Shown here piece after piece: positions 1 through 64,000 of a stretch of DNA of 64,000 nucleotides. Made by a program: the position numbers and the translations under genes. The stretch is from Bacteroidales bacterium (GTDB lineage: Bacteria > Bacteroidota > Bacteroidia > Bacteroidales > F082), in assembly GCA_017549805.1 (NCBI GenBank), contig JAFYNJ010000019.1, forward strand, positions 62,001-126,000, given 5' to 3'. Positions within the stretch are counted from its first letter, which is position 1, and every line of letters starts with the position of its first letter. Below the pieces are notes generated by a model. It was not told the DNA's origin. It did no database searches and saw nothing but the letters and a program-made list of their open reading frames with translations.

Positions 1-2613
1 TTATTGCCCTATAATGATCTTCTTGCTCTTGATTCCATCGATGGTGTGGATCCTGAGGATGTAGCAGCCAGGAGTCAAACGGAGATCCTTTACGCTGTTG
101 AGTTGACCGACATGGCCCAGGTGCTGTCCGAGGAGGGAGAAGATATCGACGCCGTACACTTGTCCTTCTTCGGTGTCGAAATCGTCAACGCCCATGTCGA
201 TATGAAGCGTCAATCCCACCACGCTGTCGCAGGTTGGCGTGGTGTATAGGGCGGTGTAATAACCGGGTTCATTAAGTGTCTGACCGTTGAAAACATAAGG
301 TCCAAGACTCAAATCACCGTCAATGCGGGTCAGCGCGGCATTCAACTCGTAAGCGCCAATCTCGACGTAATCGTGTTGAACACGAAGGTTGCCTGCGATG
401 TCATAGAGGAAGGGGAGAGATCCTGGTTTGCCGCCGTTCAGGCAAATGCTTCGTGGTTGGAGGCTCCAATCGGCATCGTAGTAGGCAGCTCCGGCACCTT
501 CAGCCGGTTGGGTGAAACGAACAAACACGCCAGGCTCTTCGCCGTCGTTAACAGCCGGTAGGCTGATGTTTCCTTCTCCTGACAGATTGCCTTGGACAGC
601 GCAGTATGAAAAACTGCAAGGACCTTGGTATTGGCTGGGAACACCGTTGGATTCGTTGCCCCAAATAACGCAACTGGTGTAGGCGCTGGAGGCCTCTTCG
701 TTGAAAAGGCCGCCATAATGCTCCGAAGCGCTGTTCATGACAATATCGCAGTTGTTGGCTTGACATACTCCACGAGCGTATATGCCGCCACCTTCCTGTG
801 CCGAATTGTTGCCGACGATGCAGCCTCTAAATACCGAATGCGATCCGTTATAGAGATAGACACCGCCTCCCTTGGTGGTGGCGGTATTGTTCCTGATGAA
901 ACAATTAGTGATGACGGGGCTGGTTCGGGAGCAAAGGCCGCCTCCTATGGGTGCCGTGTTGTCGTGAATGTCGCAATTGTCCAAATGGATTTGGTTGTTC
1001 CCATTGGAAGTGTTGAAATACACACCGCCACCGAAACCATCGGCAACGTTGTCTTGGATATTGCAATTGGAGAGGGTGGAATAGCCGTTGAGATAGGCTC
1101 CGGCACCCGCGCCGGCATGCCCGTTTTGTAAGGTGAAGCCGTCCCAAACAGCCAACGTGGTCGCAGTAAGTACGTCTTCTTGGTTCAACACGCGTTTGAT
1201 GCCACCGCCGTCGAGGATGGAAGCGTTGTTGACGAAGTCGCGTTGGCTAAGATCGAAGTCGGGTGCCTCGTCACCGTTGAAGCCGCCATAAACCTTGTTG
1301 GAAGCGGTGATGCAGAAAGCGTTCTCGGGATCGTTTTCATCACCGTAATAGGTGCCTTTCTTAACCCATACGCGTTGGTTGTTTCCACTGGATAGGTAAC
1401 TGGCGAACTCGAGTCTTGAGGTGGCATTGTCCCATGAGGAGCCATCGCCCTCACCATCGACGCTGACATAAATGATGCCGTTCGTGTCTGGACGAATGAT
1501 AAAGGGGAAGATGTTCATTACCGCGGCCTGTTGTAGGTTGTAGCCGTTGATTTCATAAAGGGTACAATAGGAATCGCCAGCGCCGCTCCATCCATAGTTG
1601 AAATGGAACAGGTTGTTGCTGTCGTAGCCGTCGCATACAAAGGCATGGCCAGCACTTCCGGAACTACCTGAATAATAGATTGGGTGTGCCAAATCGAGTT
1701 CAGCCTTGAGCATGTCGATCCAGGTTGCTTCGTCGAATTTACTCTTTTCATGGTATTTGGCGCCGCAATAGCCGAAGTAGGAGCGAAGTGCAATTTCCAC
1801 ATCCTTGGATCTGGCGCCGCTGCCTGAAGGGCCATAGTTCATGTTGACGCTGACACCGCAATGGTACATCAGGGTTGCCACGGCATCGTTGCTGCTATAG
1901 AGCTGGCTCGGCATCTGGCTCCATTGGTAGGTTGTTCCACCAAAGTTGGCGCTTTGTTCGCCATACTCGCTATGAACATAGCTGTGCGATCCGAAGCCGA
2001 CTTCAGGATGGTTCCAATATTTCATCACCTGTGCCATGGCACAAGCCACACAACCGGCATAGACATGGCCGCAAGGACCGCCGCCCCACCAGCCTCCTCC
2101 CGTAGAAGGACAATATTCATTATAATAGCAATTTTGGTCCCAATAGGTAGAAATCAAAGGATCGACCGTTGTGGTGCTCTTTGTTGGGAAAATGCCTTGT
2201 TTGGCTTCATCCCATTGACGCTGCACTTCTGGCTCTGGCTGGATGCCGTTTTCCATCGCAAAGTCGATCATCTCGCCATAATGCAACATCCATGAGCTGA
2301 AGTTTTCAGGTGCGTCATCCAGCGAGGGCATCGGCCCGTCAAAGGAATAGCATAGAATGGGAGGGAGGACAGTGTTTCCTGAAACCATTACAAAGCCTTG
2401 GCCTTCCATGTCGAAAACAAAAACATTGTCAAGGTCGCACCCATTTCTGTCGCTCTTCATTGTGCTTGACAACGACAAGGCGGCGCCATGGTGGCCCATG
2501 GATTGAGTGAATGACAAGGCGGTTGAAAGTGCTTGGTTTTCATCAAGATAGTGTTGTGCGTTCAGAGAACCAGAGAAAAGAATCAATAGCAGAAAAGGTA
2601 GGATGCGTCTCAT
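1..2613 (-). CDS. Secreted C10-family (streptopain-like) cysteine peptidase with T9SS sorting tail
   Basis: This 870-residue protein has a Sec signal peptide (hydrophobic residues 5-19, ending SLNAQ). A prodomain-like region follows to about residue 140, then a C10 peptidase domain. The catalytic Cys188 lies in AGCVACAMAQVMKYW, and His323 in GHAFVCDGY is followed by NYGWSG. Residues 480-640 are Gly/Asn-rich repeats typical of a right-handed beta-helix. The last about 55 residues (ending in KSKKIIIGQ) look like a type A type IX secretion sorting domain, so the enzyme is probably exported through the T9SS and kept at or released from the cell surface. The gene is complete; its stop codon is the first three bases of the window. 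It is transcribed divergently from thrS, with a -7-like TAATTTTG box at 2633-2640 on the minus strand. The family assignment is firm and the substrate is unknown. Confidence 0.9.
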   Translation of the reverse strand: MRRILPFLLLILFSGSLNAQHYLDENQALSTALSFTQSMGHHGAALSLSSTMKSDRNGCDLDNVFVFDMEGQGFVMVSGNTVLPPILCYSFDGPMPSLDDAPENFSSWMLHYGEMIDFAMENGIQPEPEVQRQWDEAKQGIFPTKSTTTVDPLISTYWDQNCYYNEYCPSTGGGWWGGGPCGHVYAGCVACAMAQVMKYWNHPEVGFGSHSYVHSEYGEQSANFGGTTYQWSQMPSQLYSSNDAVATLMYHCGVSVNMNYGPSGSGARSKDVEIALRSYFGYCGAKYHEKSKFDEATWIDMLKAELDLAHPIYYSGSSGSAGHAFVCDGYDSNNLFHFNYGWSGAGDSYCTLYEINGYNLQQAAVMNIFPFIIRPDTNGIIYVSVDGEGDGSSWDNATSRLEFASYLSSGNNQRVWVKKGTYYGDENDPENAFCITASNKVYGGFNGDEAPDFDLSQRDFVNNASILDGGGIKRVLNQEDVLTATTLAVWDGFTLQNGHAGAGAGAYLNGYSTLSNCNIQDNVADGFGGGVYFNTSNGNNQIHLDNCDIHDNTAPIGGGLCSRTSPVITNCFIRNNTATTKGGGVYLYNGSHSVFRGCIVGNNSAQEGGGIYARGVCQANNCDIVMNSASEHYGGLFNEEASSAYTSCVIWGNESNGVPSQYQGPCSFSYCAVQGNLSGEGNISLPAVNDGEEPGVFVRFTQPAEGAGAAYYDADWSLQPRSICLNGGKPGSLPFLYDIAGNLRVQHDYVEIGAYELNAALTRIDGDLSLGPYVFNGQTLNEPGYYTALYTTPTCDSVVGLTLHIDMGVDDFDTEEGQVYGVDIFSLLGQHLGHVGQLNSVKDLRLTPGCYILRIHTIDGIKSKKIIIGQ

Positions 2614-2632
2614 GACTGAAAAATTTATCGCA

Positions 2633-2690
2633 CAAAATTACAATTATTTAGAAAAACGGATGAATGGTATCGAAAAAATGTGTATTTTTG
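2633..2690. promoter_or_regulatory. Divergent promoters for the C10 peptidase gene and thrS
   Basis: Bacteroidota-type -7 boxes (TAnnTTTG) are visible on both strands. The minus-strand box is at 2633-2640 (TAATTTTG) and the plus-strand box TATTTTTG at 2683-2690, 20 bp before the thrS start. No good -33 element is obvious for thrS. Confidence 0.55.
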
Positions 2691-2709
2691 CACGCTTTTT
2701 TAAAAGGAT

Positions 2710-4656
2710 ATGAACATGATCAATATAACCTTCCCTGACCAGAGCGTCAGACAATATGAATCCGGTGTTTCACCCTTAGACATTGCCAAGAGTTTGAGCG
2801 AGGGTTTGGCTCGTAATGTGCTTGCTGCCAATGTCAATGGTATGAAGTGGGATGCCACCCGCCCCATCAATGAAGACGCTACTATCCAGCTGTTCACTTG
2901 GGACAACCCTGAAGGCAAAGCCGCTATGTGGCACTCTTCGGCTCACTTGATGGCTGCCGCCATCGAGGCGCTTTACCCTGGGGTGAAGTTCGGCATCGGC
3001 CCTTCGGTTGATAATGGCTTCTATTACGATATCGATACGGGTGATATGACCCTTACCGAGGCTGATCTCGCCAACATCGAGAAGAAGATGCTGGAGCTTG
3101 CCCGTGAGAAGCAGACCTTTGAGCGTGTGGAAGTGAGTAAGGCTGACGCTTTGAAGTACTTCACCGAAAAGGGCGACCCCTACAAGGTTGAGTTGATCAA
3201 TGACTTGGAAGACGGTACCATCACTTACTATAAGAACGGCAATTTCACCGATCTTTGCCGTGGTCCCCATATCCCGAACACCAGTTTCATCAAAGCCGTG
3301 AAGCTGACTTCGTTGGCTGGTGCTTACTGGCGCGGCGATGAGAAGCGCAAGCAGCTCACCCGCGTTTATGGCATCACTTTCCCGAAGCAAAAGGAACTCG
3401 AAGAATACCTTGTGCTGCTCGAAGAAGCCAAGAAGCGCGACCACCGCAAGTTGGGCCGTGAGCTTGAACTCTTCATGTTCAGCGACATGGTGGGCAAGGG
3501 TCTCCCGATCTGGCTGCCCAAAGGCACTGAACTCCGTCTGCGTCTTCAAGACTATTTGACCAAGATCCAAAAGGAATATGGTTATGAGCAGGTGATTACT
3601 CCCCATATCGGTGGCAAGCAGCTCTATGTTACTTCCGGTCACTGGGATCATTACGGCGAGGACAGCTTCCGTCCGATCACCACACCAGAAGAGGGTGAGG
3701 AGTACTTGCTGAAGCCCATGAACTGTCCCCATCACTGTATGATCTTCAAGAACAAGCCGCGTTCCTACAAAGACCTGCCGTTCCGCTGCGCTGAATTCGG
3801 CACCGTGTATCGTTATGAGCAAAGCGGCGAGCTCCATGGTTTGACCCGCGTGCGCTCGTTTACCCAAGACGATGCCCACATCTTCTGCCGTCCCGACCAG
3901 GTGAAGGAAGAGTTCATCCGCGTGATGGAAATCATTGAAATCATCTTCAAGGCTCTGAACTTCCAGAACTTTGAGGCACAAATATCGCTTCGCGACCCCA
4001 ACGACCATGAGAAGTATGTGGGTACCGACGAAAACTGGGCCAAGGCAGAGGCTGCCATCCAAGAGGCCTGCGCCGAGAAGGGTCTGCCGGCACATGTGGA
4101 ATATGGCGAGGCTGCTTTCTACGGTCCCAAGCTTGACTTCATGGTGAAGGACGCCCTTGGCCGTAAGTGGCAGCTGGGTACCATCCAGGTGGACTACAAC
4201 CTGCCCGAGCGTTTCGACCTCAGCTATATCGGTGCCGATAACGAGAAACACCGTCCAGTGATGGTGCATCGTGCTCCCTTCGGTTCCATGGAGCGTTTCG
4301 TGGCCGTGTTGCTCGAGCACTGCGCCGGCGAATTCCCGCTGTGGCTGGCTCCAGATCAGGTAATCATCCTTCCGGTGAGCGAAAAATACTTGAATTTTGC
4401 TCAAAATGTTCAAACGTATCTGAAAAAGTCCGATATTCGCGCCCTCATTGACGAGCGTAATGAGAAGATCGGTCGTAAGATCCGTGACGCCGAAATGAAG
4501 AAGTATCCTTACATGGTGATTGTGGGTGAGAAGGAAGAGGCTGACAACGCCGTTTCGGTAAGAGCCCACGGCCAGGTGGATCTGGGTACCATGAGTTTGG
4601 AGGCGTTCGCCAAGATGGTCAACGAAAAAGTAAAAGAAGAACAAAGCATCAGATGA
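2710..4656 (+). CDS. thrS: Threonyl-tRNA synthetase
   Basis: This class II aminoacyl-tRNA synthetase charges tRNA-Thr in the cytoplasm. Its 648 residues match the bacterial norm. The order is an N-terminal TGS domain (about 1-62), the editing domain (about 65-230) with the [10 protein letters not shown] zinc-binding motif, the catalytic core with MNCPHHC and the [17 protein letters not shown] motif 2 region, motif 3 around [12 protein letters not shown], and a C-terminal anticodon-binding domain. A second in-frame ATG two codons downstream (2716) could be the start. It is the first gene of the conserved thrS-infC-rpmI-rplT cluster, 47 bp upstream of infC. Confidence 0.97.
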
Positions 4657-4703
4657 TGCATTAATAAATAAGGTGTTTAACAAAAGTATAGGAGATTAAG
4701 ACA

Positions 4704-5270
4704 ATAGCACAGCTCCCCAACAGAGGAAACTACTCGCCCAAGAACAACAAGAAGGGCGATGACCAGCATCGGATCAATGAAGAGATCAAGGCTCCGATGG
4801 TAAGACTGGTCGGTGAGGGCATCGAAACCAACATCTATCCCGTGAAAGAGGCCTTGAGAATTGCCGAAAGCATGGGCTTGGATCTGGTGGAGATCTCTCC
4901 GGATGCGAATCCGCCGGTCTGCAAGGCCATGGACTACAAGAAATTCATCTTCGACCAGAAGAAAAAGCAGAAAGAGATCAAATCGAACGCCAGCAAGACG
5001 GTGGTCAAGGAAATCCGTCTGGGACCCCAAACCGACGACCACGATTTCGAGTTCAAACTCAACCATGCCAGGCGTTTCTTGCAGGATGGCAACAAGGTTA
5101 GGGTCGAAGTGCTCTTCAGAGGCCGTTCCATCGTGTACAAGGACCAGGGTGAGATCATGCTGCTGCGATTCGCACAGGAACTCGAGGAGATTGGAAAAGT
5201 GGAGATGATGCCCAAACTGGAAGGGAAGCGCATGATGATGATGATCGCTCCTAAAAGCACCAAGAAATAA
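4704..5270 (+). CDS. infC: Translation initiation factor IF-3 with a non-AUG start
   Basis: IF-3 binds the 30S subunit and discriminates against non-canonical start codons. The conserved IF-3 sequence extends upstream of the first ATG (4797): the frame stays open and encodes a family-like N-terminus including HRINEEIKAP. The in-frame stop is at 4689-4691. The only reasonable starts are ATA at 4704, nine bases after a GGAG at 4691-4694, or ATT at 4695, which is too close to that GGAG. Both are codons IF-3 selects against, so autoregulation as known for E. coli infC (AUU) is likely. The C-terminal domain is intact, ending in MMMMIAPKSTKK. I prefer 4704, but the exact start is uncertain. Confidence 0.88.
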   Translation: MAQLPNRGNYSPKNNKKGDDQHRINEEIKAPMVRLVGEGIETNIYPVKEALRIAESMGLDLVEISPDANPPVCKAMDYKKFIFDQKKKQKEIKSNASKTVVKEIRLGPQTDDHDFEFKLNHARRFLQDGNKVRVEVLFRGRSIVYKDQGEIMLLRFAQELEEIGKVEMMPKLEGKRMMMMIAPKSTKK

Positions 5271-5310
5271 AAAGGAAACTCATTTTTAAACTTTAAATAA
5301 TAATTGTAAA

Positions 5311-5505
5311 ATGCCAAAAATGAAGACAAAGTCCGGCGCCAAGAAACGTTTCGAGCTCACAGGCACCGGCAGAATCAAGAGGAAGCATGCTTATCATGGC
5401 CACATCCTGACCAAGAAGAGCCAGAAGAGAAAACGCAACCTTGACCACACCGCTATCGTTGAGAGAGCAGACGAAAAGGTTGTCAAACAAATGCTTCTCA
5501 AGTAA
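5311..5505 (+). CDS. rpmI: Large ribosomal subunit protein bL35
   Basis: This is a 64-residue, very basic ribosomal protein beginning [20 protein letters not shown], which is diagnostic of bL35, with the internal [10 protein letters not shown] stretch. It lies 40 bp after infC and 77 bp before rplT in the conserved translation operon. In Gammaproteobacteria this region carries L20-mediated autoregulation. I cannot identify a specific L20 operator here. Confidence 0.97.
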
Positions 5506-5582
5506 AATTAATTGTTTAACCTTTGTTCCAGCAGAAAAGTTCCCGCAATGGGGCGGGGCGCTGAACGAAAAACTTACAAAAA

Positions 5583-5927
5583 ATGACAAGATCAGTCAAT
5601 GCCGTGGCTTCGAGAGCCAGGCGCAAGAAAATCCTCAAGAAGACCAAAGGTCAGTTCAGAACCAGAAAGAATGTCTGGACTGTGGCGAAAAACTCCTACG
5701 AGAAAGGACAAACCTACGCTTATCGCGACAGAAGGAACAAGAAGCGTGACTTCAGATCCCTGTGGATCGTCCGTATCAATGCAGCCGTCCGCGAGTACGA
5801 CATGTCGTACAGCGTGTTCATGGACAAGCTGAACAAAGCCGGTATCGAAATCAACCGCAAAGTGTTGGCCGATCTGGCTTTGAACAACCCGGAAGCTTTC
5901 AAGGCTATCGTTGAAAAGGTGAAATAA
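5583..5927 (+). CDS. rplT: Large ribosomal subunit protein bL20
   Basis: At 114 residues this is the standard bL20 length. The N-terminus [19 protein letters not shown] is the basic tail that threads into 23S rRNA, and the C-terminal half contains the globular domain ([18 protein letters not shown]). It is the last gene of the thrS-infC-rpmI-rplT operon and is followed 19 bp later by a strong intrinsic terminator. Confidence 0.97.
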
Positions 5928-5945
5928 ATCACGTTTCAATGACAT

Positions 5946-5978
5946 AAAAAGCGCGATCGGTAAGGTCGCGCTTTTTTA
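5946..5978 (+). terminator. Intrinsic terminator of the thrS-rplT operon
   Basis: GCGCGA (5951-5956) pairs with TCGCGC (5966-5971), extended by A-T pairs from the flanking A and T runs. A T-rich tail follows the hairpin. Confidence 0.85.
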
Positions 5979-6001
5979 TTGAAAAAAAGTGAAAAAAACA
6001 C

Positions 6002-6031
6002 TTGCAGGTTTCAAAATTTGTAGTACCTTTG
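6002..6031 (+). promoter_or_regulatory. Promoter of the tRNA-Leu pair
   Basis: TTG at 6002-6004, a 19-bp spacer and TACCTTTG at 6024-6031 make a consensus Bacteroidota primary-sigma promoter. It lies 13 bp upstream of the first tRNA. Confidence 0.75.
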
Positions 6032-6044
6032 CCGCGCAAATCCA

Positions 6045-6131
6045 GCCCAGGTGGTGAAATTGGTAGACACGCTACTTTGAGGGGGTAGTGCCGATTACGG
6101 CATGCAAGTTCGACTCTTGTCCTGGGCACCA
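6045..6131 (+). tRNA. tRNA-Leu (anticodon GAG)
   Basis: The acceptor stem GCCCAGG (6045-6051) pairs with CCTGGGC (6121-6127). A discriminator A and CCA follow in the DNA. There is a long variable arm, and GAG occupies the anticodon position within CTTTGAGG. The layout matches E. coli tRNA-Leu(GAG) closely. Confidence 0.93.
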
Positions 6132-6154
6132 TCGAAAATCAAAAAGACTCCTTA

Positions 6155-6236
6155 GCCCCGATGGCGGAATTGGTAGACGCGTACGTTTCAGGTGCGTATT
6201 TCGAGAGGAGTGCAGGTTCGACTCCTGTTCGGGGCA
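6155..6236 (+). tRNA. tRNA-Leu (anticodon CAG), integration site of the element
   Basis: The acceptor stem GCCCCGA (6155-6161) pairs with TCGGGGC (6229-6235), with discriminator A at 6236 and no encoded CCA. The anticodon loop TTCAGGT gives CAG, and there is a class II variable arm. Its last 13 bases are the left part of the attachment core that is repeated at 52020-52034, so the element restores the tRNA gene on insertion. Confidence 0.93.
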
Positions 6237-6238
6237 CA
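6224..6238. repeat. attL: 15-bp attachment core in the tRNA-Leu 3' end
   Basis: CCTGTTCGGGGCACA occurs here and again at 52020-52034, next to the tyrosine recombinase gene. The core covers the T-arm and acceptor 3' half of tRNA-Leu(CAG), the usual target for this recombinase class. Confidence 0.9.
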
Positions 6239-6250
6239 TCACAAAAATCT

Positions 6251-6286
6251 CCCTAACTCTGAAAATCAACGAGTTAGGGTTTTTTA
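6251..6286 (+). terminator. Intrinsic terminator at the left end of the element
   Basis: CCCTAACTC (6251-6259) pairs with GAGTTAGGG (6271-6279), followed by six to seven T residues. It lies just inside the element and stops tRNA-operon transcription from entering. It replaces the chromosomal terminator that the insertion displaced to 52041. Confidence 0.85.
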
Positions 6287-6307
6287 ATTTCCCAAAAATA
6301 GCCTGCC

Positions 6308-6421
6308 GTGTCAACCACGTGTCAACCGATTTTCAAAAATTGTATTACTCGTTGACACGAACCCTGCGAACAAGTGAACACCAAAACCCTCCGTTGACAC
6401 GGATGGCCATTCCGTTGACAC
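6308..6421. promoter_or_regulatory. Integrase arm-type binding sites, left end
   Basis: Five copies of an octamer occur. GTGTCAAC is at 6308-6315 and 6319-6326, spaced 11 bp or one helical turn. The inverted form GTTGACAC is at 6351-6358, 6393-6400 and 6414-6421, the last two spaced 21 bp. The same octamer pair with 11-bp spacing recurs at the right end (51850 and 51861). The pattern is seen directly; the arm-site role is inferred. Confidence 0.7.
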
Positions 6422-6502
6422 GGATTGCCCCCGAAAACAACTGCTAATAAGTGCGCTTTTTTTCCGTATTTTGTAGCTGAATACATCCAAACAATTTCAG
6501 CT

Positions 6503-7477
6503 ATGTCACAATTCCATTTCGTCAAACGGAAATCCATGGCCGATTTCCTGTCCGAGAATTCTCCTAACCAATTCCTTTATCGCTGCCTCAAAGCCAACAC
6601 CGACCTCCCCGAGGAAACCATCTTGGCGGCTTTCAACGAGGCATATACCATCTGCATCGATGTCCTGGCCGCTCCCGACATCCACACCTCCCGCAGTGCC
6701 AATTTCTCCGCACTCGCCAGCCGCGCCTCCCGTTCCTCTTTGTTGGCGCATTGCTTTGTCTATTTCCTGCTGTCGTTTCACGAGAAGGCTCCCGAGCTTC
6801 GCGACTATCTTGCCAATCTCGCTGAAGCCCTCGAACTAGCCATGTCCGACATCTTCACGCCCATCAAGATGTCGGCCATCACGCTTTCGCCACTTTACCC
6901 GGCCACCGTCACCTTCAAGCCGTCATCAGCTGCAGCCGTCGAAGAGCAACCGGCATTGAACGAGTCGAAGCAATACGTCAAGATCCGCAACATCATTCTC
7001 CGTGCCGAGCAGCTGCCCAACCACGAAGCCACTACCGTTCTGGAAACTGTCCGTGTGGCCATAGCCGACGAACGCAGCGACTGGGACACAATCCTTGCCT
7101 ATGAAATTGAGAAGGTGAGGAACCGTCCCGAACCCGCTTATGGCCAGAGCCGTTTCCGTATTCGTGACAAGCACCTCACCGGCTTCCTCAAAGTCGTCCG
7201 TGCGCTTGCCGATTACAAAGTCTTCCAGGACGACAAAGGCCTTGTCTGCACCTACGAAAACGTCGCCTCCGCGCTTTGCCTTTTCTTCAATGCGCATCCC
7301 AAGTCGGTTCACGGTGTCCTCTCCGAAGCCAAGAAAACCCAGTCCTATATGGAATTCTTCTATGAGCTTGAAGAGGTGGCCGATGCTTTCTATCACGACA
7401 AAGACGGAGTTGACCAGCCAAAACCAACTATCAACAACCGCTCACGAAATCCAAAATTGTTCGATGATCAAACATAA
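6503..7477 (+). CDS. Hypothetical protein of the element core
   Basis: This 324-residue cytoplasmic protein starts MSQFHFVKRK and is not recognised. The open frame extends upstream to 6425, but the start at 6503 gives the more compact protein and avoids the arm-site region. The N-terminal half is helical and alanine-rich. Residues about 145-160 form a Pro/Ala/Ser linker. The C-terminal half (RFRIRDKHLTGFLKVVRALA) is helical and may be a small winged-helix or RteC-like regulatory domain, but I cannot confirm that. It is the first gene inside the left end and is followed by a terminator at 7524, so it is transcribed separately from the HTH-replication cluster. Confidence 0.6.
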   Translation: MSQFHFVKRKSMADFLSENSPNQFLYRCLKANTDLPEETILAAFNEAYTICIDVLAAPDIHTSRSANFSALASRASRSSLLAHCFVYFLLSFHEKAPELRDYLANLAEALELAMSDIFTPIKMSAITLSPLYPATVTFKPSSAAAVEEQPALNESKQYVKIRNIILRAEQLPNHEATTVLETVRVAIADERSDWDTILAYEIEKVRNRPEPAYGQSRFRIRDKHLTGFLKVVRALADYKVFQDDKGLVCTYENVASALCLFFNAHPKSVHGVLSEAKKTQSYMEFFYELEEVADAFYHDKDGVDQPKPTINNRSRNPKLFDDQT

Positions 7478-7523
7478 CTAAAGCCTTACTTAAGGAATCG
7501 TTTGCTAACAACGCTTCATCTTT

Positions 7524-7558
7524 GCCCACGATTTAACCGCCGTGGGCTTTTCTTTTTT
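7524..7558 (+). terminator. Intrinsic terminator
   Basis: GCCCACG (7524-7530) pairs with CGTGGGC (7541-7547), followed by TTTTCTTTTTT. It ends the transcript of the 6503 gene. Confidence 0.85.
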
Positions 7559-7597
7559 CGGTACCAGGAAGAAGGCCCATGCCAAAAACGCTCAATC

Positions 7598-7972
7598 ATG
7601 TTAAACAACCTCTCTTTCGACCAACTTCCTCAAGCCGTTTCCGACATTCTCGACGGCATTGCAGAGATCAAGTCGCTCTGCACCGATATCCTTGAAAAGG
7701 ACTCCAAAGACTATTACATGACAGTGGAGGAGGTCTGCGCCTATCACCCCGACCATCCCTGCAAGCAAACCGTTCGCAGGTGGAAACGCCTCGGCTACCT
7801 TCCTTTTTATAAAGACCCAACCACACGCCGTGTCAAGTTCCTGAAGTCTGAAATTGACGCTTGGATCGCCTCCAACCGTCATATGTCTATCGAGGAGCGC
7901 AACGCCCTCTATGATGCCGAAATCCTCGCTCAACGTAACCAAAACCTTGAAGATGATGAAGACGATGAATAA
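7598..7972 (+). CDS. Excisionase-like helix-turn-helix protein
   Basis: This 124-residue protein has a MerR/excisionase-type winged HTH in its centre (MTVEEVCAYH, then QTVRRWKRLGYLPFYKDP, RRVKFLKSEIDAWIAS). This is the layout of HTH_17/Xis-like DNA-binding proteins. The N-terminal 40 residues are a leucine-rich helix and the C-terminus is highly acidic (EDDEDDE). The start at 7598 is chosen over the upstream 7502 because it lies after the terminator. The gene overlaps the next one by 8 bp, so the two are translationally coupled. The likely role is directionality factor or transcriptional control of the element, an inference from family and context. Confidence 0.75.
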   Translation: MLNNLSFDQLPQAVSDILDGIAEIKSLCTDILEKDSKDYYMTVEEVCAYHPDHPCKQTVRRWKRLGYLPFYKDPTTRRVKFLKSEIDAWIASNRHMSIEERNALYDAEILAQRNQNLEDDEDDE

Positions 7973-8561
7973 CGCTACCATTGCCCTGGCCAGGATCCAG
8001 TGCTTTTCCATGTTCAGCCGGCCAATCACCAACAAGCGGCCTTACATCACGGTGAACATCAAGGATATCTATAACTACATCACGAGTGATATCGCCAAGG
8101 ACGAAACCTTGGAATACCGCTCCATCACCGATGAGAAAGCCCGCCGCGAATTCAAAGCCAAGCATTTCGATTATTGCACTTTCTCAGGCACTTTCAAAGT
8201 CCGGGAGGATAAATCCATCATCCAGCATTCGGGTTTGATCTGCCTCGATTTCGACCATCTGAAGGATGTTGAAGGCATCTTCAATGAGCTGAAGCATGAC
8301 CAATATTTCGACACGTTGTTGCTCTTCCGCAGCCCTTCGGGCGATGGCCTTAAATGGGTCATCTCCTTCATCGACTCTTTCCAACGCTATGGCAACGACA
8401 GGGAAACCCATGCCGAATACCAAATAAGGTTCTTTGCCAGCCTCTACAACTACATCTTCAATCATTATGATGTCGAGGTCGATCGCCATTGCCGAAACCT
8501 CTCCAGGGCTTGTTTCCTGCCTTACGATCCCGATGCTTACATCAATCCCTTGTTATTATGA
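7965..8561 (+). CDS. VirE N-terminal / BT4734-like domain protein
   Basis: This 198-residue protein has the signature of the BT4734/VirE N-terminal family common in Bacteroidota mobile elements: HSGLICLDFDHL, then LFRSPSGDGLKWVI and a C-terminal CRNLSRACFLPYDPDAYINP. These features resemble primase/polymerase (AEP)-like folds, with acidic residues in LDFDHL. The start at 7965 overlaps the HTH gene by 8 bp; 7953 and 7956 are alternatives. Its stop overlaps the next start (ATGA). With the following gene it probably forms a split primase-helicase for element replication. Confidence 0.8.
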   Translation: MNNATIALARIQCFSMFSRPITNKRPYITVNIKDIYNYITSDIAKDETLEYRSITDEKARREFKAKHFDYCTFSGTFKVREDKSIIQHSGLICLDFDHLKDVEGIFNELKHDQYFDTLLLFRSPSGDGLKWVISFIDSFQRYGNDRETHAEYQIRFFASLYNYIFNHYDVEVDRHCRNLSRACFLPYDPDAYINPLLL

Positions 8562-10387
8562 GCAGTCAAATCTTCAATCCTGATGAATGGAAATCCAGTC
8601 CCACCAGCTCGTTCTCATCTGGTGAGAGTCGGGGAGAGGCTTCCGTAAAAGCCCTGGTGCAAGCCATCGAATCCTCTGGCATCGATATCACGCCCACCTA
8701 TTCTGAATGGCTCACCATAGCCTTCGCCCTGGTCTCTGAGCTGGGTGAGGATGGCCGCGACCTCTTCCATCGCATCAGTCGCCTCAGCCCTCGTTATGAA
8801 TACCAAGAAACCGACCACCAATACACCGCCTGCCTCCACGACGGCAGCCGCCAAATCACCATCGGCTCTCTCTTCCACATCGCCAAGCAATACGGCATAT
8901 CCATCGCCGCATACTCATCGTCCTCCGTCATTGCGAGGAGCGCAGCGACGAAGCAATCCACAAGTCGCCAAACAACTTCATCCTCAAAAAATCAATTTGA
9001 GGATGCTGAGGATTTGAGGATAATCCCCACCTTCTCCCAACTCATCAAGCACCAACTCCCGGAAATCCTGAAGCGCATCGTCGCCGACTCGGTTTCCGAT
9101 GTCGATGCCGACCTGCTCATCCTGGGCTCGCTCACAGTCTTCTCGGCCTGTCTGCCAAATGTCTATGGGGTCTATGACCGTCGTGAGGTCTTCTCCAATC
9201 TCTTCCTTTATGTTACCGCCCGTGCGTCTGCCGGCAAAGGTCGCCTCTCGCTGTGCCGCCATCTGGCCGCTCCGCTACATCGTGAGCTTCGCGACAAATA
9301 CCTGAAGTCGATGGAGAAGTATAAACAGGACCAGCGTCAGTTTCTTCAGGATAAAAAGAAAGGGGAGGGTACCGAGCCTGAAGAACCACCATTCCTTACC
9401 TTATTTATCCCTGCCAACAGCACGGCCACCGTGGTCTATCAAACGCTCTCGCAAAACGATGGGGTTGGGCTCTTGTTTGAAACGGAAGGCGACACCCTGG
9501 CCAATGCTTTCAATTCTGACCTCGGCAACTATTCCGATGGCTTCCGCAAAGCGTTCCACCACGAAACCATCTCTTACCTCCGCAAGAAAGATCGTGAGTA
9601 TGTCGAAATCACCAAGCCGAAGTTCTCAGCCATCCTGTCGGGCACACCGCAGCAGGTGTTCAACCTCATTCCTTCTGCTGAAAACGGCCTGTTCAGCCGG
9701 TTCATCTTCTATGTCATGCCCACCGAAATCGTTTGGCACGATATGTTCGATGCCGCTGATTGCCCCACGGCCGATGAGCTGTTCAAGGAGATTGGGCGCG
9801 ACTTCTATCATTTCCACCAAATGATGTCTGAACTGAGCATCCAGTTTACCCTGGCTCCTGATCAGCGGAAGCAGTTCAACGCTTTCTTTTCTCAAACACA
9901 GGAGGAGTACGCTGCCCTTTTTGGCGACGATATCATTGCCTCGGTGCGCCGCCTTGGGTTGATTCTCTTTCGCTTCGCGATGATCCTCACCGTCCTTCGC
10001 CAAATGGATGAAGGCACCTTCCCCTTACCCGAAAGCCAAACAAACCCATCCATCCCTTTAAATCCTGAAGTTCTCTTAACCTGCTCCGATGCCGATTTCT
10101 CAACTTCGCTCTCCATGGTGAAGGTGCTGTTGCAGCACTCCACCACGGTCTTTCAGTCCTTGCCGCGTCACGACTTCTATAAGCCTCGTGGCCACCGTGT
10201 CACCAACAACCGCCGCCAGGCTTTCTATGAGGCCTTGCCTGATAGTTTTGACCGTGCCACCTATCTCAAAACGGCAGCTTCGCTGAGCATTACTGTTAAA
10301 ACGGCTGAGCGTTACGTGGCCGAACTCTGCAAGGCAGGCCTTATCGCTCATCCCGGCATCGATAGTTACCAAAAATCATCGTCATGA
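8558..10387 (+). CDS. DUF3987-family replication protein (primase C-terminal / helicase-like)
   Basis: This 609-residue protein starts MSSQIFNPDEWKSS at the ATGA overlap with the preceding gene. The N-terminal about 110 residues resemble a PriCT-2 primase C-terminal module (YSEWLTIAFALVSELGEDGR). The rest is DUF3987: YVTARASAGKGRLSL is a Walker A-like loop, and the conserved SGTPQQVFNLIPSAENGLFSRF follows. A winged-helix-like C-terminus ends the protein. In-frame residues VIARSAATKQS (from 8936) are encoded by a dispersed repeat inserted in a linker, see the repeat entry. It probably acts with the VirE-N-like protein in replication of the excised element. Confidence 0.8.
   Translation: MSSQIFNPDEWKSSPTSSFSSGESRGEASVKALVQAIESSGIDITPTYSEWLTIAFALVSELGEDGRDLFHRISRLSPRYEYQETDHQYTACLHDGSRQITIGSLFHIAKQYGISIAAYSSSSVIARSAATKQSTSRQTTSSSKNQFEDAEDLRIIPTFSQLIKHQLPEILKRIVADSVSDVDADLLILGSLTVFSACLPNVYGVYDRREVFSNLFLYVTARASAGKGRLSLCRHLAAPLHRELRDKYLKSMEKYKQDQRQFLQDKKKGEGTEPEEPPFLTLFIPANSTATVVYQTLSQNDGVGLLFETEGDTLANAFNSDLGNYSDGFRKAFHHETISYLRKKDREYVEITKPKFSAILSGTPQQVFNLIPSAENGLFSRFIFYVMPTEIVWHDMFDAADCPTADELFKEIGRDFYHFHQMMSELSIQFTLAPDQRKQFNAFFSQTQEEYAALFGDDIIASVRRLGLILFRFAMILTVLRQMDEGTFPLPESQTNPSIPLNPEVLLTCSDADFSTSLSMVKVLLQHSTTVFQSLPRHDFYKPRGHRVTNNRRQAFYEALPDSFDRATYLKTAASLSITVKTAERYVAELCKAGLIAHPGIDSYQKSSS
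8936..8970. repeat. Dispersed GTCATTGCGAGGAG repeat, copy 1, in frame within a gene
   Basis: A roughly 35-bp sequence beginning CGTCATTGCGAGGAGCGC and ending GAAGCAATCCAC. Related copies are at 41836 and 46885. Here it sits inside the DUF3987 gene without breaking the frame. Confidence 0.8.
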
Positions 10388-10629
10388 AAGCAATTGTCCA
10401 TATCGAAGCTTATACAATGTCTGCCTACCGTGCCATCCGTCCGGCTTTGGTCAATTCCAATGTTGGCTACCTCGGCGTGAGCGGCATGGTCTTCTCGGCT
10501 ACCATCGATTCACGTGATTATGCTTACCTGGTTGATGTTGTCAAAAACGCAGCACAAAGCGCAGGCATTCACCATTCCGAGTATGCCATCATCACACTTC
10601 AAAACATTTCACAACCCTCTAAAAACTAG
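10384..10629 (+). CDS. Small hypothetical protein
   Basis: An 81-residue protein with no recognised domain. The start overlaps the DUF3987 gene stop (ATGA at 10384-10387), which supports it as a real, coupled gene. The first half could form a beta-alpha-beta unit (AIVHIEAYTMSAYRAIRPAL). It has no signal peptide or membrane segment. It probably belongs to the replication operon. Confidence 0.6.
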   Translation: MKAIVHIEAYTMSAYRAIRPALVNSNVGYLGVSGMVFSATIDSRDYAYLVDVVKNAAQSAGIHHSEYAIITLQNISQPSKN

Positions 10630-10634
10630 CCATT

Positions 10635-10898
10635 ATGCCGTATTTCAAAATCGAATTCAAAACCCATTCAATGTTTGTTTACAGTGCTATTGCATCGATA
10701 GCAAACAAGTCTAATATCGTAAAGCGAAAAATCACAATGAATTATGATTTGGTCATCAATACAAATAAAGATCATCTTTTTGATGACCTTATCAAAGCTT
10801 TGGAGAGCAATGGCTATCACTCTCCAGAAGATTTCACACTTACATCAACGCCCTATGAGCGCAAAGCGCCCAAGCGTAATAAAACCAAGAAAAAATGA
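10635..10898 (+). CDS. Small basic hypothetical protein
   Basis: An 87-residue protein, not recognised. It ends in a lysine/arginine-rich tail (RKAPKRNKTKKK), which hints at nucleic-acid contact. It lies 5 bp after the 10384 gene and overlaps the 10895 gene by 4 bp, so it is part of the same operon. An internal ATG at codon 35 (MNYDLVINTN) could be an alternative start. Confidence 0.55.
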   Translation: MPYFKIEFKTHSMFVYSAIASIANKSNIVKRKITMNYDLVINTNKDHLFDDLIKALESNGYHSPEDFTLTSTPYERKAPKRNKTKKK

Positions 10899-11143
10899 AT
10901 AGTGTCATTGATGAAAACACCGTCAAATCTTCCCTCTGGGGAGTTTGCCGATTCTATCCAGCTCCAAAAAACAAGTTCGAAGCCTGGGCATGTTTGCACT
11001 GCATCCTTCATCGCTCACAGTCTTTTGAAGAGTGTGAGCTGATTCCTTGCCGTGCCTTCCAACGCTCCGATGGTTTGAACGGCTTTTTCTCAATCCGTCA
11101 AATTCCCATCGAACCGCTATTTCCACCCAGTGAAATAGGGTAG
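10895..11143 (+). CDS. Small cysteine-containing hypothetical protein
   Basis: An 82-residue protein starting at an ATGA overlap with the gene before. It has four cysteines in its centre (CLHC, then ECELIPC), plus His and one further Cys, and might bind zinc. It is the last plus-strand gene of the replication operon and converges on the minus-strand gene at 11157. Function unknown. Confidence 0.5.
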   Translation: MNSVIDENTVKSSLWGVCRFYPAPKNKFEAWACLHCILHRSQSFEECELIPCRAFQRSDGLNGFFSIRQIPIEPLFPPSEIG

Positions 11144-11156
11144 GAGAGAACACCTT

Positions 11157-11411
11157 TCAATTCACCAAGGCCCCACCGTCCTCGTTGATGTCTGGGGCTT
11201 GTTTTTCTGCTAATATTACCAACGTTCTCGCTTCGTTGATAATCAATTCTTTGTCCTCGGCTATCTTTAGTAATTCTTGAGCATACTGATGGATGATTTC
11301 GTCGGTCACTTCGCCTTCAAAAAGCGCATCCAAAGCCTTCAATCTTCGGTCGATGTCGGCCAGCTGAGCCCGCAGCTCTTTCATGCGTTTCACCAGTAGT
11401 TCGTTGGTCAT
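11157..11411 (-). CDS. Small coiled-coil hypothetical protein
   Basis: An 84-residue, fully helical protein (MTNELLVKRMKELRAQLADIDR and following) with heptad-like leucine spacing over the first 35 residues, so a dimeric coiled coil is likely. It has no membrane segment or signal. It is convergent with the replication operon. The nearest minus-strand promoter is at 11649-11678, upstream of the structured RNA, so this gene may lie downstream of that RNA on one transcript. Confidence 0.55.
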   Translation of the reverse strand: MTNELLVKRMKELRAQLADIDRRLKALDALFEGEVTDEIIHQYAQELLKIAEDKELIINEARTLVILAEKQAPDINEDGGALVN

Positions 11412-11460
11412 AGTCCGTCCTCAATCCTCAAATCCTCAAATTCAGCTTTCGTTCGCGGAC

Positions 11461-11642
11461 ATAAAAGAGGCGTGAGTGTCATCGCTTCCTTAGCAACTGG
11501 GTTCTGGAAAACCTCACGGAAAGGTAACGATTAGCTCACGCCTATAGCGCGAGCCTTATCGTTCGGTCTCCTTCCGTATTAAATTTTCCAGATTTAGTTG
11601 CTAGAAGTTCCCGAGCGTAAAGCCCTTTATTATGTCATTTCA
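11461..11642 (-). ncRNA. Candidate structured RNA with long segmented stem and possible pseudoknot
   Basis: Five nested helices can be drawn: 11491-11499 with 11597-11605, 11504-11512 with 11585-11593, 11517-11522 with 11573-11578 (plus 11524-11525 with 11571-11572), 11527-11532 with 11559-11564, and a capping stem 11535-11542 with 11548-11555 carrying one mismatch. CTCACGCCT in the cap (11536-11544) is also perfectly complementary to AGGCGTGAG at 11469-11477, giving an alternative pairing or pseudoknot. A minus-strand promoter lies at 11649-11678, predicting a transcript start near 11642. No protein fits the region. I do not recognise a known RNA family. Confidence 0.6.
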
Positions 11643-11648
11643 AGGCTG

Positions 11649-11678
11649 CAAATATAGCCTTTTTTCGATTATCGTCAA
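11649..11678 (-). promoter_or_regulatory. Promoter reading into the structured RNA
   Basis: On the minus strand, TTG (complement of 11676-11678), a 19-bp spacer and TATATTTG (complement of 11649-11656) match the Bacteroidota promoter consensus. The rest of the gap, 11680-11823, is AT-rich and I see no gene or further signal in it. Confidence 0.7.
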
Positions 11679-11823
11679 TCTTCTATCCCATACTTCTCCT
11701 TCTCCAGTTCCTCTACCATATCACCGTAGAAAGGCATCCCCTTGGCTTTCCTGTACTTGGCATTCTTCTGACCAAGCTTTTTTTTCTACTTCTTCTATCA
11801 TATCTATAAACTTGAATTATCAA

Positions 11824-12507
11824 TCAAAAATCTCTAGGAAAGAATTGTCCATGCTTGCCCTCAAAAGTAGCTATCTCTCCTGGATATTCCCTCTTTAATT
11901 CTTCAAATTTCTTTCTAAACTCTTCTGCTTGCTGTTTGTATGCAAACAAGTCTAAATCAGTTAGATGTTCTAATACATAGTCTATCGTTTGTAATTCTTG
12001 CGGAAGCGTTTTAACAAACCTCTCTACATACCTGTTCCGCAATGGATTTCTATGTATGTAATAGTCCATCTTTAGTTGATAATCATCTTCAACAAGTCGC
12101 TTTTCATCAGTTAAATACACTAAATCTAAGTAAGTTGGGCAATCCAAATCTATTTGTCGCGCATCAGCCAGATGCTCTATGGCTTCAAAATACTTGTCCT
12201 TTAGCCTTTCATACTCGTTCGCAACAGCCTCGTATTTTTCATTAAAATCGTAAAGCTTATAGGCATCGCTTAAATGATCGAGAGCCCATTTTATATGTTC
12301 GGCATTTATATCCGAACTCTTTGAGGGTTTGCTTGCCAATGAATTATACCATTCTTGTTGCACTTCATAAATGTCATGGATTTCTTCCGGAACAACATAG
12401 AGAGTGAATGGATATTTGTCGAGAATATAAAACTCAGCTTTGGCTTTTTCGCTTTCGCTCAAAGAAGAGTATTGGGATAAGCACTTTGTTTTTTCAAAAT
12501 CATTCAT
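11824..12507 (-). CDS. Hypothetical helical protein at the end of the type I R-M operon
   Basis: This 227-residue protein starts MNDFEKTKCL. An upstream ATG at 12561 would overlap the preceding gene by 19 bp. It is rich in Glu, Lys, Tyr and Leu and predicted all-helical, with TPR-like or coiled-coil stretches (YEAVANEYERLKDKYFEAIE). It has no signal peptide or membrane segment. It is the last gene of the operon that starts with the SprT-like gene at 21235 and is more AT-rich than hsdRMS. Function unknown; its position suggests an accessory of the R-M/exonuclease module. Confidence 0.6.
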   Translation of the reverse strand: MNDFEKTKCLSQYSSLSESEKAKAEFYILDKYPFTLYVVPEEIHDIYEVQQEWYNSLASKPSKSSDINAEHIKWALDHLSDAYKLYDFNEKYEAVANEYERLKDKYFEAIEHLADARQIDLDCPTYLDLVYLTDEKRLVEDDYQLKMDYYIHRNPLRNRYVERFVKTLPQELQTIDYVLEHLTDLDLFAYKQQAEEFRKKFEELKREYPGEIATFEGKHGQFFPRDF

Positions 12508-12542
12508 GGTATTGTTACCTCCTTCTATTGTCTTGTTTCGTT

Positions 12543-13664
12543 TTATCTCATCCCAATCCACACCATCAACCCCACAGCCACCGCAAGCCCAATAGCCAGC
12601 ATGACAATCGTCCGTTTCCGCTCATTCAATTTGTTGGCCATCCACGCCACTTTTCCCTTCATGTTGGCCATTTCCTCCACGTTACGCTTCTCTCGCTCTA
12701 TGTAACCCGCTCGCTCTTCCTTGAAGTCGTTTTCCTGTTTCGTCAGTCGGCTTTCAAGGCTCTTGATCTGGTCAGCAAATTGTTTCTTCACTTCTTTCAC
12801 AAGCACCGCTTTTGAATGTGCTTTCTCACTGGCCACCCGTTCGCAAAGCCGGCTAAAATATTCGCCTAAACCAGTAGGAGTGGCAACCTCTTTGTCAACG
12901 ATTTCCTTAATGGCCAATCGCTCTTCAACATGACCAACCGCTGAAATAACGGGAGTGTTCATTTCTCCTACCGTCCTGAGCACTTCCACATCGTCCAGGT
13001 TTTCCAAGCCTGTTCCTCCTCCGCGAATAATGGCAACGGCATCATACCCACTTTCATCAAGCAATCGAAGCGTTCGGCAAAGTTCAATTTTGTCTGAAAA
13101 GCTGGTCCAACTTTCCACGAAATCCATATTTGCCCGGGCTGAATGTATTACTGCTTCAAAGTCTGATTTCGTTATCGATGACGCAGCCAGGAGCAAGGCC
13201 ACCTTTGGCCGCTCGTCGTTAAACAGTTTATGCTCCAGTATCGAGTCGAGGTTTTTGAAACCTCTGTTTCTCTTTTCCTGTAGTATCGTCATCCGCTCAG
13301 CGTCCGCTTCGCTCACCTTGGCCACCTGTTGGCCAACGATGCGCGTCACCTTCAGCTGAAGCTGAATCTGACCGCCTTTTTGGACGCTTCTATCGAGAAA
13401 GCCGCCCACGGTCACACAGTTCCCGCTCACCAAATCCATCCGCAGGTTTCTTGGCATCACCAGTGTAAGCTCTTCGCCGCTTGCCTCGTCGATGAGCAAG
13501 TCATAGCAATACGCATATCTGGCAATGTCCGTCTTGGGCTTATACACGCCTTCCACGAGCACCATCTTTGCGGTCTCGTTCTGCTTCATCAGCCACGCCT
13601 TCACTGTCCCGATGATTTCAGAAGGCTTGTAAGCCACGGCTTCTATGTCTTTCACTTCGCTCAT
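12543..13664 (-). CDS. Membrane-anchored exonuclease VII large-subunit (XseA)-like nuclease
   Basis: A 373-residue protein. Residues about 15-110 look like the OB-fold of XseA. Residues about 140-260 carry XseA hallmarks: RPKVALLLAAS, AIIRGGGTGLENLDD, PVISAVGHVEE and ATPTGLGEYF. Then comes a coiled coil (about 275-345), as in XseA. Unlike housekeeping XseA it ends in a single transmembrane helix (VMLAIGLAVAVGLMVWIGMR). No xseB partner is adjacent. It overlaps the hsdS stop by 4 bp and so is translationally coupled to the R-M system. I infer degradation of restricted or unwound DNA at the membrane. Confidence 0.75.
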   Translation of the reverse strand: MSEVKDIEAVAYKPSEIIGTVKAWLMKQNETAKMVLVEGVYKPKTDIARYAYCYDLLIDEASGEELTLVMPRNLRMDLVSGNCVTVGGFLDRSVQKGGQIQLQLKVTRIVGQQVAKVSEADAERMTILQEKRNRGFKNLDSILEHKLFNDERPKVALLLAASSITKSDFEAVIHSARANMDFVESWTSFSDKIELCRTLRLLDESGYDAVAIIRGGGTGLENLDDVEVLRTVGEMNTPVISAVGHVEERLAIKEIVDKEVATPTGLGEYFSRLCERVASEKAHSKAVLVKEVKKQFADQIKSLESRLTKQENDFKEERAGYIEREKRNVEEMANMKGKVAWMANKLNERKRTIVMLAIGLAVAVGLMVWIGMR

Positions 13665-14884
13665 ACAAGTCTTATTTTTCCCGTCAGCAACTCCTGCATC
13701 ATGCCTTGCTTCAGCTGCTCGTATTTGGCTCTTTTTGTTTCCAATGCATCTATTTCCTCATCTAAGCAGTTCAATGACTCAGCAATTTGTTCCTGTTCGA
13801 TAACCGAAGGTGGAAAAGCAATGGCAATTTTGGAGATTTCGCCAAGATTAATTTTTTGAGGTATTGCAAATTGTAAGGAGTTAAGTAGAACGCTATCAAT
13901 AAAGTATTTTGCATTTGAAGCGTATGCCAGATACTTCATGGAAAATGATTTTGCATTCTTTACTTTTAATAAAGCCAGGCTAACGTAAAAGGCTGCCTCC
14001 GGTTTCCAATCAACGTATTTACAAACCCCAATAGAACCAATTCGTGTCATTAGAACATCATTGTATTCGATTTTGTGGCTTTTTGTAAGAAATTCGAATT
14101 CTTCTTTACTTATATACTTTGTGTTTGTAAAATCGTTAGCGGTAACATTTTCAACACTATAAAAAGAGTATCCGTAATCCACGTAAGAGGGCGTTTGGTG
14201 TGTCCCGTCAAAAATGCTGACAACACTTCCTAAGGTAGTTACTATCCAATCCTCAGGTATCTCCCCAATCTCAGTTTTCTTAGTCTTAGTCTCTCCAAAT
14301 CCTTCCAACCGTCTTTTTCCCGTCAACAACTCCTGCATGGCTCCCTGTTTTATGGCGCGTTTCTTCGCTATCACACCATCCAGCTCCCGCAACAACCTAT
14401 CCACATCACTCAATGCTTCAGCAATCCGCTCCTGCTCAGCAATTGTTGGCGGAATGGGTATCTGCATCTCTGTTATCATATCTCTACGGACGGAATCAAC
14501 AGAAGATTTTGCCGTCATGGAATGAACCCTTTCGTAAAACCTCTGGGAGAATATCCAAAAGAAATATTTGCAGTTTAATGCTTCTTTAAAATTATAGATC
14601 AAATAACACCTTTGATGAAGTCCAAATTTCCCATTTACATAATGATAAACCTTACCAGTTCCGACTCCGTCACCTGCTGTAACAACGCCTTCTGTGTCAA
14701 AAATATACTTGTTGATTCTTTCAACTTTTTGCGAACGGACATAAAAAGGGTAGAGGCCGTCATCTTCTTTGTCTTGAGTGTTTTGCGCTCCTGTGGTCAC
14801 ACAAGCTGTTTCCCCAATGGTTCTTATTGTCCAATCTTCAGGGAACACTCCTATATCAGTTCGTGTAAACTTCGACTCTCTCAT
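13661..14884 (-). CDS. hsdS: Type I restriction-modification specificity subunit
   Basis: HsdS sets the recognition sequence of the HsdRMS complex. This 407-residue protein has the usual two target-recognition domains (about 1-140 and 205-345). Each is followed by a conserved helix: IPPTIAEQERIAEAL with KQGAMQELLTGKRRL, and FPPSVIEQEQIAESL with KQGMMQELLTGKIRL. Recognition should be bipartite; the sequence cannot be predicted. It overlaps hsdM by 4 bp upstream and the xseA-like gene by 4 bp downstream. TRD regions are more AT-rich than the surrounding hsdM and hsdR, as expected for shuffled TRDs. Confidence 0.93.
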   Translation of the reverse strand: MRESKFTRTDIGVFPEDWTIRTIGETACVTTGAQNTQDKEDDGLYPFYVRSQKVERINKYIFDTEGVVTAGDGVGTGKVYHYVNGKFGLHQRCYLIYNFKEALNCKYFFWIFSQRFYERVHSMTAKSSVDSVRRDMITEMQIPIPPTIAEQERIAEALSDVDRLLRELDGVIAKKRAIKQGAMQELLTGKRRLEGFGETKTKKTEIGEIPEDWIVTTLGSVVSIFDGTHQTPSYVDYGYSFYSVENVTANDFTNTKYISKEEFEFLTKSHKIEYNDVLMTRIGSIGVCKYVDWKPEAAFYVSLALLKVKNAKSFSMKYLAYASNAKYFIDSVLLNSLQFAIPQKINLGEISKIAIAFPPSVIEQEQIAESLNCLDEEIDALETKRAKYEQLKQGMMQELLTGKIRLV

Positions 14885-17250
14885 CCCTCAAACCCCATCT
14901 TTTTCAAATGCTCATTCACTCTCTTCTCCAGCTCGCTGGCGCTCGTTTCCATCTCGCCAAGCGTCCTCTCATACCGTTCGGCTAAAGCAGTCACGCTGGC
15001 GGTGATGTCTTGGGTCACACGCTGCATTTCCTCCATGCAACGTCCCGTCACCGTGGCAAGCCATTTCTTGATTACCACCATTTCCCGAACTTCGTTATCG
15101 GTCAAGGTCTCATATTTAGCCCTCACCATTTTGGTCAGCTCAGCAATGGCTTTCTTGGCCTTTCCGTCTGCTTCCTTCTTTTCAGCGGTCAGCGTTAGGT
15201 ATTGCTTCAACAAACCTTTCGTCTGTGGGTCAGTGGCCGTCTTCTCGGCTTTCTTTACGTTGCCCTCATTCACCTTGTCCATATCAAAGATATCGGGGTT
15301 TTCTTCCACCAAACTGTCAATCTCTGCTACCTTTTGTTCGGCCTCTTGTTCCCTTTGCTGCACTTCTGCCAATTGTATGCTGTAGTAGGTGTCCACCACA
15401 ACAGGCACAGGCAACAGGTCACAAACCAACTCCCTGAATGTAGGATTCTTCTTCGCTTCGCTCAGCTCAACCTTCCAGCCGTCATTGCTCACCATGTAGC
15501 AATCATCCTGCATGGTTTCAGACCAGTAGTTCATCAGGTGGTCATACACTCCATAAGCATCCACCAAACTACTGTCGGCTTTCGCCTTATCGAGGAGCAA
15601 CTGGCTCCATTCCGCTATCAACGCTTTCGGGCTGCAGCCCTCGGCAATGCTCAACATCTTCGGCCTCACTTCTCCCGTCCAGGCTTTTAGTGTGTCGCTG
15701 AAGTTTTCGGCTTGCTTCCTGAAGCTCGCCTCGCTTTCCACCGTTGCCCTCACCTGGTCCTTGCCAATGGCCAAATCAAAGCGTCCGTCTTTCCGCTCAG
15801 CGAATAGTGCGGGTTTCAGGGTGGGGCATACCGCCCAGATGTCTTCCATCTGTTCAATGTCATGTTTCGGCAAGCCGCCTTTCAGGTGGGCTTCAATGTC
15901 TTGCTTGATCTCGGTGTCTCTCGGCACGATATACCGGGGAATGTTCAGGTTGAAGTCGTTTTTCTCTATCTCTTCCCAAGTGGCCAACTTAGCATAGTGG
16001 GGTATAGGTTCCTGTGCGTTCCAGGCATCCACAATTCTCCTGATGTCCTGCTCGCGAAGCCGATTCTTGGCTCCGTCCTTCATGTAGCCGTCTTTGGCAT
16101 CGATGAAGAAAATGCCTTCGCGCTCCATGGTTCCGGCTTTGTCAACCACAATGATGCTGGCGGGAATGCCGGTACCGAAGAAGATGTTAGCTGGTAAACC
16201 GATGATGCCCTTGATCAGGTGCCGTTCAACGAGGTTCTTCCTGATGTTGTATTCGGCACCGCCTCTAAACAGTACGCCGTGAGGAAGGATGCAGGCTCCA
16301 CGTCCCACGCCGTCTTCCATCGAACAAATCAAATGCTTCAGGAAAGCATAGTCGCCACATTTGGCAGGGGGGAGGAGTTCTCTGTTCCAACGGTTGTATT
16401 TATCGTCTTCTGAACTGTCACTGCTCAGCCAGTCTTTTTGTGAAAATGGAGGATTGGCCACGCAAATCTTAAAGGTCTTCAGCATCCCGTTGCTGGTAAA
16501 CTTCGGGTCATTCAAAGTATCACCAACCTCAATGTTGGCAGTGTTGATGCCGTGAAGCAACATGTTGAGCATAGCCAACGATGCGGTGGTGTTGTCTTTC
16601 TCCTGCATGTAGAGCGAGGCCTTGCCTCTGGCGGTTTGTGCCAATGCTCTCAATAGCAGTGAGCCGGAACCGCCCGTGGGGTCATAGATGGTATCAGCGG
16701 CACGTTCCAGCTGCTCCAAGTGGAGTATCATGGCCATCGTTCGGCTCACCTCGGCAGGGGTGTAGAATTGTCCCTTGCTCTTGCCGCTCTCAGCGGCGAA
16801 GTTCTTCATCAGGTATTCGTAGGCATCGCCCAGCAGGTCATCGTCGGCAGCCCTGTTCTGGCTGAAGTCCAAAGCTTTGTTCTCAAACACGGCGATGAGC
16901 TTCGAGAGGGTGTCCACCATCGTCTTGCCTTCGCCAAGCTTCGTGGGATCATTGAAGTTGGGCAACGCCAGCTTGCCAATGTAACGAACGTTGGCTTCTT
17001 TGATTTTTTCCAGTTTTTTGTTAATCTGGTCACCAATCTCCTTATCCTGTTTCAACGAAACAAAATCATCAAAAGAGCATCCTTCCGGAATTTCCAATCT
17101 TGCCTCTCCCCTTTTAGCTTTGTCCGAAAGGTATTTAACAAATAGAATTATCAATACATAGTCTTTGTATTGGCTTGCGTCCATCGATCCCCGTAGGGCG
17201 TTGCACGACTCCCAAAGTGTGCTGTAAAGTTGCGATTTCTTAATGGCCAT
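14881..17250 (-). CDS. hsdM: Type I restriction-modification DNA methyltransferase subunit
   Basis: HsdM transfers methyl groups to adenine N6 and with HsdS forms the modification enzyme. The SAM-binding motif is DPTGGSGSLLL, the catalytic motif is NPPF (VANPPFSQKDW), and the HsdM_N bundle covers about residues 5-130. At 789 residues it is longer than the classical about 500. The extra C-terminal about 300 residues include a coiled coil (about 620-785) that may dock HsdS or HsdR. It is 23 bp downstream of hsdR and overlaps hsdS by 4 bp. Confidence 0.93.
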   Translation of the reverse strand: MAIKKSQLYSTLWESCNALRGSMDASQYKDYVLIILFVKYLSDKAKRGEARLEIPEGCSFDDFVSLKQDKEIGDQINKKLEKIKEANVRYIGKLALPNFNDPTKLGEGKTMVDTLSKLIAVFENKALDFSQNRAADDDLLGDAYEYLMKNFAAESGKSKGQFYTPAEVSRTMAMILHLEQLERAADTIYDPTGGSGSLLLRALAQTARGKASLYMQEKDNTTASLAMLNMLLHGINTANIEVGDTLNDPKFTSNGMLKTFKICVANPPFSQKDWLSSDSSEDDKYNRWNRELLPPAKCGDYAFLKHLICSMEDGVGRGACILPHGVLFRGGAEYNIRKNLVERHLIKGIIGLPANIFFGTGIPASIIVVDKAGTMEREGIFFIDAKDGYMKDGAKNRLREQDIRRIVDAWNAQEPIPHYAKLATWEEIEKNDFNLNIPRYIVPRDTEIKQDIEAHLKGGLPKHDIEQMEDIWAVCPTLKPALFAERKDGRFDLAIGKDQVRATVESEASFRKQAENFSDTLKAWTGEVRPKMLSIAEGCSPKALIAEWSQLLLDKAKADSSLVDAYGVYDHLMNYWSETMQDDCYMVSNDGWKVELSEAKKNPTFRELVCDLLPVPVVVDTYYSIQLAEVQQREQEAEQKVAEIDSLVEENPDIFDMDKVNEGNVKKAEKTATDPQTKGLLKQYLTLTAEKKEADGKAKKAIAELTKMVRAKYETLTDNEVREMVVIKKWLATVTGRCMEEMQRVTQDITASVTALAERYERTLGEMETSASELEKRVNEHLKKMGFEG

Positions 17251-17273
17251 ATCTTTTGTATCTCTTTTTCTTT

Positions 17274-20200
17274 TTATCGGTAATTGGCTACTGCCAGTTT
17301 ATAGATTTCCAGCAGCTGCTCTTCATCCATTTCTTTGAATCTATGTCTCCAATCAGTCATCAAACTATAAGCTGCTGACGACATCGGGTCGTCCCAGCCG
17401 TCGTAGGCTTCTCCGTCTATGTAGTCCTCCAACCAATTCACACAAACCTCAACGCTAATATCGTCAAACCCTGCGAACACATCGCCTCGGTTGTTCCACA
17501 GGGCTTTGCTCAACGTCGATTTAGCCCACCCTGGATAATGCTGGCCACCGCCTCTGGCTTCTTTCACCAAGTCAATCATGGCCTTCACCTGGTCGATAAA
17601 GGTAATCTTGTTGGCTCTAATGCTGTCGAGTATTTCCTGTAATCGCTCACTGAAGCGCTTAAACAGTTCCGGGTCTTTGGTCTTATAGCTGTTGATCACC
17701 ACTCTGGCCTTACCCTCAATCACCTCGGCGGCGGCTTTGTCGCTACCTGCGGTTTGCTTCACGCGGTTGGCCATCTCGTCGGTGTTGTCGCTGTCGCTGA
17801 TAAGGTCGATAAACGAGAAGTCGGCCGTAGCGGGAACAATGGTGGTGGCTTCCTCGGCCTTCATGAATCGGTCTATCAGCTCTCTCATGGCGGGATCGTA
17901 ATGCTTCGGGTCAAAGGCATCGCCCGACACTTGCTTGATGAACTCCCTAATCTGCGAGGCTTCCCGGGCCAACGCTTCATAACGGTCGGCTTCCTCTGTG
18001 GTAAAGCCTGCCTTGCCCATATAGTTGGAGATGTTGCTGTAGGCGGCAATGTAATCCCCGGTAATCTTATAGAGGGTGGCGCGCTTTTCCTCGGCGGTGA
18101 TTTCATCGCCGTCTGCCAGGTAATACTGTTTCAACGCTTCGTTGTCTGTCAGGCCTCTATTGCTCCAGTCGGTCTTCAAGTTCATGTAAGCTTCGTAGGT
18201 CACCAACAGTCTTTCCTTATAGCCGTTGATGGCATCGATGAGCAATCCTTCAATGTCGGCTGGATCATAGTTGCCCAAGGCTCCGTTCTCATCGTTGAAG
18301 TTGCACACGGCTTCGGTGATGTTGCCGAACAAATGCTTGAAGTCAACAATCAGACCGTATTCCTTATGTGAAACGATGGTATTGCCAAAGTCATCTTTCA
18401 GATTCACGCCTAAGCGGTTCACACGACATAGCGCCTGGAACAGCCCGTGGTCACGCATGTCTTTGTCGATATAGAGGTAGGTGGCGCATGGAGCATCAAA
18501 TCCGGTCAGCAGCTTATCCACCACAATCATCAGCTTCAATCGTCCAGGGTAGTTGATAAATTGTTTCTTTGCCCAAGCTTCGTATTTGTCGCCATTGGTA
18601 ATCTCCTCGTGGCTCACCGCCTTGGCATCGTTGTAGCTTTGCAACGCCATCCTATGCTTGAACTGGCTTTCGGTACTGGCAGCATCGTCATCTTGCATCC
18701 TTAGGTCTGCATCGGTGGGAATATAGCTCGTTACCACGGCGCAACGGTTTCTCAGGGCGTGGTCAGGGCAGGAGTTCTGGAAGAATTCATAGTATTTGTA
18801 GGCCGAATAGATGTTGCCTGCGATGAGCATGGCGTTACACCAGTCTTGACCCAGTGTCCCAAACCGCACATCGTCGATAATGCTATAGGCAATCTTCTCA
18901 ATACGGTCTCTCGACGAATACACCTTTTCCAATGTTGCCCATCGGTTATCCACCAGCTTGATTCTTTCCGTCGATAAGCCTTCAGTAATCTTTCCCTTGA
19001 TTTCGTCAAGCTTATCCTTGTTGCTGATTTGTTGCTCCACATCTCTTGCTTCATATTGCAAGTCCAGGATTACCTTGTCAGCCACGGCTTCCTTGTGGAG
19101 ATATTTATGGATGAATGGCCCGAAACGATACTCCGAGGTGTTCACGAAATCCTTGTATTCATTGCCTTTGTCGGTCTTCAGCAGAGGAGTGCCGGTAAAA
19201 CCAATGAGCATCACGTTATCGCCCATGATCTTGCGCATGGCTTCGTGCAATGCACCACCTTGGGTTCTGTGGCATTCGTCGATAAACACGAAGATGTTCT
19301 CACCCTTCACACTGAAATGGCCGTTGTATCGGCTCTGGATCACACTCATCAATTCTTCCAGATAGGTGTCCAGTCTTATCTTGATGTCGTTGCTACTACT
19401 GGCTTCGTCAACGTTGCTGCCGAATTTATGGATGAGCGAACAAACCAGCCATTCCTGGCCGTCGTTCAATATGTCGAGCAAGTCCTGTCCGCTTTTGGCA
19501 TGGCCCACCGATTCACCGGCATTCACAAATCCATTCTTGATTTGCAGATCCAACTCTGTTCTGTCGGTAATGACCACCACTCTCGGGTTGGGGAAATTAG
19601 CCTTGATGTAAGCGGCCAGCCATATCATGGTCAAGGACTTGCCACTGCCTTGCGAGTGCCATATCACGCCGCTTTGCTTATTCTTCAGTCTGGGTATGGC
19701 ATGGGTCAAGGCGTAATACTGGTGCGGACGCATCACCTTTTTGGTACCGCCATCGTTCACCACACCATAGCGGAGCAGCCTGATGAAGGTTTCTTGGTCA
19801 AAGAAGAATCCAAAGCTCTCCATGTCGGTCAGCACTTTGCCAACCTCCTGGCCATCGCTCTTAAACGGACACCAGAACTTTTCAGGAGTGTTGATGGTGC
19901 CATATTGGAAACCGTTCCCGTCGCTGGCAGCTATGGTGAACTGCACCGTGGTGAAGAAGGAGGGGATGAGTTCCCTTTCGTTTGAGAGCATCTGCTTGAT
20001 ACCCTCGCGGAGCGACACGATGCAACGTTTCAGCTCGATCACCGCCACGGCAATGCCGTTCACATAAACCACAATATCCGGCCTGCTGTTTACACCAGTG
20101 ATGTTGTCGATATAACTCACTTCCTCGGCCACTGCAAAACGGTTTTTCTCCCAATGCTCGAAGTCGATGAAGTAAACATTCTCCTCGTTCTTTTCAAGCG

Positions 20201-20537
20201 TCGGCTTGCACTTCGCACCATCAATTAGGAATTCATAGAAGTCGTTGTTCGTCTTCAGCAAGGCACCCATATTCTTGCTGCCCAGGTAAGCCTTTCTCTT
20301 CAACTGTTCGAAGGCATTGGTTACCTGCATCTCAGTATAGCCGGCATCACGCAGGTAGCCCTTTAACTCCTCTTCAATGATTGGCTTGTTCTGAACGCCG
20401 TCAGGACGTGACGAAGCCTTCTGCTGATAGAGGAAATTGCCCAGATACTTGTATTTCAATTGGTCTTGAAACAGGGCAAGCACCTTGTTTTGATACTCCC
20501 GTTCTATGGGTGTCAGGTAGGTATAGGTATCTTTCAT
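17274..20537 (-). CDS. hsdR: Type I restriction endonuclease, motor and nuclease subunit
   Basis: HsdR (1087 residues, normal length) translocates and cuts unmethylated DNA. The N-terminal nuclease has the PD-(D/E)xK pattern RPDIVVYVNG with AVIELK. The SF2 motor carries Walker A SQGSGKS, DEAD-box form FIDECHR, and GFTGTPLL (motif III). The helical C-terminal region (KARVVINSYKTKDPELFKRF and after) is typical of HsdR. It starts 2 bp after the SprT-like gene. All key motifs are intact, so the enzyme is probably active. Confidence 0.95.
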   Translation of the reverse strand: MKDTYTYLTPIEREYQNKVLALFQDQLKYKYLGNFLYQQKASSRPDGVQNKPIIEEELKGYLRDAGYTEMQVTNAFEQLKRKAYLGSKNMGALLKTNNDFYEFLIDGAKCKPTLEKNEENVYFIDFEHWEKNRFAVAEEVSYIDNITGVNSRPDIVVYVNGIAVAVIELKRCIVSLREGIKQMLSNERELIPSFFTTVQFTIAASDGNGFQYGTINTPEKFWCPFKSDGQEVGKVLTDMESFGFFFDQETFIRLLRYGVVNDGGTKKVMRPHQYYALTHAIPRLKNKQSGVIWHSQGSGKSLTMIWLAAYIKANFPNPRVVVITDRTELDLQIKNGFVNAGESVGHAKSGQDLLDILNDGQEWLVCSLIHKFGSNVDEASSSNDIKIRLDTYLEELMSVIQSRYNGHFSVKGENIFVFIDECHRTQGGALHEAMRKIMGDNVMLIGFTGTPLLKTDKGNEYKDFVNTSEYRFGPFIHKYLHKEAVADKVILDLQYEARDVEQQISNKDKLDEIKGKITEGLSTERIKLVDNRWATLEKVYSSRDRIEKIAYSIIDDVRFGTLGQDWCNAMLIAGNIYSAYKYYEFFQNSCPDHALRNRCAVVTSYIPTDADLRMQDDDAASTESQFKHRMALQSYNDAKAVSHEEITNGDKYEAWAKKQFINYPGRLKLMIVVDKLLTGFDAPCATYLYIDKDMRDHGLFQALCRVNRLGVNLKDDFGNTIVSHKEYGLIVDFKHLFGNITEAVCNFNDENGALGNYDPADIEGLLIDAINGYKERLLVTYEAYMNLKTDWSNRGLTDNEALKQYYLADGDEITAEEKRATLYKITGDYIAAYSNISNYMGKAGFTTEEADRYEALAREASQIREFIKQVSGDAFDPKHYDPAMRELIDRFMKAEEATTIVPATADFSFIDLISDSDNTDEMANRVKQTAGSDKAAAEVIEGKARVVINSYKTKDPELFKRFSERLQEILDSIRANKITFIDQVKAMIDLVKEARGGGQHYPGWAKSTLSKALWNNRGDVFAGFDDISVEVCVNWLEDYIDGEAYDGWDDPMSSAAYSLMTDWRHRFKEMDEEQLLEIYKLAVANYR

Positions 20538-20539
20538 GG

Positions 20540-21235
20540 CTATAGTGGGAATTCGTTTAACTCTTCTTTGATTTGTCCCCAGTTCGGCAAGTTCAAGTCC
20601 AGGATCTTCCTGAACGCCTTCGAGTGGGTACGGCTGAGCAGGTGCGCCATTTCGTGCAGCACCACATACTCAATGCAGTTCTTTGGCTTTTTGGCCAGCT
20701 CTATGTTGAATAGGATTTTCTTTTTGGCGGTTGAGCAGCTTCCCCAGCGGGCAGCCATTTTTCTCACCTCCCAATGCTCGGGGGCTACGCCCAACTTCTC
20801 GCTGTACTTCTCCACCATGGGTGCAATTACAGGTGTGAGATGATCTTTATACCAGGCATACAGCACCCCCTCAATATGTTGAGGTTCCGCTTGAGGTCTG
20901 ACGGTGATATTGATGTAGTCGCCCACGATCTCCACATGCTGAGGAAACCTTCCATCGCGAATCACTTTCAGTCGGTACAGTTGACCCATAAAGTAATGCG
21001 CCTCGCCCGACACATATTCCCTGGGCGATTGAATGTCAAACGAAGTCAGAGCTTTTCTTTTAGCCGTAATCCACGCCCATTTCTTGTTGATGTACAGTAT
21101 AATCTTCTCGTCAAGGTAGGATAGGGGCGCAGAAACGTGTACCCGTCCATCAGGAGGGTAAACAGAAAGGTGCAGGTTCTTAATCGGTTTCCTTTCTACT
21201 TGTATCTCGATATCATTGACGTTGAGCGATTGCAT
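20540..21235 (-). CDS. SprT/YgjP-like zinc metallopeptidase
   Basis: A 231-residue protein of the YgjP/M48-like family. The zinc motif is HEMAH (VVLHEMAHLL) with the downstream HSKAF and conserved MAARWGSCSTAKKKILFN. Such genes are often placed directly before hsdR in type I R-M operons, and here it precedes hsdR by 2 bp and is the first gene of the six-gene operon. A role in controlling restriction, for instance HsdR turnover, is possible but inferred. A TATCTTTG -7 box on the minus strand lies at 21271-21278. Confidence 0.85.
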   Translation of the reverse strand: MQSLNVNDIEIQVERKPIKNLHLSVYPPDGRVHVSAPLSYLDEKIILYINKKWAWITAKRKALTSFDIQSPREYVSGEAHYFMGQLYRLKVIRDGRFPQHVEIVGDYINITVRPQAEPQHIEGVLYAWYKDHLTPVIAPMVEKYSEKLGVAPEHWEVRKMAARWGSCSTAKKKILFNIELAKKPKNCIEYVVLHEMAHLLSRTHSKAFRKILDLNLPNWGQIKEELNEFPL

Positions 21236-21624
21236 CTCGACTTGTTAGCTCGTTGTCATTAATTAATACGCAAAGATACAAAATTTACCCGTCTTTCCTT
21301 TGAGTTTTAAAAAAGATTCCTACCTTTGCAACAATTCGGTTATCAAATCTCATAGTGACCCACATCACTATTCACGTTCTCAGAAGAAAAGCCTAGGAAA
21401 CATGAGTGTCAGCTGTAATGGTTGGCACTCTTTGTTTTTGCTCCGAAACAATGCCCCACCCGGCAGCGGAGTTCCGTGCTCCTCCGCTGCGCTTCGGAGC
21501 ACTCCTCATCTTGTTTATCCCGGCCACCGCACGAGCCTAAGCTGTCGGCACCAGCTGCTCCGTTCCACTCCGCAGCTGCCGCCGCCAGCCGCACCCCGGT
21601 TAATCGCCTACCGGGTGCCAACCC
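21236..21624. other. Intergenic region: promoters plus type B GC-rich repeat
   Basis: A minus-strand -7 box (complement of 21271-21278) serves the R-M operon. A plus-strand TACCTTTG at 21320-21327 points right but has no convincing gene behind it. The remainder is the GC-rich repeat B1 (21457-21619). Confidence 0.55.
21457..21619. repeat. GC-rich intergenic repeat family B, copy 1 (full)
   Basis: Contains the family core (CATCTTGTTTATCCCGGCC, then GAGCCTAAGCTGTCGGCACC, then CCGCCAGCCGCACCCCGGT). Related copies are at 36519-36663, 41439-41493 and 42110-42296, with a fragment near 45735, all in the same orientation. It ends 6 bp from the stop of the last gene of the TerY-P-type operon. Confidence 0.8.
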
Positions 21625-22890
21625 TTACTGTTTCTCTTGAATATCATACAATTGCCAATACTGCGCATTCATATATGCCTCTAGTGCTCCCTTTGGGACT
21701 ATTATTGTCACCATTAATTTACTATGGCTTATTTTTTCGCTGATAATAAAGTCAGGTCCAACTTTTGGTGGAGTTTTAGATTCCATAATTAATGTAAGGC
21801 TAAAAGTTCCTCCATATAAACTGTAATAATAGTTCCCAAAAGCATGTGATTGGATTCCTTTTACGCTAGATGGTATAGTAATAGAGCTTAGTTTTGAACA
21901 TCCAATAAGAGTATTTGATTCTATTATTTCAATACTATTTGGGAATTTAATTGAATTAAGTTGATCGCAATTTGAAAAAGCATCGTTTCCAATGCGTATA
22001 ACACTATCTGGTAAATCAATTGCTTTCAATGAACGACAACATGAGAAACTTGCTGCTCCAATTCCCTCTAATGTATTAGAAAGCTTTACCTCTTCTAGTC
22101 CGCAATTTTTAAATGCTTCTTCTCCGATGATTGTAATTGTGTCAGGGATAATTACTTTTTTAATAGGGCCACAATTGATAAAAGCACATTTATCAACCGC
22201 CGTAACCGAATAAATCAAACCATTATACTCAATAGTATTGGGTATTTGAATTATTCCTTCTGGCAACTTATATCCTTCCCAACAGCCCGTGCTATTATAC
22301 CGTCCAAAAGTTTTTGCAGGTGCCACAACACATGCCTCCATTCTCTTGGCATCTACTATTTTAAAATAAAGTTTGTTACCATTGTCGAAAACAATAAAGA
22401 AATCAAAGGAATCAGTACTGTTACTAGCAAAAACCCGATATTTTAAGCTGCCGTTGTTTAGAGGTTGTATTGGTCTAGTCGGATTACTTGTATGCTGCGG
22501 AGCGGTTGAAACTGGCTCCTTTACTTGATTATTCGCGGTATTGTCACTAATCCTTTCGGGTTGCTTTGACTTGCTTAATTGTTCAAGCTTGGTTAATGCT
22601 GCTTCATTGTCTGGATCTATCGCCAATAGTGCGTGTATAGTCGCTTTGGCTTTAACCATGTTTCCTTGCCTTTCATAGGAGTTAGCCAATAATAGGTATG
22701 CTTTTTCGAATCGTTTATCAGCCTCTATTGCAGCCTGAAAAAACTCCATTGCTTCAACATATTTTCCAACAACCAGTGATTTTTCGCCTATTTCACAATA
22801 TTCTGCAGCAGAGTAGCTGACAGCTTCGTTTTTCTCTGCCTCTCTACTCTTATCTGTTTTATTTGAAAACCATTTTGAAAACAAACTCAT
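21625..22890 (-). CDS. TPR module fused to BspA-type leucine-rich repeats
   Basis: A 421-residue cytoplasmic protein. Residues 1-110 (MSLFSKWFSNK, then EYCEIGEKSLVVGKYVEAME) are a TPR module closely similar to the N-termini of the proteins at 32559 and 22903. Residues about 140-200 form a beta-rich domain. Residues about 205-400 are LRR_5/BspA repeats (units such as AFKNCGLEEVKLSNTLEGIG and AFSNCDQLNSIKFPNSI). No signal peptide, so unlike surface BspA proteins this LRR probably acts inside the cell. It is the last gene of the 12-gene operon and clearly AT-rich. A recognition or partner-binding role is inferred. Confidence 0.8.
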   Translation of the reverse strand: MSLFSKWFSNKTDKSREAEKNEAVSYSAAEYCEIGEKSLVVGKYVEAMEFFQAAIEADKRFEKAYLLLANSYERQGNMVKAKATIHALLAIDPDNEAALTKLEQLSKSKQPERISDNTANNQVKEPVSTAPQHTSNPTRPIQPLNNGSLKYRVFASNSTDSFDFFIVFDNGNKLYFKIVDAKRMEACVVAPAKTFGRYNSTGCWEGYKLPEGIIQIPNTIEYNGLIYSVTAVDKCAFINCGPIKKVIIPDTITIIGEEAFKNCGLEEVKLSNTLEGIGAASFSCCRSLKAIDLPDSVIRIGNDAFSNCDQLNSIKFPNSIEIIESNTLIGCSKLSSITIPSSVKGIQSHAFGNYYYSLYGGTFSLTLIMESKTPPKVGPDFIISEKISHSKLMVTIIVPKGALEAYMNAQYWQLYDIQEKQ

Positions 22891-22902
22891 AACTAATTGT
22901 AT

Positions 22903-24201
22903 TTAATGCTGTTGTCCCGCATAAAAGAGGAGCACTATCAACCCTACAATTCCGAGTAAAATATACAACATTACTTCCGTAAATAGAATAAACAAAGTAA
23001 CTACTGCTACAACACCAATCGCAATGCCAATGAATTTATTTGCTTGTTTAGCATTCTCTCTTTTCTGTTTCTCAGCGTTTTTTATTTCATTATTACACCA
23101 TTTATTACCTTGTTCTCCCATCAGCGTAACTATCTGCGAACGTAATGATCTCTCCTTCATTAACGCATCGTCAGCTATTACGTATGTTGTTCCCCTGTCA
23201 TTTCTCTTTTTCTTCAAATATTTAACCAGAAGGTCTTTGTATAGCTTTTGTATCTGGTCTCTGATTGCATAACCTCTTGTTTGGGTTAACCTGCTGGTAT
23301 ATGTTTTTTGTGGGTTTAGGTTTTGTATTTTTGTTTCTATCTCTTTCAGTTCTAATAGAATATTATCTGCGTAACCATACACTCCATCAACTTCAATTAC
23401 GTTTTCTTGACATATAGTCTTGTAATCCGAAAATAATTGGTTTGTTATCGCCTCGTTCCTTTTTTCTTGAAAGGTTTTTGCGTCTGTGGTATGGTGTAAA
23501 TAGAAATCTAATGATTTTATTTTGTCTTCTATTAAGCCCAGCGCTTTCAGTGTTTCAGGAGTAAATGTATAAGCTCCATTTTCATTGATTAATTGTTCTT
23601 CGCAGATTCTACTATATTTTGTATATAGATCATTGATAATCGCTTGTATTTGTGAGGACTTAGAACAGTACTGATTAAAGACCCCGTCTTTGATTTTAAC
23701 GAAATCCGTTTCTTTTTTACCTAAGCTTTTTTCCAGTTCATGAATGCTCTTCTCGCTTTCCAAAAGCACATCGTTGTCTTCGTTTGAAAAACTTCCTAAT
23801 CTTAAACCATATTCATCTGTCTCAATCACTAACATGGTATATATCATGTTCATATACCGCTTCATTTCATTCTCCAGTTGAATATCCAAAGAAAGACCTG
23901 GAGTGTTTTGTGCCGGTTTTCTTGGCGTGAGAATTTCGAGTTTTTGGGTTATCTCAGCGACTTTATCGATCTTGCCCATCATTTGATAAATGGTCAACAT
24001 CCCTCGCAAAGCGACCGCACTGTCTTCATCAATCTCAGTGGCTGCTTGGTAGTATTCCAATGCCTGTGTGAGTTTCCCTTCATTAATCAGTTTTTGCCCT
24101 CGCTTACAATAATCCGTAACCGAAAGCTGTGCCTTCTGTGGGTCAACCAACTCCGTAGATGTCTGTTTGCCTTTTGAAAATAACCCGGACAACCAACTCA
24201 T
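22903..24201 (-). CDS. TPR module fused to coiled coil and C-terminal membrane helices
   Basis: A 432-residue protein. Residues 1-95 (MSWLSGLFSKGK, then DYCKRGQKLINEGKLTQALE) are the same TPR module as in the 32559 and 21625 proteins. A long charged helical region (about 105-380) follows, then two hydrophobic helices (FIGIAIGVVAVVTLFILF and YILLGIVGLIVLLFYAG) with a very short tail. The expected topology is a cytoplasmic body anchored in the inner membrane, so it could be the membrane effector or anchor of the system. It lies 12 bp before the TPR-LRR gene and 2 bp after the TerY-C-like gene. Confidence 0.78.
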   Translation of the reverse strand: MSWLSGLFSKGKQTSTELVDPQKAQLSVTDYCKRGQKLINEGKLTQALEYYQAATEIDEDSAVALRGMLTIYQMMGKIDKVAEITQKLEILTPRKPAQNTPGLSLDIQLENEMKRYMNMIYTMLVIETDEYGLRLGSFSNEDNDVLLESEKSIHELEKSLGKKETDFVKIKDGVFNQYCSKSSQIQAIINDLYTKYSRICEEQLINENGAYTFTPETLKALGLIEDKIKSLDFYLHHTTDAKTFQEKRNEAITNQLFSDYKTICQENVIEVDGVYGYADNILLELKEIETKIQNLNPQKTYTSRLTQTRGYAIRDQIQKLYKDLLVKYLKKKRNDRGTTYVIADDALMKERSLRSQIVTLMGEQGNKWCNNEIKNAEKQKRENAKQANKFIGIAIGVVAVVTLFILFTEVMLYILLGIVGLIVLLFYAGQQH

Positions 24202-24203
24202 TG

Positions 24204-24572
24204 TTAGAATCCTCCTCCCTTCAAGTCAAATGTTTCAACTTCTGTGACAACTCCGCTATTTCCACATTTCGGGCAAGTAACTTCTCTTTCTCCATGCCAA
24301 CACACAATGCTTCCACATTTTCCGCAGGTATAGAAACGCCTTTCCTCGCAATACGGACAGCCAGGATATTCGTCATCAAGCGCAACGGAGCCATGAACAC
24401 TCTTAGTGTCATACCCCTCTCGATGGGCTTGCTCAGCATTAACCCTGAACGCCCAAACAAACACATATTGATTGTGTCTGCTGTCGGCTCTATCAACTGT
24501 GATTCCGAAAGGTTGCTTGCACTTGGAACAAGCGCCCATCGTCACAAAAGCTTCTTTGGATAGTTTGTGCAT
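24204..24572 (-). CDS. Stand-alone TerY-C-like zinc-binding protein
   Basis: A 122-residue protein starting MHKLSKEAFV. The upstream ATG at 24599 would overlap the previous gene. It has four CxxC pairs: CSKC near residue 14, then CPYC, CGKC with a following CWH, and CPKC. The second half (GCPYCEERRFYTCGKCGSI) resembles the metal-binding TerY-C domain normally fused behind TerY vWA domains. Here it is a separate gene three genes downstream of the vWA gene. Probably a zinc-bound adaptor of the phosphorylation triad. Confidence 0.72.
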   Translation of the reverse strand: MHKLSKEAFVTMGACSKCKQPFGITVDRADSRHNQYVFVWAFRVNAEQAHREGYDTKSVHGSVALDDEYPGCPYCEERRFYTCGKCGSIVCWHGEREVTCPKCGNSGVVTEVETFDLKGGGF

Positions 24573-24580
24573 AAGAATAA

Positions 24581-25312
24581 CTATTGCAGGATAATACAAA
24601 TACGCCCTACCTCTTCAACCGAAATCGGAAGTTCTATGTAATAAGACTCTATCGCAATACCACGATAATTACTGTTGCTATGAAAATAATACCATATGTT
24701 TTCTTTGGCTCTTATTTTGTTTTTGACATCATAAAACACAGCATACAAATCCACATCATTCTTACTTTTAACCCTTCCTTTTATTTCAAAGTTGAAATTA
24801 AAGCACTTACTTTCATCTTCGTCATACATCTCAAACGACAAGTTGGTCATTTCCAAACCCGTTTCTTGTTGAAGATTAGTCAGAAACTCGACTTTACTGA
24901 GAAGATGCGCCTCTCGTTGTTCCTTTGTTGTCAATTTCTTTATAGGTCTTGGCGAAGGTGCACCTTGCACAGGTTGTTGGTTTTGAGCAAAACTTGATTT
25001 AGGTTGTGTCAATTGATTTATCCATCCTAATCCATACGCCAAACTTTGGAAAACCATAAATGTGAAATCATATTGAAAACCAGTCACAGCAACAAATTGG
25101 TTGCATAGATTTTCGCTTTGTGTATTCCATGAACCAATGGCAAGCATTTTTTGAGTATAGCCATCGGCAATGATAGCTCTTAAAATGTACTTCGACGCAG
25201 GTATTGTATCGAATGCCTGAAAATCGCTCAAAATGTTGACCAATCGGACATCTTTGATGATTTCTATACCATCAGTCTCTATAATGCTCTTTATAGCTTT
25301 GTGTAATTCCAT
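24581..25312 (-). CDS. Hypothetical protein with N-terminal helical domain
   Basis: A 243-residue protein, not firmly recognised. Residues 1-95 (LHKAIKSIIETDGIEIIKD, later FMVFQSLAYGLGW) form a helical domain of a type I recall at the N-terminus of varied Bacteroidota proteins; that is memory, not a search result. A Gln/Pro-rich linker (about 100-125) leads to a helix and a beta-rich C-terminal domain (about 150-240). No signal or membrane segment. Operon member between the 435-residue unknown and the TerY-C-like gene, AT-rich. Confidence 0.6.
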   Translation of the reverse strand: MELHKAIKSIIETDGIEIIKDVRLVNILSDFQAFDTIPASKYILRAIIADGYTQKMLAIGSWNTQSENLCNQFVAVTGFQYDFTFMVFQSLAYGLGWINQLTQPKSSFAQNQQPVQGAPSPRPIKKLTTKEQREAHLLSKVEFLTNLQQETGLEMTNLSFEMYDEDESKCFNFNFEIKGRVKSKNDVDLYAVFYDVKNKIRAKENIWYYFHSNSNYRGIAIESYYIELPISVEEVGRICIILQ

Positions 25313-25322
25313 TTACTTTGCA

Positions 25323-26630
25323 CTAATACTTTTGAAATCTAGTTATACCAAAATCTTGAAATAGAGGCTTGATTAACAAGTTCTCTCGTTTGTTATCAAT
25401 ACATGAATTGAAATAGCCAACAATAAGTGCTATTGCAACCTGTTCCAATCCTTTTGTTACCTGAAAGCCGTATGTTGAGTACTTATTATTTGAAGGGATT
25501 AAAGTAATGACAGAAACGTTTAATAGCTTGTTCTTCGAGATGACAAGGAATGATCGATGAGCATCTCCCAACTTATTATATGAAAAATCGGATGAGTGAG
25601 AAGCGTTTTCGACAAAAGATAATACTTGATGGTCATTGTGCAAATAATGGATGACTTGCGGGAAAAAACGTGACTGATATTCTTTAATCTCAAACAAATT
25701 ACCTTTATTACAAACCAAGTCAATAATCTTTTTCTTCAGATTGGAAATGTCATCATCAGCTCTGCCATAGTTCAAATTCAAATCCTTCTTTGTGATAATG
25801 CTAACCAAATCCAGCACTTTTTCTCTCGCTTTCTTTACGAAATTGTATGGTTCAAAATGAAGCAAGTCGTACAACTCTTTTGAAAGCATTCTGTCTGCTT
25901 CGTCATAATGGAAACCATCTCCATTAGAAAACACGCTGTTCGAAACATCTATGTAGCAATCAGAGAAATATATGGTATCCTTTACAAAAGTGTGAATATC
26001 CCAAATCAGTTCACCTTTCTTGTTAGCACCTAAACGTAGATAAGAATCTTTTTTACTCAACCTCAAAAAGTTCGCCTTGCTTATATGGCTTTGAAAAATA
26101 TAATACTTCTTGAAGTTGCGGAGAAAACTATCAATGCAGGATATGCTCTTTTTACCTGGCGAACTATAAACTTCTCCAAATTGTTCAAGGCAATAACCAA
26201 TATCTAAACCGTCAAAATAGCCATCAAAAGCTTTTAGATACTGCTCAAATAGTATTATCAATCGGCTGATATTGCCATTAGGTTTAACGCCATTATCCTC
26301 TTCAAAATAATCATATTCGTCCCAATGGTCATAGAGTATTGAGATTCCTTCCCCTTGAAATGAGATCCATCCATCACCAACGTTAACTGCATTCATGCTT
26401 ATGTATAGGAAAGGTCTTCCATGTGAACTGCCTCTATAAAAATCTTCGCTTAATGCAATTCCACATTCTGCCAATACTTTTTTCGTATTAGTCCATGGAT
26501 AATTAGGGCCATAGCAGTCATTCTCTTCCTGGCACCATTCAAGTTTACCGTCCTTCTCGCTAACACAACCAGGTAATAACGAGATGAATTTAAACAATAC
26601 GTCCTGAAAAACAGCTTCCTTCTTATCCAT
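25323..26630 (-). CDS. Hypothetical protein in the TerY-P operon
   Basis: A 435-residue AT-rich gene product I do not recognise. It is rich in aromatic residues and mixed alpha/beta. The N-terminal part contains CYGPNYPWTNTKKVLAECG and GWISFQGEGISILYDHWDEY. The C-terminal about 120 residues (FFPQVIHYLHNDHQVLSF onward) could be a separate domain. No signal peptide or membrane helix. It lies 15 bp after the PP2C gene and 10 bp before the next gene, so it is co-transcribed and probably a substrate or partner of the kinase-phosphatase pair (inference). Confidence 0.6.
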   Translation of the reverse strand: MDKKEAVFQDVLFKFISLLPGCVSEKDGKLEWCQEENDCYGPNYPWTNTKKVLAECGIALSEDFYRGSSHGRPFLYISMNAVNVGDGWISFQGEGISILYDHWDEYDYFEEDNGVKPNGNISRLIILFEQYLKAFDGYFDGLDIGYCLEQFGEVYSSPGKKSISCIDSFLRNFKKYYIFQSHISKANFLRLSKKDSYLRLGANKKGELIWDIHTFVKDTIYFSDCYIDVSNSVFSNGDGFHYDEADRMLSKELYDLLHFEPYNFVKKAREKVLDLVSIITKKDLNLNYGRADDDISNLKKKIIDLVCNKGNLFEIKEYQSRFFPQVIHYLHNDHQVLSFVENASHSSDFSYNKLGDAHRSFLVISKNKLLNVSVITLIPSNNKYSTYGFQVTKGLEQVAIALIVGYFNSCIDNKRENLLIKPLFQDFGITRFQKY

Positions 26631-26645
26631 ATTATTGTCTTTTCG

Positions 26646-27896
26646 TTAATCTTTCTCCTCCCAAACCAGCCTCACCCTAAACGGATGCTCCTCCATCTTC
26701 CAGACAAGCACACGCTCTTTTTCAGTAACGCCCACCTCGTCCTGATAAGGCACAAAGGCATCACCGTGGTATTCTTTCAGAAGAATGTCCATCTTCTTCA
26801 CCAGCTGAAGCTTTTCTGAATAACCTCTATCGATGTCGTTTTGGGCGTAGCGAAGTTCAATTCTGCTCTTCTCAGTATAACTTCCAGAAAGCTCTAAGCT
26901 GCTGCGTCTATCCTTGGCATCCATGATCTTTTTGTTGACGGAAAGAATCTCTGCCTTGGTCATAGCAATCTGCCAAAGAATAAACTTGGGCAAAGCTTCC
27001 TTCAGCCTGTCCTCGTCATATATGCAAGCAACCGACATGTCATCCTGACTGCCGCGCTTGCTCAACACCGGCAACGTTTCTTGAATGTCCGCAAAGGTGG
27101 CATCATGGCCATTAGTCACCAAGGATTTTGCCACTTTCACATAGAAGTTCACCAAATTGGTTTCCTCGCCAAACGAATCATCCATGCCATCTGAGCCAAG
27201 GAAAACAGCAATAGGGAAGCCACCGTCACCTTGGTAAGTGTAACGGAACTCATTTAAGGCATCAGAGTCACAAATCGAGGTGGTTTTGTTGAGGAAACAA
27301 CGGTCGTCCCACAGTACAGGCTCTTTCCATTGTGCGTCGTTGTCAAACGAAATCATCTTGCCGTCGCCAAGATGGAAAGCAAACCAATACTTTGGCGTGC
27401 TGACGTAGGCCATCAGCGTACAGCCGTAAATTTTTTCCAGCTTGTAGCCGTTTTGGAATTCTTTTCTGTATTGCTCTTCAACTTGGTTGTTTTCTTTTTC
27501 GGTTAGTGGGGTAGTGGCTGCATGTTGTTCAATACGCAGCTGCCACTGACTGATAATCGAGGAAAACAGTTGCCGAAACGCAACATCTATGGGCTTTTCC
27601 TTGCGGAAGTCCTGCTGGTCTATCTTGGTTTGAATTGCTGCTTGTTGGGTGAATGGTTGTCCGATGAGCAGGGCTTCGTCAATGTTGGTGACGAACTCTC
27701 TCACATTGTTTGTGGTGATCTCGGTGGCAAATCGGGCACCAACGTCACTGCGGAAGTAACGCTTGCCTCCGTGCCCGTCGCAAACAACGGCAATGGCAAG
27801 ACCTTTCTCGTCGATATGACTGTAAGAATAGTCTTGGCATACCTTATCCGTTGCCTTATGGCTTTCGCCCTGGCAATGAAAGTCGAAACACCTCAT
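26646..27896 (-). CDS. PP2C-type serine/threonine protein phosphatase of a TerY-P triad
   Basis: A 416-residue metal-dependent phosphatase that should reverse the phosphorylation made by the kinase at 30466. Motifs present are VCDGHGGKRYF, AFHLGDGKMISF, FLGSDGMDDSF and SQDDMSVACI, so the metal-binding aspartates are intact. The conserved N-terminus QGESHKATDKVCQDYS fits TerY-P-associated PP2Cs. The start at 27896 is used; ATG at 27917 is possible and would overlap the vWA gene by 10 bp. The C-terminal about 130 residues are helical (coiled-coil-like) followed by a short beta segment. Confidence 0.9.
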   Translation of the reverse strand: MRCFDFHCQGESHKATDKVCQDYSYSHIDEKGLAIAVVCDGHGGKRYFRSDVGARFATEITTNNVREFVTNIDEALLIGQPFTQQAAIQTKIDQQDFRKEKPIDVAFRQLFSSIISQWQLRIEQHAATTPLTEKENNQVEEQYRKEFQNGYKLEKIYGCTLMAYVSTPKYWFAFHLGDGKMISFDNDAQWKEPVLWDDRCFLNKTTSICDSDALNEFRYTYQGDGGFPIAVFLGSDGMDDSFGEETNLVNFYVKVAKSLVTNGHDATFADIQETLPVLSKRGSQDDMSVACIYDEDRLKEALPKFILWQIAMTKAEILSVNKKIMDAKDRRSSLELSGSYTEKSRIELRYAQNDIDRGYSEKLQLVKKMDILLKEYHGDAFVPYQDEVGVTEKERVLVWKMEEHPFRVRLVWEEKD

Positions 27897-27907
27897 GGGA
27901 CAATTAT

Positions 27908-28651
27908 TTAATCCCAATCGTCGGCATACGAGCTGCCGTCAACTTTGGTTGCGACTTCAGCGCCATCGATGTTGTCAACAGCGTTCTGCACCTCGCTAAT
28001 CACCTGGTCTTGTTTGGTGGTGTCGCCTGCAGTGCTGCTCTTGCTGCCGATCTGCGATGATGTAACGGCCACCACGCGGATAATCTGCTTCAAGGCCTCG
28101 ATGTTATGCACCGTAAACACGGCTTCATTGGTGCCAGTAAACATGGCCAACTTTTCTTTGTCGGCATCGTCACCAATGGCAATGGCAACCTTAATGGCAG
28201 ATTTAAACCAGTTGTTGCCTTGCAGTTTGGCCAATCCGGCTTCAAAATTGTCAGTGGGGGCACCGTCTGACAACAAGATGATGGCTGGAGCGAATGATCC
28301 GCTGGCCGACTGCATGAAGCCCTTGCTGCGTGACAGCTTGTTTTCCAATTCCTCACATGCTGCGCCAAGCGAAGTTAGGCCATTGGCCTGAACGTCCTGC
28401 CAAATAAACTCGTTGGCTAATTTTGGCTCACTGTAAAGCCATTTGCAACCTGTTGAGAATTCCAAAGCTGCTACTTTGATCTCAGCGTCGGGGTTGGTAA
28501 CGGAGATTTCGTCCAGCATGGGCAAAACATTAACCACAGCATCGTTGACAGCTCCAATCTTACTTCCGGCCATACTGCCTGAAGTATCAATCATGAAAAA
28601 AAGCGTCATGGTTCTGCGTGGTACACTTACGGTTTCATCTAGTAATGACAT
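27908..28651 (-). CDS. TerY-like von Willebrand factor A domain protein
   Basis: A 247-residue vWA protein with an intact MIDAS: FFMIDTSGSMAG (DxSxS), the threonine in ANGLTSLGAA, and ILLSDGAPTD. This is the TerY part of the TerY-P triad known from comparative genomics of tellurium-resistance and DNA-processing loci. It lacks the C-terminal zinc domain often fused to TerY; that function may come from the separate 24204 gene. It lies 16 bp after the helicase gene and is coupled to the PP2C gene. The last about 40 residues are polar and may be flexible. Confidence 0.9.
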   Translation of the reverse strand: MSLLDETVSVPRRTMTLFFMIDTSGSMAGSKIGAVNDAVVNVLPMLDEISVTNPDAEIKVAALEFSTGCKWLYSEPKLANEFIWQDVQANGLTSLGAACEELENKLSRSKGFMQSASGSFAPAIILLSDGAPTDNFEAGLAKLQGNNWFKSAIKVAIAIGDDADKEKLAMFTGTNEAVFTVHNIEALKQIIRVVAVTSSQIGSKSSTAGDTTKQDQVISEVQNAVDNIDGAEVATKVDGSSYADDWD

Positions 28652-28667
28652 AATCGATTATTTTTAG

Positions 28668-30455
28668 TTAGTTAATAGAATTTCCAAAAGAAGGGTGGGG
28701 CTTGTCCAAAACAGTAGCCCTCTTGTTCTGATATACTCGTTTGTAAATGTTGGCCACAATCGTCAACACCTCGTCGCAAATATTCTTGTCAGTATACTCC
28801 ATCTGAAAGAACTCAACATTTCTTATTTCATCAAGTTGGCTCGAATACTGGGTGGTATCAAAGGCGGCGATGATGGCCTCTATGATTTTCTGTAACTCTA
28901 AGTAGGCGTATTGATACCTTTTCACAGAATAAAGCCGTGTGTAACTGTTCAAGGTATATAGGATAACGGTATTGGTTGAACTCTGCTCAGCATTGCAGAC
29001 CAGACTCCTGAAGTCCTGGTATATTCTTGGCATGGTAGAAATGTCATGAGTGTTGCTGGTAGCTGCCTTTTCTCCTGAGAAGTGGCTCAGGAAGTCTGCA
29101 ACGCTTTTGTCAATGATAATGTCGCTATAGGCGATTGGCTTGATCAGATAAAGTCCGTTGAGCGACTTCACACGGCTCAAAGCCACATACAACTGTCCTG
29201 GAGCAAAGATATGGCTGCGTAGGTCAAGCACAATGTTGTCATATGTTTGGCCTTGTGACTTGTGTATCGTAAAGGCGTAGGCAAGCTTAACTGGGAATTG
29301 CTCGACTTTTTGATAATATGGCGTTTTCCTTACAAGCTCATGCTTGTTCGGGTTATATGCCATTTCGTATTTATAGTCTGTAGCCTTTGCTACCGAAACA
29401 ACTTCTCCTGAGCGATCCAAAAGGATTTCTATGCTTCTTCCGTCAAATCCCACAATCTCGCCAAAATCACCGTTAATATAACCTGCCTTCTTATAGCTAC
29501 TCGTGCAAATCACTCGTGCTCCTATCTTGAATTTCAAATCTCCGTCAAATTGTGAAGGCATGGTAATCTCATGGTATTTTACGGTGTCAAGCTGGATTTC
29601 GTCATTGTAGTCCATCACCGTTGCGTTGTTCGTTTGCCTTTCCTTGATGGTGATTTGCGCACAAACACTGTATTCTCTCCCCGGTAGTTTGCTCAACCTT
29701 TCGTTGTTTACGCTTCTAACTTCAGCGTTCGATGAAGCAATGTAAGGAATGTTTTGAGGGATAGTCCGTGGGGGAACAAGGCGTGTGTTGAGTTTGTTCA
29801 ACACAGCGGCATCGTTTATTATGTCCAACGAACGGAATTTGTCGAGCAGTTGCTCATAGTCTCTGTCGTTCTGATGTCTTATAGATTGTTTTAGTTCATA
29901 GAACTTTATGTTTGGCAGTTCTCTCTTGATGATATGGCTGTCGAAGAAGTAAATGCCTCCGTATTCATTGACGAGATACTTATAAACATCTTCTTCTTCA
30001 ACGATAGGTGGCAGCTGGAACATGTCTCCAACAATAATGACCCTTATGCCTCCAAATGGCGCACTGGAACGTCTTACCACTTGACATATCTTATTCATCA
30101 TTTCAAAGAAATCCGACCTCACCATTGATATCTCATCAAAGATAATTGTATCAAGAGAGTTGATTTTAGGCAGAGTGTACTGAACGTTTTTTACTGCATT
30201 GTAGTTCTTTGGATTCTGCCAGCCTTCATCAAGATTGTCAAACTCACCATAGAAGAAACTGTGGAACGTTTGGGCTGAGCGGTACACTTGTTTGGCAAGG
30301 TTGGTGGGACACAATATCTGATATTTGCCCAACCTTGGTGCAATTTCCCTTATCAGGTATGATTTACCTGTACCAGCTTTTCCTTGTATGATGGTGATGG
30401 GCGCTGGTGATTGTAGTATCTCGTCAGCTATCTTTTGCTGTTCCTTGTTTAACAT
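28668..30455 (-). CDS. Pif1/RecD-like superfamily 1 DNA helicase
   Basis: A 595-residue 5'-3' SF1B-type helicase. Walker A is [14 protein letters not shown], Walker B is [14 protein letters not shown], motif III is [13 protein letters not shown], and the C-terminal motifs are [14 protein letters not shown] and [16 protein letters not shown]. The last about 120 residues form an extra helical domain. It lies 10 bp after the kinase gene. Together with the FtsK-like ATPase it gives this operon two DNA motors. Confidence 0.88.
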
Positions 30456-30465
30456 CTTGAGTCGC

Positions 30466-31734
30466 TTATTCGGTTATGTGTATCTCGCCTTTATAGTTGT
30501 TGCCAAACGAAATCTTGATTCCGTTCTTTATTGGCATAAATTCGTTGGGTTGAACTTCTTTCAGTTTCCCGCTTGCGGTTTCCGCAGTCCATTTGTCTTT
30601 CGAAATGTTTTGCAGAAGCAACATGTTCTTGTCTTGTGGGTTAACCACTACTCTGGCATCTGGTGTGTTGTCGAAATCGATGAATAGGGGAGTGCCGTTG
30701 GTAAGAAGTAGGGTTCTCATTCCAAGCTTTAAGGTTCTGCTCACATCCACAGCATGACCACAGTTCATGCATTGGTGCTTCGTCTCGTCAACAAAGGTCT
30801 CCTCACCACAATGCGGACATTTCACCAATCTATCACGCAACGATGCCAATAGTTTTTCCCAATTCTGTTCAATCATGCGTTTTTGCGGATTCTTCAGCAT
30901 TTCAGGACTAAACTCCCGGATGAAGGTTTCACGAAGCTCTGTGGGAAACACTGGCCAACGGCGTATCACGTTCTGGTGGATTCCTCGTACAGGAAGATTG
31001 GTTTTGTTGTTCGGGTCATAGATGAACACGGCTTCGCTGCCATAAAACTTCTTCTCAAATGATTCGGTCATACACGGACAGGCCACTACTTTGGCTCCTT
31101 CAAAGGGATGGTTGGCATAGAACAACATGAAGAGAATAACCGATAAAGAGAAGCGGTCGCTGTATTTGTCGGGAATGCCTCCGGCAACAATCTCAGGTGC
31201 CATATAACGGGCTTTGCCCATGATGCCAGACTTTTCTCCCTGTGGCATCACATTGTCGTTGTCGCAGATCAGCACATCACCCGTCGTTGGGTCGATAAAG
31301 AAATTGCCATCGTTCAAGTCTTGGTAACTGTAACCAAAACGATGTAGCATCATAAAGCCGTTGCAGATCTTCATGGCGGCAGCCATCATGGCCTGGAACG
31401 ACTTGAAACTCTTCTTGGCCAGAAGGAAATTGCCAAACTCAAAATAGTTCTGTGGGCGAAGAGCCATTACATAACCAAAACTTCCCTGTTGCCGTTCGGT
31501 GATGCGCTCTGGCCATAGGAAGGCCGAGCTTGGCGCACCGTTCATAACATTATTCGCCAGATTGTTGTAGAAGTTCTGGTCGGGCACGTTATGGTACCAT
31601 TTCAAAGCCTTTGGCTGGCCGTTAAGGTCAACTAAATACACTATGCCTTGGCCGCCTCGTCCAAGCTCTTTCTTTATGGTTACAAAGCCTCCGTTGAGCA
31701 GGCTTATTCTATCTCCGTTTTTTAATTCTTTCAT
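30466..31734 (-). CDS. Serine/threonine protein kinase with zinc ribbon and C-terminal beta domain
   Basis: A 422-residue kinase. The glycine loop is [13 protein letters not shown], the ATP lysine is in PKALKWY, the catalytic loop YQDLNDGN stands in place of HRDLKxxN (D and N kept), DFG is replaced by CDNDN, and ARYMAPE follows. A zinc ribbon (CPHC, then CMNC, about 320-345) and an FHA-like or beta-sandwich C-terminus (about 350-422) come after it. This domain order matches kinases of TerY-P loci. The altered motifs resemble other bacterial kinases that retain activity. It lies 10 bp before the helicase gene. Confidence 0.88.
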
Positions 31735-31766
31735 TTATATCTCCTAGTTAATTCTTTTTCAATAGC

Positions 31767-32546
31767 TCATTTAAACCATATCTCCTCATTCACCGTGCTT
31801 TCCACCGTGTTCTCAATATCATCGGGAAGTGAGAAGAAAAAGTCAATATTGGTTAAAGCCTCAATCTCGTCTATGCTCTTCACATAGGTCGTTAATGGCT
31901 TGTGTCCGGCAACGTTTTCAAAATAGAATCCGACACCCTCATATCTTCCATCCTTGCTGATGAGCAGAACTTTATAAAAAGCGTCGGGTATCACAACAAG
32001 GTTATTACCAATCACTCCGTTTCGGTTTTCTCCAACCACGGGTCCAGCGGCGATGTAAACATTGCCATAACGTTGGGCATAGTCTCGGCACTTCTCTTCA
32101 AGCGACCTCCAGTCACCACCATTCAAATTGTGGTTCTGCGGGCAAACGTTGGTGAAATAACAACTCTCAAGCATGGCTTGTTCATCCCATTTCATATCAC
32201 CCGCTGGAGCAATATGACCTTTGTCCCAGCCAGTATTCCGATAATCATCGTTGTCTGCTTGCCTTCCTCTCACATCGGGGTCTTGGAAGAACCTGCCGTT
32301 GCGCTTGCAGGTTCCGTTCACTTCTTCATTGGTCAGCTCGTATGCCACCCAATTCGGCAATCTTGTGTCTTTGTTGTATGAAACCGAATATCCCTTGTGC
32401 GTGATGACTTGGTTGGCCCTATTGTCCACCACCCTTGGTGTTTCAATAGAGAGGGTGTCACCTTCTGCTTTCTGCACGTTGGCGCAGGAAAACTGCAGAA
32501 GCGTGAACGCCGCTATTACCCAATTCATCAGCAAGGTTGTATTCAT
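31767..32546 (-). CDS. DNA/RNA non-specific endonuclease, predicted lipoprotein
   Basis: A 259-residue beta-beta-alpha metal (NucA/NUC1-type) nuclease. The active-site motif DRGH appears as DKGH (NTGWDKGHIAPAGD), with the metal-binding asparagine in TNVCPQNHNLNGG. The N-terminus is a signal peptide ending in a lipobox (LLQFSC, Cys21), so it should be exported and lipid-anchored. That is odd in an operon of cytoplasmic signalling and DNA motors. A surface nuclease destroying incoming DNA is one reading. It lies 12 bp after the FtsK-like gene. Confidence 0.85.
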   Translation of the reverse strand: MNTTLLMNWVIAAFTLLQFSCANVQKAEGDTLSIETPRVVDNRANQVITHKGYSVSYNKDTRLPNWVAYELTNEEVNGTCKRNGRFFQDPDVRGRQADNDDYRNTGWDKGHIAPAGDMKWDEQAMLESCYFTNVCPQNHNLNGGDWRSLEEKCRDYAQRYGNVYIAAGPVVGENRNGVIGNNLVVIPDAFYKVLLISKDGRYEGVGFYFENVAGHKPLTTYVKSIDEIEALTNIDFFFSLPDDIENTVESTVNEEIWFK

Positions 32547-32558
32547 CTTTTTTTTGTT

Positions 32559-34268
32559 TCAAATGTATTCCAAGTCTTTTAAGATCTGTTCTAGTGCAAA
32601 TTCGCTTCCCACCAATACCCGTCTGGGTGAGGAGCCATTGAAAGGGCCAACTATTCCAGCTGCTTCCAATTGCTCGATAATAAGCCCTGATCTATTGTAA
32701 CCAAGTTTCAATTTGCGTTGAATCATTGATGTAGAGCCTTGCTGGGTTTGGACAACGATTCGGGCAGCTTCTTCAAACAAAGGATCACGTTCATTAGTGT
32801 CGGTAAAGTATGTTGATTCTTTTGGCTCCGTCAAATCTTCCAACAAATACGGTTCTGTGAATCCTCTTTGAGATCCCACGAAACTAGTAATGGAATCTAT
32901 ATCCATGCTTGAAACGACTGGCCCATGTACCATAGTTGGAGTACTGCCTGGTACCAGCACGAGCATTTCGCCATATTCTCTCAGTGTGTTGGCTCCAACG
33001 GCATCAAGCAACGAACGTGATTCGGAAGCCGAATTAACTCTGAAGGCAATACGTGTTGGTACGCAAGCTTTCATTTGGGCAGGGAATACGTCTGTTGAAA
33101 CTCTTGAGGTGCCTATGATGGCATGTATTCCCACTGATTTGCCTGATTCCAAAAGTCTTATCAATGGTGTACTCGCTTCTTTCCCTTTGGCCGAAACCAA
33201 TATGGAATAGTCATCAATGACGATAACGAGATAGGGGAGGAAACGGTGTCTCTCAGTGGGTGACAACCGTCTCTGTTTGAATATCTCATTATACTCAGAA
33301 ACGTTTCTGCATCCAGCAGCCTTTAACAGTTTGATGCGCTCATCCAATTCATAGCACAGCGAATTCAATGTATTGATGGTTTTGTCAGCATCGGTTAATA
33401 CGCTTTCGTCGCAGTTTGGCAATTTGGCCAGGTAATGCCGTTCAATCCGGTTATAATAATTGAACTCCAAACCCTTTAAATCTACCAACACCAGTTTCAG
33501 TTCTGCAGGGTGTATCTTGTGAAGCAGCGGAATGATCAGGGCGTGGCACAGTGTCGATTTTCCTGTGCCGGAAGCTCCTGCGATAATGACGTTTGGCGCT
33601 TTGGTCAGGTCAAAGCAGCAAACATCGTTGGTGGCTGTTTTCCCAACCACACAAGGCAGCACATAATTCGTGTTGGTGTATTCTTTTGAACTCAATAGTT
33701 CGTCCAGATGAATATTGCCGTCTCTAGAATCGTGTCCCGCCAAATAAAGATTGGGTGCTGGGAATCTGTAGTCTTTCAGCTCATATTGTGGGTCAAAGGG
33801 TGCACTGGTTTGACTCGGATTGCCAATGGTAATTTTAATTGATTCTCTAATCTTTTCCCTTAATTCTTCCTCCGTGTACTTTCTTTTGGGTTGAGCAGCT
33901 GCGGTCGCTTCAAGTTCTGTCTTGCGTCCTTTTATTTTGTCTAGCTGCTCTTGGGCACTTTTGCTCCCTGGGTCTATTGCCAGCAGTTGGTAGATGGCTT
34001 TCTCTGCTTCATTAACCTTCCCCTGTGCCAAATAAGCTTCGCTCAATCCAATATAGGCTCTAACATCGTGCTTGTTCGCTCCAATGGCTGCTTGGAAATA
34101 CTCCATAGCCAACACATAATTCCCTGCGGCCAATTGTTTTTGACCCTCTTCGCAATAGTTTCCAACAGTCTCCTGAGCTTTAGTGCTGACAATTTCTTCT
34201 GTGGTTTCGCTTGGAACCACTTCATCCTGCTGCGCCTTACTTGAAAACCATTTTGAAAAAATACTCAT
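32559..34268 (-). CDS. TPR module fused to FtsK/SpoIIIE-type DNA translocase with gamma domain
   Basis: A 569-residue protein. Residues 1-115 (MSIFSKWFSSKA, then NYCEEGQKQLAAGNYVLAME) are the shared TPR module. Residues about 180-480 are an FtsK motor: Walker A AGASGTGKSTL, Walker B YLVIVIDDY, then IIGTSR and RIAFRVNSASESRSLLD. Residues about 495-569 are an FtsK gamma winged helix (DPLFEEAARIVVQTQQGST and QLEAAGIVGPFNGS), which in FtsK reads KOPS. No membrane helices, so this is a soluble, sequence-guided DNA pump recruited by its TPRs. Confidence 0.88.
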   Translation of the reverse strand: MSIFSKWFSSKAQQDEVVPSETTEEIVSTKAQETVGNYCEEGQKQLAAGNYVLAMEYFQAAIGANKHDVRAYIGLSEAYLAQGKVNEAEKAIYQLLAIDPGSKSAQEQLDKIKGRKTELEATAAAQPKRKYTEEELREKIRESIKITIGNPSQTSAPFDPQYELKDYRFPAPNLYLAGHDSRDGNIHLDELLSSKEYTNTNYVLPCVVGKTATNDVCCFDLTKAPNVIIAGASGTGKSTLCHALIIPLLHKIHPAELKLVLVDLKGLEFNYYNRIERHYLAKLPNCDESVLTDADKTINTLNSLCYELDERIKLLKAAGCRNVSEYNEIFKQRRLSPTERHRFLPYLVIVIDDYSILVSAKGKEASTPLIRLLESGKSVGIHAIIGTSRVSTDVFPAQMKACVPTRIAFRVNSASESRSLLDAVGANTLREYGEMLVLVPGSTPTMVHGPVVSSMDIDSITSFVGSQRGFTEPYLLEDLTEPKESTYFTDTNERDPLFEEAARIVVQTQQGSTSMIQRKLKLGYNRSGLIIEQLEAAGIVGPFNGSSPRRVLVGSEFALEQILKDLEYI

Positions 34269-34295
34269 CTCATTATTGCGTTTATAAGCCTAACA

Positions 34296-35390
34296 TTACA
34301 CGTTTACCATCGAAAGCAGGTTCATGATGAACCAGCTGTCGAATCCTTGAAATACAATTCTCTTTGAGTTGCCGTCCTTCAATACCTCAATCCCATCCGA
34401 GTAAGGAGTGATGCCAACAAGCTTTTTGTAGGGTATCTTAACTCCTTTCTCTCTGGAATAGAAGATGAGGTTTTGGTTTGTGACATACAAATCGCCTACG
34501 GCCACTCTTTCCATATACTTGTGTTCAACAGGATGGCCTTTGGAACGTCCTGTATGGTAATACACGCCTTTCATCACCTTGAAGCTAAACCCGCCACTGT
34601 TCCTTACGGTCTCTCTTTCTATCTTCTCTTGGAAGAACGTAACGCCGTTGTAAGTCCAAAGCAATGATTCTGTTTTTGTCAAGATAACGGGAAGTTGAAC
34701 GAAGGTCGAGGGGAGCACTCCGTTAGCAAAATTCTTGAGTACCGTCATTTGGCCGAGTTTTGCCAAATCAGTGGTGGCGTATTTTGCTGGCAAGTGTTCT
34801 AAAGGTAATGCAAAGGCAGTGGCGTAGGAGCGTATCAGTCGCTCTTCTTGGTCGGTCATCATCCCGTCCTTCATGAAGTTTTCAGCGGCTTTGTTCAGCA
34901 CATACATGTACGCCTCGTTTTCATCTTCGGCACTAAGTGGAAGCACAGCGGCCACATCACGCACATCGCTTCTGACTTGTGCCTCAGTCGCACCGTTGGT
35001 GAAATAATTAACGAGATAGCCTTTGACAATCTTTTGCGATAGCTTGCCTAAAACTCCATCTTTGTTTACGGCTCCAGCTGTAATCTTCAGCAATGCCATG
35101 AGCTGCTTCACATTCTGTTCTATTGCATGGGTATAGGGGCGCCGAATAGCATCGGTGAATTTTTTCAATGCGTTACTGGCACACTCAGCCTTATCTTCGT
35201 CGTTGAGGAAGTTGTTGGTCTGCAGCTGCTTTACACTGCTGTTAAAAACGCTTGCTGTTGTTGGTTTGCACAGGAAAGAATAAAACAGCGTCTCTGCTTC
35301 TCGCAGTCCGTCTTCGTGCAGTTGCTCGCACTGGCTGTGTTTATTAGTCAGTAGCCCCGCTTTTTGTCCGCAGTACTTACAGGTTCCCAT
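34296..35390 (-). CDS. TerB-like protein with zinc knuckle and PH-like C-terminal domain
   Basis: The 364-residue first product of the operon. The N-terminus carries a zinc knuckle (CKYC near residue 4, with HSQC about 16 residues on). The middle is helical with a TerB-like segment (KDGMMTDQEERLIRSYATAF). The C-terminal about 100 residues (VAVGDLYVTNQNLIFYS, KKLVGITPYSDGIEV) resemble a bacterial PH/GRAM-like domain. I start it at 35390, not the ATG at 35414, because the likely -7 box (complement of 35412-35419) lies over that upstream ATG. TerB-like and PH modules suggest a membrane-surface sensor for the system (inference). Confidence 0.75.
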   Translation of the reverse strand: MGTCKYCGQKAGLLTNKHSQCEQLHEDGLREAETLFYSFLCKPTTASVFNSSVKQLQTNNFLNDEDKAECASNALKKFTDAIRRPYTHAIEQNVKQLMALLKITAGAVNKDGVLGKLSQKIVKGYLVNYFTNGATEAQVRSDVRDVAAVLPLSAEDENEAYMYVLNKAAENFMKDGMMTDQEERLIRSYATAFALPLEHLPAKYATTDLAKLGQMTVLKNFANGVLPSTFVQLPVILTKTESLLWTYNGVTFFQEKIERETVRNSGGFSFKVMKGVYYHTGRSKGHPVEHKYMERVAVGDLYVTNQNLIFYSREKGVKIPYKKLVGITPYSDGIEVLKDGNSKRIVFQGFDSWFIMNLLSMVNV

Positions 35391-35708
35391 TGTATCATCG
35401 ACATTGAACCGCAAATATAATCATTTTTTTCCTATCAACGAGTGCTAACGAGTGATTTTCAAAGCCTTTTTTGCCATTCTTATTTCGTTTTTCTTTGGGC
35501 GCGTCCCCCGGCGGCAGTGGCAGTGAGTCGATAGGGCAGTAGCATCTTGTAACCGCCGGCGGTCGGGCTTTCCGGGGGTCGCTTCGCTCCGTGCTCCGTT
35601 GCACTCCGCACCAAGCCCCTCCAATCCCTCGCGCGCTACCGCATCCCGGTCGTGCGGCTCATGAAACAATTTTGTATATTTGCAATCCTATCCCAAAACA
35701 AAAGAACA
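35391..35708. other. Divergent intergenic region with two promoters around repeat A1
   Basis: The minus-strand -7 box TATATTTG (complement of 35412-35419) has TTG (complement of 35436-35438) upstream with a short 16-bp spacer. This is the likely promoter of the whole 12-gene operon. A plus-strand TATATTTG at 35675-35682 serves the LRR gene. Between them is GC-rich repeat A1 (35489-35649). Confidence 0.65.
35489..35649. repeat. GC-rich intergenic repeat family A, copy 1
   Basis: A roughly 160-bp element starting TTTCTTTGGGCGCGTCCCCC, passing through CCGCCGGCGGTCGGGCTTTC and ending near CAATCCCTCGCGCGCT. Copies at 41186-41344 and 44778-44940 have the same orientation and are very similar over most of their length. 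Confidence 0.88.
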
Positions 35709-36485
35709 ATGCCAGTCCGTGAAAAAACAATGATAGTTGATGGCTTCACGCTTTCCCTCGACGGAAAAAGACTAATCGAAGCTTGCGATGCGGAAGAGTG
35801 TCATGTACCTTATGGCGTAGAAGTAATCGACACTTTGGCCTTTGCCTATAGGCAGAACATCAAAAGGATCTATCTCCCAGATACAGTGGTGGGCATCAAT
35901 GAAGATACTTTTATCGGATGTGATAACGTTGAGAGTATTGATCTTCCTAATACAATCACAAGAATCGGTCAAGCTGCTTTTCAGATGTGCATTCGTTTAA
36001 AATCGATATCAATACCGCCCTTAGTTGTCGGTTTAAACGACGCTTTGTTCACGCATTGCTTTTCACTTGAAGAAATAGTAGTTCCAGAAGGAATCTTAGC
36101 GATAGGAGAATACTGTTTCGCCGATTGCGAACAATTGAGAAGCATTCAATTGCCAGCATCATTGAGGTTCATTGAGACTAACGCATTCGATGATTGTCAC
36201 GATCTCACCATAAAAGTTCCCCATTCGTCCATTCTCGATGACTTTTATAACACGCACCCTTTTGGCGACCACTGTGAGTTTGTAAGATATAAAGCAACCT
36301 ATAAGGGAGATTGGGAATTGGATAAAAAGAAATGTGAGAGATTCCTCGCCGAACTGCGTTACAAACGTGAACGTGATGACTATGAATCAAGAAAAGAGAT
36401 GGGGTTGTTGACAAAAGAAGAGATTGAGAGGGAAGAAGCCATCTATTTTGATGCGATGTGTGATAGTGGTTTGGATGATTTCTAA
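35709..36485 (+). CDS. BspA-type leucine-rich repeat protein
   Basis: A 258-residue protein starting MPVREKTMIV. An upstream in-frame ATG at 35652 lies before the promoter box and is discarded. Residues about 30-185 are LRR_5 units (AFQMCIRLKSISIPPLVVGL, CFADCEQLRSIQLPASLRFI). The C-terminal about 60 residues are charged and helical. No signal peptide, so it is cytoplasmic. It is a lone gene between repeats A1 and B2, divergent from the TerY-P operon whose last gene also carries LRR_5 repeats. It may be a partner or competitor of that protein. Confidence 0.75.
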   Translation: MPVREKTMIVDGFTLSLDGKRLIEACDAEECHVPYGVEVIDTLAFAYRQNIKRIYLPDTVVGINEDTFIGCDNVESIDLPNTITRIGQAAFQMCIRLKSISIPPLVVGLNDALFTHCFSLEEIVVPEGILAIGEYCFADCEQLRSIQLPASLRFIETNAFDDCHDLTIKVPHSSILDDFYNTHPFGDHCEFVRYKATYKGDWELDKKKCERFLAELRYKRERDDYESRKEMGLLTKEEIEREEAIYFDAMCDSGLDDF

Positions 36486-36518
36486 TTCCAAAAAGCATTT
36501 TCCGTTTTTATATTAACC

Positions 36519-36663
36519 CACCCGTCAGCGGAGTTCCGCCCTTCGGGCTCCACATCTTGTTTATCCCGGCCACCGCTCAAGCCTAAGCTGTCGGCACCGG
36601 CTGCTCCGCAAAGCTCCGCAGCCCATGCCGCCAGCCGCACCCCGGTCAAACGCCTGCCGGTGG
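36519..36663. repeat. GC-rich intergenic repeat family B, copy 2 (full)
   Basis: Core CACATCTTGTTTATCCCGGC at 36551, then AAGCCTAAGCTGTCGGCACC, then GCCGCCAGCCGCACCCCGGT. It is strongly similar to B1 and, like B1, lies immediately beyond the stop of a minus-strand module (mcrC stop at 36674). Confidence 0.8.
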
Positions 36664-36673
36664 TTAAACTGTT

Positions 36674-38002
36674 TTAATCTAAGTTTAATGATTCCACAAA
36701 CACCCGCTCCATGTCTTTCATCCTTTCGCAGAATTCTCCGTAAGTCTTCGCCGTCTGGCAAACCGCTATGCCGAAAATGGAAAGCGTTGATTGAGCGTCT
36801 TTGAGCCTCCCAGTGGGTATCTTGGTTTGCTTCTCCATAAGAGGTGCCACAAAACCACCTCTGGTCGCTTTAAGTGTGGTCATATATGCCATCACCTGAT
36901 GTACATCGTTTCGGTCAACATCAGATACCTTCACATAGCTCCCAAGCCTCTTATACTTGGCATCGAGTACAAAATCTTCTTTGTAGAAGTCGGGATATCT
37001 CACACCGCTATGTCCCTCAAATAGGTAAATGCCATTCTTACGTTTCTTGTTTTCGCCATGGATGAAGCCAAGTCCATCCAGTACCGTATTGACATACTCT
37101 TCCCACAGCCATGCGCCATCGAACAGGATGCCGCAGATGATGTCATCGCTCTCTCCATACTTCACTTCTTCCATCCTTAATATTTGCAAGCACAAGGTTT
37201 GCAGTGGCCGGTACTCTGTATAGTAGGGGTGCATCCGCATCCTCAGGTTTTTGCTGATGATGGCACTGCGCTCGTTCCTATCATACAACGGGGTGTGCTC
37301 TACGATGGCCTCTACGTTCTCTTTGGTCTCTTGGTCAATGTTGAGCACAGCTTGGCCGTACTTCTTGGTCTTCATGAACTCTATGGTATGCCTGATGAGC
37401 TCGGTGGTGCTGTTGTCGTAGCTGTATTCTCGGGTGGAATAGGCAAAGTCGCCAACGAACGGGGTGTTTCGGGCAACGTGCCGCCCAACGTCCAGCGTTC
37501 CTTTCAGGTGGGCATCGTTGTGCCGGTAGTTCTGATACTCCCTGTAAATGCCTTGCCGCATGGCCGACTTCAGGAAGTAGGGGAACATGAACATCACAAA
37601 GTCAAACACGTCTTCCTGCTCGTTGTTGTGGTTCAGGTCAAAAAGGTTGAACGACAGAACGCGCTGAAGCATATAGTGGAGCAGGAAGTCATCCCGTCCC
37701 TTATCGAATCTCGATTGTATCTTGATCTGGAGGTCGCCAACACCGATGAAGCCCATCACATTGTTGGTGGTGATGCGTACTTTCTCAGAGTCGCTGGTGT
37801 TGAGTATCGACATGACAGAGGCATCGCCAACCCTATCGTCCGACGTTTCTATGCTGTAGGGGAAGATAAGCAGGTTCTCATTTTCCCTGCACAGTTCCGC
37901 TACCGTTTTGTCGGCAATGGGGAAGAGAGCGGCAACATCCTTTCTCGGATATACTCCCGCGTCTGGTTGCCCAATATTGTTATCTGTCAGGTTAATTCTC
38001 AT
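36674..38002 (-). CDS. mcrC: McrC-type subunit of a modification-dependent restriction system
   Basis: A 442-residue protein of the McrC/DUF2357-type family. It has the PD-(D/E)xK nuclease pattern RYPDFYKEDFVLDAKYK near residues 330-350. The N-terminal half (about 1-150) matches the region that stimulates McrB GTPase (LFDLNHNNEQEDVFDFVM). It overlaps mcrB by 11 bp. McrC supplies the DNA cut after McrB recognises modified DNA. Confidence 0.9.
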   Translation of the reverse strand: MRINLTDNNIGQPDAGVYPRKDVAALFPIADKTVAELCRENENLLIFPYSIETSDDRVGDASVMSILNTSDSEKVRITTNNVMGFIGVGDLQIKIQSRFDKGRDDFLLHYMLQRVLSFNLFDLNHNNEQEDVFDFVMFMFPYFLKSAMRQGIYREYQNYRHNDAHLKGTLDVGRHVARNTPFVGDFAYSTREYSYDNSTTELIRHTIEFMKTKKYGQAVLNIDQETKENVEAIVEHTPLYDRNERSAIISKNLRMRMHPYYTEYRPLQTLCLQILRMEEVKYGESDDIICGILFDGAWLWEEYVNTVLDGLGFIHGENKKRKNGIYLFEGHSGVRYPDFYKEDFVLDAKYKRLGSYVKVSDVDRNDVHQVMAYMTTLKATRGGFVAPLMEKQTKIPTGRLKDAQSTLSIFGIAVCQTAKTYGEFCERMKDMERVFVESLNLD

Positions 38003-40745
38003 CGATCAACTCTTGGGTGGCTTCCTTTTCGTTGAAATAGGCTTTGCTGAACTTTTCAAGGATTTCCTTGGTCTTGCGGAACCCACGGAGGTACTCCTTC
38101 AGCAGAGGTTCAATGTTCATCGTCCAGAGTTTCTCGAAGTCTCCACCGTTTTCTCCCAGCTTCAGGAAGTATGATGGACCAATGCTGTAGGCGGCTCCCA
38201 GTCCGTCAGTGGCGGCAATGGCCTCGTTCAACCGTTTCATGGTAGCTTTGGCTTCATCGGCACATGGCAGGTTGTCAAGCATGTCTTGGGTGTCTTCAGG
38301 GGTCACCTCTTTCCAGGTGAACCTGCGTCGCATCGCAAAGTCCATGCTTTCCACCGAACGGTCAATGTCGTTCATCGTGGCCAGTATATAAACGTTCTCC
38401 GGCACGTAGAATCCCTTGGCAAAAACATCGGTCTCTGGTATGAGGTTCTGATACTGGGTTTGTACCAGGTGCTCTTTCTTGCCTCTATAGCCTGGATCAA
38501 TGGCATAGAACAATTCGCCGAAGATTTTCGAGGCCTCGCCACGGTTGATTTCATCAATGATGAATACGTAGGGCTTACGCAGCACCTTTGCGGCATCGGC
38601 TGTCACCGTCTTCTGCTTCATGGCTCTCACGGCCTTGGTGATGATGTAAGCGTATGAATCAGGCTGGGTGCCAAACTTCCTGTTGAAATGGTTGCGGATG
38701 TCCTTCACGTTGTTGAGTGGCACTTCCTGAATCAACAGTTCCAGTATTTCATCGGTGTTGACAAGCACCTGTGTGGTCTTCTCGTTCTGTTCGTTGTGTA
38801 CCACAACACTATGCCCCCTGTTTTCCACGATGGTGAAGTCGCTTCCGGTGGCGAGGGTGTATTTCTTTCCGCTTTCTATGGAGTCCTCGATGAACTGCTG
38901 GAGGCTCTCTTCCCACTTCATCTCCTTGGTCAGGTTCTCAACGCTCTTTTCCGAGTCCACCATGTTCTTGATGGCCTTGCGGCAGAACTCCTTAAATACT
39001 CCGTCCTTGCGCTCAAAGCCCATCTGTCCGTCGGGCTTCTCTATGGGTCGCAAGCCTTCCACGAAGTCGGTGTAGTCAAACGAGGGATGGAACTGCACAA
39101 ACATCGATTCTGCGCCCATCTCGTCGGCTATAGCCTGCGCCATATAGGTCTTTCCCGTGCCTGGTGCGCCGGTCAGCACAAGGTTATAGTTCTCGTTGAG
39201 CAGGTCAATGTAGGTCTGGTATTTCTTCAGTGTCATGGTCTCTCCGTTTATTAAGCTGTTGGCATAATCAATGATATCTTGGACTTTGGGATCTGCTTGG
39301 TGTATGGTCTTTCTGTAGGCTCCATATACGTTGCCATCGAAATCCTTTTGGTCAAAACTCACGTATTTCACACTACACTTGCAGCGGGTGTATTGGTCAA
39401 CTTGGTAGGTAGTGACGTTGCCCGTCACCACACCCACCCCCTTTATTCTAAGGAATGGAAGGTCGTGGTTTTTGCCTTTGGTGGCTGACGATTTCAAAAT
39501 GATGACATCCCCCTCGGTGATGGTCTTGGCCTGAGCCATCAGCCTTTGGTCGCCAGCGGATGTTTCATCGAAACCGCCTTCCCATATCCCCTCATCCTTA
39601 AAACGCTCCATCTGCGAATTATGTCCTCCAAAACTATAACCCACAAGCCAGTACTTCTTGCTTGGCTTTTGATTTCTCAGCCATGCTTGATACGAAATCT
39701 CTGGGATGTCTTTTTCTTTGATCTCATGCTTCTCAATCTTGTCCTTCACCGCATGAAGAACGTTAAGATAATGCGCTGCATCAAATTGGTTTTCCCTGAA
39801 AACATCAACACCTATGGTTGGCAAATAATCCCTGTTGCAAGCATCAAGGGCTATATAGTCATACGGGCGAATCCAGAACAACCCCATGGTAATATTCCAT
39901 TTGATGCCATGCTGCTTTATTACCTTATCGAAAAGAATGGCAAATAGTGATTCGTCTTTCCTAACCACTGCTTCAAACAAATCCCATAATGGCCCCACAT
40001 CCTTACCGACATTTTCACGCCAAAAGAAAACAGCTTTCATGGCATTGACAACTGGTACACCGTCAAAATCTTCCGGAAGTCCTGCTCCTATACCCAACTT
40101 TTCTTTGAAATACTGGCAAATGCTAACACGATTCGTTAGTGTAAGGCCTCTGTTTATAATGCCATACACCGAGAATGGATCAATATCTGAAATATGCCCG
40201 TCGTTCTCGTCCTTGATATAGCCTACAAACTTAGCGTCGAGTCCATACACGATATCCAACAACAGCTGTCTACTGTCTTTGAAGGCCAATAACTTATCAG
40301 CCATTTCCTCAAAGAAAGGAATCCAGGTGCAATGCTTGTTCCATCCCAGGTTCTCTATAGCCTGCACCAATTCATCTCTTAAGGTGGTCTCAAACAAGCC
40401 GTCATCGCTTTCAGTCCCTTCCTTCATGGTAACATGCCAGAAGCGTTCCTTCCCTTCTTGGTCATAGATCCGAAAACGATTCAGGTGTCTCACTACCGCC
40501 ATCCCGAATTTCGTAATCCACGAGTTGAACTTTTGTGCATCGACAGGGTTGCCATAATACTTCAAGCCCAGCGTCTTACAGCTGGCTTTATGTCCAGGCT
40601 CGTTATAAAAGGCCAATAGAGCCTTTCTGTAGTTGTCCGTAGTCAGCGTCTTATTGGCCAGAATCTTCTGCCATTCCTCCACTGTCACATCAATCTCGCA
40701 CGAAAAAGTCCCTTTGGGTCCTTCCTTGGTGTATATCTTTTCCAT
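37992..40745 (-). CDS. mcrB: McrB-type AAA+ GTPase of a modification-dependent restriction system
   Basis: A 917-residue protein. The N-terminal about 330 residues are a helical domain I do not recognise. Residues about 350-450 resemble a PUA/EVE-like reader (KKYWLVGYSFGGHNSQMERF, GDVIILKSSATKGKNHDL). The AAA+ GTPase domain has Walker A LVLTGAPGTGKTYM, Walker B with FIIDEINRGEASKIFGELF, and a sensor region ATMNDIDRSVESMDFAMRRR, the McrB signature. A reader of this type fits detection of modified cytosine. A minus-strand -7 box is at 40771-40778. Confidence 0.9.
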   Translation of the reverse strand: MEKIYTKEGPKGTFSCEIDVTVEEWQKILANKTLTTDNYRKALLAFYNEPGHKASCKTLGLKYYGNPVDAQKFNSWITKFGMAVVRHLNRFRIYDQEGKERFWHVTMKEGTESDDGLFETTLRDELVQAIENLGWNKHCTWIPFFEEMADKLLAFKDSRQLLLDIVYGLDAKFVGYIKDENDGHISDIDPFSVYGIINRGLTLTNRVSICQYFKEKLGIGAGLPEDFDGVPVVNAMKAVFFWRENVGKDVGPLWDLFEAVVRKDESLFAILFDKVIKQHGIKWNITMGLFWIRPYDYIALDACNRDYLPTIGVDVFRENQFDAAHYLNVLHAVKDKIEKHEIKEKDIPEISYQAWLRNQKPSKKYWLVGYSFGGHNSQMERFKDEGIWEGGFDETSAGDQRLMAQAKTITEGDVIILKSSATKGKNHDLPFLRIKGVGVVTGNVTTYQVDQYTRCKCSVKYVSFDQKDFDGNVYGAYRKTIHQADPKVQDIIDYANSLINGETMTLKKYQTYIDLLNENYNLVLTGAPGTGKTYMAQAIADEMGAESMFVQFHPSFDYTDFVEGLRPIEKPDGQMGFERKDGVFKEFCRKAIKNMVDSEKSVENLTKEMKWEESLQQFIEDSIESGKKYTLATGSDFTIVENRGHSVVVHNEQNEKTTQVLVNTDEILELLIQEVPLNNVKDIRNHFNRKFGTQPDSYAYIITKAVRAMKQKTVTADAAKVLRKPYVFIIDEINRGEASKIFGELFYAIDPGYRGKKEHLVQTQYQNLIPETDVFAKGFYVPENVYILATMNDIDRSVESMDFAMRRRFTWKEVTPEDTQDMLDNLPCADEAKATMKRLNEAIAATDGLGAAYSIGPSYFLKLGENGGDFEKLWTMNIEPLLKEYLRGFRKTKEILEKFSKAYFNEKEATQELIDEN

Positions 40746-40770
40746 CTTCTTACGAAGTTTATTATTGACG

Positions 40771-40778
40771 CAAAGTTA
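40771..40778 (-). promoter_or_regulatory. -7 box upstream of mcrB
   Basis: Reads TAACTTTG on the minus strand, 26 bp before the mcrB start. Confidence 0.55.
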
Positions 40779-40793
40779 ATGATTGTTTTCTAA

Positions 40794-41144
40794 TTAGAGG
40801 TTATCCAAGTCAACGAACTTACAGTTGGGGTCAAACTCAATGTCTTTGACCTTCTGCTGAATATACTTTTTTGTCGAAACTCCTGAGGGCATGTCATCAT
40901 CATACCAAACCACCTCCAGCCGATGTTTCCATTGATAACTGGTGCGAAGTGTAAAGACGTAGGGTTTGAGGGCGCCATTGTCCAGCTCTGGAGTGATGTA
41001 GTACACTCCCTTCCGATTCACCATCCCCCTCATTTTAAACTGTGTTACAGTCTGCCGTGTACCCTCCAAGCAACCTCCATACGTTTCTTCCACGTTGAAG
41101 CCATCAACTTTCACTCCCTTGCGGTCTTTGAAATCTATTATCAT
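40794..41144 (-). CDS. Small hypothetical partner gene upstream of mcrB
   Basis: A 116-residue protein, not recognised, predicted mainly beta (FNVEETYGGCLEGTRQTVTQF, RLEVVWYDDDMPSGV). It has no signal peptide. It lies 48 bp upstream of mcrB with its own -7 box on the minus strand at 41169-41176. It may be a regulator or accessory of the McrBC module; it is inside the same repeat-delimited cassette. Confidence 0.6.
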   Translation of the reverse strand: MIIDFKDRKGVKVDGFNVEETYGGCLEGTRQTVTQFKMRGMVNRKGVYYITPELDNGALKPYVFTLRTSYQWKHRLEVVWYDDDMPSGVSTKKYIQQKVKDIEFDPNCKFVDLDNL

Positions 41145-41185
41145 TTTTCTTGGTATCTATCTTCTCCGCAAAGTTACTCATTTTT

Positions 41186-41344
41186 TTCTTTTGGGCGCGT
41201 CCCCCGTCGGCCAGCTCTGTTTTGTCATTGAGTGGCATCATCTCTTTGGCCGCCGGCGGTCGGGCTTTCCGGGGGTCGCTTCGCTCCGTGCTCCGTTGCA
41301 CTCCGCACCAAGCCCCTCCAATCCCTCGCGCGCTGCCGCACCCT
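41186..41344. repeat. GC-rich intergenic repeat family A, copy 2
   Basis: Same element as A1 and A3 and same orientation. Nearly identical from GCCGCCGGCGGTCGGGCTTT to CAATCCCTCGCGCGCT. The first third (GTCGGCCAGCTCTGTTTTG region) diverges from A1 and A3. Confidence 0.88.
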
Positions 41345-41438
41345 AACAAAGCCCGCCCAGCCAAGGTGTTTCGCCCTCTGCCGAAGCCTTCCGTCAGCGC
41401 ACTGGCCAGCCCCATCTCCAGGCATCGGCAGAGCGCTT

Positions 41439-41493
41439 CACATCTTGTTTACCCCGCCAGCCGCACGAGCCTAAGCTGCTGGCATCCGCTGCT
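41439..41493. repeat. GC-rich intergenic repeat family B, copy 3 (partial)
   Basis: Core CACATCTTGTTTACCCCGCC, then GAGCCTAAGCTGCTGGCATC. The 3' half of the family sequence is not clear here. Confidence 0.65.
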
Positions 41494-41835
41494 ACGGTCC
41501 GTTCCATTGGCGTTTTTGCCCACGCACACGACCCTCCCTCAGTGTGGTCGTTTCGGGTGGCCATCCCTTCATGGTCTGACAACTCCATTCCGCTACGGCG
41601 GGCTGACGATGGCTTCGTTTCACTTCGCCGTCGATCAGGCCGCCTCCGCTCCAGTCGTCGTCAGACCACTCAACCGCACCAGCCTTCTCCCTTTTGGTCG
41701 GTTTTAGCATTTAGCGGCAACTTCTTGTTTCTCGTGTCGGTCGCCCGTTTCCCCACCCACTCTAAAAACGCCGATTCCGCTACCCTCCGCAGCCAATGCC
41801 ATCAGCCGCACCCCGCAACAGCCTTTTGGTGACTC

Positions 41836-41870
41836 CGTCATTGCGAGGAGGAACAACGAAGCAACCCCGA
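41836..41870. repeat. Dispersed GTCATTGCGAGGAG repeat, copy 2
   Basis: CGTCATTGCGAGGAGGAACA followed by ACGAAGCAAC; similar to copies at 8936 and 46885. Intergenic here. Confidence 0.75.
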
Positions 41871-42109
41871 AGGGCTCACCGAACGAAGGGAGGTAATCTT
41901 CATGTTGGAGAATTTGCCTGTCATCGGCAGTTTTTCGCAATCCTAAATCGACACGGAAAATAGGGTAGAGGCAAACCAATGCCCCGCCCCCTGTTGGTGT
42001 TCCGCCATTCCAGAAGCCTCGCCTTGGGGCTGGCTCCGCTGCGTCGGCTTTCATTCCGCTTCGCTTCATGAAGGCCGCCTCCGCTTCTCCAGGCCCAAGT
42101 CAAGGCCTC

Positions 42110-42296
42110 TTCCATGGCTCCACATCTTGTTAATCCCCCGGCCACCGCACAAGCCCAAGCTGTCGGCATCCGCTGCTTCGTTTCGCTCCTCGGCGTTTTT
42201 CCATCCCGCACGGCCTCCCCGTCAAAAACGCCACTCCGCTCCAACTTCGCAGCCCATGCCTCCAGCCGCACCCCGCTCAAACGCCTGCCGGCGGCA
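42110..42296. repeat. GC-rich intergenic repeat family B, copy 4 (full, with insertion)
   Basis: CACATCTTGTTAATCCCCCG at 42121, AAGCCCAAGCTGTCGGCATC, and the 3' part CCTCCAGCCGCACCCCGCTC ending near 42296. About 50 extra bp separate the two conserved blocks relative to B1 and B2. Confidence 0.75.
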
Positions 42297-42324
42297 GAAT
42301 GCTCTTCTTTGTTTAATGCAGGTA

Positions 42325-42354
42325 TTTGCAATGCCGTTTTTATTACTATCTTTG
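42325..42354 (+). promoter_or_regulatory. Promoter of the helicase module
   Basis: TTTG at 42325-42328, an 18-bp spacer and TATCTTTG at 42347-42354. It is 26 bp before the 42381 start. Confidence 0.7.
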
Positions 42355-42380
42355 CCAAATCAACTATAAAAAGCAAAACG

Positions 42381-42641
42381 ATGGACGATTCTACTGAACT
42401 CAACGGATTGAAATACATAGGCGATGTGCCTATGGTTTATAAAGGAGCTGCATACGAGGAATACTACGAACCCTTATATGTTCAAATGGTGGGCGACAAA
42501 CCTTTCTATGCTGTAAAAACTGAAAACGGCATAGAAGCAGTGGCCATCGTTAAAGAGAGCTCAATCCCCTTTATCACCAAGGATAGAGTTTTCAAGTACA
42601 ACGCCGAGAACGATAATATTTGCGTAAAGATTCCGATGTAA
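42381..42641 (+). CDS. Small hypothetical protein upstream of the helicase
   Basis: An 86-residue protein starting MDDSTELNGL. The frame is open further upstream through repeat B4, but the promoter at 42347-42354 fixes the start here. It is predicted beta-rich with a compact SH3-like look (VPMVYKGAAYEEYYEPLYVQ). Not recognised. It lies 15 bp before the helicase gene and is co-transcribed with it. Confidence 0.65.
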   Translation: MDDSTELNGLKYIGDVPMVYKGAAYEEYYEPLYVQMVGDKPFYAVKTENGIEAVAIVKESSIPFITKDRVFKYNAENDNICVKIPM

Positions 42642-42656
42642 ATCTAAACCTTCAAC

Positions 42657-44765
42657 ATGAATGATTTATTTGAGCATCTCAATCAACACCAAATCGAAGC
42701 CGTAAAAGCTACAGAAGGAAGAATTAGGGTTACAGCCGGAGCTGGCTCTGGGAAGACAAGAGTTCTTGCCCACCGTTATGCGTATTTGGTAAACGCATTA
42801 GGTATTAGTCCATCAAATATCCTTTGTGTAACTTTTACCAATAAAGCGGCAAACGAGATGAAGAAACGCATTGGCGGGATGGTGTCCGCTGGTAATACCA
42901 ACGATTTTGTCTGTACTCTTCATGGTTTTTGCGTTAAATTTCTCAGAAAAGAAATCCATCGTTTAGGTTATCCGCATAATTTTATAGTATTGGATGAAGA
43001 GGATTCCAAGGATTTGGCAAAACTGGCAATGAAAGAATTTGATCTCGAAGCCAATCAAATTACAGTAAAGCAGTTTCTCGCAAGCATTGCCAGGTTCAAA
43101 CGCACTTCCCCTTATATTTATGGTTTTATGCTCCCTAGTTCAATATTCAAAACCATAAATGAGACATCAAGGTATTTTCAGCTTCAATTAAAAAGTTTTG
43201 CTCTTGACTTTGATGACTTAATTTATTTTACCATCTACATCTTGGAGAATTATTCCGATGCAAAAGCGTATTGGCAAGATAAGTTAAACTACATAATGGT
43301 AGATGAAGCCCAAGACTTTAGTGAAAGAAATTGGACTTTAATCGAGTTGCTATCTGAACATCACAAAAATTTATTTATCGTTGGAGACCCCGACCAATCA
43401 ATCTATGAATGGCGTGGAGCAAGGCCTGAATTGTTTTTAAACTTTGATTCTGACAAAGATTTCATTCTGGAAGAAAACTACAGATCAACACCAAATATCC
43501 TTGAGGTTGCCAATTCTGTAATTAAAAACAACAAAAAGCGCATTGAAAAGAGACTGATTACAAATATCAGCAAGGGGAAGAATGTGATTCATTATCATGG
43601 GAAGGACGATGCTGATGAAAGCGACTGGATTGCAAATCAAATTGTTCAATTTAAGAAGTCTGGCTTTGCTTATTCTGATTGCGCTATCCTATATCGCGCT
43701 TCATATCTCTCCCGAAGTGTTGAACAAGCGTTGCTGAAAAAGAAAATCAGTTATACGGTATGGGGTGGTATCAGATTCTTTGAAAGAAAAGAAATCAAAG
43801 ATGCTCTTGGGTATTTAAAACTAATTGCATACTATGATGACTTGGCCTTCAGAAGAATTATTAATGTTCCATCAAGGAAGTTTGGCAGGGTATCGATGGA
43901 AAAAGTACAAAAGATTGCTGAAGCTCAAAAAATCAGTCTCTATGATGCATTGAAAATCTTCAACAAAGAATCTGGCAATGAACAAATCAAGGCTTTCATT
44001 ACCTTGGTTGACGATATGGTTGCCCGAAAGAATAGTGTTTCAATTTCTGATCTGCTGAATTATGTGTTAAATGAGAGTGGTTATATGAATATGATTAGAA
44101 CCGACTCAGACGAAGAAAGACTAGAAAATCTTGAAGAGCTTTTGTCGTCAATCAAGAACTATGAGCACGCTAATCAAGATGATGAAATCTCAATTGATAC
44201 ATACCTGCAAGATATAGCTCTATATACCAATGCCGACTACAAGAACGATGAGTCAACAGTTAAACTCATGACAATTCATCAATCTAAAGGTCTTGAATTT
44301 CCTATCGTTTTTATCTGCGGTTTAACGGAGGGTGTTTTCCCGAGTCATAGGTCTATAAGAGAAAGGAAGGGTTCTGCGCTTGAGGAAGAGAGAAGATTGT
44401 TCTATGTTGCGTCAACTCGTGCTGAGAAACACCTTTTCTTGACTGAATCAGAAGGTTATAACGCTTCATCGGGTACAGATAAATATCCTTCTAGATTTAT
44501 AAGCGAAATTGCTGACAATTTGGTCGAAGTTGAAGGTAATCTTAGACCCGAATTGCTTGAAGGAACCAAATACCTTGTCAAGTCAATTGATTCTGAAATT
44601 GATCCTGAGCCAATAACACCTTTGAATGTCGGTGAGCATGTTTCTCACATGGTTTTTGGCGAAGGTGTTGTTGTCGAAGTCAATCTCGAAGAGGATACTT
44701 GCAAGGTTCATTTTAAGGATGGCGACCGGCATATTCGTCCCTCATTTCTTACACCTTTGGTTTAG
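42657..44765 (+). CDS. UvrD/PcrA-type superfamily 1A DNA helicase
   Basis: A 702-residue 3'-5' helicase close in length and layout to PcrA. Walker A is VTAGAGSGKTRVL, motif Ia FTNKAANEMKKRI, Walker B IMVDEAQDFS, motif III VGDPDQSIYEWRGA, motifs IV-VI include LMTIHQSKGLEFPIVF and RRLFYVASTRAEKHLF. The C-terminus ends in a PcrA-like Tudor segment (HMVFGEGVVVEVNLEEDT). It sits in a cassette between repeats B4 and A3. No GajA-like (OLD) nuclease is next to it, so it is not a Gabija system as seen here. It may be a defence or repair helicase acting alone or with the 86-residue protein. Confidence 0.92.
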   Translation: MNDLFEHLNQHQIEAVKATEGRIRVTAGAGSGKTRVLAHRYAYLVNALGISPSNILCVTFTNKAANEMKKRIGGMVSAGNTNDFVCTLHGFCVKFLRKEIHRLGYPHNFIVLDEEDSKDLAKLAMKEFDLEANQITVKQFLASIARFKRTSPYIYGFMLPSSIFKTINETSRYFQLQLKSFALDFDDLIYFTIYILENYSDAKAYWQDKLNYIMVDEAQDFSERNWTLIELLSEHHKNLFIVGDPDQSIYEWRGARPELFLNFDSDKDFILEENYRSTPNILEVANSVIKNNKKRIEKRLITNISKGKNVIHYHGKDDADESDWIANQIVQFKKSGFAYSDCAILYRASYLSRSVEQALLKKKISYTVWGGIRFFERKEIKDALGYLKLIAYYDDLAFRRIINVPSRKFGRVSMEKVQKIAEAQKISLYDALKIFNKESGNEQIKAFITLVDDMVARKNSVSISDLLNYVLNESGYMNMIRTDSDEERLENLEELLSSIKNYEHANQDDEISIDTYLQDIALYTNADYKNDESTVKLMTIHQSKGLEFPIVFICGLTEGVFPSHRSIRERKGSALEEERRLFYVASTRAEKHLFLTESEGYNASSGTDKYPSRFISEIADNLVEVEGNLRPELLEGTKYLVKSIDSEIDPEPITPLNVGEHVSHMVFGEGVVVEVNLEEDTCKVHFKDGDRHIRPSFLTPLV

Positions 44766-44777
44766 TGTGTGTTTCTT

Positions 44778-44940
44778 ATTTCTTTGGGCGCGTCCCCCGG
44801 CGGCAGCGGCAGTGAGTCGGTAGGGTAGAAGTGCCTCATGTGCCGCCGGCGGTCGGGCTTTCCGGGGCTTCGCTATCGCTTCGGTGCTCCGTTGCACTTC
44901 GCACCAAGCCCCTCCAATCCCTCGCGCGCTCCCGCACCCT
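44778..44940. repeat. GC-rich intergenic repeat family A, copy 3
   Basis: Starts TATTTCTTTGGGCGCGTCCC just after the helicase stop and ends CTCGCGCGCTCCCGCACCCT. Closest to A1, same orientation. Confidence 0.88.
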
Positions 44941-45008
44941 GAACTTTCACTCACAAAATATCGACCCCGAATTGGAATAAATGCTTACCTTTGCCAGCGA
45001 TAGGGTAG

Positions 45009-45707
45009 ATGCTTATGGAAAACCGAATCTTGCGACAATACAACGCCTACGAAATCGTCATGTTCGTCCACGAAATGCACTCCCGTGGCTATGGCAAGCT
45101 GCGCCTTTTTTCAGGCATGTCGCCAAATGGTTGTGCCTGGCGTTGGTTCATCTATCCCAAGATCCTGATGAAGTCCGACAACCTCTTTGAGCGTCACGAC
45201 GACCATGTTCCTTTTGATTGCCCCTTTGGTGTCACTGGCGACAGCGAAGCTGTCATCATGTGTCCCGACACCATCGACGAGGCCATCCGTGCCAACCAAG
45301 GCTTCTTCGATCTGGCTAAAGGCTGCGACGATGAATATGTTGCCTGGTTCTCAACCATCGTTGAGCAGGCCAAGCGAGGCGCGTATCCCATTGCCTTTGC
45401 CGATTGTTATCTTGCTGATACCTGGATGTTCACCAATGGCCAAGATTCATTGCCGTTCCCGCCTTTCGTTCCCGACGATATCGATGATTTCTCCGATGAG
45501 CAACTCCTCGTAGGTGCGCCCTATTTGTTCGACCAATCCTCCGCCGCCGAACTCAACGAAGTCCTCAACTTCCAAGGCTCCAAGCCCAACAGTCAAACCA
45601 TCTGCTCCGTCATCCGTCAAGCCCTCAAAGAAAACAAAGGCCTCCTGAGCCATATCGACACCTACGTCACCCCCAACGAAATCGACCTCTTCCCCTGGAG
45701 TGACTAA
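45009..45707 (+). CDS. Hypothetical protein between repeats A3 and B5
   Basis: A 232-residue acidic cytoplasmic protein I do not recognise. The start may be 45009 or 45015, both shortly after a TACCTTTG -7 box at 44986-44993. Conserved-looking segments are YEIVMFVHEMHSRGYGKLRL and WRWFIYPKIL at the N-terminus, and an aspartate-rich middle (PPFVPDDIDDFSDEQLLVGA). No signal peptide, membrane helix or nuclease motif. It is GC-rich like the HD gene that follows. Confidence 0.65.
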   Translation: MLMENRILRQYNAYEIVMFVHEMHSRGYGKLRLFSGMSPNGCAWRWFIYPKILMKSDNLFERHDDHVPFDCPFGVTGDSEAVIMCPDTIDEAIRANQGFFDLAKGCDDEYVAWFSTIVEQAKRGAYPIAFADCYLADTWMFTNGQDSLPFPPFVPDDIDDFSDEQLLVGAPYLFDQSSAAELNEVLNFQGSKPNSQTICSVIRQALKENKGLLSHIDTYVTPNEIDLFPWSD

Positions 45708-45724
45708 AGTACCCGCCCTTCAAG

Positions 45725-45775
45725 GTGTTCAGCGCTCCGCGCTTCACATCTTGTTCATCCCGCCCGCAAAACCTA
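45725..45775. repeat. GC-rich repeat family B, copy 5 (fragment)
   Basis: CGCTTCACATCTTGTTCATC matches the family B core; the rest is missing. Directly after the 45009 gene. Confidence 0.5.
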
Positions 45776-45839
45776 CCGGCGACAACCACTTCTTCGCAAA
45801 TTTTCATTACCTTTGCCCCAAAGAGGGAAGGAGCCAACC

Positions 45840-46280
45840 ATGATCGATATCGAGCAAGTAAAACAATGGGCAGTCAACCGCTGGACGCTGGGCGAGCTTC
45901 ACGGCATCGCACACTGGGAGCGTGTTGACCGCAACGGCCAACTGCTGGCCACCCCCGATTGTGACTTGACCGTGATCCGTCTCTTCGCCTACCTCCACGA
46001 CAGCTGCCGTGAAAACGACAGCTACGATGAGCAGCACGGCCCTCGTGCCGCTAAAATGATCAAAAGCTTAAGGAAAACCCTCCTAAAGGACTTGACTGAC
46101 CAACAATTTGACCTCCTTCAGTCGGCTTGCTACCTCCATACCACTACCCACAGCACCGGCAATCCCACCATCGACGCCTGTTTCGATGCCGACCGCCTCG
46201 ACCTCGGTCGCGTAGGAATCACCCCTGACCCCACCAAGATGGCCACCACCAAAGGCAAGGAACTGGCCAGCCGCTTATAA
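45840..46280 (+). CDS. HD-domain metal-dependent phosphohydrolase-like protein
   Basis: A 146-residue protein of the small HD family. It has GIAHWERV (His), FAYLHDSCRENDSYD (HD pair), HGPRAA, HTTTHS, and a final Asp in CFDADRLDLGR. Together these give the H...HD...D metal site. It starts at 45840, 25 bp after a TACCTTTG -7 box (45808-45815). The substrate is unknown; nucleotides or second messengers are typical for the family. Its stop codon coincides with the end of the antisense sRNA terminator. Confidence 0.75.
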   Translation: MIDIEQVKQWAVNRWTLGELHGIAHWERVDRNGQLLATPDCDLTVIRLFAYLHDSCRENDSYDEQHGPRAAKMIKSLRKTLLKDLTDQQFDLLQSACYLHTTTHSTGNPTIDACFDADRLDLGRVGITPDPTKMATTKGKELASRL

Positions 46281-46367
46281 AAAAGGAGCCACGCTATCCC
46301 AGCGCAGCTCCTGGTCGAGATTACAAATGAACCCAAAGCCCAATTCCGAGGAATCGTTCTTTGCGTC
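46279..46367 (-). ncRNA. Candidate small RNA with its own promoter and terminator
   Basis: On the minus strand, TTTG (complement of 46402-46405), a 20-bp spacer and TATATTTG (complement of 46374-46381) form a consensus promoter. About 60 nt after the predicted start comes an intrinsic terminator: GGAGC (complement of 46307-46311) pairs with GCTCC (complement of 46285-46289), with an inner GCGCT/AGCGT stem, followed by a run of U residues. No open frame of note lies inside. The RNA would be about 85-90 nt. Confidence 0.65.
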
Positions 46368-46392
46368 GCTTTGCAAATATACACCTTTTTCC

Positions 46393-46950
46393 TTACCTAT
46401 ACAAATCTCGCTCAGCTTTGCTCATCTTCCTCCATTCCCATGGCGGTACCGCTCGATCATCTCTCCACAGACCCAGCCTTCGCAATCTCGCTCCAGCCTC
46501 CAGTTGAGCGTATGATGGGATGTTCTCGTATTCTTTGTAGTACCAAGCCAATCCATGTTTCAACATTTCCCCGGCAACATCCAAACCGTTAATGCTCACC
46601 TTGGCCACCCATCTTCCGTACCTGTCTTTCCGAATCAGCTCCAGCTGCACAGTCTCACCGCCTATGCGATAGTTGAGATGCCTCGTCGCCACATCGCCGT
46701 AATACTGGCCACGTTCAGGTGCATCTATCCCGCAGATCCGTATCGTCAGCCGATTCAACTCAATGGCCAACGGGTTTACTCCAGGATTGCCGCCATTGTC
46801 AATGTACCCCTCAAAGGTGTCCCCATCGACAACCCGACTCACCTTCAGCGTCACTATTTGGTTGTGGTAGGTTGTCGCCGCCACCGTCATTGCGAGGAGG
46901 CACGACGAAGCAATCCACATGTACGCAAATAAGATCATTATCCTTTTCAT
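46393..46950 (-). CDS. Secreted staphylococcal nuclease-like (SNase/thermonuclease) protein
   Basis: A 185-residue exported nuclease. The core has VVDGDTFEGY, RICGIDAPERGQYY (catalytic Arg and Glu), DRYGRWVAKV (second catalytic Arg) and HGLAWYYKEY, so the active site is complete. The start at 46950 is preceded by AAAGGAG at 6-8 nt, unusual for this phylum; ATG at 46968 is less likely. Part of the signal peptide (WIASSCLLAMT) is encoded by the antisense of a dispersed repeat. Last gene of the lysis-like operon. Confidence 0.85.
   Translation of the reverse strand: MKRIMILFAYMWIASSCLLAMTVAATTYHNQIVTLKVSRVVDGDTFEGYIDNGGNPGVNPLAIELNRLTIRICGIDAPERGQYYGDVATRHLNYRIGGETVQLELIRKDRYGRWVAKVSINGLDVAGEMLKHGLAWYYKEYENIPSYAQLEAGARLRRLGLWRDDRAVPPWEWRKMSKAERDLYR
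46885..46918. repeat. Dispersed GTCATTGCGAGGAG repeat, copy 3, within a signal peptide
   Basis: CGTCATTGCGAGGAGGCACG then ACGAAGCAATCCAC. Read on the minus strand it encodes the hydrophobic signal-peptide core of the SNase-like protein. Confidence 0.8.
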
Positions 46951-46964
46951 ACTCAATTCTCCTT

Positions 46965-47438
46965 TCATTTTTTCTTAATCATAAACACCAATCCACAAAA
47001 AGCACAGATTATCGCGAAGATCCACCACAGAATGGCACCAACATTCCGCTTGGCCGTTCCATCGCCTCCAGCTGCTGGCTTATTGACTACAGCCACAGAA
47101 TCCCTCACAATCAGCGTGTCGCTCGTAGCCTCCAAAGCCTCGCTCTTCACCATCACCTCGGAGCTAATCACCCTTAGTTTGGAATCGTCTCGCTCAGTGG
47201 TTTTCTCTATGCGCAAAGTGTCGCCCTCAGTGGTGGTCAAAACAGTAATGGTGGTCGTTTCCCGAATCGTGTCGAAAACAGCCACCATTACATTCTCCTT
47301 TATGGAATCTGCTCGTTTCGCCTCAATCTCCACTTTCTGCTGTTCAACCCTCGTTTTCACCTCCTTGCTTGCTCTGCAGCTCGTCCAAAACGGGGCAGTC
47401 AGCAGCAAGAGGGCAATCATTAATCCTTTGTATCGCAT
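46965..47438 (-). CDS. Spanin-like lipoprotein with C-terminal membrane helix
   Basis: A 157-residue protein. The N-terminus is a lipoprotein signal (MRYKGLMIALLLLTAPFWTSC, lipobox ending at Cys21). The middle is a charged helical then beta periplasmic region. The C-terminus has a transmembrane helix (ILWWIFAIICAFCGLVFM) with a basic tail. Outer-membrane lipid anchor plus inner-membrane helix is the layout of unimolecular phage spanins. Its first 95 bp overlap the end of the 47344 gene in another frame, like Rz/Rz1. Next to peptidase M15, a role in lysis or envelope fusion is plausible but inferred from topology only. Confidence 0.65.
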   Translation of the reverse strand: MRYKGLMIALLLLTAPFWTSCRASKEVKTRVEQQKVEIEAKRADSIKENVMVAVFDTIRETTTITVLTTTEGDTLRIEKTTERDDSKLRVISSEVMVKSEALEATSDTLIVRDSVAVVNKPAAGGDGTAKRNVGAILWWIFAIICAFCGLVFMIKKK

Positions 47439-47664
47439 TTCTAAGCAAATCCACTTCGTTTCTCAATTCCCTAACTTCCTGCCGTAGGGGTTCGGCAATG
47501 TTCTCACGGAACTCATCCACATACATCTTGGAAAGATCCATGTCTTTTTGCCTGTTATCGGCTTTCAAGCTTTCCACCTCCTGGCGGTACTTCCTCCCCG
47601 AAACAATCCAACCGCATCCGCTCAGCAAGGCGATAAGTGCCAGTATAATGCTCGTCCATTCCAT
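47344..47664 (-). CDS. Small inner-membrane coiled-coil protein (i-spanin-like)
   Basis: A 106-residue protein with one N-terminal membrane helix (SIILALIALLSGCGWIVSG) followed by a long coiled coil (YRQEVESLKADNRQKDMDL, LRQEVRELRNEVDLLRNAI) and a Cys-containing tail (CPLAADCPVL). This matches an inner-membrane spanin shape. The 3' end overlaps the lipoprotein gene by 95 bp. It follows the M15 peptidase gene by 17 bp. Could instead be a generic structural or holin-like protein. Confidence 0.65.
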   Translation of the reverse strand: MEWTSIILALIALLSGCGWIVSGRKYRQEVESLKADNRQKDMDLSKMYVDEFRENIAEPLRQEVRELRNEVDLLRNAIQRINDCPLAADCPVLDELQSKQGGENEG

Positions 47665-47681
47665 AGTAACTCCTTTCTGAA

Positions 47682-48092
47682 CTACATATAAAGCACCCTC
47701 TTACGATTACCACCCAGGCGTTTCCAGCTTACGTGTAGCCACTGTGGTCCAGCTTCGCTGTTCTTTTCATAAATCAACTGGTCAAACTTCCCAGCCTCCT
47801 CAATCATCTTGGCCAGCTTCAGGTTCTCTTCAGGACTCCCAGCGGTAATATCAGCAGCTTCGCCTTTCATGTGTTGACTGTTGGCCGCACCGTTCACAAG
47901 CTGGTTGAGCTTGGGGCAGCGGTACCCGCTGTTCACGTAGATAGGCTTCCCGTAGCGTTCCCTCAAGGGGTCGAGAACCTGCTCCACAAGGGAGCGAAGG
48001 TTCTCTTCCGCCTCAAGGTTCGCACCGTTCCAGAGGCACCGCCTGATGGCGGTGTCGCTCCTGAGCATTTCGCTAATGCTAAAGTGCTTCAT
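47682..48092 (-). CDS. Peptidase M15-family D-Ala-D-Ala carboxypeptidase / endolysin-like
   Basis: A 136-residue zinc peptidase of the M15A type. The motifs are SGYRCPKLN, SQHMKGEAADI (SxHxxGxAxD zinc site) and WLHVSW (second His). No signal peptide, which is typical for phage endolysins that need a holin or other route. It cleaves peptide cross-links of peptidoglycan. Neighbours are a DUF6266 protein upstream and spanin-like genes downstream, together resembling a lysis cassette. Confidence 0.9.
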   Translation of the reverse strand: MKHFSISEMLRSDTAIRRCLWNGANLEAEENLRSLVEQVLDPLRERYGKPIYVNSGYRCPKLNQLVNGAANSQHMKGEAADITAGSPEENLKLAKMIEEAGKFDQLIYEKNSEAGPQWLHVSWKRLGGNRKRVLYM

Positions 48093-48120
48093 GGTTCCTG
48101 GTTTTTGGTTCCTCGTTCAA

Positions 48121-49242
48121 TTACTCGGTATCGACGGGCTCGTCATTGCCACCGGTGCTCTTGCTGAACATGCGGCTCACGGCCTGGCTGCTCACACCGT
48201 CCTTAATGGCGATGGCACGGACGTTGGTCGTGCCGGTGATGGTGAACGGTTCAGTGTAGAGCGGGCTGCTTGCACTTGGCATGTAGCCGTCGGTGGTGTA
48301 GTGGATCTCAGCACCGGCAGGGCCAGTGATGCTCACCTCGGTGCTCTCAGTGAACGGAGAAGTACCGCTGATCACAGGAGAAGCCAGAGTTTCTGCAGCG
48401 GCTCCGCCGCCAGTGTTGCCACTGTCGTTGCCACCAGCGTTACCGCCGGTATTTTCACCAGCGTTGCCGCCAGTGTTGCCACTGCCGTTGCCACCAGCGT
48501 TACCGCCGGTGTTTCCACCAGTTTGAGTGCCGGACTGGCTACCGCCGTTGTTCTGTTCGCCGCCGTTGCCTTCCTCACGACCAGGAGCTTCGGCACCGAA
48601 AGCGCCAAGATACTCGGTTTGAGAGGCAACGCCTTCGTTGTACGAAGCGCCTCCAATAACGAAAGCGTAGGCATAGATACGCTTGCCTGCCCACTTGGCG
48701 GACATGGTCAAGCTCAGTTCACCTTCTTCGTTGCGTTTGCCAACGGCCATGCACTTCGAGTTGTTCACTTCGGGGCAGTAGGCCACCAGATAAACGTGGT
48801 CTTTCTCCGATGCGCGGTGGTCGTCCATGTTGGCTTCCTCAATGCTTGCACTGAGTACGTTGCCAGTGACAGCCACGTCGGCGAGTTCCACGCCCGGCAG
48901 CTTGCCGAAGCTGAGTTTCAGATGCTCGTAGTCGAGGCTAAGCAGCTCGGGAGCGTCGCCGATCACGTTCTGCATGTTTTCCTTGACAAACAAGCCGTTT
49001 TGAGTGGTTCTGCGATTGCGGGCTTCAGCACGAAAACCAGCATAGATGGCCTCGTAGAGGTCACCGGCAGCGTGGGTGATCAGTGCAAAGCGGGCGCGTT
49101 GCAGACTTTGTTCCTTGGTTTGCGACTTTCTGCCGTTCACCGTGTGGGAGCGTTGGACGTTCTGGCCTTTCCAGTTGAAGCCAACAACGTTGCCGAGCTT
49201 CCCGACAAATCCTGAGGTAATACCCCAATTAATTTTTGCCAT
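48121..49242 (-). CDS. DUF6266-type protein with Gly/Asn repeat linker and chitobiase C-terminal-like domain
   Basis: A 373-residue protein. Residues 1-215 resemble DUF6266, common in Bacteroidota (MAKINWGITSGFVGKLGNVV, WKGQNVQRSHTVNG). Residues about 218-285 are a Gly/Asn-rich repeat linker (units GGNTGGNAGGN). The last about 80 residues look like the chitobiase/hexosaminidase C-terminal beta-sandwich (GAEIHYTTDGYMPSASSPLY). No signal peptide. First gene of the operon DUF6266-M15-spanin-spanin-SNase. The binding-type C-terminus suggests an adhesive or structural role; function unproven. Confidence 0.8.
   Translation of the reverse strand: MAKINWGITSGFVGKLGNVVGFNWKGQNVQRSHTVNGRKSQTKEQSLQRARFALITHAAGDLYEAIYAGFRAEARNRRTTQNGLFVKENMQNVIGDAPELLSLDYEHLKLSFGKLPGVELADVAVTGNVLSASIEEANMDDHRASEKDHVYLVAYCPEVNNSKCMAVGKRNEEGELSLTMSAKWAGKRIYAYAFVIGGASYNEGVASQTEYLGAFGAEAPGREEGNGGEQNNGGSQSGTQTGGNTGGNAGGNGSGNTGGNAGENTGGNAGGNDSGNTGGGAAAETLASPVISGTSPFTESTEVSITGPAGAEIHYTTDGYMPSASSPLYTEPFTITGTTNVRAIAIKDGVSSQAVSRMFSKSTGGNDEPVDTE
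48395..48565. repeat. Coding tandem repeats (Gly/Asn-rich linker)
   Basis: Short in-frame units such as GTTGCCGCCAGTGTTGCCAC recur within the DUF6266 gene; length variation between strains is expected. Confidence 0.7.
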
Positions 49243-49309
49243 AGTTTTTGGTTTTTAAAGGTTAATAAATTTGGTTCTCTTGGTTGGTTTTCCGGATTGC
49301 AACCGGCTG

Positions 49310-49342
49310 CAAAATTACTGTCATTGCATGCCTCAACGCAAA
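49310..49342 (-). promoter_or_regulatory. Promoter of the DUF6266-to-SNase operon
   Basis: On the minus strand, TTTG (complement of 49339-49342), a 21-bp spacer and TAATTTTG (complement of 49310-49317), about 70 bp before the DUF6266 start. Confidence 0.75.
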
Positions 49343-49414
49343 TCGAGTTGGTTATATATAACTAACTTTCTGTCTGCTCCCTCCGTGGTCTCTCCCTGTT
49401 TCCTGTCTGTTTTC

Positions 49415-49506
49415 TCTCTGAAATCAGAGACAAATCAGGGAGGATGTCTCTGAAATCAGAGACAATTCAGAGAGAATCAGAGACAATTCAGAGAGAAATC
49501 AGAGAG
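49415..49506. repeat. Iteron-like array and palindromes upstream of the DnaA-C-like gene
   Basis: Two copies of the palindrome TCTCTGAAATCAGAGA (49415-49430 and 49447-49462). Two perfect adjacent copies of a 21-bp unit beginning ATCAGAGACAATT (49455-49475 and 49476-49496) overlap the second palindrome. A degenerate unit at 49423-49443 and a partial one at 49498-49506 are also present. The array lies between the divergent promoters and could be an origin of replication or an operator. Rest of the gap 49243-49623: promoters and AT-rich DNA. Confidence 0.8.
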
Positions 49507-49590
49507 CCGCCCATAAAGTGATTTCGTCCCTATTTCTCTCTGCCTCGTCACAATTTCCATCCGAAATGTCACTAAATCAGAAAAATGCAT

Positions 49591-49598
49591 TAATTTTG
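49591..49598 (+). promoter_or_regulatory. -7 box of the DnaA-C-like HTH gene
   Basis: TAATTTTG, 26 bp before the start codon at 49624 and about 85 bp after the iteron array. Confidence 0.55.
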
Positions 49599-49623
49599 TA
49601 CTTCGAACCAAAAACCAAAATTT

Positions 49624-49884
49624 ATGAATACTTTAAGGGTGATTCTTGACCACCTCGGAGTGACACTTGAGGAGATCCGCAGTGAAAGTCATGAGCGGCG
49701 CATCACTGATGCCAGGACTATGCTAGCGGCAGCACTTCCCATCACACAACGCCAAGTTGCCGTCTTGCTCGGCTGCTCACAGCCGGCAGTACATAAGATG
49801 AGGCGCAAGCACAAACAACTCTTGCATTATGATAAAGAATACCGTGAGATGTGGGAGGCCATCAATTCCGTCGAGGGGAGTTAA
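49624..49884 (+). CDS. DnaA C-terminal-like helix-turn-helix protein
   Basis: An 86-residue protein with a DnaA-domain-IV-like helical DNA-binding region: RITDARTMLAAALPITQRQV, LLGCSQPAVHKMRRKHKQL. It resembles stand-alone DnaA-C or transposase-like HTH proteins of Bacteroidota elements. The adjacent upstream iterons are its obvious candidate binding sites. It may act as initiator of element replication or as repressor of its own and the divergent operon. Confidence 0.75.
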   Translation: MNTLRVILDHLGVTLEEIRSESHERRITDARTMLAAALPITQRQVAVLLGCSQPAVHKMRRKHKQLLHYDKEYREMWEAINSVEGS

Positions 49885-50251
49885 TCCTCAGTCGGCCAAC
49901 GGCTGCGGAGCGTAGCCTTCACATCTCTATGGCATCGAGCACGCCGCAGCCATTGTCCGCCTTCGGCTAATTACCTATCTACCCTTACAATAAAATCATT
50001 CGGAAAGCTACCTGGCTGCCGAAGGCTGCGGGAGAGGAGTTTCACCCTTTTGTGGCGGCTCGTTAGCCGCAGCCTTCGTCATCCAGTCAGGCACCCTTTT
50101 GAAAAAAAGATGATTTGACAATGAAAAAACAAATTTGTATCCAATTTGTCTAAAGAAAAGTCTATCTTTGCACTCGACTCCCCGTAGCCATTACAAGGAG
50201 TTTATCTGTTAAAGGAAGCCGAAAGCCCAATTTATTCGGCTTCCTGCTTTT
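49885..50251. other. Intergenic region with long inverted repeat
   Basis: GAAGGCTGCGG (50021-50031) pairs with CCGCAGCCTTC (50067-50077) around a 35-nt loop. GGCTGCGG and CCGCAGCC also recur at about 49905 and 49953, so several alternative hairpins can form. A short promoter-to-terminator unit follows at 50163-50252. No gene is seen. Confidence 0.6.
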
Positions 50252-50253
50252 TT
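50163..50253 (+). ncRNA. Weak candidate short RNA: -7 box followed by intrinsic terminator
   Basis: TATCTTTG (50163-50170) is followed about 45 nt later by the hairpin GGAAGCCGAA (50214-50223) with TTCGGCTTCC (50235-50244) and then GCTTTTTTA. The -33 element is not well placed, so the promoter is doubtful. The hairpin may also serve as terminator for the integrase gene, which ends at 50252 on the other strand. Confidence 0.4.
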
Positions 50254-51739
50254 AGAGTGCGTTGATCATCTTCTTTTTGGTCTCGTCACTTACCTTGCGG
50301 TACCGCGAAATGGCTTTGCTACCCTCGGCGTGGCCGCTCATCGAAGCGATATCCGAATCCCTAAAGCCAGCCTCATACAGGTTGCCGCAGAAGTTTCGTC
50401 TTCCCATGTGGCTGCTGGCCACTTCCGAAAGCTTCACCTGTTTCTCAAGCCTGGTCACTGGGTCGAGGATGGTCACGATGCGGTCAATCTCAGGCACCAG
50501 CTTGAAAATCTCCTTAATGGCATCGTTGTATTTCTGGTCGGAGATAAAAGGAAGGATGCTGTCCTCGCAGTTGTTGCTGTAGCGTTCAAGAATAATCTTG
50601 GCGGTAGGGTGGAGGGGTACGGTGACAATCTTGCCGCTCTTGTTTTTCGTCTTACCGGCCACATATTGGAGCATCTCGCCATCGATGATGTTGGAGCGCT
50701 TCAGACGCTTCAAGTCACCCACACGGCAACCCACCAACGATTGAAACACAAAGATGTCTCTTTGGATGGCCAGCTCGGGACGCTTGCTAAGATCAGCCTC
50801 AAAGAGTCGTTGCCTGTCCTCGTTCGAGAAGAAGAAAGGCGTGCCGTAAACCGATTGATCCATGTTGAAGTTCATGAACACATCGTCGATGTTCAGTTTC
50901 TTCACCTTCAGCAGCCAGTGCCAGAAGGCAATCAGATACTTGATTTCGACCACCACATAGTTCAGGCTCCGCTTTTCCACACCACGTTTCTTCACATACT
51001 CGTAGCCATCATAGATTCTCTCGTACTTCCTTTTCGGAACATAGGCCTCTTTGCTGTTGCCGTCTTTGTCCATGACAGTCCTGGTTTCCCAGAGCTCGAA
51101 CTCGTTGATGATGAAGTGTCGGTAGTCATACATCAACGAAGTTGTCACTTCCTTCAGTCGGTACTGCTTACCTTGATAGCGTTCCATCCGATCCCAAAGC
51201 CCATGGGCTGTGTAGTAGGCCTTGTGGCGGCAGTCGCCAATCACACCGTTTTTGTACTGCTCTTCGATGAAGTAGGCAAAGACATCGAGGAAGTATTGAT
51301 TCTCCATCTTGGAGCGTTCAACCTTCCGAGCCACTTTTTCTTCCTGAAGGCGTTTTTTACTAAAGATGGTCCATTGGTTGGAGATCACTTCCTGCCCATT
51401 AATATAAATAGGTGTGGAAGAGCTTCGCCATTCGATGTCTTTCATCCATTGTGTCAGGGAGTCCGGCTTTAAGTCTTTCGGCTCGGTTTCTTCCCAGCAG
51501 CGGATGAGGTAGGAGGTCAGTTGGTTTAGTCGGTCGCGGATCTCCTCGCAGTTGTCGCCAAATTTGTTTTTCTTCCCTTTGGGCATTCCTTTTTCGCTGT
51601 CCCAATTACCAGCGGTGATGAAAATTCCCGTGGGTGCTCTTTTCACGAAATCCCTCTTGCCACTGAAGCGGAGCTGGATTTCACCCCTTTCGTCATCTTT
51701 CTTGATGTACCGTGAAAGGTAAAATTTTAGTGTTGCCAT
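50252..51739 (-). CDS. Tyrosine recombinase / integrase of the element
   Basis: A 495-residue phage-type integrase. The N-terminal arm-binding domain (about 1-105) starts MATLKFYLSRYIKKDDERGE as in Bacteroidota integrases. A SAM-like core-binding domain (about 130-300) follows, then the catalytic domain: Arg in LVGCRVGDLKRL, HMGRRNF (HxxR), SGHAEGS (His) and the nucleophile in AISRYRKVS. It lies 280 bp from attR. A minus-strand TATCTTTG box at 51825-51832 gives a long leader containing a small CCCC-TTGTA-GGGG hairpin. It should catalyse integration at tRNA-Leu(CAG). Confidence 0.95.
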   Translation of the reverse strand: MATLKFYLSRYIKKDDERGEIQLRFSGKRDFVKRAPTGIFITAGNWDSEKGMPKGKKNKFGDNCEEIRDRLNQLTSYLIRCWEETEPKDLKPDSLTQWMKDIEWRSSSTPIYINGQEVISNQWTIFSKKRLQEEKVARKVERSKMENQYFLDVFAYFIEEQYKNGVIGDCRHKAYYTAHGLWDRMERYQGKQYRLKEVTTSLMYDYRHFIINEFELWETRTVMDKDGNSKEAYVPKRKYERIYDGYEYVKKRGVEKRSLNYVVVEIKYLIAFWHWLLKVKKLNIDDVFMNFNMDQSVYGTPFFFSNEDRQRLFEADLSKRPELAIQRDIFVFQSLVGCRVGDLKRLKRSNIIDGEMLQYVAGKTKNKSGKIVTVPLHPTAKIILERYSNNCEDSILPFISDQKYNDAIKEIFKLVPEIDRIVTILDPVTRLEKQVKLSEVASSHMGRRNFCGNLYEAGFRDSDIASMSGHAEGSKAISRYRKVSDETKKKMINAL

Positions 51740-51849
51740 TACAAAAAAGTTTTAATTTTGCGAAAAATTTATCTGTTAAGTACCCCTTGTAGGGGCAGCC
51801 CAAGCCCCTATAAATAAGGCACTACAAAGATAAGAAATAATTTTGAAAC

Positions 51850-51868
51850 GTGTCAACGCCGTGTCAAC
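51850..51868. promoter_or_regulatory. Integrase arm-type binding sites, right end
   Basis: GTGTCAAC at 51850-51857 and 51861-51868, spaced 11 bp, exactly as the first pair at the left end (6308 and 6319). Confidence 0.7.
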
Positions 51869-52019
51869 CAAATATGAAAAATATGCTCACTCGTTGTAAT
51901 TTGTTCTCATTCTAAATAACTCTACAAACGATATAAAAATAGGAAAATCAACCACTTAACATACCAAAAGAAAAATGAGACCTGCTAACGAAAATAATAA
52001 CAATAATAAAAATAGTGCC

Positions 52020-52034
52020 CCTGTTCGGGGCACA
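52020..52034. repeat. attR: second copy of the attachment core
   Basis: CCTGTTCGGGGCACA, identical to 6224-6238. Chromosomal sequence resumes after it. Confidence 0.9.
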
Positions 52035-52040
52035 GCAATC

Positions 52041-52068
52041 AGCAACCTATAATAGGGTTGCTTTTTTT
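52041..52068 (+). terminator. Intrinsic terminator, originally behind tRNA-Leu
   Basis: AGCAACC (52041-52047) pairs with GGTTGCT, followed by seven T residues. In an empty chromosome it would lie 5 bp after the tRNA-Leu(CAG) end and terminate that operon. It ends just before the ATG of the pseudouridine synthase gene. Confidence 0.8.
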
Positions 52069-52070
52069 AT

Positions 52071-52970
52071 ATGAAAGACAAAAAGCGCCACTCCAAAGAA
52101 AACCCTCTGAAATTCAAGGTCGTTGAGCCATCACCCTTGATGGAATTCATCATGAAAAAGATGGACGGTATCAGCCGTACCAAAGTGAAACACATGTTGG
52201 CCAACGGCGTGGTCTCTGTGGACGGAGAACGCTCCTCCCAGTTCGACTTCGCTCTCAAACCGGGTATGACTGTAGAAATTGGCAAACCCTCCGCCAAAGA
52301 ACGTTTCTACAGCAAATGGCTTAAGATTGTCTATGAGGACAAATACCTTGTGGTGATCGACAAAAAGGAAGGTTTGCTCACCAACAGCCCGGGCAAGGAA
52401 CAGGAAACGGCCCAATCCATCCTGAACCAGTATTTTACCGCATCACAACAGCGTTGCAGGGCGCATACCATCCACCGTCTCGACCGCGACACTTCGGGAT
52501 TGATGCTTTTCGCCAAGGACAAGCAGATTGCCATGAGCTTTGAAGAGAATTGGAAGGAGAAGGTCTATGACCGCCGCTATGTAGCCGTCGTCGAAGGCAA
52601 GTTGGAACCGAGGGAAGGCACGGTGGAGTCGTGGCTCAAGGACAATAAGATGTTCGTGACCTATTCCAGTCCTGTCGATAACGGCGGCAAATTCGCCGTT
52701 ACCCATTACGAGGTGCTGGTCAGCAACAGAAACTATTCGTTGGTGGACTTCCATCTGGAGACTGGCCGAAAGAACCAGATCCGTGTCCATGCCCAAGACC
52801 TTGGTCATCCCATCGTGGGAGATGAGAAATACGGCAGTCACGACAACTCATTGGGGCGACTCTGTCTCCATGCCTACAGACTCTGTTTCATCCATCCCAC
52901 AACAGGCAAGGAACACGAGTTTGAGACTCCATTCCCGAAGGTGTTCGAGAAGCCATTTAGGCAAAAATAA
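52071..52970 (+). CDS. RluA-family pseudouridine synthase
   Basis: A 299-residue rRNA-modifying enzyme. An S4 RNA-binding domain covers about residues 20-75 (ISRTKVKHMLANGVVSVDGE). The catalytic domain contains HRLDRDTSGLMLFAKD with the catalytic Asp, and GRKNQIRVHAQDLGHPIVGD. Members convert specific uridines of 23S rRNA or tRNA to pseudouridine; the exact site cannot be told. The first ATG lies directly after a terminator, so the true start or promoter may be a little downstream, for instance MEFIMKKMDG at 52140. Confidence 0.92.
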   Translation: MKDKKRHSKENPLKFKVVEPSPLMEFIMKKMDGISRTKVKHMLANGVVSVDGERSSQFDFALKPGMTVEIGKPSAKERFYSKWLKIVYEDKYLVVIDKKEGLLTNSPGKEQETAQSILNQYFTASQQRCRAHTIHRLDRDTSGLMLFAKDKQIAMSFEENWKEKVYDRRYVAVVEGKLEPREGTVESWLKDNKMFVTYSSPVDNGGKFAVTHYEVLVSNRNYSLVDFHLETGRKNQIRVHAQDLGHPIVGDEKYGSHDNSLGRLCLHAYRLCFIHPTTGKEHEFETPFPKVFEKPFRQK

Positions 52971-53041
52971 TTTGTAATTCCGCATTCCTGATTCCGAATT
53001 ATTCCTATCTTTGCCTATCTCAAGGAATAATTAATATAGTT

Positions 53042-53884
53042 ATGAATATCAATGAATTGAAACGGGTGGCATCGCAGGTTCGCCGCGATATCATCCGCAT
53101 GGTGCATGGCTGTCAGTCAGGGCATCCGGGCGGCTCGTTGGGTGCTACCGACCTGGTCACTGCCCTTTATTTCGACCAAATGCAGATCGATCCTGCCAAC
53201 TTCCGTATGGATGGCAATGGTGAGGACATGTTTTTCCTTTCCAATGGCCATATCAGCCCTATGTTTTATAGTATCCTGGCCCGTAGGGGTTATTTCCCGG
53301 TGAGCGAGTTGGCAACCTTCCGCAGGCTTGGTACCCGGCTTCAAGGACATCCTACAACGGCTGAAGGACTGCCTGGTGTGCGTATCGCTTCAGGTTCCCT
53401 CGGACAAGGCCTTTCCGTGGCCGTCGGAGCTGCTCAGGCCAAACGTCTCAATAATGACCAACATCTCGTGTTCGTACTGATGGGCGACGGCGAACAGGAT
53501 GAAGGCCAGATATGGGAAGCCGCTATGTATGCCGGAGCCAAGAAGATCGACAACCTTGTCGGCATTCTCGACTACAACAAGAAACAGATCGACGGTCCTA
53601 CCGATGTGGTGATGAACTTGGGCGACATGAAAGCCAAATACGAGGCTTTCGGCTGGAAAATCATTGAACTCAATGGCAACGACATGCAACAGGTGGTGAA
53701 TGCTCTTAACCAAGCCCGCAAAGAAGCAGGGCAGGGACAACCCCAACTGCTGCTGGCTCACACCGAGATGGGCATGGGCGTCGACTTCATGATGGGCACC
53801 CATAAATGGCATGGCACGCCGCCCAACGACGAACAGGCCACCAATGCATTGTCACAACTTGAGGAGACTTTGGGAGATTATTAA
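53042..53884 (+). CDS. Transketolase, N-terminal (TPP-binding) subunit
   Basis: A 280-residue first half of a split transketolase (pentose phosphate pathway). It has SGHPGGSLGATDL, LSNGHISPMFYSIL, SGSLGQGLSVAVG and the TPP motif MGDGEQDEGQIWEAAMYAG through DYNKKQIDG. It is followed 34 bp later by the second half. A TATCTTTG -7 box lies at 53006-53013. Split transketolases are known in bacteria and archaea; here both halves look complete. Confidence 0.93.
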   Translation: MNINELKRVASQVRRDIIRMVHGCQSGHPGGSLGATDLVTALYFDQMQIDPANFRMDGNGEDMFFLSNGHISPMFYSILARRGYFPVSELATFRRLGTRLQGHPTTAEGLPGVRIASGSLGQGLSVAVGAAQAKRLNNDQHLVFVLMGDGEQDEGQIWEAAMYAGAKKIDNLVGILDYNKKQIDGPTDVVMNLGDMKAKYEAFGWKIIELNGNDMQQVVNALNQARKEAGQGQPQLLLAHTEMGMGVDFMMGTHKWHGTPPNDEQATNALSQLEETLGDY

Positions 53885-53918
53885 ACGGAAAACTGAAAAC
53901 GGAAAACGGAGAGTTATT

Positions 53919-54872
53919 ATGGAAACATTTGAAAAGAAAGATACAAGATCGGGTTTCGGTGAGGGCTTGCTGGAAGCGGGCCGCCGCAACCCCAAAGTGG
54001 TTGCATTTTGTGCCGACCTTACTGGCTCCTTGAAGATGGGTGACTTCGCCAAGGAGTTCCCGGAGCGTTTCTTCCAAACCGGCATTGCCGAGGCCAATAT
54101 GACCAATATGGCTGCGGGTATGGCTTTGAGCGGTTTCATTCCGTTTACGGGTACTTTTGCCGCCTTTGCCACAGGCCGTGTTTATGACCAGATTCGCCAA
54201 TGTGTGGCCTATTCAAACAAGAATGTCAAGATTGCAGCTTCCCATGCCGGCGTGACACTCGGCGAGGATGGCGCCACCCACCAGATTTTGGAAGACATCG
54301 GCCTGATGAAGATGCTGCCCAACATGACGGTTATTGTGCCTTGCGACTTCAACCAGACCAAGAACGCTACCATCGCGGCAGCCGAATATGAAGGTCCCGT
54401 CTATCTACGTTTCGGTCGCCCGAAAGTGCCGAACTTTACACCTGCCGACGAGAAGTTTGAGATCGGGAAAGCCCATTTGATTCAGGAAGGCAAGGATGTC
54501 ACCATCTTCGCCTGCGGCCATCTCGTTTGGAAAGCCATGCAGGCATTGCCAATCCTCAAAGAGATGGGCATCGATGCTGAGTTGATCAACATCCACACCA
54601 TCAAGCCGTTGGATGTGGAGGCTGTGCTGAAGTCAGTAGCTAAGACTTGCTGCGTAGTGACAGCTGAAGAACACATGCGCAATGGTGGTCTCGGCGATAG
54701 TATCGCCCAGGTGCTGGCACTCCATCATCCTGCACCTATCGAGATGGTTGCCGTCAACGACATGTTTGGCCAAAGCGGCACCCCCGATGAGCTATTGAAA
54801 GCATATCATCTGGACACTCCCGACATTATGGAAGCCGTAAAAAAGGTTATCGCAAGAAAGATGAACTCCTAA
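53919..54872 (+). CDS. Transketolase, C-terminal (pyrimidine-binding) subunit
   Basis: A 317-residue partner of the 53042 protein; the two act as a heteromer transferring two-carbon units between sugar phosphates. It contains the transketolase pyrimidine domain (FFQTGIAEANMTNMAAGMAL, SHAGVTLGEDGATHQ) and the C-terminal domain (INIHTIKPLDVEAVLKS). The start at 53919 (METFEKKDTR) is used because the open frame upstream overlaps the first subunit. The linker before it is made of repeated GGAAAACGG units. Confidence 0.92.
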   Translation: METFEKKDTRSGFGEGLLEAGRRNPKVVAFCADLTGSLKMGDFAKEFPERFFQTGIAEANMTNMAAGMALSGFIPFTGTFAAFATGRVYDQIRQCVAYSNKNVKIAASHAGVTLGEDGATHQILEDIGLMKMLPNMTVIVPCDFNQTKNATIAAAEYEGPVYLRFGRPKVPNFTPADEKFEIGKAHLIQEGKDVTIFACGHLVWKAMQALPILKEMGIDAELINIHTIKPLDVEAVLKSVAKTCCVVTAEEHMRNGGLGDSIAQVLALHHPAPIEMVAVNDMFGQSGTPDELLKAYHLDTPDIMEAVKKVIARKMNS

Positions 54873-56045
54873 ATGCTAAATGATATGAAAGAAACAAGAT
54901 TATGCTTTCTGCTCTTATTATCTATATTATTACTAGGCTTCGAAAGTTGCGCGAAAAAAGAGCAGGAGCCCTTGAAGGCGAAGAATGTAATCTACATGAT
55001 CGGTGACGGCATGTCGCTGCCACAGGTATTTGGTACCATGCTCGCCACGGGCGAGGACTTGGCATTCCAACAGTTTCCCTATATTGGCATTGTCGATACC
55101 CGTTCAGCCAGTAACGACATCACCGATTCAGCAGCCGGTGGTACGGCCTTGGCCTGCGACAAGAAGACCAAGAACGGCATGGTAGGCATGGATGTGGATA
55201 CCTTGGCCATGGAAAGCATTCTGGATGTTTTGGCGGATCAGGGCAAGAGTACGGGCATCGTGGTGACTTGCTATTCAGGTCATGCCACGCCTGCGACCTT
55301 CTTCGCCAAGGTGCCGAGTCGCAAGATGTATGAAGACATTGCTTTGCAGATGGCTGAGTCGGACAAGCTCAACGTGATGATTGCTGGAGGCCGCAAGCAT
55401 TTTGATCAACGCAAGGACAGCATCAACCTTCTTGAACGGATGGAAAACGAACTGGGCTGGAAGGTTTATGATACCTTGGCCGACATTGATACGACTTGTA
55501 TGAAATATGCTGTGTTGGCCGCCAAGGGACACATGCCCAAGGCTCCGGAACGTGGTGACTTCTTGCCTGATGGTGTTGAGACGGCTCTGAAAACTTTGTC
55601 GCAAGACGAAGACGGCTTTTTCTTGATGGTGGAAGGCTCCCAGATCGACTTCGCCTGCCATGCCCAGGATTCGGTGAATATGGTGGAGGAGACAGTGGAT
55701 TTCAGCAAAGCCGTTCAGATTGCTTTGGATTTTGCCAAGGCCGATGGCAACACCTTGGTGGTGGTCACTGCCGACCATGAGACGGGCGGTTTGACCATGA
55801 TCGATCCCCAAGGGCATTATTCCAATGTGTCGTTCAATTATTCCACTCGCAGCCATACCTGTCTTCCGGTAATCGTTTATGCCTACGGTCCCGGAGCCGA
55901 GCTGTTCACCGGCTGGATGCAGAACAACGAGCTGAAAGCCAAGATTCTCAAAGCCTGTGGCATTGAGCCACAGTCAGCATCTTCTGAGATGGATCAAGAG
56001 ATTGCTCCCGTAGTGGGAAACTTCGATTCCAATAGGAATAATTGA
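54873..56045 (+). CDS. Alkaline phosphatase, predicted lipoprotein
   Basis: A 390-residue phosphatase that releases phosphate in the periplasm or at the outer membrane. Family signatures are NVIYMIGDGMSLPQV (metal Asp), DITDSAAGGTALACD (nucleophile Ser in DSA), GHATPATFFAKV and VVTADHETGGLT (His ligand). The signal peptide ends in a lipobox (GFESC). The first ATG directly follows the transketolase stop; the ATG at 54885 gives a more normal signal peptide and may be the true start. Confidence 0.92.
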   Translation: MLNDMKETRLCFLLLLSILLLGFESCAKKEQEPLKAKNVIYMIGDGMSLPQVFGTMLATGEDLAFQQFPYIGIVDTRSASNDITDSAAGGTALACDKKTKNGMVGMDVDTLAMESILDVLADQGKSTGIVVTCYSGHATPATFFAKVPSRKMYEDIALQMAESDKLNVMIAGGRKHFDQRKDSINLLERMENELGWKVYDTLADIDTTCMKYAVLAAKGHMPKAPERGDFLPDGVETALKTLSQDEDGFFLMVEGSQIDFACHAQDSVNMVEETVDFSKAVQIALDFAKADGNTLVVVTADHETGGLTMIDPQGHYSNVSFNYSTRSHTCLPVIVYAYGPGAELFTGWMQNNELKAKILKACGIEPQSASSEMDQEIAPVVGNFDSNRNN

Positions 56046-56085
56046 AACGGAAAACGGAGAACGGAAAGTTTTCAGTTTTCCGTTT
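56045..56085. terminator. Bidirectional hairpin between convergent genes
   Basis: AAACGGAAAAC (56045-56055) pairs with GTTTTCCGTTT (56075-56085). It lies between the alkaline phosphatase and speA stop codons. There is no long T run, so efficiency is uncertain. Confidence 0.5.
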
Positions 56086-56092
56086 TCAGCTT

Positions 56093-57982
56093 TCAGTTCT
56101 CCAGATAGGTATATCCGTAAAGTCCTGATCTGTAATTGGAAAGGAACTCTTTCCCTTCCTCAACGGTGATCTTGCCTTCCTTGACGCACTTGGTCACCCA
56201 GGTCTCCACGGTGCGAACCAACTTTTTCGGACTGTATTGGACATATTCGAGCACATCGGCAACGGTTTCGCCGTCGATGACTTGGTCGATGTAATAGCCC
56301 TTTTCATCCACTGAGACGTGCACGGCGTTGGTGTCGCCAAACAGGTTGTGGAGGTCGCCCAGAATCTCCTGGTAGGCGCCTACCAGGAACACACCGATGT
56401 AGTAGTGTTCCTTGTCGTTGAAGCTGTGCAGCGGGATGGTGTGCTGGGTCGATTTTGTGACGAAACTGGTGATCTTGCCGTCGCTGTCGCAGGTGATGTC
56501 TTGCAGGGTGGCGAGGTGGGTTGGATTCTCGTCCAAGCGCTGGATCGGGATGATGGGGAAGAGTTGGTCGATGGCCCAAAGGTCGGGGAGCGACTGGAAC
56601 AGCGAGAAGTTGCAGAAGTATTTGTCAGCCAATAGTTTAGGCAATGAGGTAAAGTCCTCTGGAACGCGCTTCAGGCTATTGGCGATATGGTTCACTTCAC
56701 GGGCGATGCTCCAGAACAAACGTTCAATCTTGGCGCGCGATTTGAGGTCGAGCAGGCCGAGGCTGAACAGGTTCAACGCCTCTTCGCGGATTTCCTGCGC
56801 ATCGTGCCAGATTTCCAACGACGAGCTCTTGTTCAGTTCGTCCCATGAATCGTAGAGTTCCTTGATCAACTCGTGGTCGTCTTCCTCGGGTTCCTCGTTG
56901 TCGTCCCATTCGGGCAAGGAGGTCTTCTCCAACACTTCGAAGATCAGCACGGAATGGTGTGCCGTAAGGGCACGGCCCGATTCGCAGATGACGTTGGGGT
57001 GGGGCAGTTCGTTCTTGTCGCAGGCATCAACAATGGTGTAGATGGCGTTGTTGGCGTATTCTTGGATGCTGTAGTTGACCGAACTGGCGCTGCTGGAGCT
57101 GGTGCCGTCGTAGTCAACACCGAGGCCTCCGCCCATGTCGACGAATTCGATATTGTATCCCATTTTGTGGAGCTGCACATAGAACTGTGCCGCTTCACGC
57201 AGGGCCACATTGATTTTCTTGATTTTGCTGACCTGGCTGCCGATGTGGTAATGCACGAGTTTCAAGCAGTCCTTCATGTCATGTTCCTCCAGGAAGTCAA
57301 GCGCTTCGAGGAGTTCGGAAGAGGTGAGGCCGAACTTGCTGCCGTCGCCGCCCGATTCTTCCCACTTGCCAGCCCCGGAGCTCGCCAGCTTGATGCGCAC
57401 GCCGAGGTTAGGCGTGACTTTCAGCCGACGGGCGATCTTCGCCGTGGTCTTCAGTTCGTTCAGCTTCTCTATGACGATGATGATCTTACGGCCCATCTTC
57501 TGTGCCAGCAAGGCCAACTCGATGAATTCCTCGTCCTTGTAGCCGTTGCAGACGATGAGTGAATCGGAGTCGGTTCCTAATGCCAGGATGGCGTGGAGCT
57601 CTGGCTTGGAGCCGGCTTCCAAGCCGATGTTGCATTTCTTGCCATGGCTGACGATTTCCTCAACCACAGGGCGCATTTGGTTCACCTTGATGGGCATCAC
57701 CACGAAGTTCTGTCCGTGGAACTCATATTCCTTGGCGGCCTCCTTGAAGCAGGAGTCGATACGGTTGATGCGGTCGTCGAGGATATCGGGGAAACGAATC
57801 AGCATGGGTGCCGAAACGTCCCTGAGAGCCAATTCGTCAACAAGGTTGGGAAGGTCCACGGAAGCGCATCCTTCCTTGGGAGTCACCACCATGTGGCCGT
57901 TCTCATTGATCGAAAAATAGTTGCCGCCCCAGCCTTTCACGTTGTAAAGGTCCTCGGAGTCTTCAATACGCCATTTTCTCAT
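56093..57982 (-). CDS. speA: Biosynthetic arginine decarboxylase
   Basis: A PLP enzyme (629 residues, normal length) converting arginine to agmatine for polyamine synthesis. It starts MRKWRIEDSEDLYNVKGWGG. The PLP lysine is in MPIKVNQMRPVVEEI, the glycine-rich phosphate site is DMGGGLGVDYDG, and the C-terminal barrel has VICESGRALTAHHSVL. Its last codons overlap the convergent hairpin. A minus-strand -7 box (complement of 58015-58022) lies 33 bp upstream. Confidence 0.95.
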   Translation of the reverse strand: MRKWRIEDSEDLYNVKGWGGNYFSINENGHMVVTPKEGCASVDLPNLVDELALRDVSAPMLIRFPDILDDRINRIDSCFKEAAKEYEFHGQNFVVMPIKVNQMRPVVEEIVSHGKKCNIGLEAGSKPELHAILALGTDSDSLIVCNGYKDEEFIELALLAQKMGRKIIIVIEKLNELKTTAKIARRLKVTPNLGVRIKLASSGAGKWEESGGDGSKFGLTSSELLEALDFLEEHDMKDCLKLVHYHIGSQVSKIKKINVALREAAQFYVQLHKMGYNIEFVDMGGGLGVDYDGTSSSSASSVNYSIQEYANNAIYTIVDACDKNELPHPNVICESGRALTAHHSVLIFEVLEKTSLPEWDDNEEPEEDDHELIKELYDSWDELNKSSSLEIWHDAQEIREEALNLFSLGLLDLKSRAKIERLFWSIAREVNHIANSLKRVPEDFTSLPKLLADKYFCNFSLFQSLPDLWAIDQLFPIIPIQRLDENPTHLATLQDITCDSDGKITSFVTKSTQHTIPLHSFNDKEHYYIGVFLVGAYQEILGDLHNLFGDTNAVHVSVDEKGYYIDQVIDGETVADVLEYVQYSPKKLVRTVETWVTKCVKEGKITVEEGKEFLSNYRSGLYGYTYLEN

Positions 57983-58014
57983 GTCAATAATTGTTTATTT
58001 ATGAATAGGGGATG

Positions 58015-58094
58015 CAAAAATAGCTATTCTTTTTAATTTTTTATAATTAATTGTATTTTATCATTGGATTCTATCTTAATAGTTTGTATATTTG
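58015..58094. promoter_or_regulatory. Divergent promoters for speA and the T6SS genes
   Basis: Minus strand: TATTTTTG (complement of 58015-58022) for speA. Plus strand: TTG at 58064-58066, a 20-bp spacer and TATATTTG at 58087-58094 for tssH, a consensus promoter. Confidence 0.75.
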
Positions 58095-58125
58095 CCCTTT
58101 CAAGTATCATTGTAGTATATTTCGT

Positions 58126-60621
58126 ATGAGTAGAAAAACCATTCTTGCCTCTTATGAGGAACTGTTGAAGAAGGCTATGAGTTATGCCGTTGACAATTCC
58201 AACGATGCGGTGTATCCATGCCATCTCTTCAAGGCATTGCTTCACAAGGATATGGGCATGGTGCCGTTCCTTGAGGGCAATCTTGACAAAGACTATTATT
58301 ATCTGGTGGAATGGGCTGATGTCGAGATCTCGATGACGCCCAAGTCGTCGCGTCCCAACAGCGACCTCGGTCTTTCCGATGAATCCGTTGCCGTGTTCGA
58401 CATGGCTGACGATTACCGTTCCAAGTTCGGACTCGAGGAGCCTGACAACTATTGCCTTTTGGCTGCCTTGGTGACGCCAGGCGTCGGCTTCAACTTCAAC
58501 CAGATGAAGAACCTGCCTTTGAACGTCAATGAGGTGCTCGATGCCATGGGCAAGCCGGCCGCAGGCGAGGGTAATGTTGCCCAACCGACCGTTCAGCTTT
58601 CGCAGAATGCGAAGAAAGTGCTGTCGAAGTATTGCATCAACAAAAACGAGCAGGTCGCATCGGGCCAGACCACCCCGGTTATTGGCTTTGAACGTGAGAT
58701 CGCTGTGTTTTTTGAGGTGTTGGGACGCAAGACCAAGTCGAATCTCCTTATCGTAGGCGAGTCGGGCGTTGGTAAGACTTCACTGGTGAACGGCTTCGTG
58801 AACCGATTGCTTTACGGTGCAGTTCCGAGCTTCCTGCAAGGCGCTCCCGTTTATGAACTCGACCTGGCAGCCTTGGCCAGTGGTGCCGTCAACAACATGG
58901 AGACGGAAGACCGCTTCAAGAGCGTGCTTGCCGAGCTTCGTGCCTTAGGCAATGCTGTCTTGGTCATCGAAGGCCTTGACAAGATGATGGACAAGATGGG
59001 TGCCCTCCATGGCACGGGCGATATCCTCAAGCAGGAGCTCAACAGGGGCGATATCCTGCTCGTCTGTACTTCCACCATCGATGGTTTTACCAAGAATATC
59101 GAAACCGACAAGGAGATGGTCCGCAAGTTCGAGAAGATCAGTATCGACGAACCGGATGTGGACACTTGCTTCCGCATCGTCAAAGGCGCTGTGAGCACCT
59201 ACGAGAAATATCACGGCCTTGAGATGGACGACAGCGTCATTACCGAAGCCATCCGCCTCTCCAAGCGCTATATGACCGAGAAGGCCATGCCCGACTCGGT
59301 GTTCGACCTCATCGACCGTACCATGGCTTTGATCAAAACCATGAATGACGTTTCGGAGAAAGACCTTGCCGCTGTTGAGGAAAAGATCAACCGACTCAAG
59401 GAAAACCAGGAAGGCCTCGACGACCAGCGCCTCATGGTGGAGCAGAATTGGTTGCATTATGAATTGTTTAACAAGATAAACGTCCTGTTGGTAGCTCAAC
59501 TCGACGACGACACCGATTTCCTGAAGATCCCAACCAAGGAAGAGCGTTTTGCCTATCTCGACCAAGTGATTGCCAAGCTGAAGCCGCTCACCCTTGAAAA
59601 GCGCAATAAGGTGCTCGACACCGACTTGCTTGCCGTTGTTGCCAAGCAAACGGGCATCCCGATGGGCAAGGTCCAGTCGAAGGAAAGGGAGAAATTGGTC
59701 AACGCCGAAGCCATCCTCAAGAACAGGGTGGTGGGGCAGGACCATGCCATCAAGATCATTCTCGATTCCATCTACGAGTCGCGTTCAGGCCTTAACAAGA
59801 AAGGCCAGCCCATGGGCTCCTTCTTCTTCCTCGGACCCACCGGAACCGGTAAGACAGAGCTCTCCAAGGCCTTGGCAGAGTTCCTATTCCAAGAAGAATC
59901 CTCGTTGATCCGTTTCGACATGTCAGAGTTCAAGGAAGAGCACTCCGTCGCTTTGTTGTACGGAGCGCCTCCAGGATATGTGGGCTATGAAGAGGGTGGT
60001 CTGTTGGTCAACAAGATCCGTCAGAAGCCTTATTCTGTGGTGCTGTTCGATGAAATCGAGAAGGCTCACAAGTCGGTGTTCGACCTGTTCCTGCAGATCC
60101 TCGACGAAGGTAAGCTGCATGACCGTCTCGGTCGTGTGGGTGACTTCTCCAACGCCTTGATCCTGTTTACCTCGAATATCGGAAGCAAGTTCATCGTCGA
60201 TTCGTTCGAGAAGGGTGTTGTCCCGAAGAACAGCGACTTGATGACGATCATGCAGGACTATTTCCGTCCCGAATTCCTCGGCCGTCTCACCGAGATCGTG
60301 CCGTTCTCGCCGATTACCCCGGCAACGGTCACCCGCATCTTCAGCATCCACTTGAAGGGTTTGGTCAAGCTGTTGACGGAGCAGAACATCAACTTCAAGA
60401 TCGACGAGGAGACCAAGCAGGCCATTGCCATGATGGACTTCAGTCCGCAGTTCGGTGCCCGTCCCATCATTGGTACCATCCGCAAGGAACTCCGCCGTCC
60501 GCTCTCCAAGATGATCATCTCGGGCAAGCTTAAGGCTGGCGATACCGTCGAGGTCAAGATGGAAGAGAGCAAGGTTGCCTTCTATGTCAATGGTGTCAAG
60601 ACGGAATACCAGTTGAATTGA
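58126..60621 (+). CDS. tssH: Type VI secretion ATPase TssH (ClpV)
   Basis: An 831-residue Hsp100 ATPase that disassembles the contracted T6SS sheath. It has two AAA+ domains: the first with Walker A GESGVGKTSL, the second with GPTGTGKTELS, RFDMSEFKEEHSV and GAPPGYVGYEEGG. The N-terminal domain differs from ClpB, and immediate neighbours are sheath and tube genes, so it is ClpV and not ClpB. The start at 58126 (MSRKTILASY) lies 32 bp after the -7 box. First gene of a T6SS subtype-iii locus. Confidence 0.92.
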   Translation: MSRKTILASYEELLKKAMSYAVDNSNDAVYPCHLFKALLHKDMGMVPFLEGNLDKDYYYLVEWADVEISMTPKSSRPNSDLGLSDESVAVFDMADDYRSKFGLEEPDNYCLLAALVTPGVGFNFNQMKNLPLNVNEVLDAMGKPAAGEGNVAQPTVQLSQNAKKVLSKYCINKNEQVASGQTTPVIGFEREIAVFFEVLGRKTKSNLLIVGESGVGKTSLVNGFVNRLLYGAVPSFLQGAPVYELDLAALASGAVNNMETEDRFKSVLAELRALGNAVLVIEGLDKMMDKMGALHGTGDILKQELNRGDILLVCTSTIDGFTKNIETDKEMVRKFEKISIDEPDVDTCFRIVKGAVSTYEKYHGLEMDDSVITEAIRLSKRYMTEKAMPDSVFDLIDRTMALIKTMNDVSEKDLAAVEEKINRLKENQEGLDDQRLMVEQNWLHYELFNKINVLLVAQLDDDTDFLKIPTKEERFAYLDQVIAKLKPLTLEKRNKVLDTDLLAVVAKQTGIPMGKVQSKEREKLVNAEAILKNRVVGQDHAIKIILDSIYESRSGLNKKGQPMGSFFFLGPTGTGKTELSKALAEFLFQEESSLIRFDMSEFKEEHSVALLYGAPPGYVGYEEGGLLVNKIRQKPYSVVLFDEIEKAHKSVFDLFLQILDEGKLHDRLGRVGDFSNALILFTSNIGSKFIVDSFEKGVVPKNSDLMTIMQDYFRPEFLGRLTEIVPFSPITPATVTRIFSIHLKGLVKLLTEQNINFKIDEETKQAIAMMDFSPQFGARPIIGTIRKELRRPLSKMIISGKLKAGDTVEVKMEESKVAFYVNGVKTEYQLN

Positions 60622-60696
60622 TAGTTGAAAATTGAAAGTTATACTTGAAATAACAAATAGTAAATCATTAAATATAAAATCTTTAAATCTAACTGT

Positions 60697-61158
60697 ATGG
60701 AAGAGAAAAATTTCATTTCAAAAGCGACTGATGAAGAATCAGGGAGCAATGTAAGTGCATTGGACACCAACAAGACCCTGTTCATTGACCAGTACACCAC
60801 CGACGCTCAGGGTGAAGATCCCGAGTTGTTTGAGGATGCTAAGACCATCAACGATGTGTTCGACCACTTCAAGCCGAATGTTGAGGTTGCGTTCACGGGT
60901 GAGGACGGCGGCATCGTGTCAGAGACGCTGCACTTCAACGAGATCAAGGACTTCGAGGCTGATGGCGGACGCGGCAACCTCGTGGCCAACAGCGAGTTCC
61001 TCTCCGAACAAAAGGCGCAGATGGACAGCTTCGCCAAGGTGAGGAAGCAAATCGAACAGAACAAGAAACTCCGCGATATCCTGAAGGATCCCAAGAGCAA
61101 GGAAGAGCTCAAGGACTATCTGGAGTATCTGTTGAATGAACTGAAGGATAATGAATAA
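60697..61158 (+). CDS. tssB: Type VI secretion sheath small subunit TssB
   Basis: A 153-residue sheath protein. It has the TssB-like FKPNVEVAFTGEDGG, the acidic middle, and a helical C-terminus (RKQIEQNKKLRDILKDPKSK) of the Bacteroidota type. It pairs with TssC to form the contractile sheath. It lies 75 bp after tssH and 24 bp before tssC. Confidence 0.9.
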   Translation: MEEKNFISKATDEESGSNVSALDTNKTLFIDQYTTDAQGEDPELFEDAKTINDVFDHFKPNVEVAFTGEDGGIVSETLHFNEIKDFEADGGRGNLVANSEFLSEQKAQMDSFAKVRKQIEQNKKLRDILKDPKSKEELKDYLEYLLNELKDNE

Positions 61159-61182
61159 TCAAGAATTTAGAACTTAGATATT

Positions 61183-62556
61183 ATGGCAGATCCTCAATTA
61201 CAAAAAGCTGCTGAAGTAAAAGTAGAACAACAAGGACAGCAGCAGTCCAAGAAAGAAGTCACCGAACTTCTGAAACAGTTTGGTGGGTTCTCGGCCGTCA
61301 AGGGTATCATTCCCACCGCCGAAGACATGAATCCTACCAAGAAAGCCATCAAGGACTCTTTCCTGAAAGACAGCCGCAAGGCTGCCAAACGCAAAGCTCT
61401 GGCTACCGAGTTGGAAGCTTGGCTGGCCATCCTCGGCGAGGACAAGACTGCAGCCACCGACTTGGTTGATAGCTGCAAGGTTCAGGAAGAGAAGCACCTC
61501 CAGGTGCTGACTCAAGGCATCACCGATGCTCTTGACGCCTCTAAGAATCTGGAACGTTCCTATCGCGCTCTCGACATGTTCTTCAAGAACGCTGGAGCCG
61601 AGAAGGTTGACAAGATCAAGATTGTCAATGTGGCCAAGGATGCCATCACCGATGCCGACTCGAGTTTCAAGGATCAGGTTGACGACCTGCTGAAGCATGC
61701 CTTCGACCGTTTGAGCCTGAAGGACAGCTACAGCTTCATCGTCATCCCTGGCGGCGTGTTCAAAGACAGGGTGGAACTGCTTCGTTGGGCCAAGGTAGCT
61801 CACAAGTACAGAACAATTCTGGTGACCGATACCGCTTTGGAAGACGAGAACTCACTCGAAGACCTGAAGGAAGTGACCAGCGGTTTCGTTGACAGCGATG
61901 CCGCCTTGCAAAATGTGGTCATGGCTTGCAACTGGCTCGTTGGCCGTCAGAGCGAGAAGCTCAGCTACGATGAGCAGTATGAAGATGCCTTCTACATTTC
62001 GCCCGCCGGTGCATTGGCAGGTATGATGTATGACGAAGCCACCCCGATTTCACAAGGCCGTGCCGGTAAGAAATACGGCACCGTGTCGGATGTGAAGGGC
62101 GTGAAGCTCGACCTGCTCAAGTCGGAGATTGCTTCGTTGATGGACGATCACGTTGTGCCGATGGTCTTCTCCGAAGGCCGCGTCATGGCATTCAACAACA
62201 ACACCTTGTACAACGGCGACCTCGACGCCATGATGGAATATCCCATCGTGCGTGTGTTCGACTGGATCAAGAAGGTGTTGATGAACTATGTGCATGAGAT
62301 TGCCCTTGAAAACTGGGATCCCTACACTTCACCCAAGAAGCTGAAGGACAAGATCCAGGACTTCCTGAACCATTATCAGGGCTACCAGAACTTCTTCTCA
62401 AAGTACAAACTGGGCGACCCGAAACAGGATCCCAAGACCAAGGTGGTCTCTGTCGATATCTCCATCACCCCGTTCTTTGCCGCCAAGAACTTCGTCATCA
62501 AGCTTGAGGCTGACAACAAGGACTACATGGGCGCTGAAACCACAGCGGAAGGCTAA
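61183..62556 (+). CDS. tssC: Type VI secretion sheath large subunit TssC
   Basis: A 457-residue TssC of the Bacteroidota (subtype iii) kind. The C-terminal region has the conserved sheath elements (YCP-less form, DISITPFFAAKNFVIKLEAD). The middle part has SFIVIPGGVFKDRVELLRWA and SPAGALAGMMYDEA. It forms the contractile sheath with TssB and is the substrate of TssH. It is followed 59 bp later by the tube gene tssD. Confidence 0.92.
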   Translation: MADPQLQKAAEVKVEQQGQQQSKKEVTELLKQFGGFSAVKGIIPTAEDMNPTKKAIKDSFLKDSRKAAKRKALATELEAWLAILGEDKTAATDLVDSCKVQEEKHLQVLTQGITDALDASKNLERSYRALDMFFKNAGAEKVDKIKIVNVAKDAITDADSSFKDQVDDLLKHAFDRLSLKDSYSFIVIPGGVFKDRVELLRWAKVAHKYRTILVTDTALEDENSLEDLKEVTSGFVDSDAALQNVVMACNWLVGRQSEKLSYDEQYEDAFYISPAGALAGMMYDEATPISQGRAGKKYGTVSDVKGVKLDLLKSEIASLMDDHVVPMVFSEGRVMAFNNNTLYNGDLDAMMEYPIVRVFDWIKKVLMNYVHEIALENWDPYTSPKKLKDKIQDFLNHYQGYQNFFSKYKLGDPKQDPKTKVVSVDISITPFFAAKNFVIKLEADNKDYMGAETTAEG

Positions 62557-62615
62557 GCAGAAAGCTGAAAACTACAAACTGAAAACTAGTACAAACCCTT
62601 AAATAACAAATTAAA

Positions 62616-63008
62616 ATGGCTAAAACACCTGTAACACTGAAAGTTGACGGCCTCACCGAACGCGAGGTCATGATGGTCACCTATTCGTTTAACCAAGCGG
62701 TCGATACTGAAGGCCAGATGTCGGGCATTCCGAGAGGCGGTCAGATCACCCTCCGTGTGAAGGCTTTGAACGATGGCAATCCGGATCTTCTCGACTGGAT
62801 GATTGCCCCGAATCTCGCCAAGAATGGCGCCATCGAATTCAACGAGACCAAGTCAGGTAACCTGATGAAGAAGATTGAGTTCACCGATGGCTACTGCATC
62901 AACTTCGTGGAGATGTGGGAAGACAAGCTGGGTCATTACGAGGAAATCGTGATTTCCTGCCGCGAGATCAAGAACGGCCCGGTCACCTACACCAACGACT
63001 GGGCTTAA
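62616..63008 (+). CDS. tssD: Type VI secretion tube protein TssD (Hcp), first copy
   Basis: A 130-residue Hcp of the Bacteroidota type: TYSFNQAVDTEGQMSGIPRG, NPDLLDWMIAP and a closing NGPVTYTNDWA. It forms stacked hexamer rings inside the sheath. Its strong, biased codon use and the long hairpin just downstream suggest very high expression. Confidence 0.93.
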   Translation: MAKTPVTLKVDGLTEREVMMVTYSFNQAVDTEGQMSGIPRGGQITLRVKALNDGNPDLLDWMIAPNLAKNGAIEFNETKSGNLMKKIEFTDGYCINFVEMWEDKLGHYEEIVISCREIKNGPVTYTNDWA

Positions 63009-63023
63009 ACCTTAATGTTCAAC

Positions 63024-63053
63024 ATGGGCGGCGGAGCTGGCTCCGCCGCCCAT
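63024..63053 (+). promoter_or_regulatory. Strong GC-rich hairpin between two tssD genes
   Basis: ATGGGCGGCGGAG (63024-63036) pairs perfectly with CTCCGCCGCCCAT (63041-63053) around a CTGG loop: 13 base pairs. No T run follows, so it is likely an mRNA-stabilising or partial-attenuation structure, not a full terminator. Confidence 0.75.
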
Positions 63054-63069
63054 CTTAAAACTGAAGACC

Positions 63070-63585
63070 ATGGCAATTAAAGGAACATTGAAAATTGATG
63101 GATGTCCGGAGACTTTCACTTTGCAAGAGTGTGAATACCGACTCAGTCAAACTGTCAGTGTGGATGGTGTTCCCACCTCTGGAGTGTGCGGCGGCTTGAT
63201 TATCGCAACCATCGTAACGCCGACCAAAGGATTCGTCCTGTATGAATGGATGCTGAATGACTTTATGAAAAAAGACGGCACCATTTCTTTTGTCATCAAC
63301 GTCAATGACAAGTCCAAGAAAGGAACCCGCACCATCCGCTTCGAAGAGGCGTTCTGTACCAACTTGTTCGAGTATTACAATGGCCTTGACAAAACCATGA
63401 TGACCACACGCATTGCCATCAATGCAAGAAAAATCATGTTCGGCGACAACACAGGTCAGGGCATCGGTCTTGACAATCAGACGAAAAAAGTCATAGAAGG
63501 CTCCGTGCAGGCAGTCGATATTTTGAAGCAAAAGGCAAAATCCGCTGCTGGCGAAACGCTGCAACTTCTCGATTTTAATTATTAA
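63070..63585 (+). CDS. Second Hcp/TssD-like protein with C-terminal extension
   Basis: A 171-residue protein. Residues 1-130 follow the Hcp fold pattern of the first copy (ECEYRLSQTVSVDGVPTSGV, GFVLYEWMLNDFMKKDGTIS, RIAINARKIMFGDN). About 40 extra residues at the end (DNQTKKVIEGSVQAVDILKQ) form a helix. Sequence divergence from copy 1 and the extension suggest a specialised tube cap or carrier. It lies 16 bp before vgrG. Confidence 0.85.
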   Translation: MAIKGTLKIDGCPETFTLQECEYRLSQTVSVDGVPTSGVCGGLIIATIVTPTKGFVLYEWMLNDFMKKDGTISFVINVNDKSKKGTRTIRFEEAFCTNLFEYYNGLDKTMMTTRIAINARKIMFGDNTGQGIGLDNQTKKVIEGSVQAVDILKQKAKSAAGETLQLLDFNY

Positions 63586-63601
63586 CCATAACAATTACAA
63601 T

Positions 63602-64000
63602 ATGGCGATACAGTTAGCGAGTGATCCTAAGATAAAAATCAACGGCGAAGAGCTGAATGGATACTTATTTACGGGTTTCAAGTTGACGAAGCGGCTTTTG
63701 GAACCTAACCGTTTTGAGTTCATTCTTCGCAAGGAAGACATGACGCTGACCCAAGAGGATATCAAGTTCGAACTTCGCGAAAATCTTCTGGGGTCTTTGG
63801 TGGAATGCTCCCTTTCAGCGAATCGGGTTGATGTGGAAGGGGATTGTCAGACCGATGTGGTGGACAATTTCTTCAAAGGCTATATCCAGCATATCAAGGT
63901 GGAGAGGAAAGACAACAAAGCTCCGTTTGAACTGCGCTGTATTGCATTTAGTCCCGACTCGCGTCTCAAGCAGTTCCCAAGCTGCTCGTCACGAGTCAAC
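63602..64000 (+). CDS. tssI: Type VI secretion spike protein VgrG (TssI), N-terminal part
   Basis: The first 133 codons of a VgrG, cut by the window end. The translation MAIQLASDPKIKINGEELNG, with FTGFKLTKRLLEPNRFEFIL and YIQHIKVERKDNKAPFEL, fits the gp27-like N-terminal domain of Bacteroidota VgrG. The gene starts 16 bp after the second Hcp gene. Any C-terminal effector or PAAR-binding end is outside the window. Confidence 0.85.
   Translation, partial: MAIQLASDPKIKINGEELNGYLFTGFKLTKRLLEPNRFEFILRKEDMTLTQEDIKFELRENLLGSLVECSLSANRVDVEGDCQTDVVDNFFKGYIQHIKVERKDNKAPFELRCIAFSPDSRLKQFPSCSSRVN

Follow-up and report, generated by a model that had tools for sequence, protein, structure and literature searches.

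Do twelve closely packed genes, in which a protein kinase, a PP2C phosphatase and a vWA protein stand together with DNA-acting and TPR proteins, form one dedicated system, or are they one version of a module with exchangeable partners? This question is raised by an operon at positions 21625..35390 of a 64,000-nucleotide stretch of Bacteroidales DNA (hereafter the window), which a preliminary description had interpreted as a probable anti-phage or anti-plasmid system built on a TerY-P triad. DNA-acting genes have been tied to such triads since 2012, as cited in PMC11090510, and in passages of this paper and of PMC4978471 triads with helicases, nucleases and FtsK nearby are credited to Anantharaman, Iyer and Aravind (2012).

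Gene Content of the Operon

All twelve open reading frames are present on the minus strand in the ORF listing of the window, and their listed spacing, from a 10-base overlap (g06/g07) up to 32 bases, bears out the tight arrangement that had been claimed. The listed ORF of g10 overlaps g09 by 19 bases, and the internal ATG at 24572, the start favoured by the homologues, leaves a gap of 8 bases; g01 starts at 35390 with the ATG at residue 9, where its homologues begin. Predicted domains above the Pfam cut-offs were found in 8 of the 12 genes (g02-g07, g10 and g12), the TPR of g11 lies below the cut-off, and g08 and g09 gave no Pfam match. Type I R-M and McrBC genes flank the operon as described. 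Among the other loci compared, no relatives of these genes were seen next to the operon; the flanks are peculiar to the source genome and are little guide to function.

The kinase (g04, 30466..31734; Pkinase), the TerY-like vWA protein with MIDAS residues (g06, 27908..28651) and the PP2C phosphatase (g07, 26646..27917; PP2C_2, 3.5e-28) make up the TerY-P triad that had been recognized, here with g05 between kinase and vWA gene. Conserved residues are K45, D139, N144 and D158 in the kinase (71 sequences), DxSGS/T/D in the vWA protein (72 sequences) and DGHGG, GDG, DG and DD in the phosphatase (62 sequences), which we take to be the catalytic or metal motifs of these families. Matches of the kinase to zinc-ribbon families stay below the Pfam cut-off; C306, C309, C322 and C325 are invariant in 8 kinases and are followed by a further tail. 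The separate TerY-C-like zinc protein was recovered as well (g10, 24204..24572; TerY_C, 3.8e-9).

Among the partner genes, g01 (34296..35390) had been labeled TerB-like, a reading we dropped, as there is no Pfam match to support it. Its family of 19 members shows sub-threshold matches to GRAM (8) and Voldacs (11), in line with a weak PH/GRAM-like C-terminal region, a PDB search with g01 returned nothing, and the invariant C12, C15, H26 and C29 are likely to form a zinc site. The gene g03 (31767..32546; Endonuclease_NS, 8e-54) encodes an exported DNA/RNA non-specific endonuclease, and its proposed lipoprotein nature is plausible from the hydrophobic stretch and following Cys at the N terminus of the homologues compared, but the lipobox is atypical. 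The assignment of g05 (28668..30455) as a Pif1-like SF1 helicase holds (PIF1, 5.5e-20).

The protein g02 (32559..34268) consists of an N-terminal amphipathic peptide, a TPR region (TPR_19), an FtsK motor-like domain (FtsK_SpoIIIE) and FtsK_gamma. The proposed domains of a TPR-FtsK/gamma translocase are thus present, but its status as a DNA motor is uncertain: the alpha domain is absent, and Walker B reads DD in g02 and in the relative L030, compared with DE in the host FtsK, in L056 and in plasmid pE2-28. An active FtsK translocase has alpha, beta and gamma domains with Walker A and B, and g02 may not translocate DNA. The gamma domains of g02 and of the host FtsK are nearly identical, and g02 should therefore read the host's own orienting sequences.

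Constant and Variable Genes among Related Loci

The kinase served as bait for collecting related loci, and because the contig scan used only two short peptide patterns, the 73 relatives found are a lower bound. Together with the window 74 loci were compared, many of which end at contig ends. Same-strand ORFs with gaps of <400 bases were assigned to the operon, so that some operon ends take in housekeeping genes (hydrogenase, SUF). In the pooled scan of variable genes, 38 of 147 candidates of at least 280 residues were included without assigning matches to single proteins; others were scanned singly.

Kinase, vWA and PP2C form the constant part of the relatives, often joined by TerY-C. The kinase family is found in 71, the vWA protein in 67 and PP2C in 62 of the 74 loci, and TerY-C in 37, not counting the copy of the window, which the ORF picker missed. 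The g01 family is a frequent companion (19/74, window included), and g03 (7/74) and g05 (4/74, at differing positions) are rarer, again counting the window. For g08 (25323..26630) a single homologue was detected among the 74 loci (L033, 53%). None of the 73 other loci contains the full set of twelve genes; the nearest is L033, where g02 and g05 are missing and the counterpart of g12 has no LRR part. A single system of twelve fixed genes, as had been assumed, is therefore not what the survey supports: g02, g05, g08, g11 and g12 are variable or missing. The genes do not occur with random neighbours either, the outcome named beforehand as speaking against a joint system, as many variable genes are tied to the triad by shared terminal domains.

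Two Terminal Domains Mark the Variable Proteins

These domains, which we call tags, are of two types unrelated to each other. The TPR tag is carried by g02, by g11 (22903..24201), a variable protein with C-terminal hydrophobic, membrane-like segments, and by g12 (21625..22890), which continues into a BspA-type LRR (LRR_5, 1.4e-34) and is a candidate sensor; all three share a 12-residue amphipathic start. A separate domain of about 105 residues without a name occupies residues 1-106 of g09 (24581..25312; tag at 24995-25312 of the window), ahead of a C-terminal part with no assignment. The genes g01, g03, g05 and g08 of the window carry no tag.

Of the 367 non-core ORFs in the operons of Bacteroidales-type loci, 74 are tagged, or 74 of 269 once the g01 and HXS families are left out. 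The gene directly after PP2C bears a tag in 32 of 42 such loci, and of 42 such loci with 5 kb downstream 7 have neither tag, among them 3 of the 4 loci with PglZ and BrxL. In the fetched loci all 20 TPR-tag proteins and 54 of 55 g09-tag proteins lie inside a triad operon, and none of these 55 and 20 proteins is a triad kinase, vWA or PP2C protein. A tagged second vWA protein, distinct from that of the triad, was observed in a Clostridial operon (L084:1823-2827).

As the loci were baited with the kinase, whole-genome searches in genus and order served as the unbiased tests of the tags. Among 99 genomes of the genus (own genome included) 8 have the kinase, and 6 contain g09-type tags, at 8 places in all, always on the kinase contig and <9 kb from the kinase; no such tag was detected in the 91 kinase-negative genomes. 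A draw of 295 genomes from the order, a few of them shared with the genus set, gave the kinase in 4 and the g09-type tag in 3, all among the 4 and each time on the kinase contig, and the tag in 0 of the 291 kinase-negative genomes. Strong TPR tags (at least 67 bits) were found in 8 genomes at 15 places; every one of these lies in a triad-type operon, 2 of the 15 in one contig-end fragment that begins with TerY-C; the remaining 24 TPR places in the genus genomes score 37 bits or less.

The g09-type tag reaches Bacillota: comparison with the Clostridial tag gave a probability of 97.3%, and 20 shuffled controls reached at most 1.3%. An hhalign comparison of both groups (clostag versus g09N) from the iterated alignment was discarded as circular, because that alignment contained both. 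In Methylomonas, five consecutive ORFs 3' of PP2C carry a probable distant version. In a PDB profile search the tag matched an engineered protein along 37 residues (5e-12), with no further match below 0.3. Neither tag is described in the openly licensed full texts searched, a scope outside which the founding TerY-P paper of 2012 lies.

Possible Exchange behind the Tags and the Tail of the vWA Protein

The g09-type tag stands beside 22 unrelated remainders and the TPR tag before 5; a few tag copies sit 45-90 residues from the protein end. The same type of remainder can bear either tag: FtsK-gamma proteins have the TPR tag in g02 and L030, and in Xylanibacter ruminicola (L056) and plasmid pE2-28 their tag is of the g09 type. 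LRR_5 is joined to the TPR tag in g12, in L058 to a tag of the g09 type. Between L140 and L056 the core DNA is 95-100% identical, and in two genes the tags share 88% and 79%, the remainders 49% and 34% protein identity. Identity recovers in the gene between the two diverged ones, and one gene is cut by a contig end; as the remainders still align, fast divergence instead of exchange is possible. For g09 and L033:14606, the tags are 74% and the remainders 26% identical, and blastp puts these remainders in different groups; the tag overlap length was not recorded in this comparison, and its first row (tag 1.00) was ignored as a probable free-end-gap artefact. Tags of one locus are hardly more similar than tags of different loci (25% vs 23%; TPR tag 39% vs 38%), with the exception of L084, where adjacent tags are 74-78% identical. 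Concerted evolution inside a locus is not seen.

The vWA protein has a terminal mark of its own, an acidic end with Trp (DDWD in g06). The pattern, fixed after inspection of the vWA tails, is found in 66 of 71 complete vWA proteins, in none of 579 other operon ORFs and in none of 490 others. Looser patterns take in 68-70 of the 71, but also 0-8 of the 579 and 6-9 of the 490, and a terminal Trp is present in no more than 2 of the 5 distant vWA proteins from plasmids. Recognition of the tail by the TPR tag as a carboxylate clamp was considered and rejected, as the alignment shows no clamp residues in the tag at what we take to be their positions. The nuclease g03 ends in EEIWFK. A Trp ending may be a trait of this nuclease family, and it was set aside as an operon signal because some homologues just outside operons also end in Trp (L051, L054, L067/L068).

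Comparison with Known Systems

The operon shares features with several known systems. In MADS, too, the gene of a kinase is clustered with that of an FtsK/HerA-like ATPase (PADLOC mad6 and mad8). Among g01-g10 there are matches to mad6 (4e-11, partial; NCBIfam MAD6 far below its cut-off) and mad8 (1e-23), and no convincing match to other MADS components, so that the full set, which we take to comprise eight mad genes, is not present. A likeness to BREX is given by PglZ and BrxL around the triad in four relatives; no BREX match was found among g01-g10, and none by Pfam in g11 and g12.

TerY-P neighbourhoods, in the available passages, share with our loci the vWA protein, PP2C and a kinase with zinc ribbon, with helicase, nuclease and FtsK near. 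Different here are the separate TerY-C, the tag domains and the HXS cassettes, the last two not described in those passages, and the gene order, which is vWA-PP2C-kinase in the two plasmid triads examined and kinase-vWA-PP2C here. The stand-alone TerY-P of Gao et al. (2020) likewise consists of kinase, phosphatase and vWA, but according to PMC7699616 and PMC11090510 its kinase ends in an OB-fold and it acts without extra genes; the kinase here bears zinc-ribbon cysteines and a further tail, and the operon has many partner genes. CoCoNuT systems, as described in PMC11090510, resemble the operon in that TerY-P supplements machinery for nucleic-acid defence and that FtsK-like and LRR extensions occur. 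However, they carry McrB/McrC-like CnuB/CnuC or a CnuE HEPN protein, and no McrB-, McrC- or HEPN-type Pfam match occurs in the twelve genes (g08 and g09 having no domains at all in this Pfam search); the McrBC genes lie outside the operon. A parallel in principle are the EADs (PMC7159879), small non-enzymatic terminal domains that put diverse effectors under one system. Comparable domains sit at the termini of diverse proteins here, but in contrast to EADs no copy is found on a core component, adjacent copies are no closer to each other, and within the searched genomes the tags are restricted to the operon.

Possible Function of the Locus

We are inclined to read the locus as a modular, phosphorylation-controlled hub of TerY-P type with plug-in cargo. 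Kinase, vWA protein and PP2C, often with TerY-C, would constitute the hub and the variable proteins the cargo. Through their tags the cargo proteins may attach to the hub or to one another, and would do so near the inner membrane if the shared amphipathic start and a hydrophobic hairpin of g11 are indicative, and the tail peptide of the vWA protein could be a second docking site. The kinase/phosphatase pair would set the active state of the assembly, with LRR or other variable cargo as sensor, and the DNA-acting cargo of the window (FtsK derivative, Pif1-like helicase, exported nuclease) would most likely be directed against incoming DNA.

The partners of the triad point in more than one direction. 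L030 has a tag fused to an Hhe/PDC-S37-like helicase-nuclease, PglZ and BrxL lie beside the triad in 4 loci, and L056 contains a type ISP enzyme; judged by these partners, the anti-phage or anti-plasmid role suggested at the outset gains support. Most often, in 21 loci, the triad is accompanied by an HXS radical-SAM cassette, which does not consist of DNA-acting genes and leaves other roles open. It comprises two radical-SAM proteins (21 and 20 loci), a small HxsD-like protein (22 loci) and a PG-binding protein in which His-x-Ser is repeated 7-12 times (16 loci). The same switch with tagged cargo might thus serve envelope stress, peptide modification or signaling, the DNA-acting partners being incidental. 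The Ion_trans channel family in 8 loci and the exported and membrane-like partners in the window would fit, too; the patchy presence in the genus, the partners known from defence and the triad alone, reported active against T7-like phages in PMC7699616, make this rather unlikely in our opinion. Phage collections gave no match to the vWA protein or the tag, and viral contigs scanned for PP2C yielded no match. The kinase was found on one IMG/VR contig, which we do not read as phage because its visible genes are the operon and a type ISP enzyme.

Could the tags be generic TPR or helical domains that travel with the operon without any docking code? TPRs occur widely, the genus genomes contain 24 weak generic TPR places, and most operon partners are untagged, but we regard this as very unlikely in view of the score gap between 67 and 37 bits, the tags kept before diverged trailing parts in two genes of one operon, the identical type of cargo under either tag and the absence of the g09-type tag from all kinase-negative genomes examined in genus and order. 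A dedicated anti-phage or anti-plasmid system of fixed composition is most unlikely; the tight operon and the defence genes on both flanks speak for it, but what persists in the other 73 loci is the triad and, with less consistency, TerY-C and g01.

Returning to the hub with plug-in cargo, the tags on the variable proteins suggest a cellular defence platform of this kind. More tentatively, and with rather less than even confidence, we propose that the g09-type domain serves as a docking code not described so far, by which sensors and effectors of unrelated kinds are connected to a kinase-phosphatase-vWA immune hub in at least two phyla, probably more, that recombination at the tag boundary swaps the weapons while the switch is kept, and that the acidic Trp end of the vWA protein is the socket peptide or a second dock. 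If so, the products of the HXS radical-SAM cassettes would be one plug-in weapon. In the literature examined we met no rule for which genes belong to TerY-P systems, and the shared tag gives a part of it: a tagged protein next to the triad is predicted to be cargo. Furthermore, the tag links HXS radical-SAM cassettes to a signaling hub and offers a way to study how defence effectors could come under the control of a bacterial protein kinase.

Organization of the operon and conservation of its core

The twelve minus-strand genes (g01 to g12) of the preliminary description were recovered as open reading frames from 35390 down to 21625 in the 2.73 Mb genome, with a spacing between a 10-base overlap and 32 bases if the start of g10 (TerY-C) is set at an internal ATG. 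Its domain predictions held for eight of the twelve genes, which scored above the Pfam cut-off, but TerB in g01 was unsupported, the TPR of g11 stayed below threshold and g08 and g09 had no Pfam domain. The Pif1-like g05 retains Walker A and Walker B. The YgjP/type I R-M gene run lies 389 bases away from the operon. A Bacteroidetes-type -7 box is present 22-29 bases upstream of g01, but boxes of this kind number 51 in the window, only somewhat above the mean of 37.6 in shuffles. A search of 20500-37000 for known RNA families gave nothing at or above threshold. A partial-length match to the exonuclease VII large subunit lies beside the type I R-M set (12543-13664).

Of 99 genus genomes, 8 carry the kinase (g04), and of 100 relatives, 6 carry the PP2C phosphatase (g07), own genome included in both counts. 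A scan of named genomes yielded 73 loci, the nearest from Bacteroidales or Bacteroidia MAGs, several of rumen origin. From these loci, many of them cut by contig ends, and the window 1203 ORFs were called and those of the same operon grouped. Among the 74 loci the kinase occurs in 71, vWA (g06) in 67, PP2C in 62, TerY-C in 37 and g01 in 19, and the remaining families are rarer with the exception of an HXS-like set (16-22 loci). No relatives of the window's type I R-M and McrBC genes were found adjoining the operon in the other loci compared. The vWA tail is variable in sequence, but an acidic-Trp motif ends 66 of 71 complete vWA proteins versus none of 579 other operon ORFs and none of 490 ORFs outside operons; with looser patterns the counts become 68-70, 0-8 and 6-9, respectively. 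Among five distant plasmid vWAs, two end in Trp and three in other acidic sequences.

Two tags are concentrated in the operons

The proteins g02, g11 and g12 share a start, a 12-residue amphipathic stretch (MSIFSKWF-like) followed by a TPR module, and g02 and g12 have 91% identity over their first 32 bases. A search with the N terminus of g02 placed this TPR tag at three sites in its own genome, all in the operon; a profile added a fourth, generic 35-bit match on another contig. The gene g09, which bears the second tag, occurs once in the genome. Profile searches of the ORF set, whose loci were selected by the kinase, recovered 20 proteins with the TPR tag and 55 with the g09-type tag, of which all 20 and 54, respectively, are encoded in operons (Fisher p 1e-12 and 1e-5). 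The exception (L081:2326), closely related to a tagged L033 protein, lies upstream of g03, past a gap.

The unbiased test of specificity is the whole-genome tag search, which is independent of the kinase-based choice of loci. Strong TPR tags occur at 15 places in the genus genomes, all in such operons; for two of these places the genome is kinase-negative and 71% complete, and the contig begins with TerY-C. The g09-type tag was found at eight places in six of the 99 genomes, each less than 9 kb from the kinase, and in none of the 91 kinase-negative ones; two genomes (G032, G047) carry the kinase without it. Across the order (295 genomes) three have the tag and four the kinase, the three being nested within the four and the tag lying on the kinase contig every time.

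The tag marks some partners only, since 74 of 367 non-core operon ORFs in Bacteroidales-type loci are tagged (74 of 269 without the g01 and HXS families) and, of the 42 loci in which 5 kb or more follows the kinase, 35 have at least one tag and 7, three of them PglZ/BrxL loci, have none. In 32 of 42 Bacteroidales-type loci the gene directly 3' of PP2C bears a tag.

A Clostridial-only tag profile matched the Bacteroidales profile with 97.3% probability (E 2e-11; 20 column-shuffled controls at most 1.3%). A third tag group from Methylomonas, Selenomonas ruminantium and one Clostridia MAG matched the Clostridial profile at 94% and the Bacteroidales profile at 62.6%, and in Methylomonas all five ORFs downstream of PP2C carry it. 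Because the profiles match across groups and Methylomonas has this run, the plug-in organisation probably extends beyond Bacteroidales.

Diverse cargo and its possible exchange behind the tags

The g09-type tag is accompanied by 22 unrelated remainders, and five follow the TPR tag. By Pfam/PADLOC the tagged cargo includes DUF4011-helicase-REase (matching PDC-S37, Hhe), FtsK-gamma, FGE-sulfatase, WG repeats, LRR_5 and TPR repeats; among 17 tagged proteins of Bacteroidales that were scanned, 7 matched nothing at E 0.01. In the window and in L030 the FtsK-gamma proteins bear the TPR tag, in L056 and plasmid pE2-28 the g09-type tag, in all four preceded by an amphipathic start of identical type. 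The 205-kb pE2-28 of Prevotella sp. E2-28 (L121) carries a tagged operon with TerY-C, the triad, g01, an FGE-like protein, an exonuclease and FtsK; four of eight genes listed downstream of PP2C are tagged.

In L140 (an IMG/VR contig) and L056 the kinase, vWA and PP2C DNA is 95-100% identical, the protein after PP2C drops from 88% identity in the tag to 49% behind it, with recovery in g01, and the FtsK gene, cut by the contig end, from 79% in the tag to 34% in the readable remainder. Fast divergence would be another explanation of these drops; their abruptness suggests that the sequence behind the tag was exchanged. Window g09 and L033:14606 share 74% identity in the tag and 26% in the remainder.

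Several loci (L033, L035, L040, L051, L054, L075, L079 and others) have an HXS-type run after PP2C: a tagged protein, a PG-binding protein that carries 7-12 His-x-Ser repeats, a protein of ~95 residues and two radical-SAM proteins, the first of whose families occurs in 21 of 74 loci; in L033 these genes lie between g01 and g03. The run resembles the HxsABCD system, and a limited literature search gave no paper that connects such a cassette with a kinase hub. In L072, L076, L077 and L080 PglZ and BrxL adjoin the triad, as if a BREX-like machine were under control of the switch; L080 additionally has a DpdF-like helicase downstream of g01. A pooled scan of 38 partner proteins also gave PglX- and BrxC-like matches. 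Beside the triad, eight loci (e.g. L033:8400-9176, L073:9786-10547) have members of a family assigned an Ion_trans channel domain from the one member scanned.

Repeats around the operon and neighbouring genes

Two intergenic, GC-rich (64-67%) repeats, R1 (21440-21620, 36517-36660, 41431-41500, 42118-42291) and R2 (35480-35650, 41183-41343, 44772-44939), look like module boundaries: three units, namely the TerY-P operon, the McrBC pair and the gene of a PcrA/UvrD-like helicase, each have R1 on their left and R2 on their right. A search of the complete genome places R1 at five sites, all within the island, and R2 at three in the island plus one weak partial copy elsewhere; neither matched the relatives' loci searched. 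Compared with shuffled sequences, R1 has the better fold on either strand (z -4.2 and -3.4), whereas R2, folded as the minus strand, shows no such advantage. A divergent, untagged BspA-type LRR protein (35652-36485), located upstream of the operon in the interval from R2 to R1, is a possible sensor with kinship to g12.

Relation to known systems and proposed mechanism

TerY-P triads near helicases, nucleases, McrB-like and WxG/FtsK genes are already known (PMC4978471, PMC11090510). For Actinobacteria, a kinase that has a zinc ribbon and a beta-rich domain is mentioned next to PP2C and vWA (PMC7159879). EADs, described in section 30 of the same paper, are alike in idea to our tags, but the tags lack two features that define EADs. 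The components of the HerA/FtsK-centred, BREX-related capture system (PMC12839542) differ from those found here.

Over motor and gamma g02 is 53% identical to the host FtsK. FtsK is oriented on DNA by KOPS sequences, and since the gamma region is nearly identical g02 should bind those of the host. The missing alpha domain and the changed Walker B suggest a DNA-reading ATPase rather than a fast pump.

The operons combine a conserved switch and its vWA tail motif with partners, part of them tagged, among which the tag can be kept while the rest diverges. The tags would dock cargo, with assembly possibly near the membrane; sensor cargo would trigger activation, and the system may attack invading DNA.
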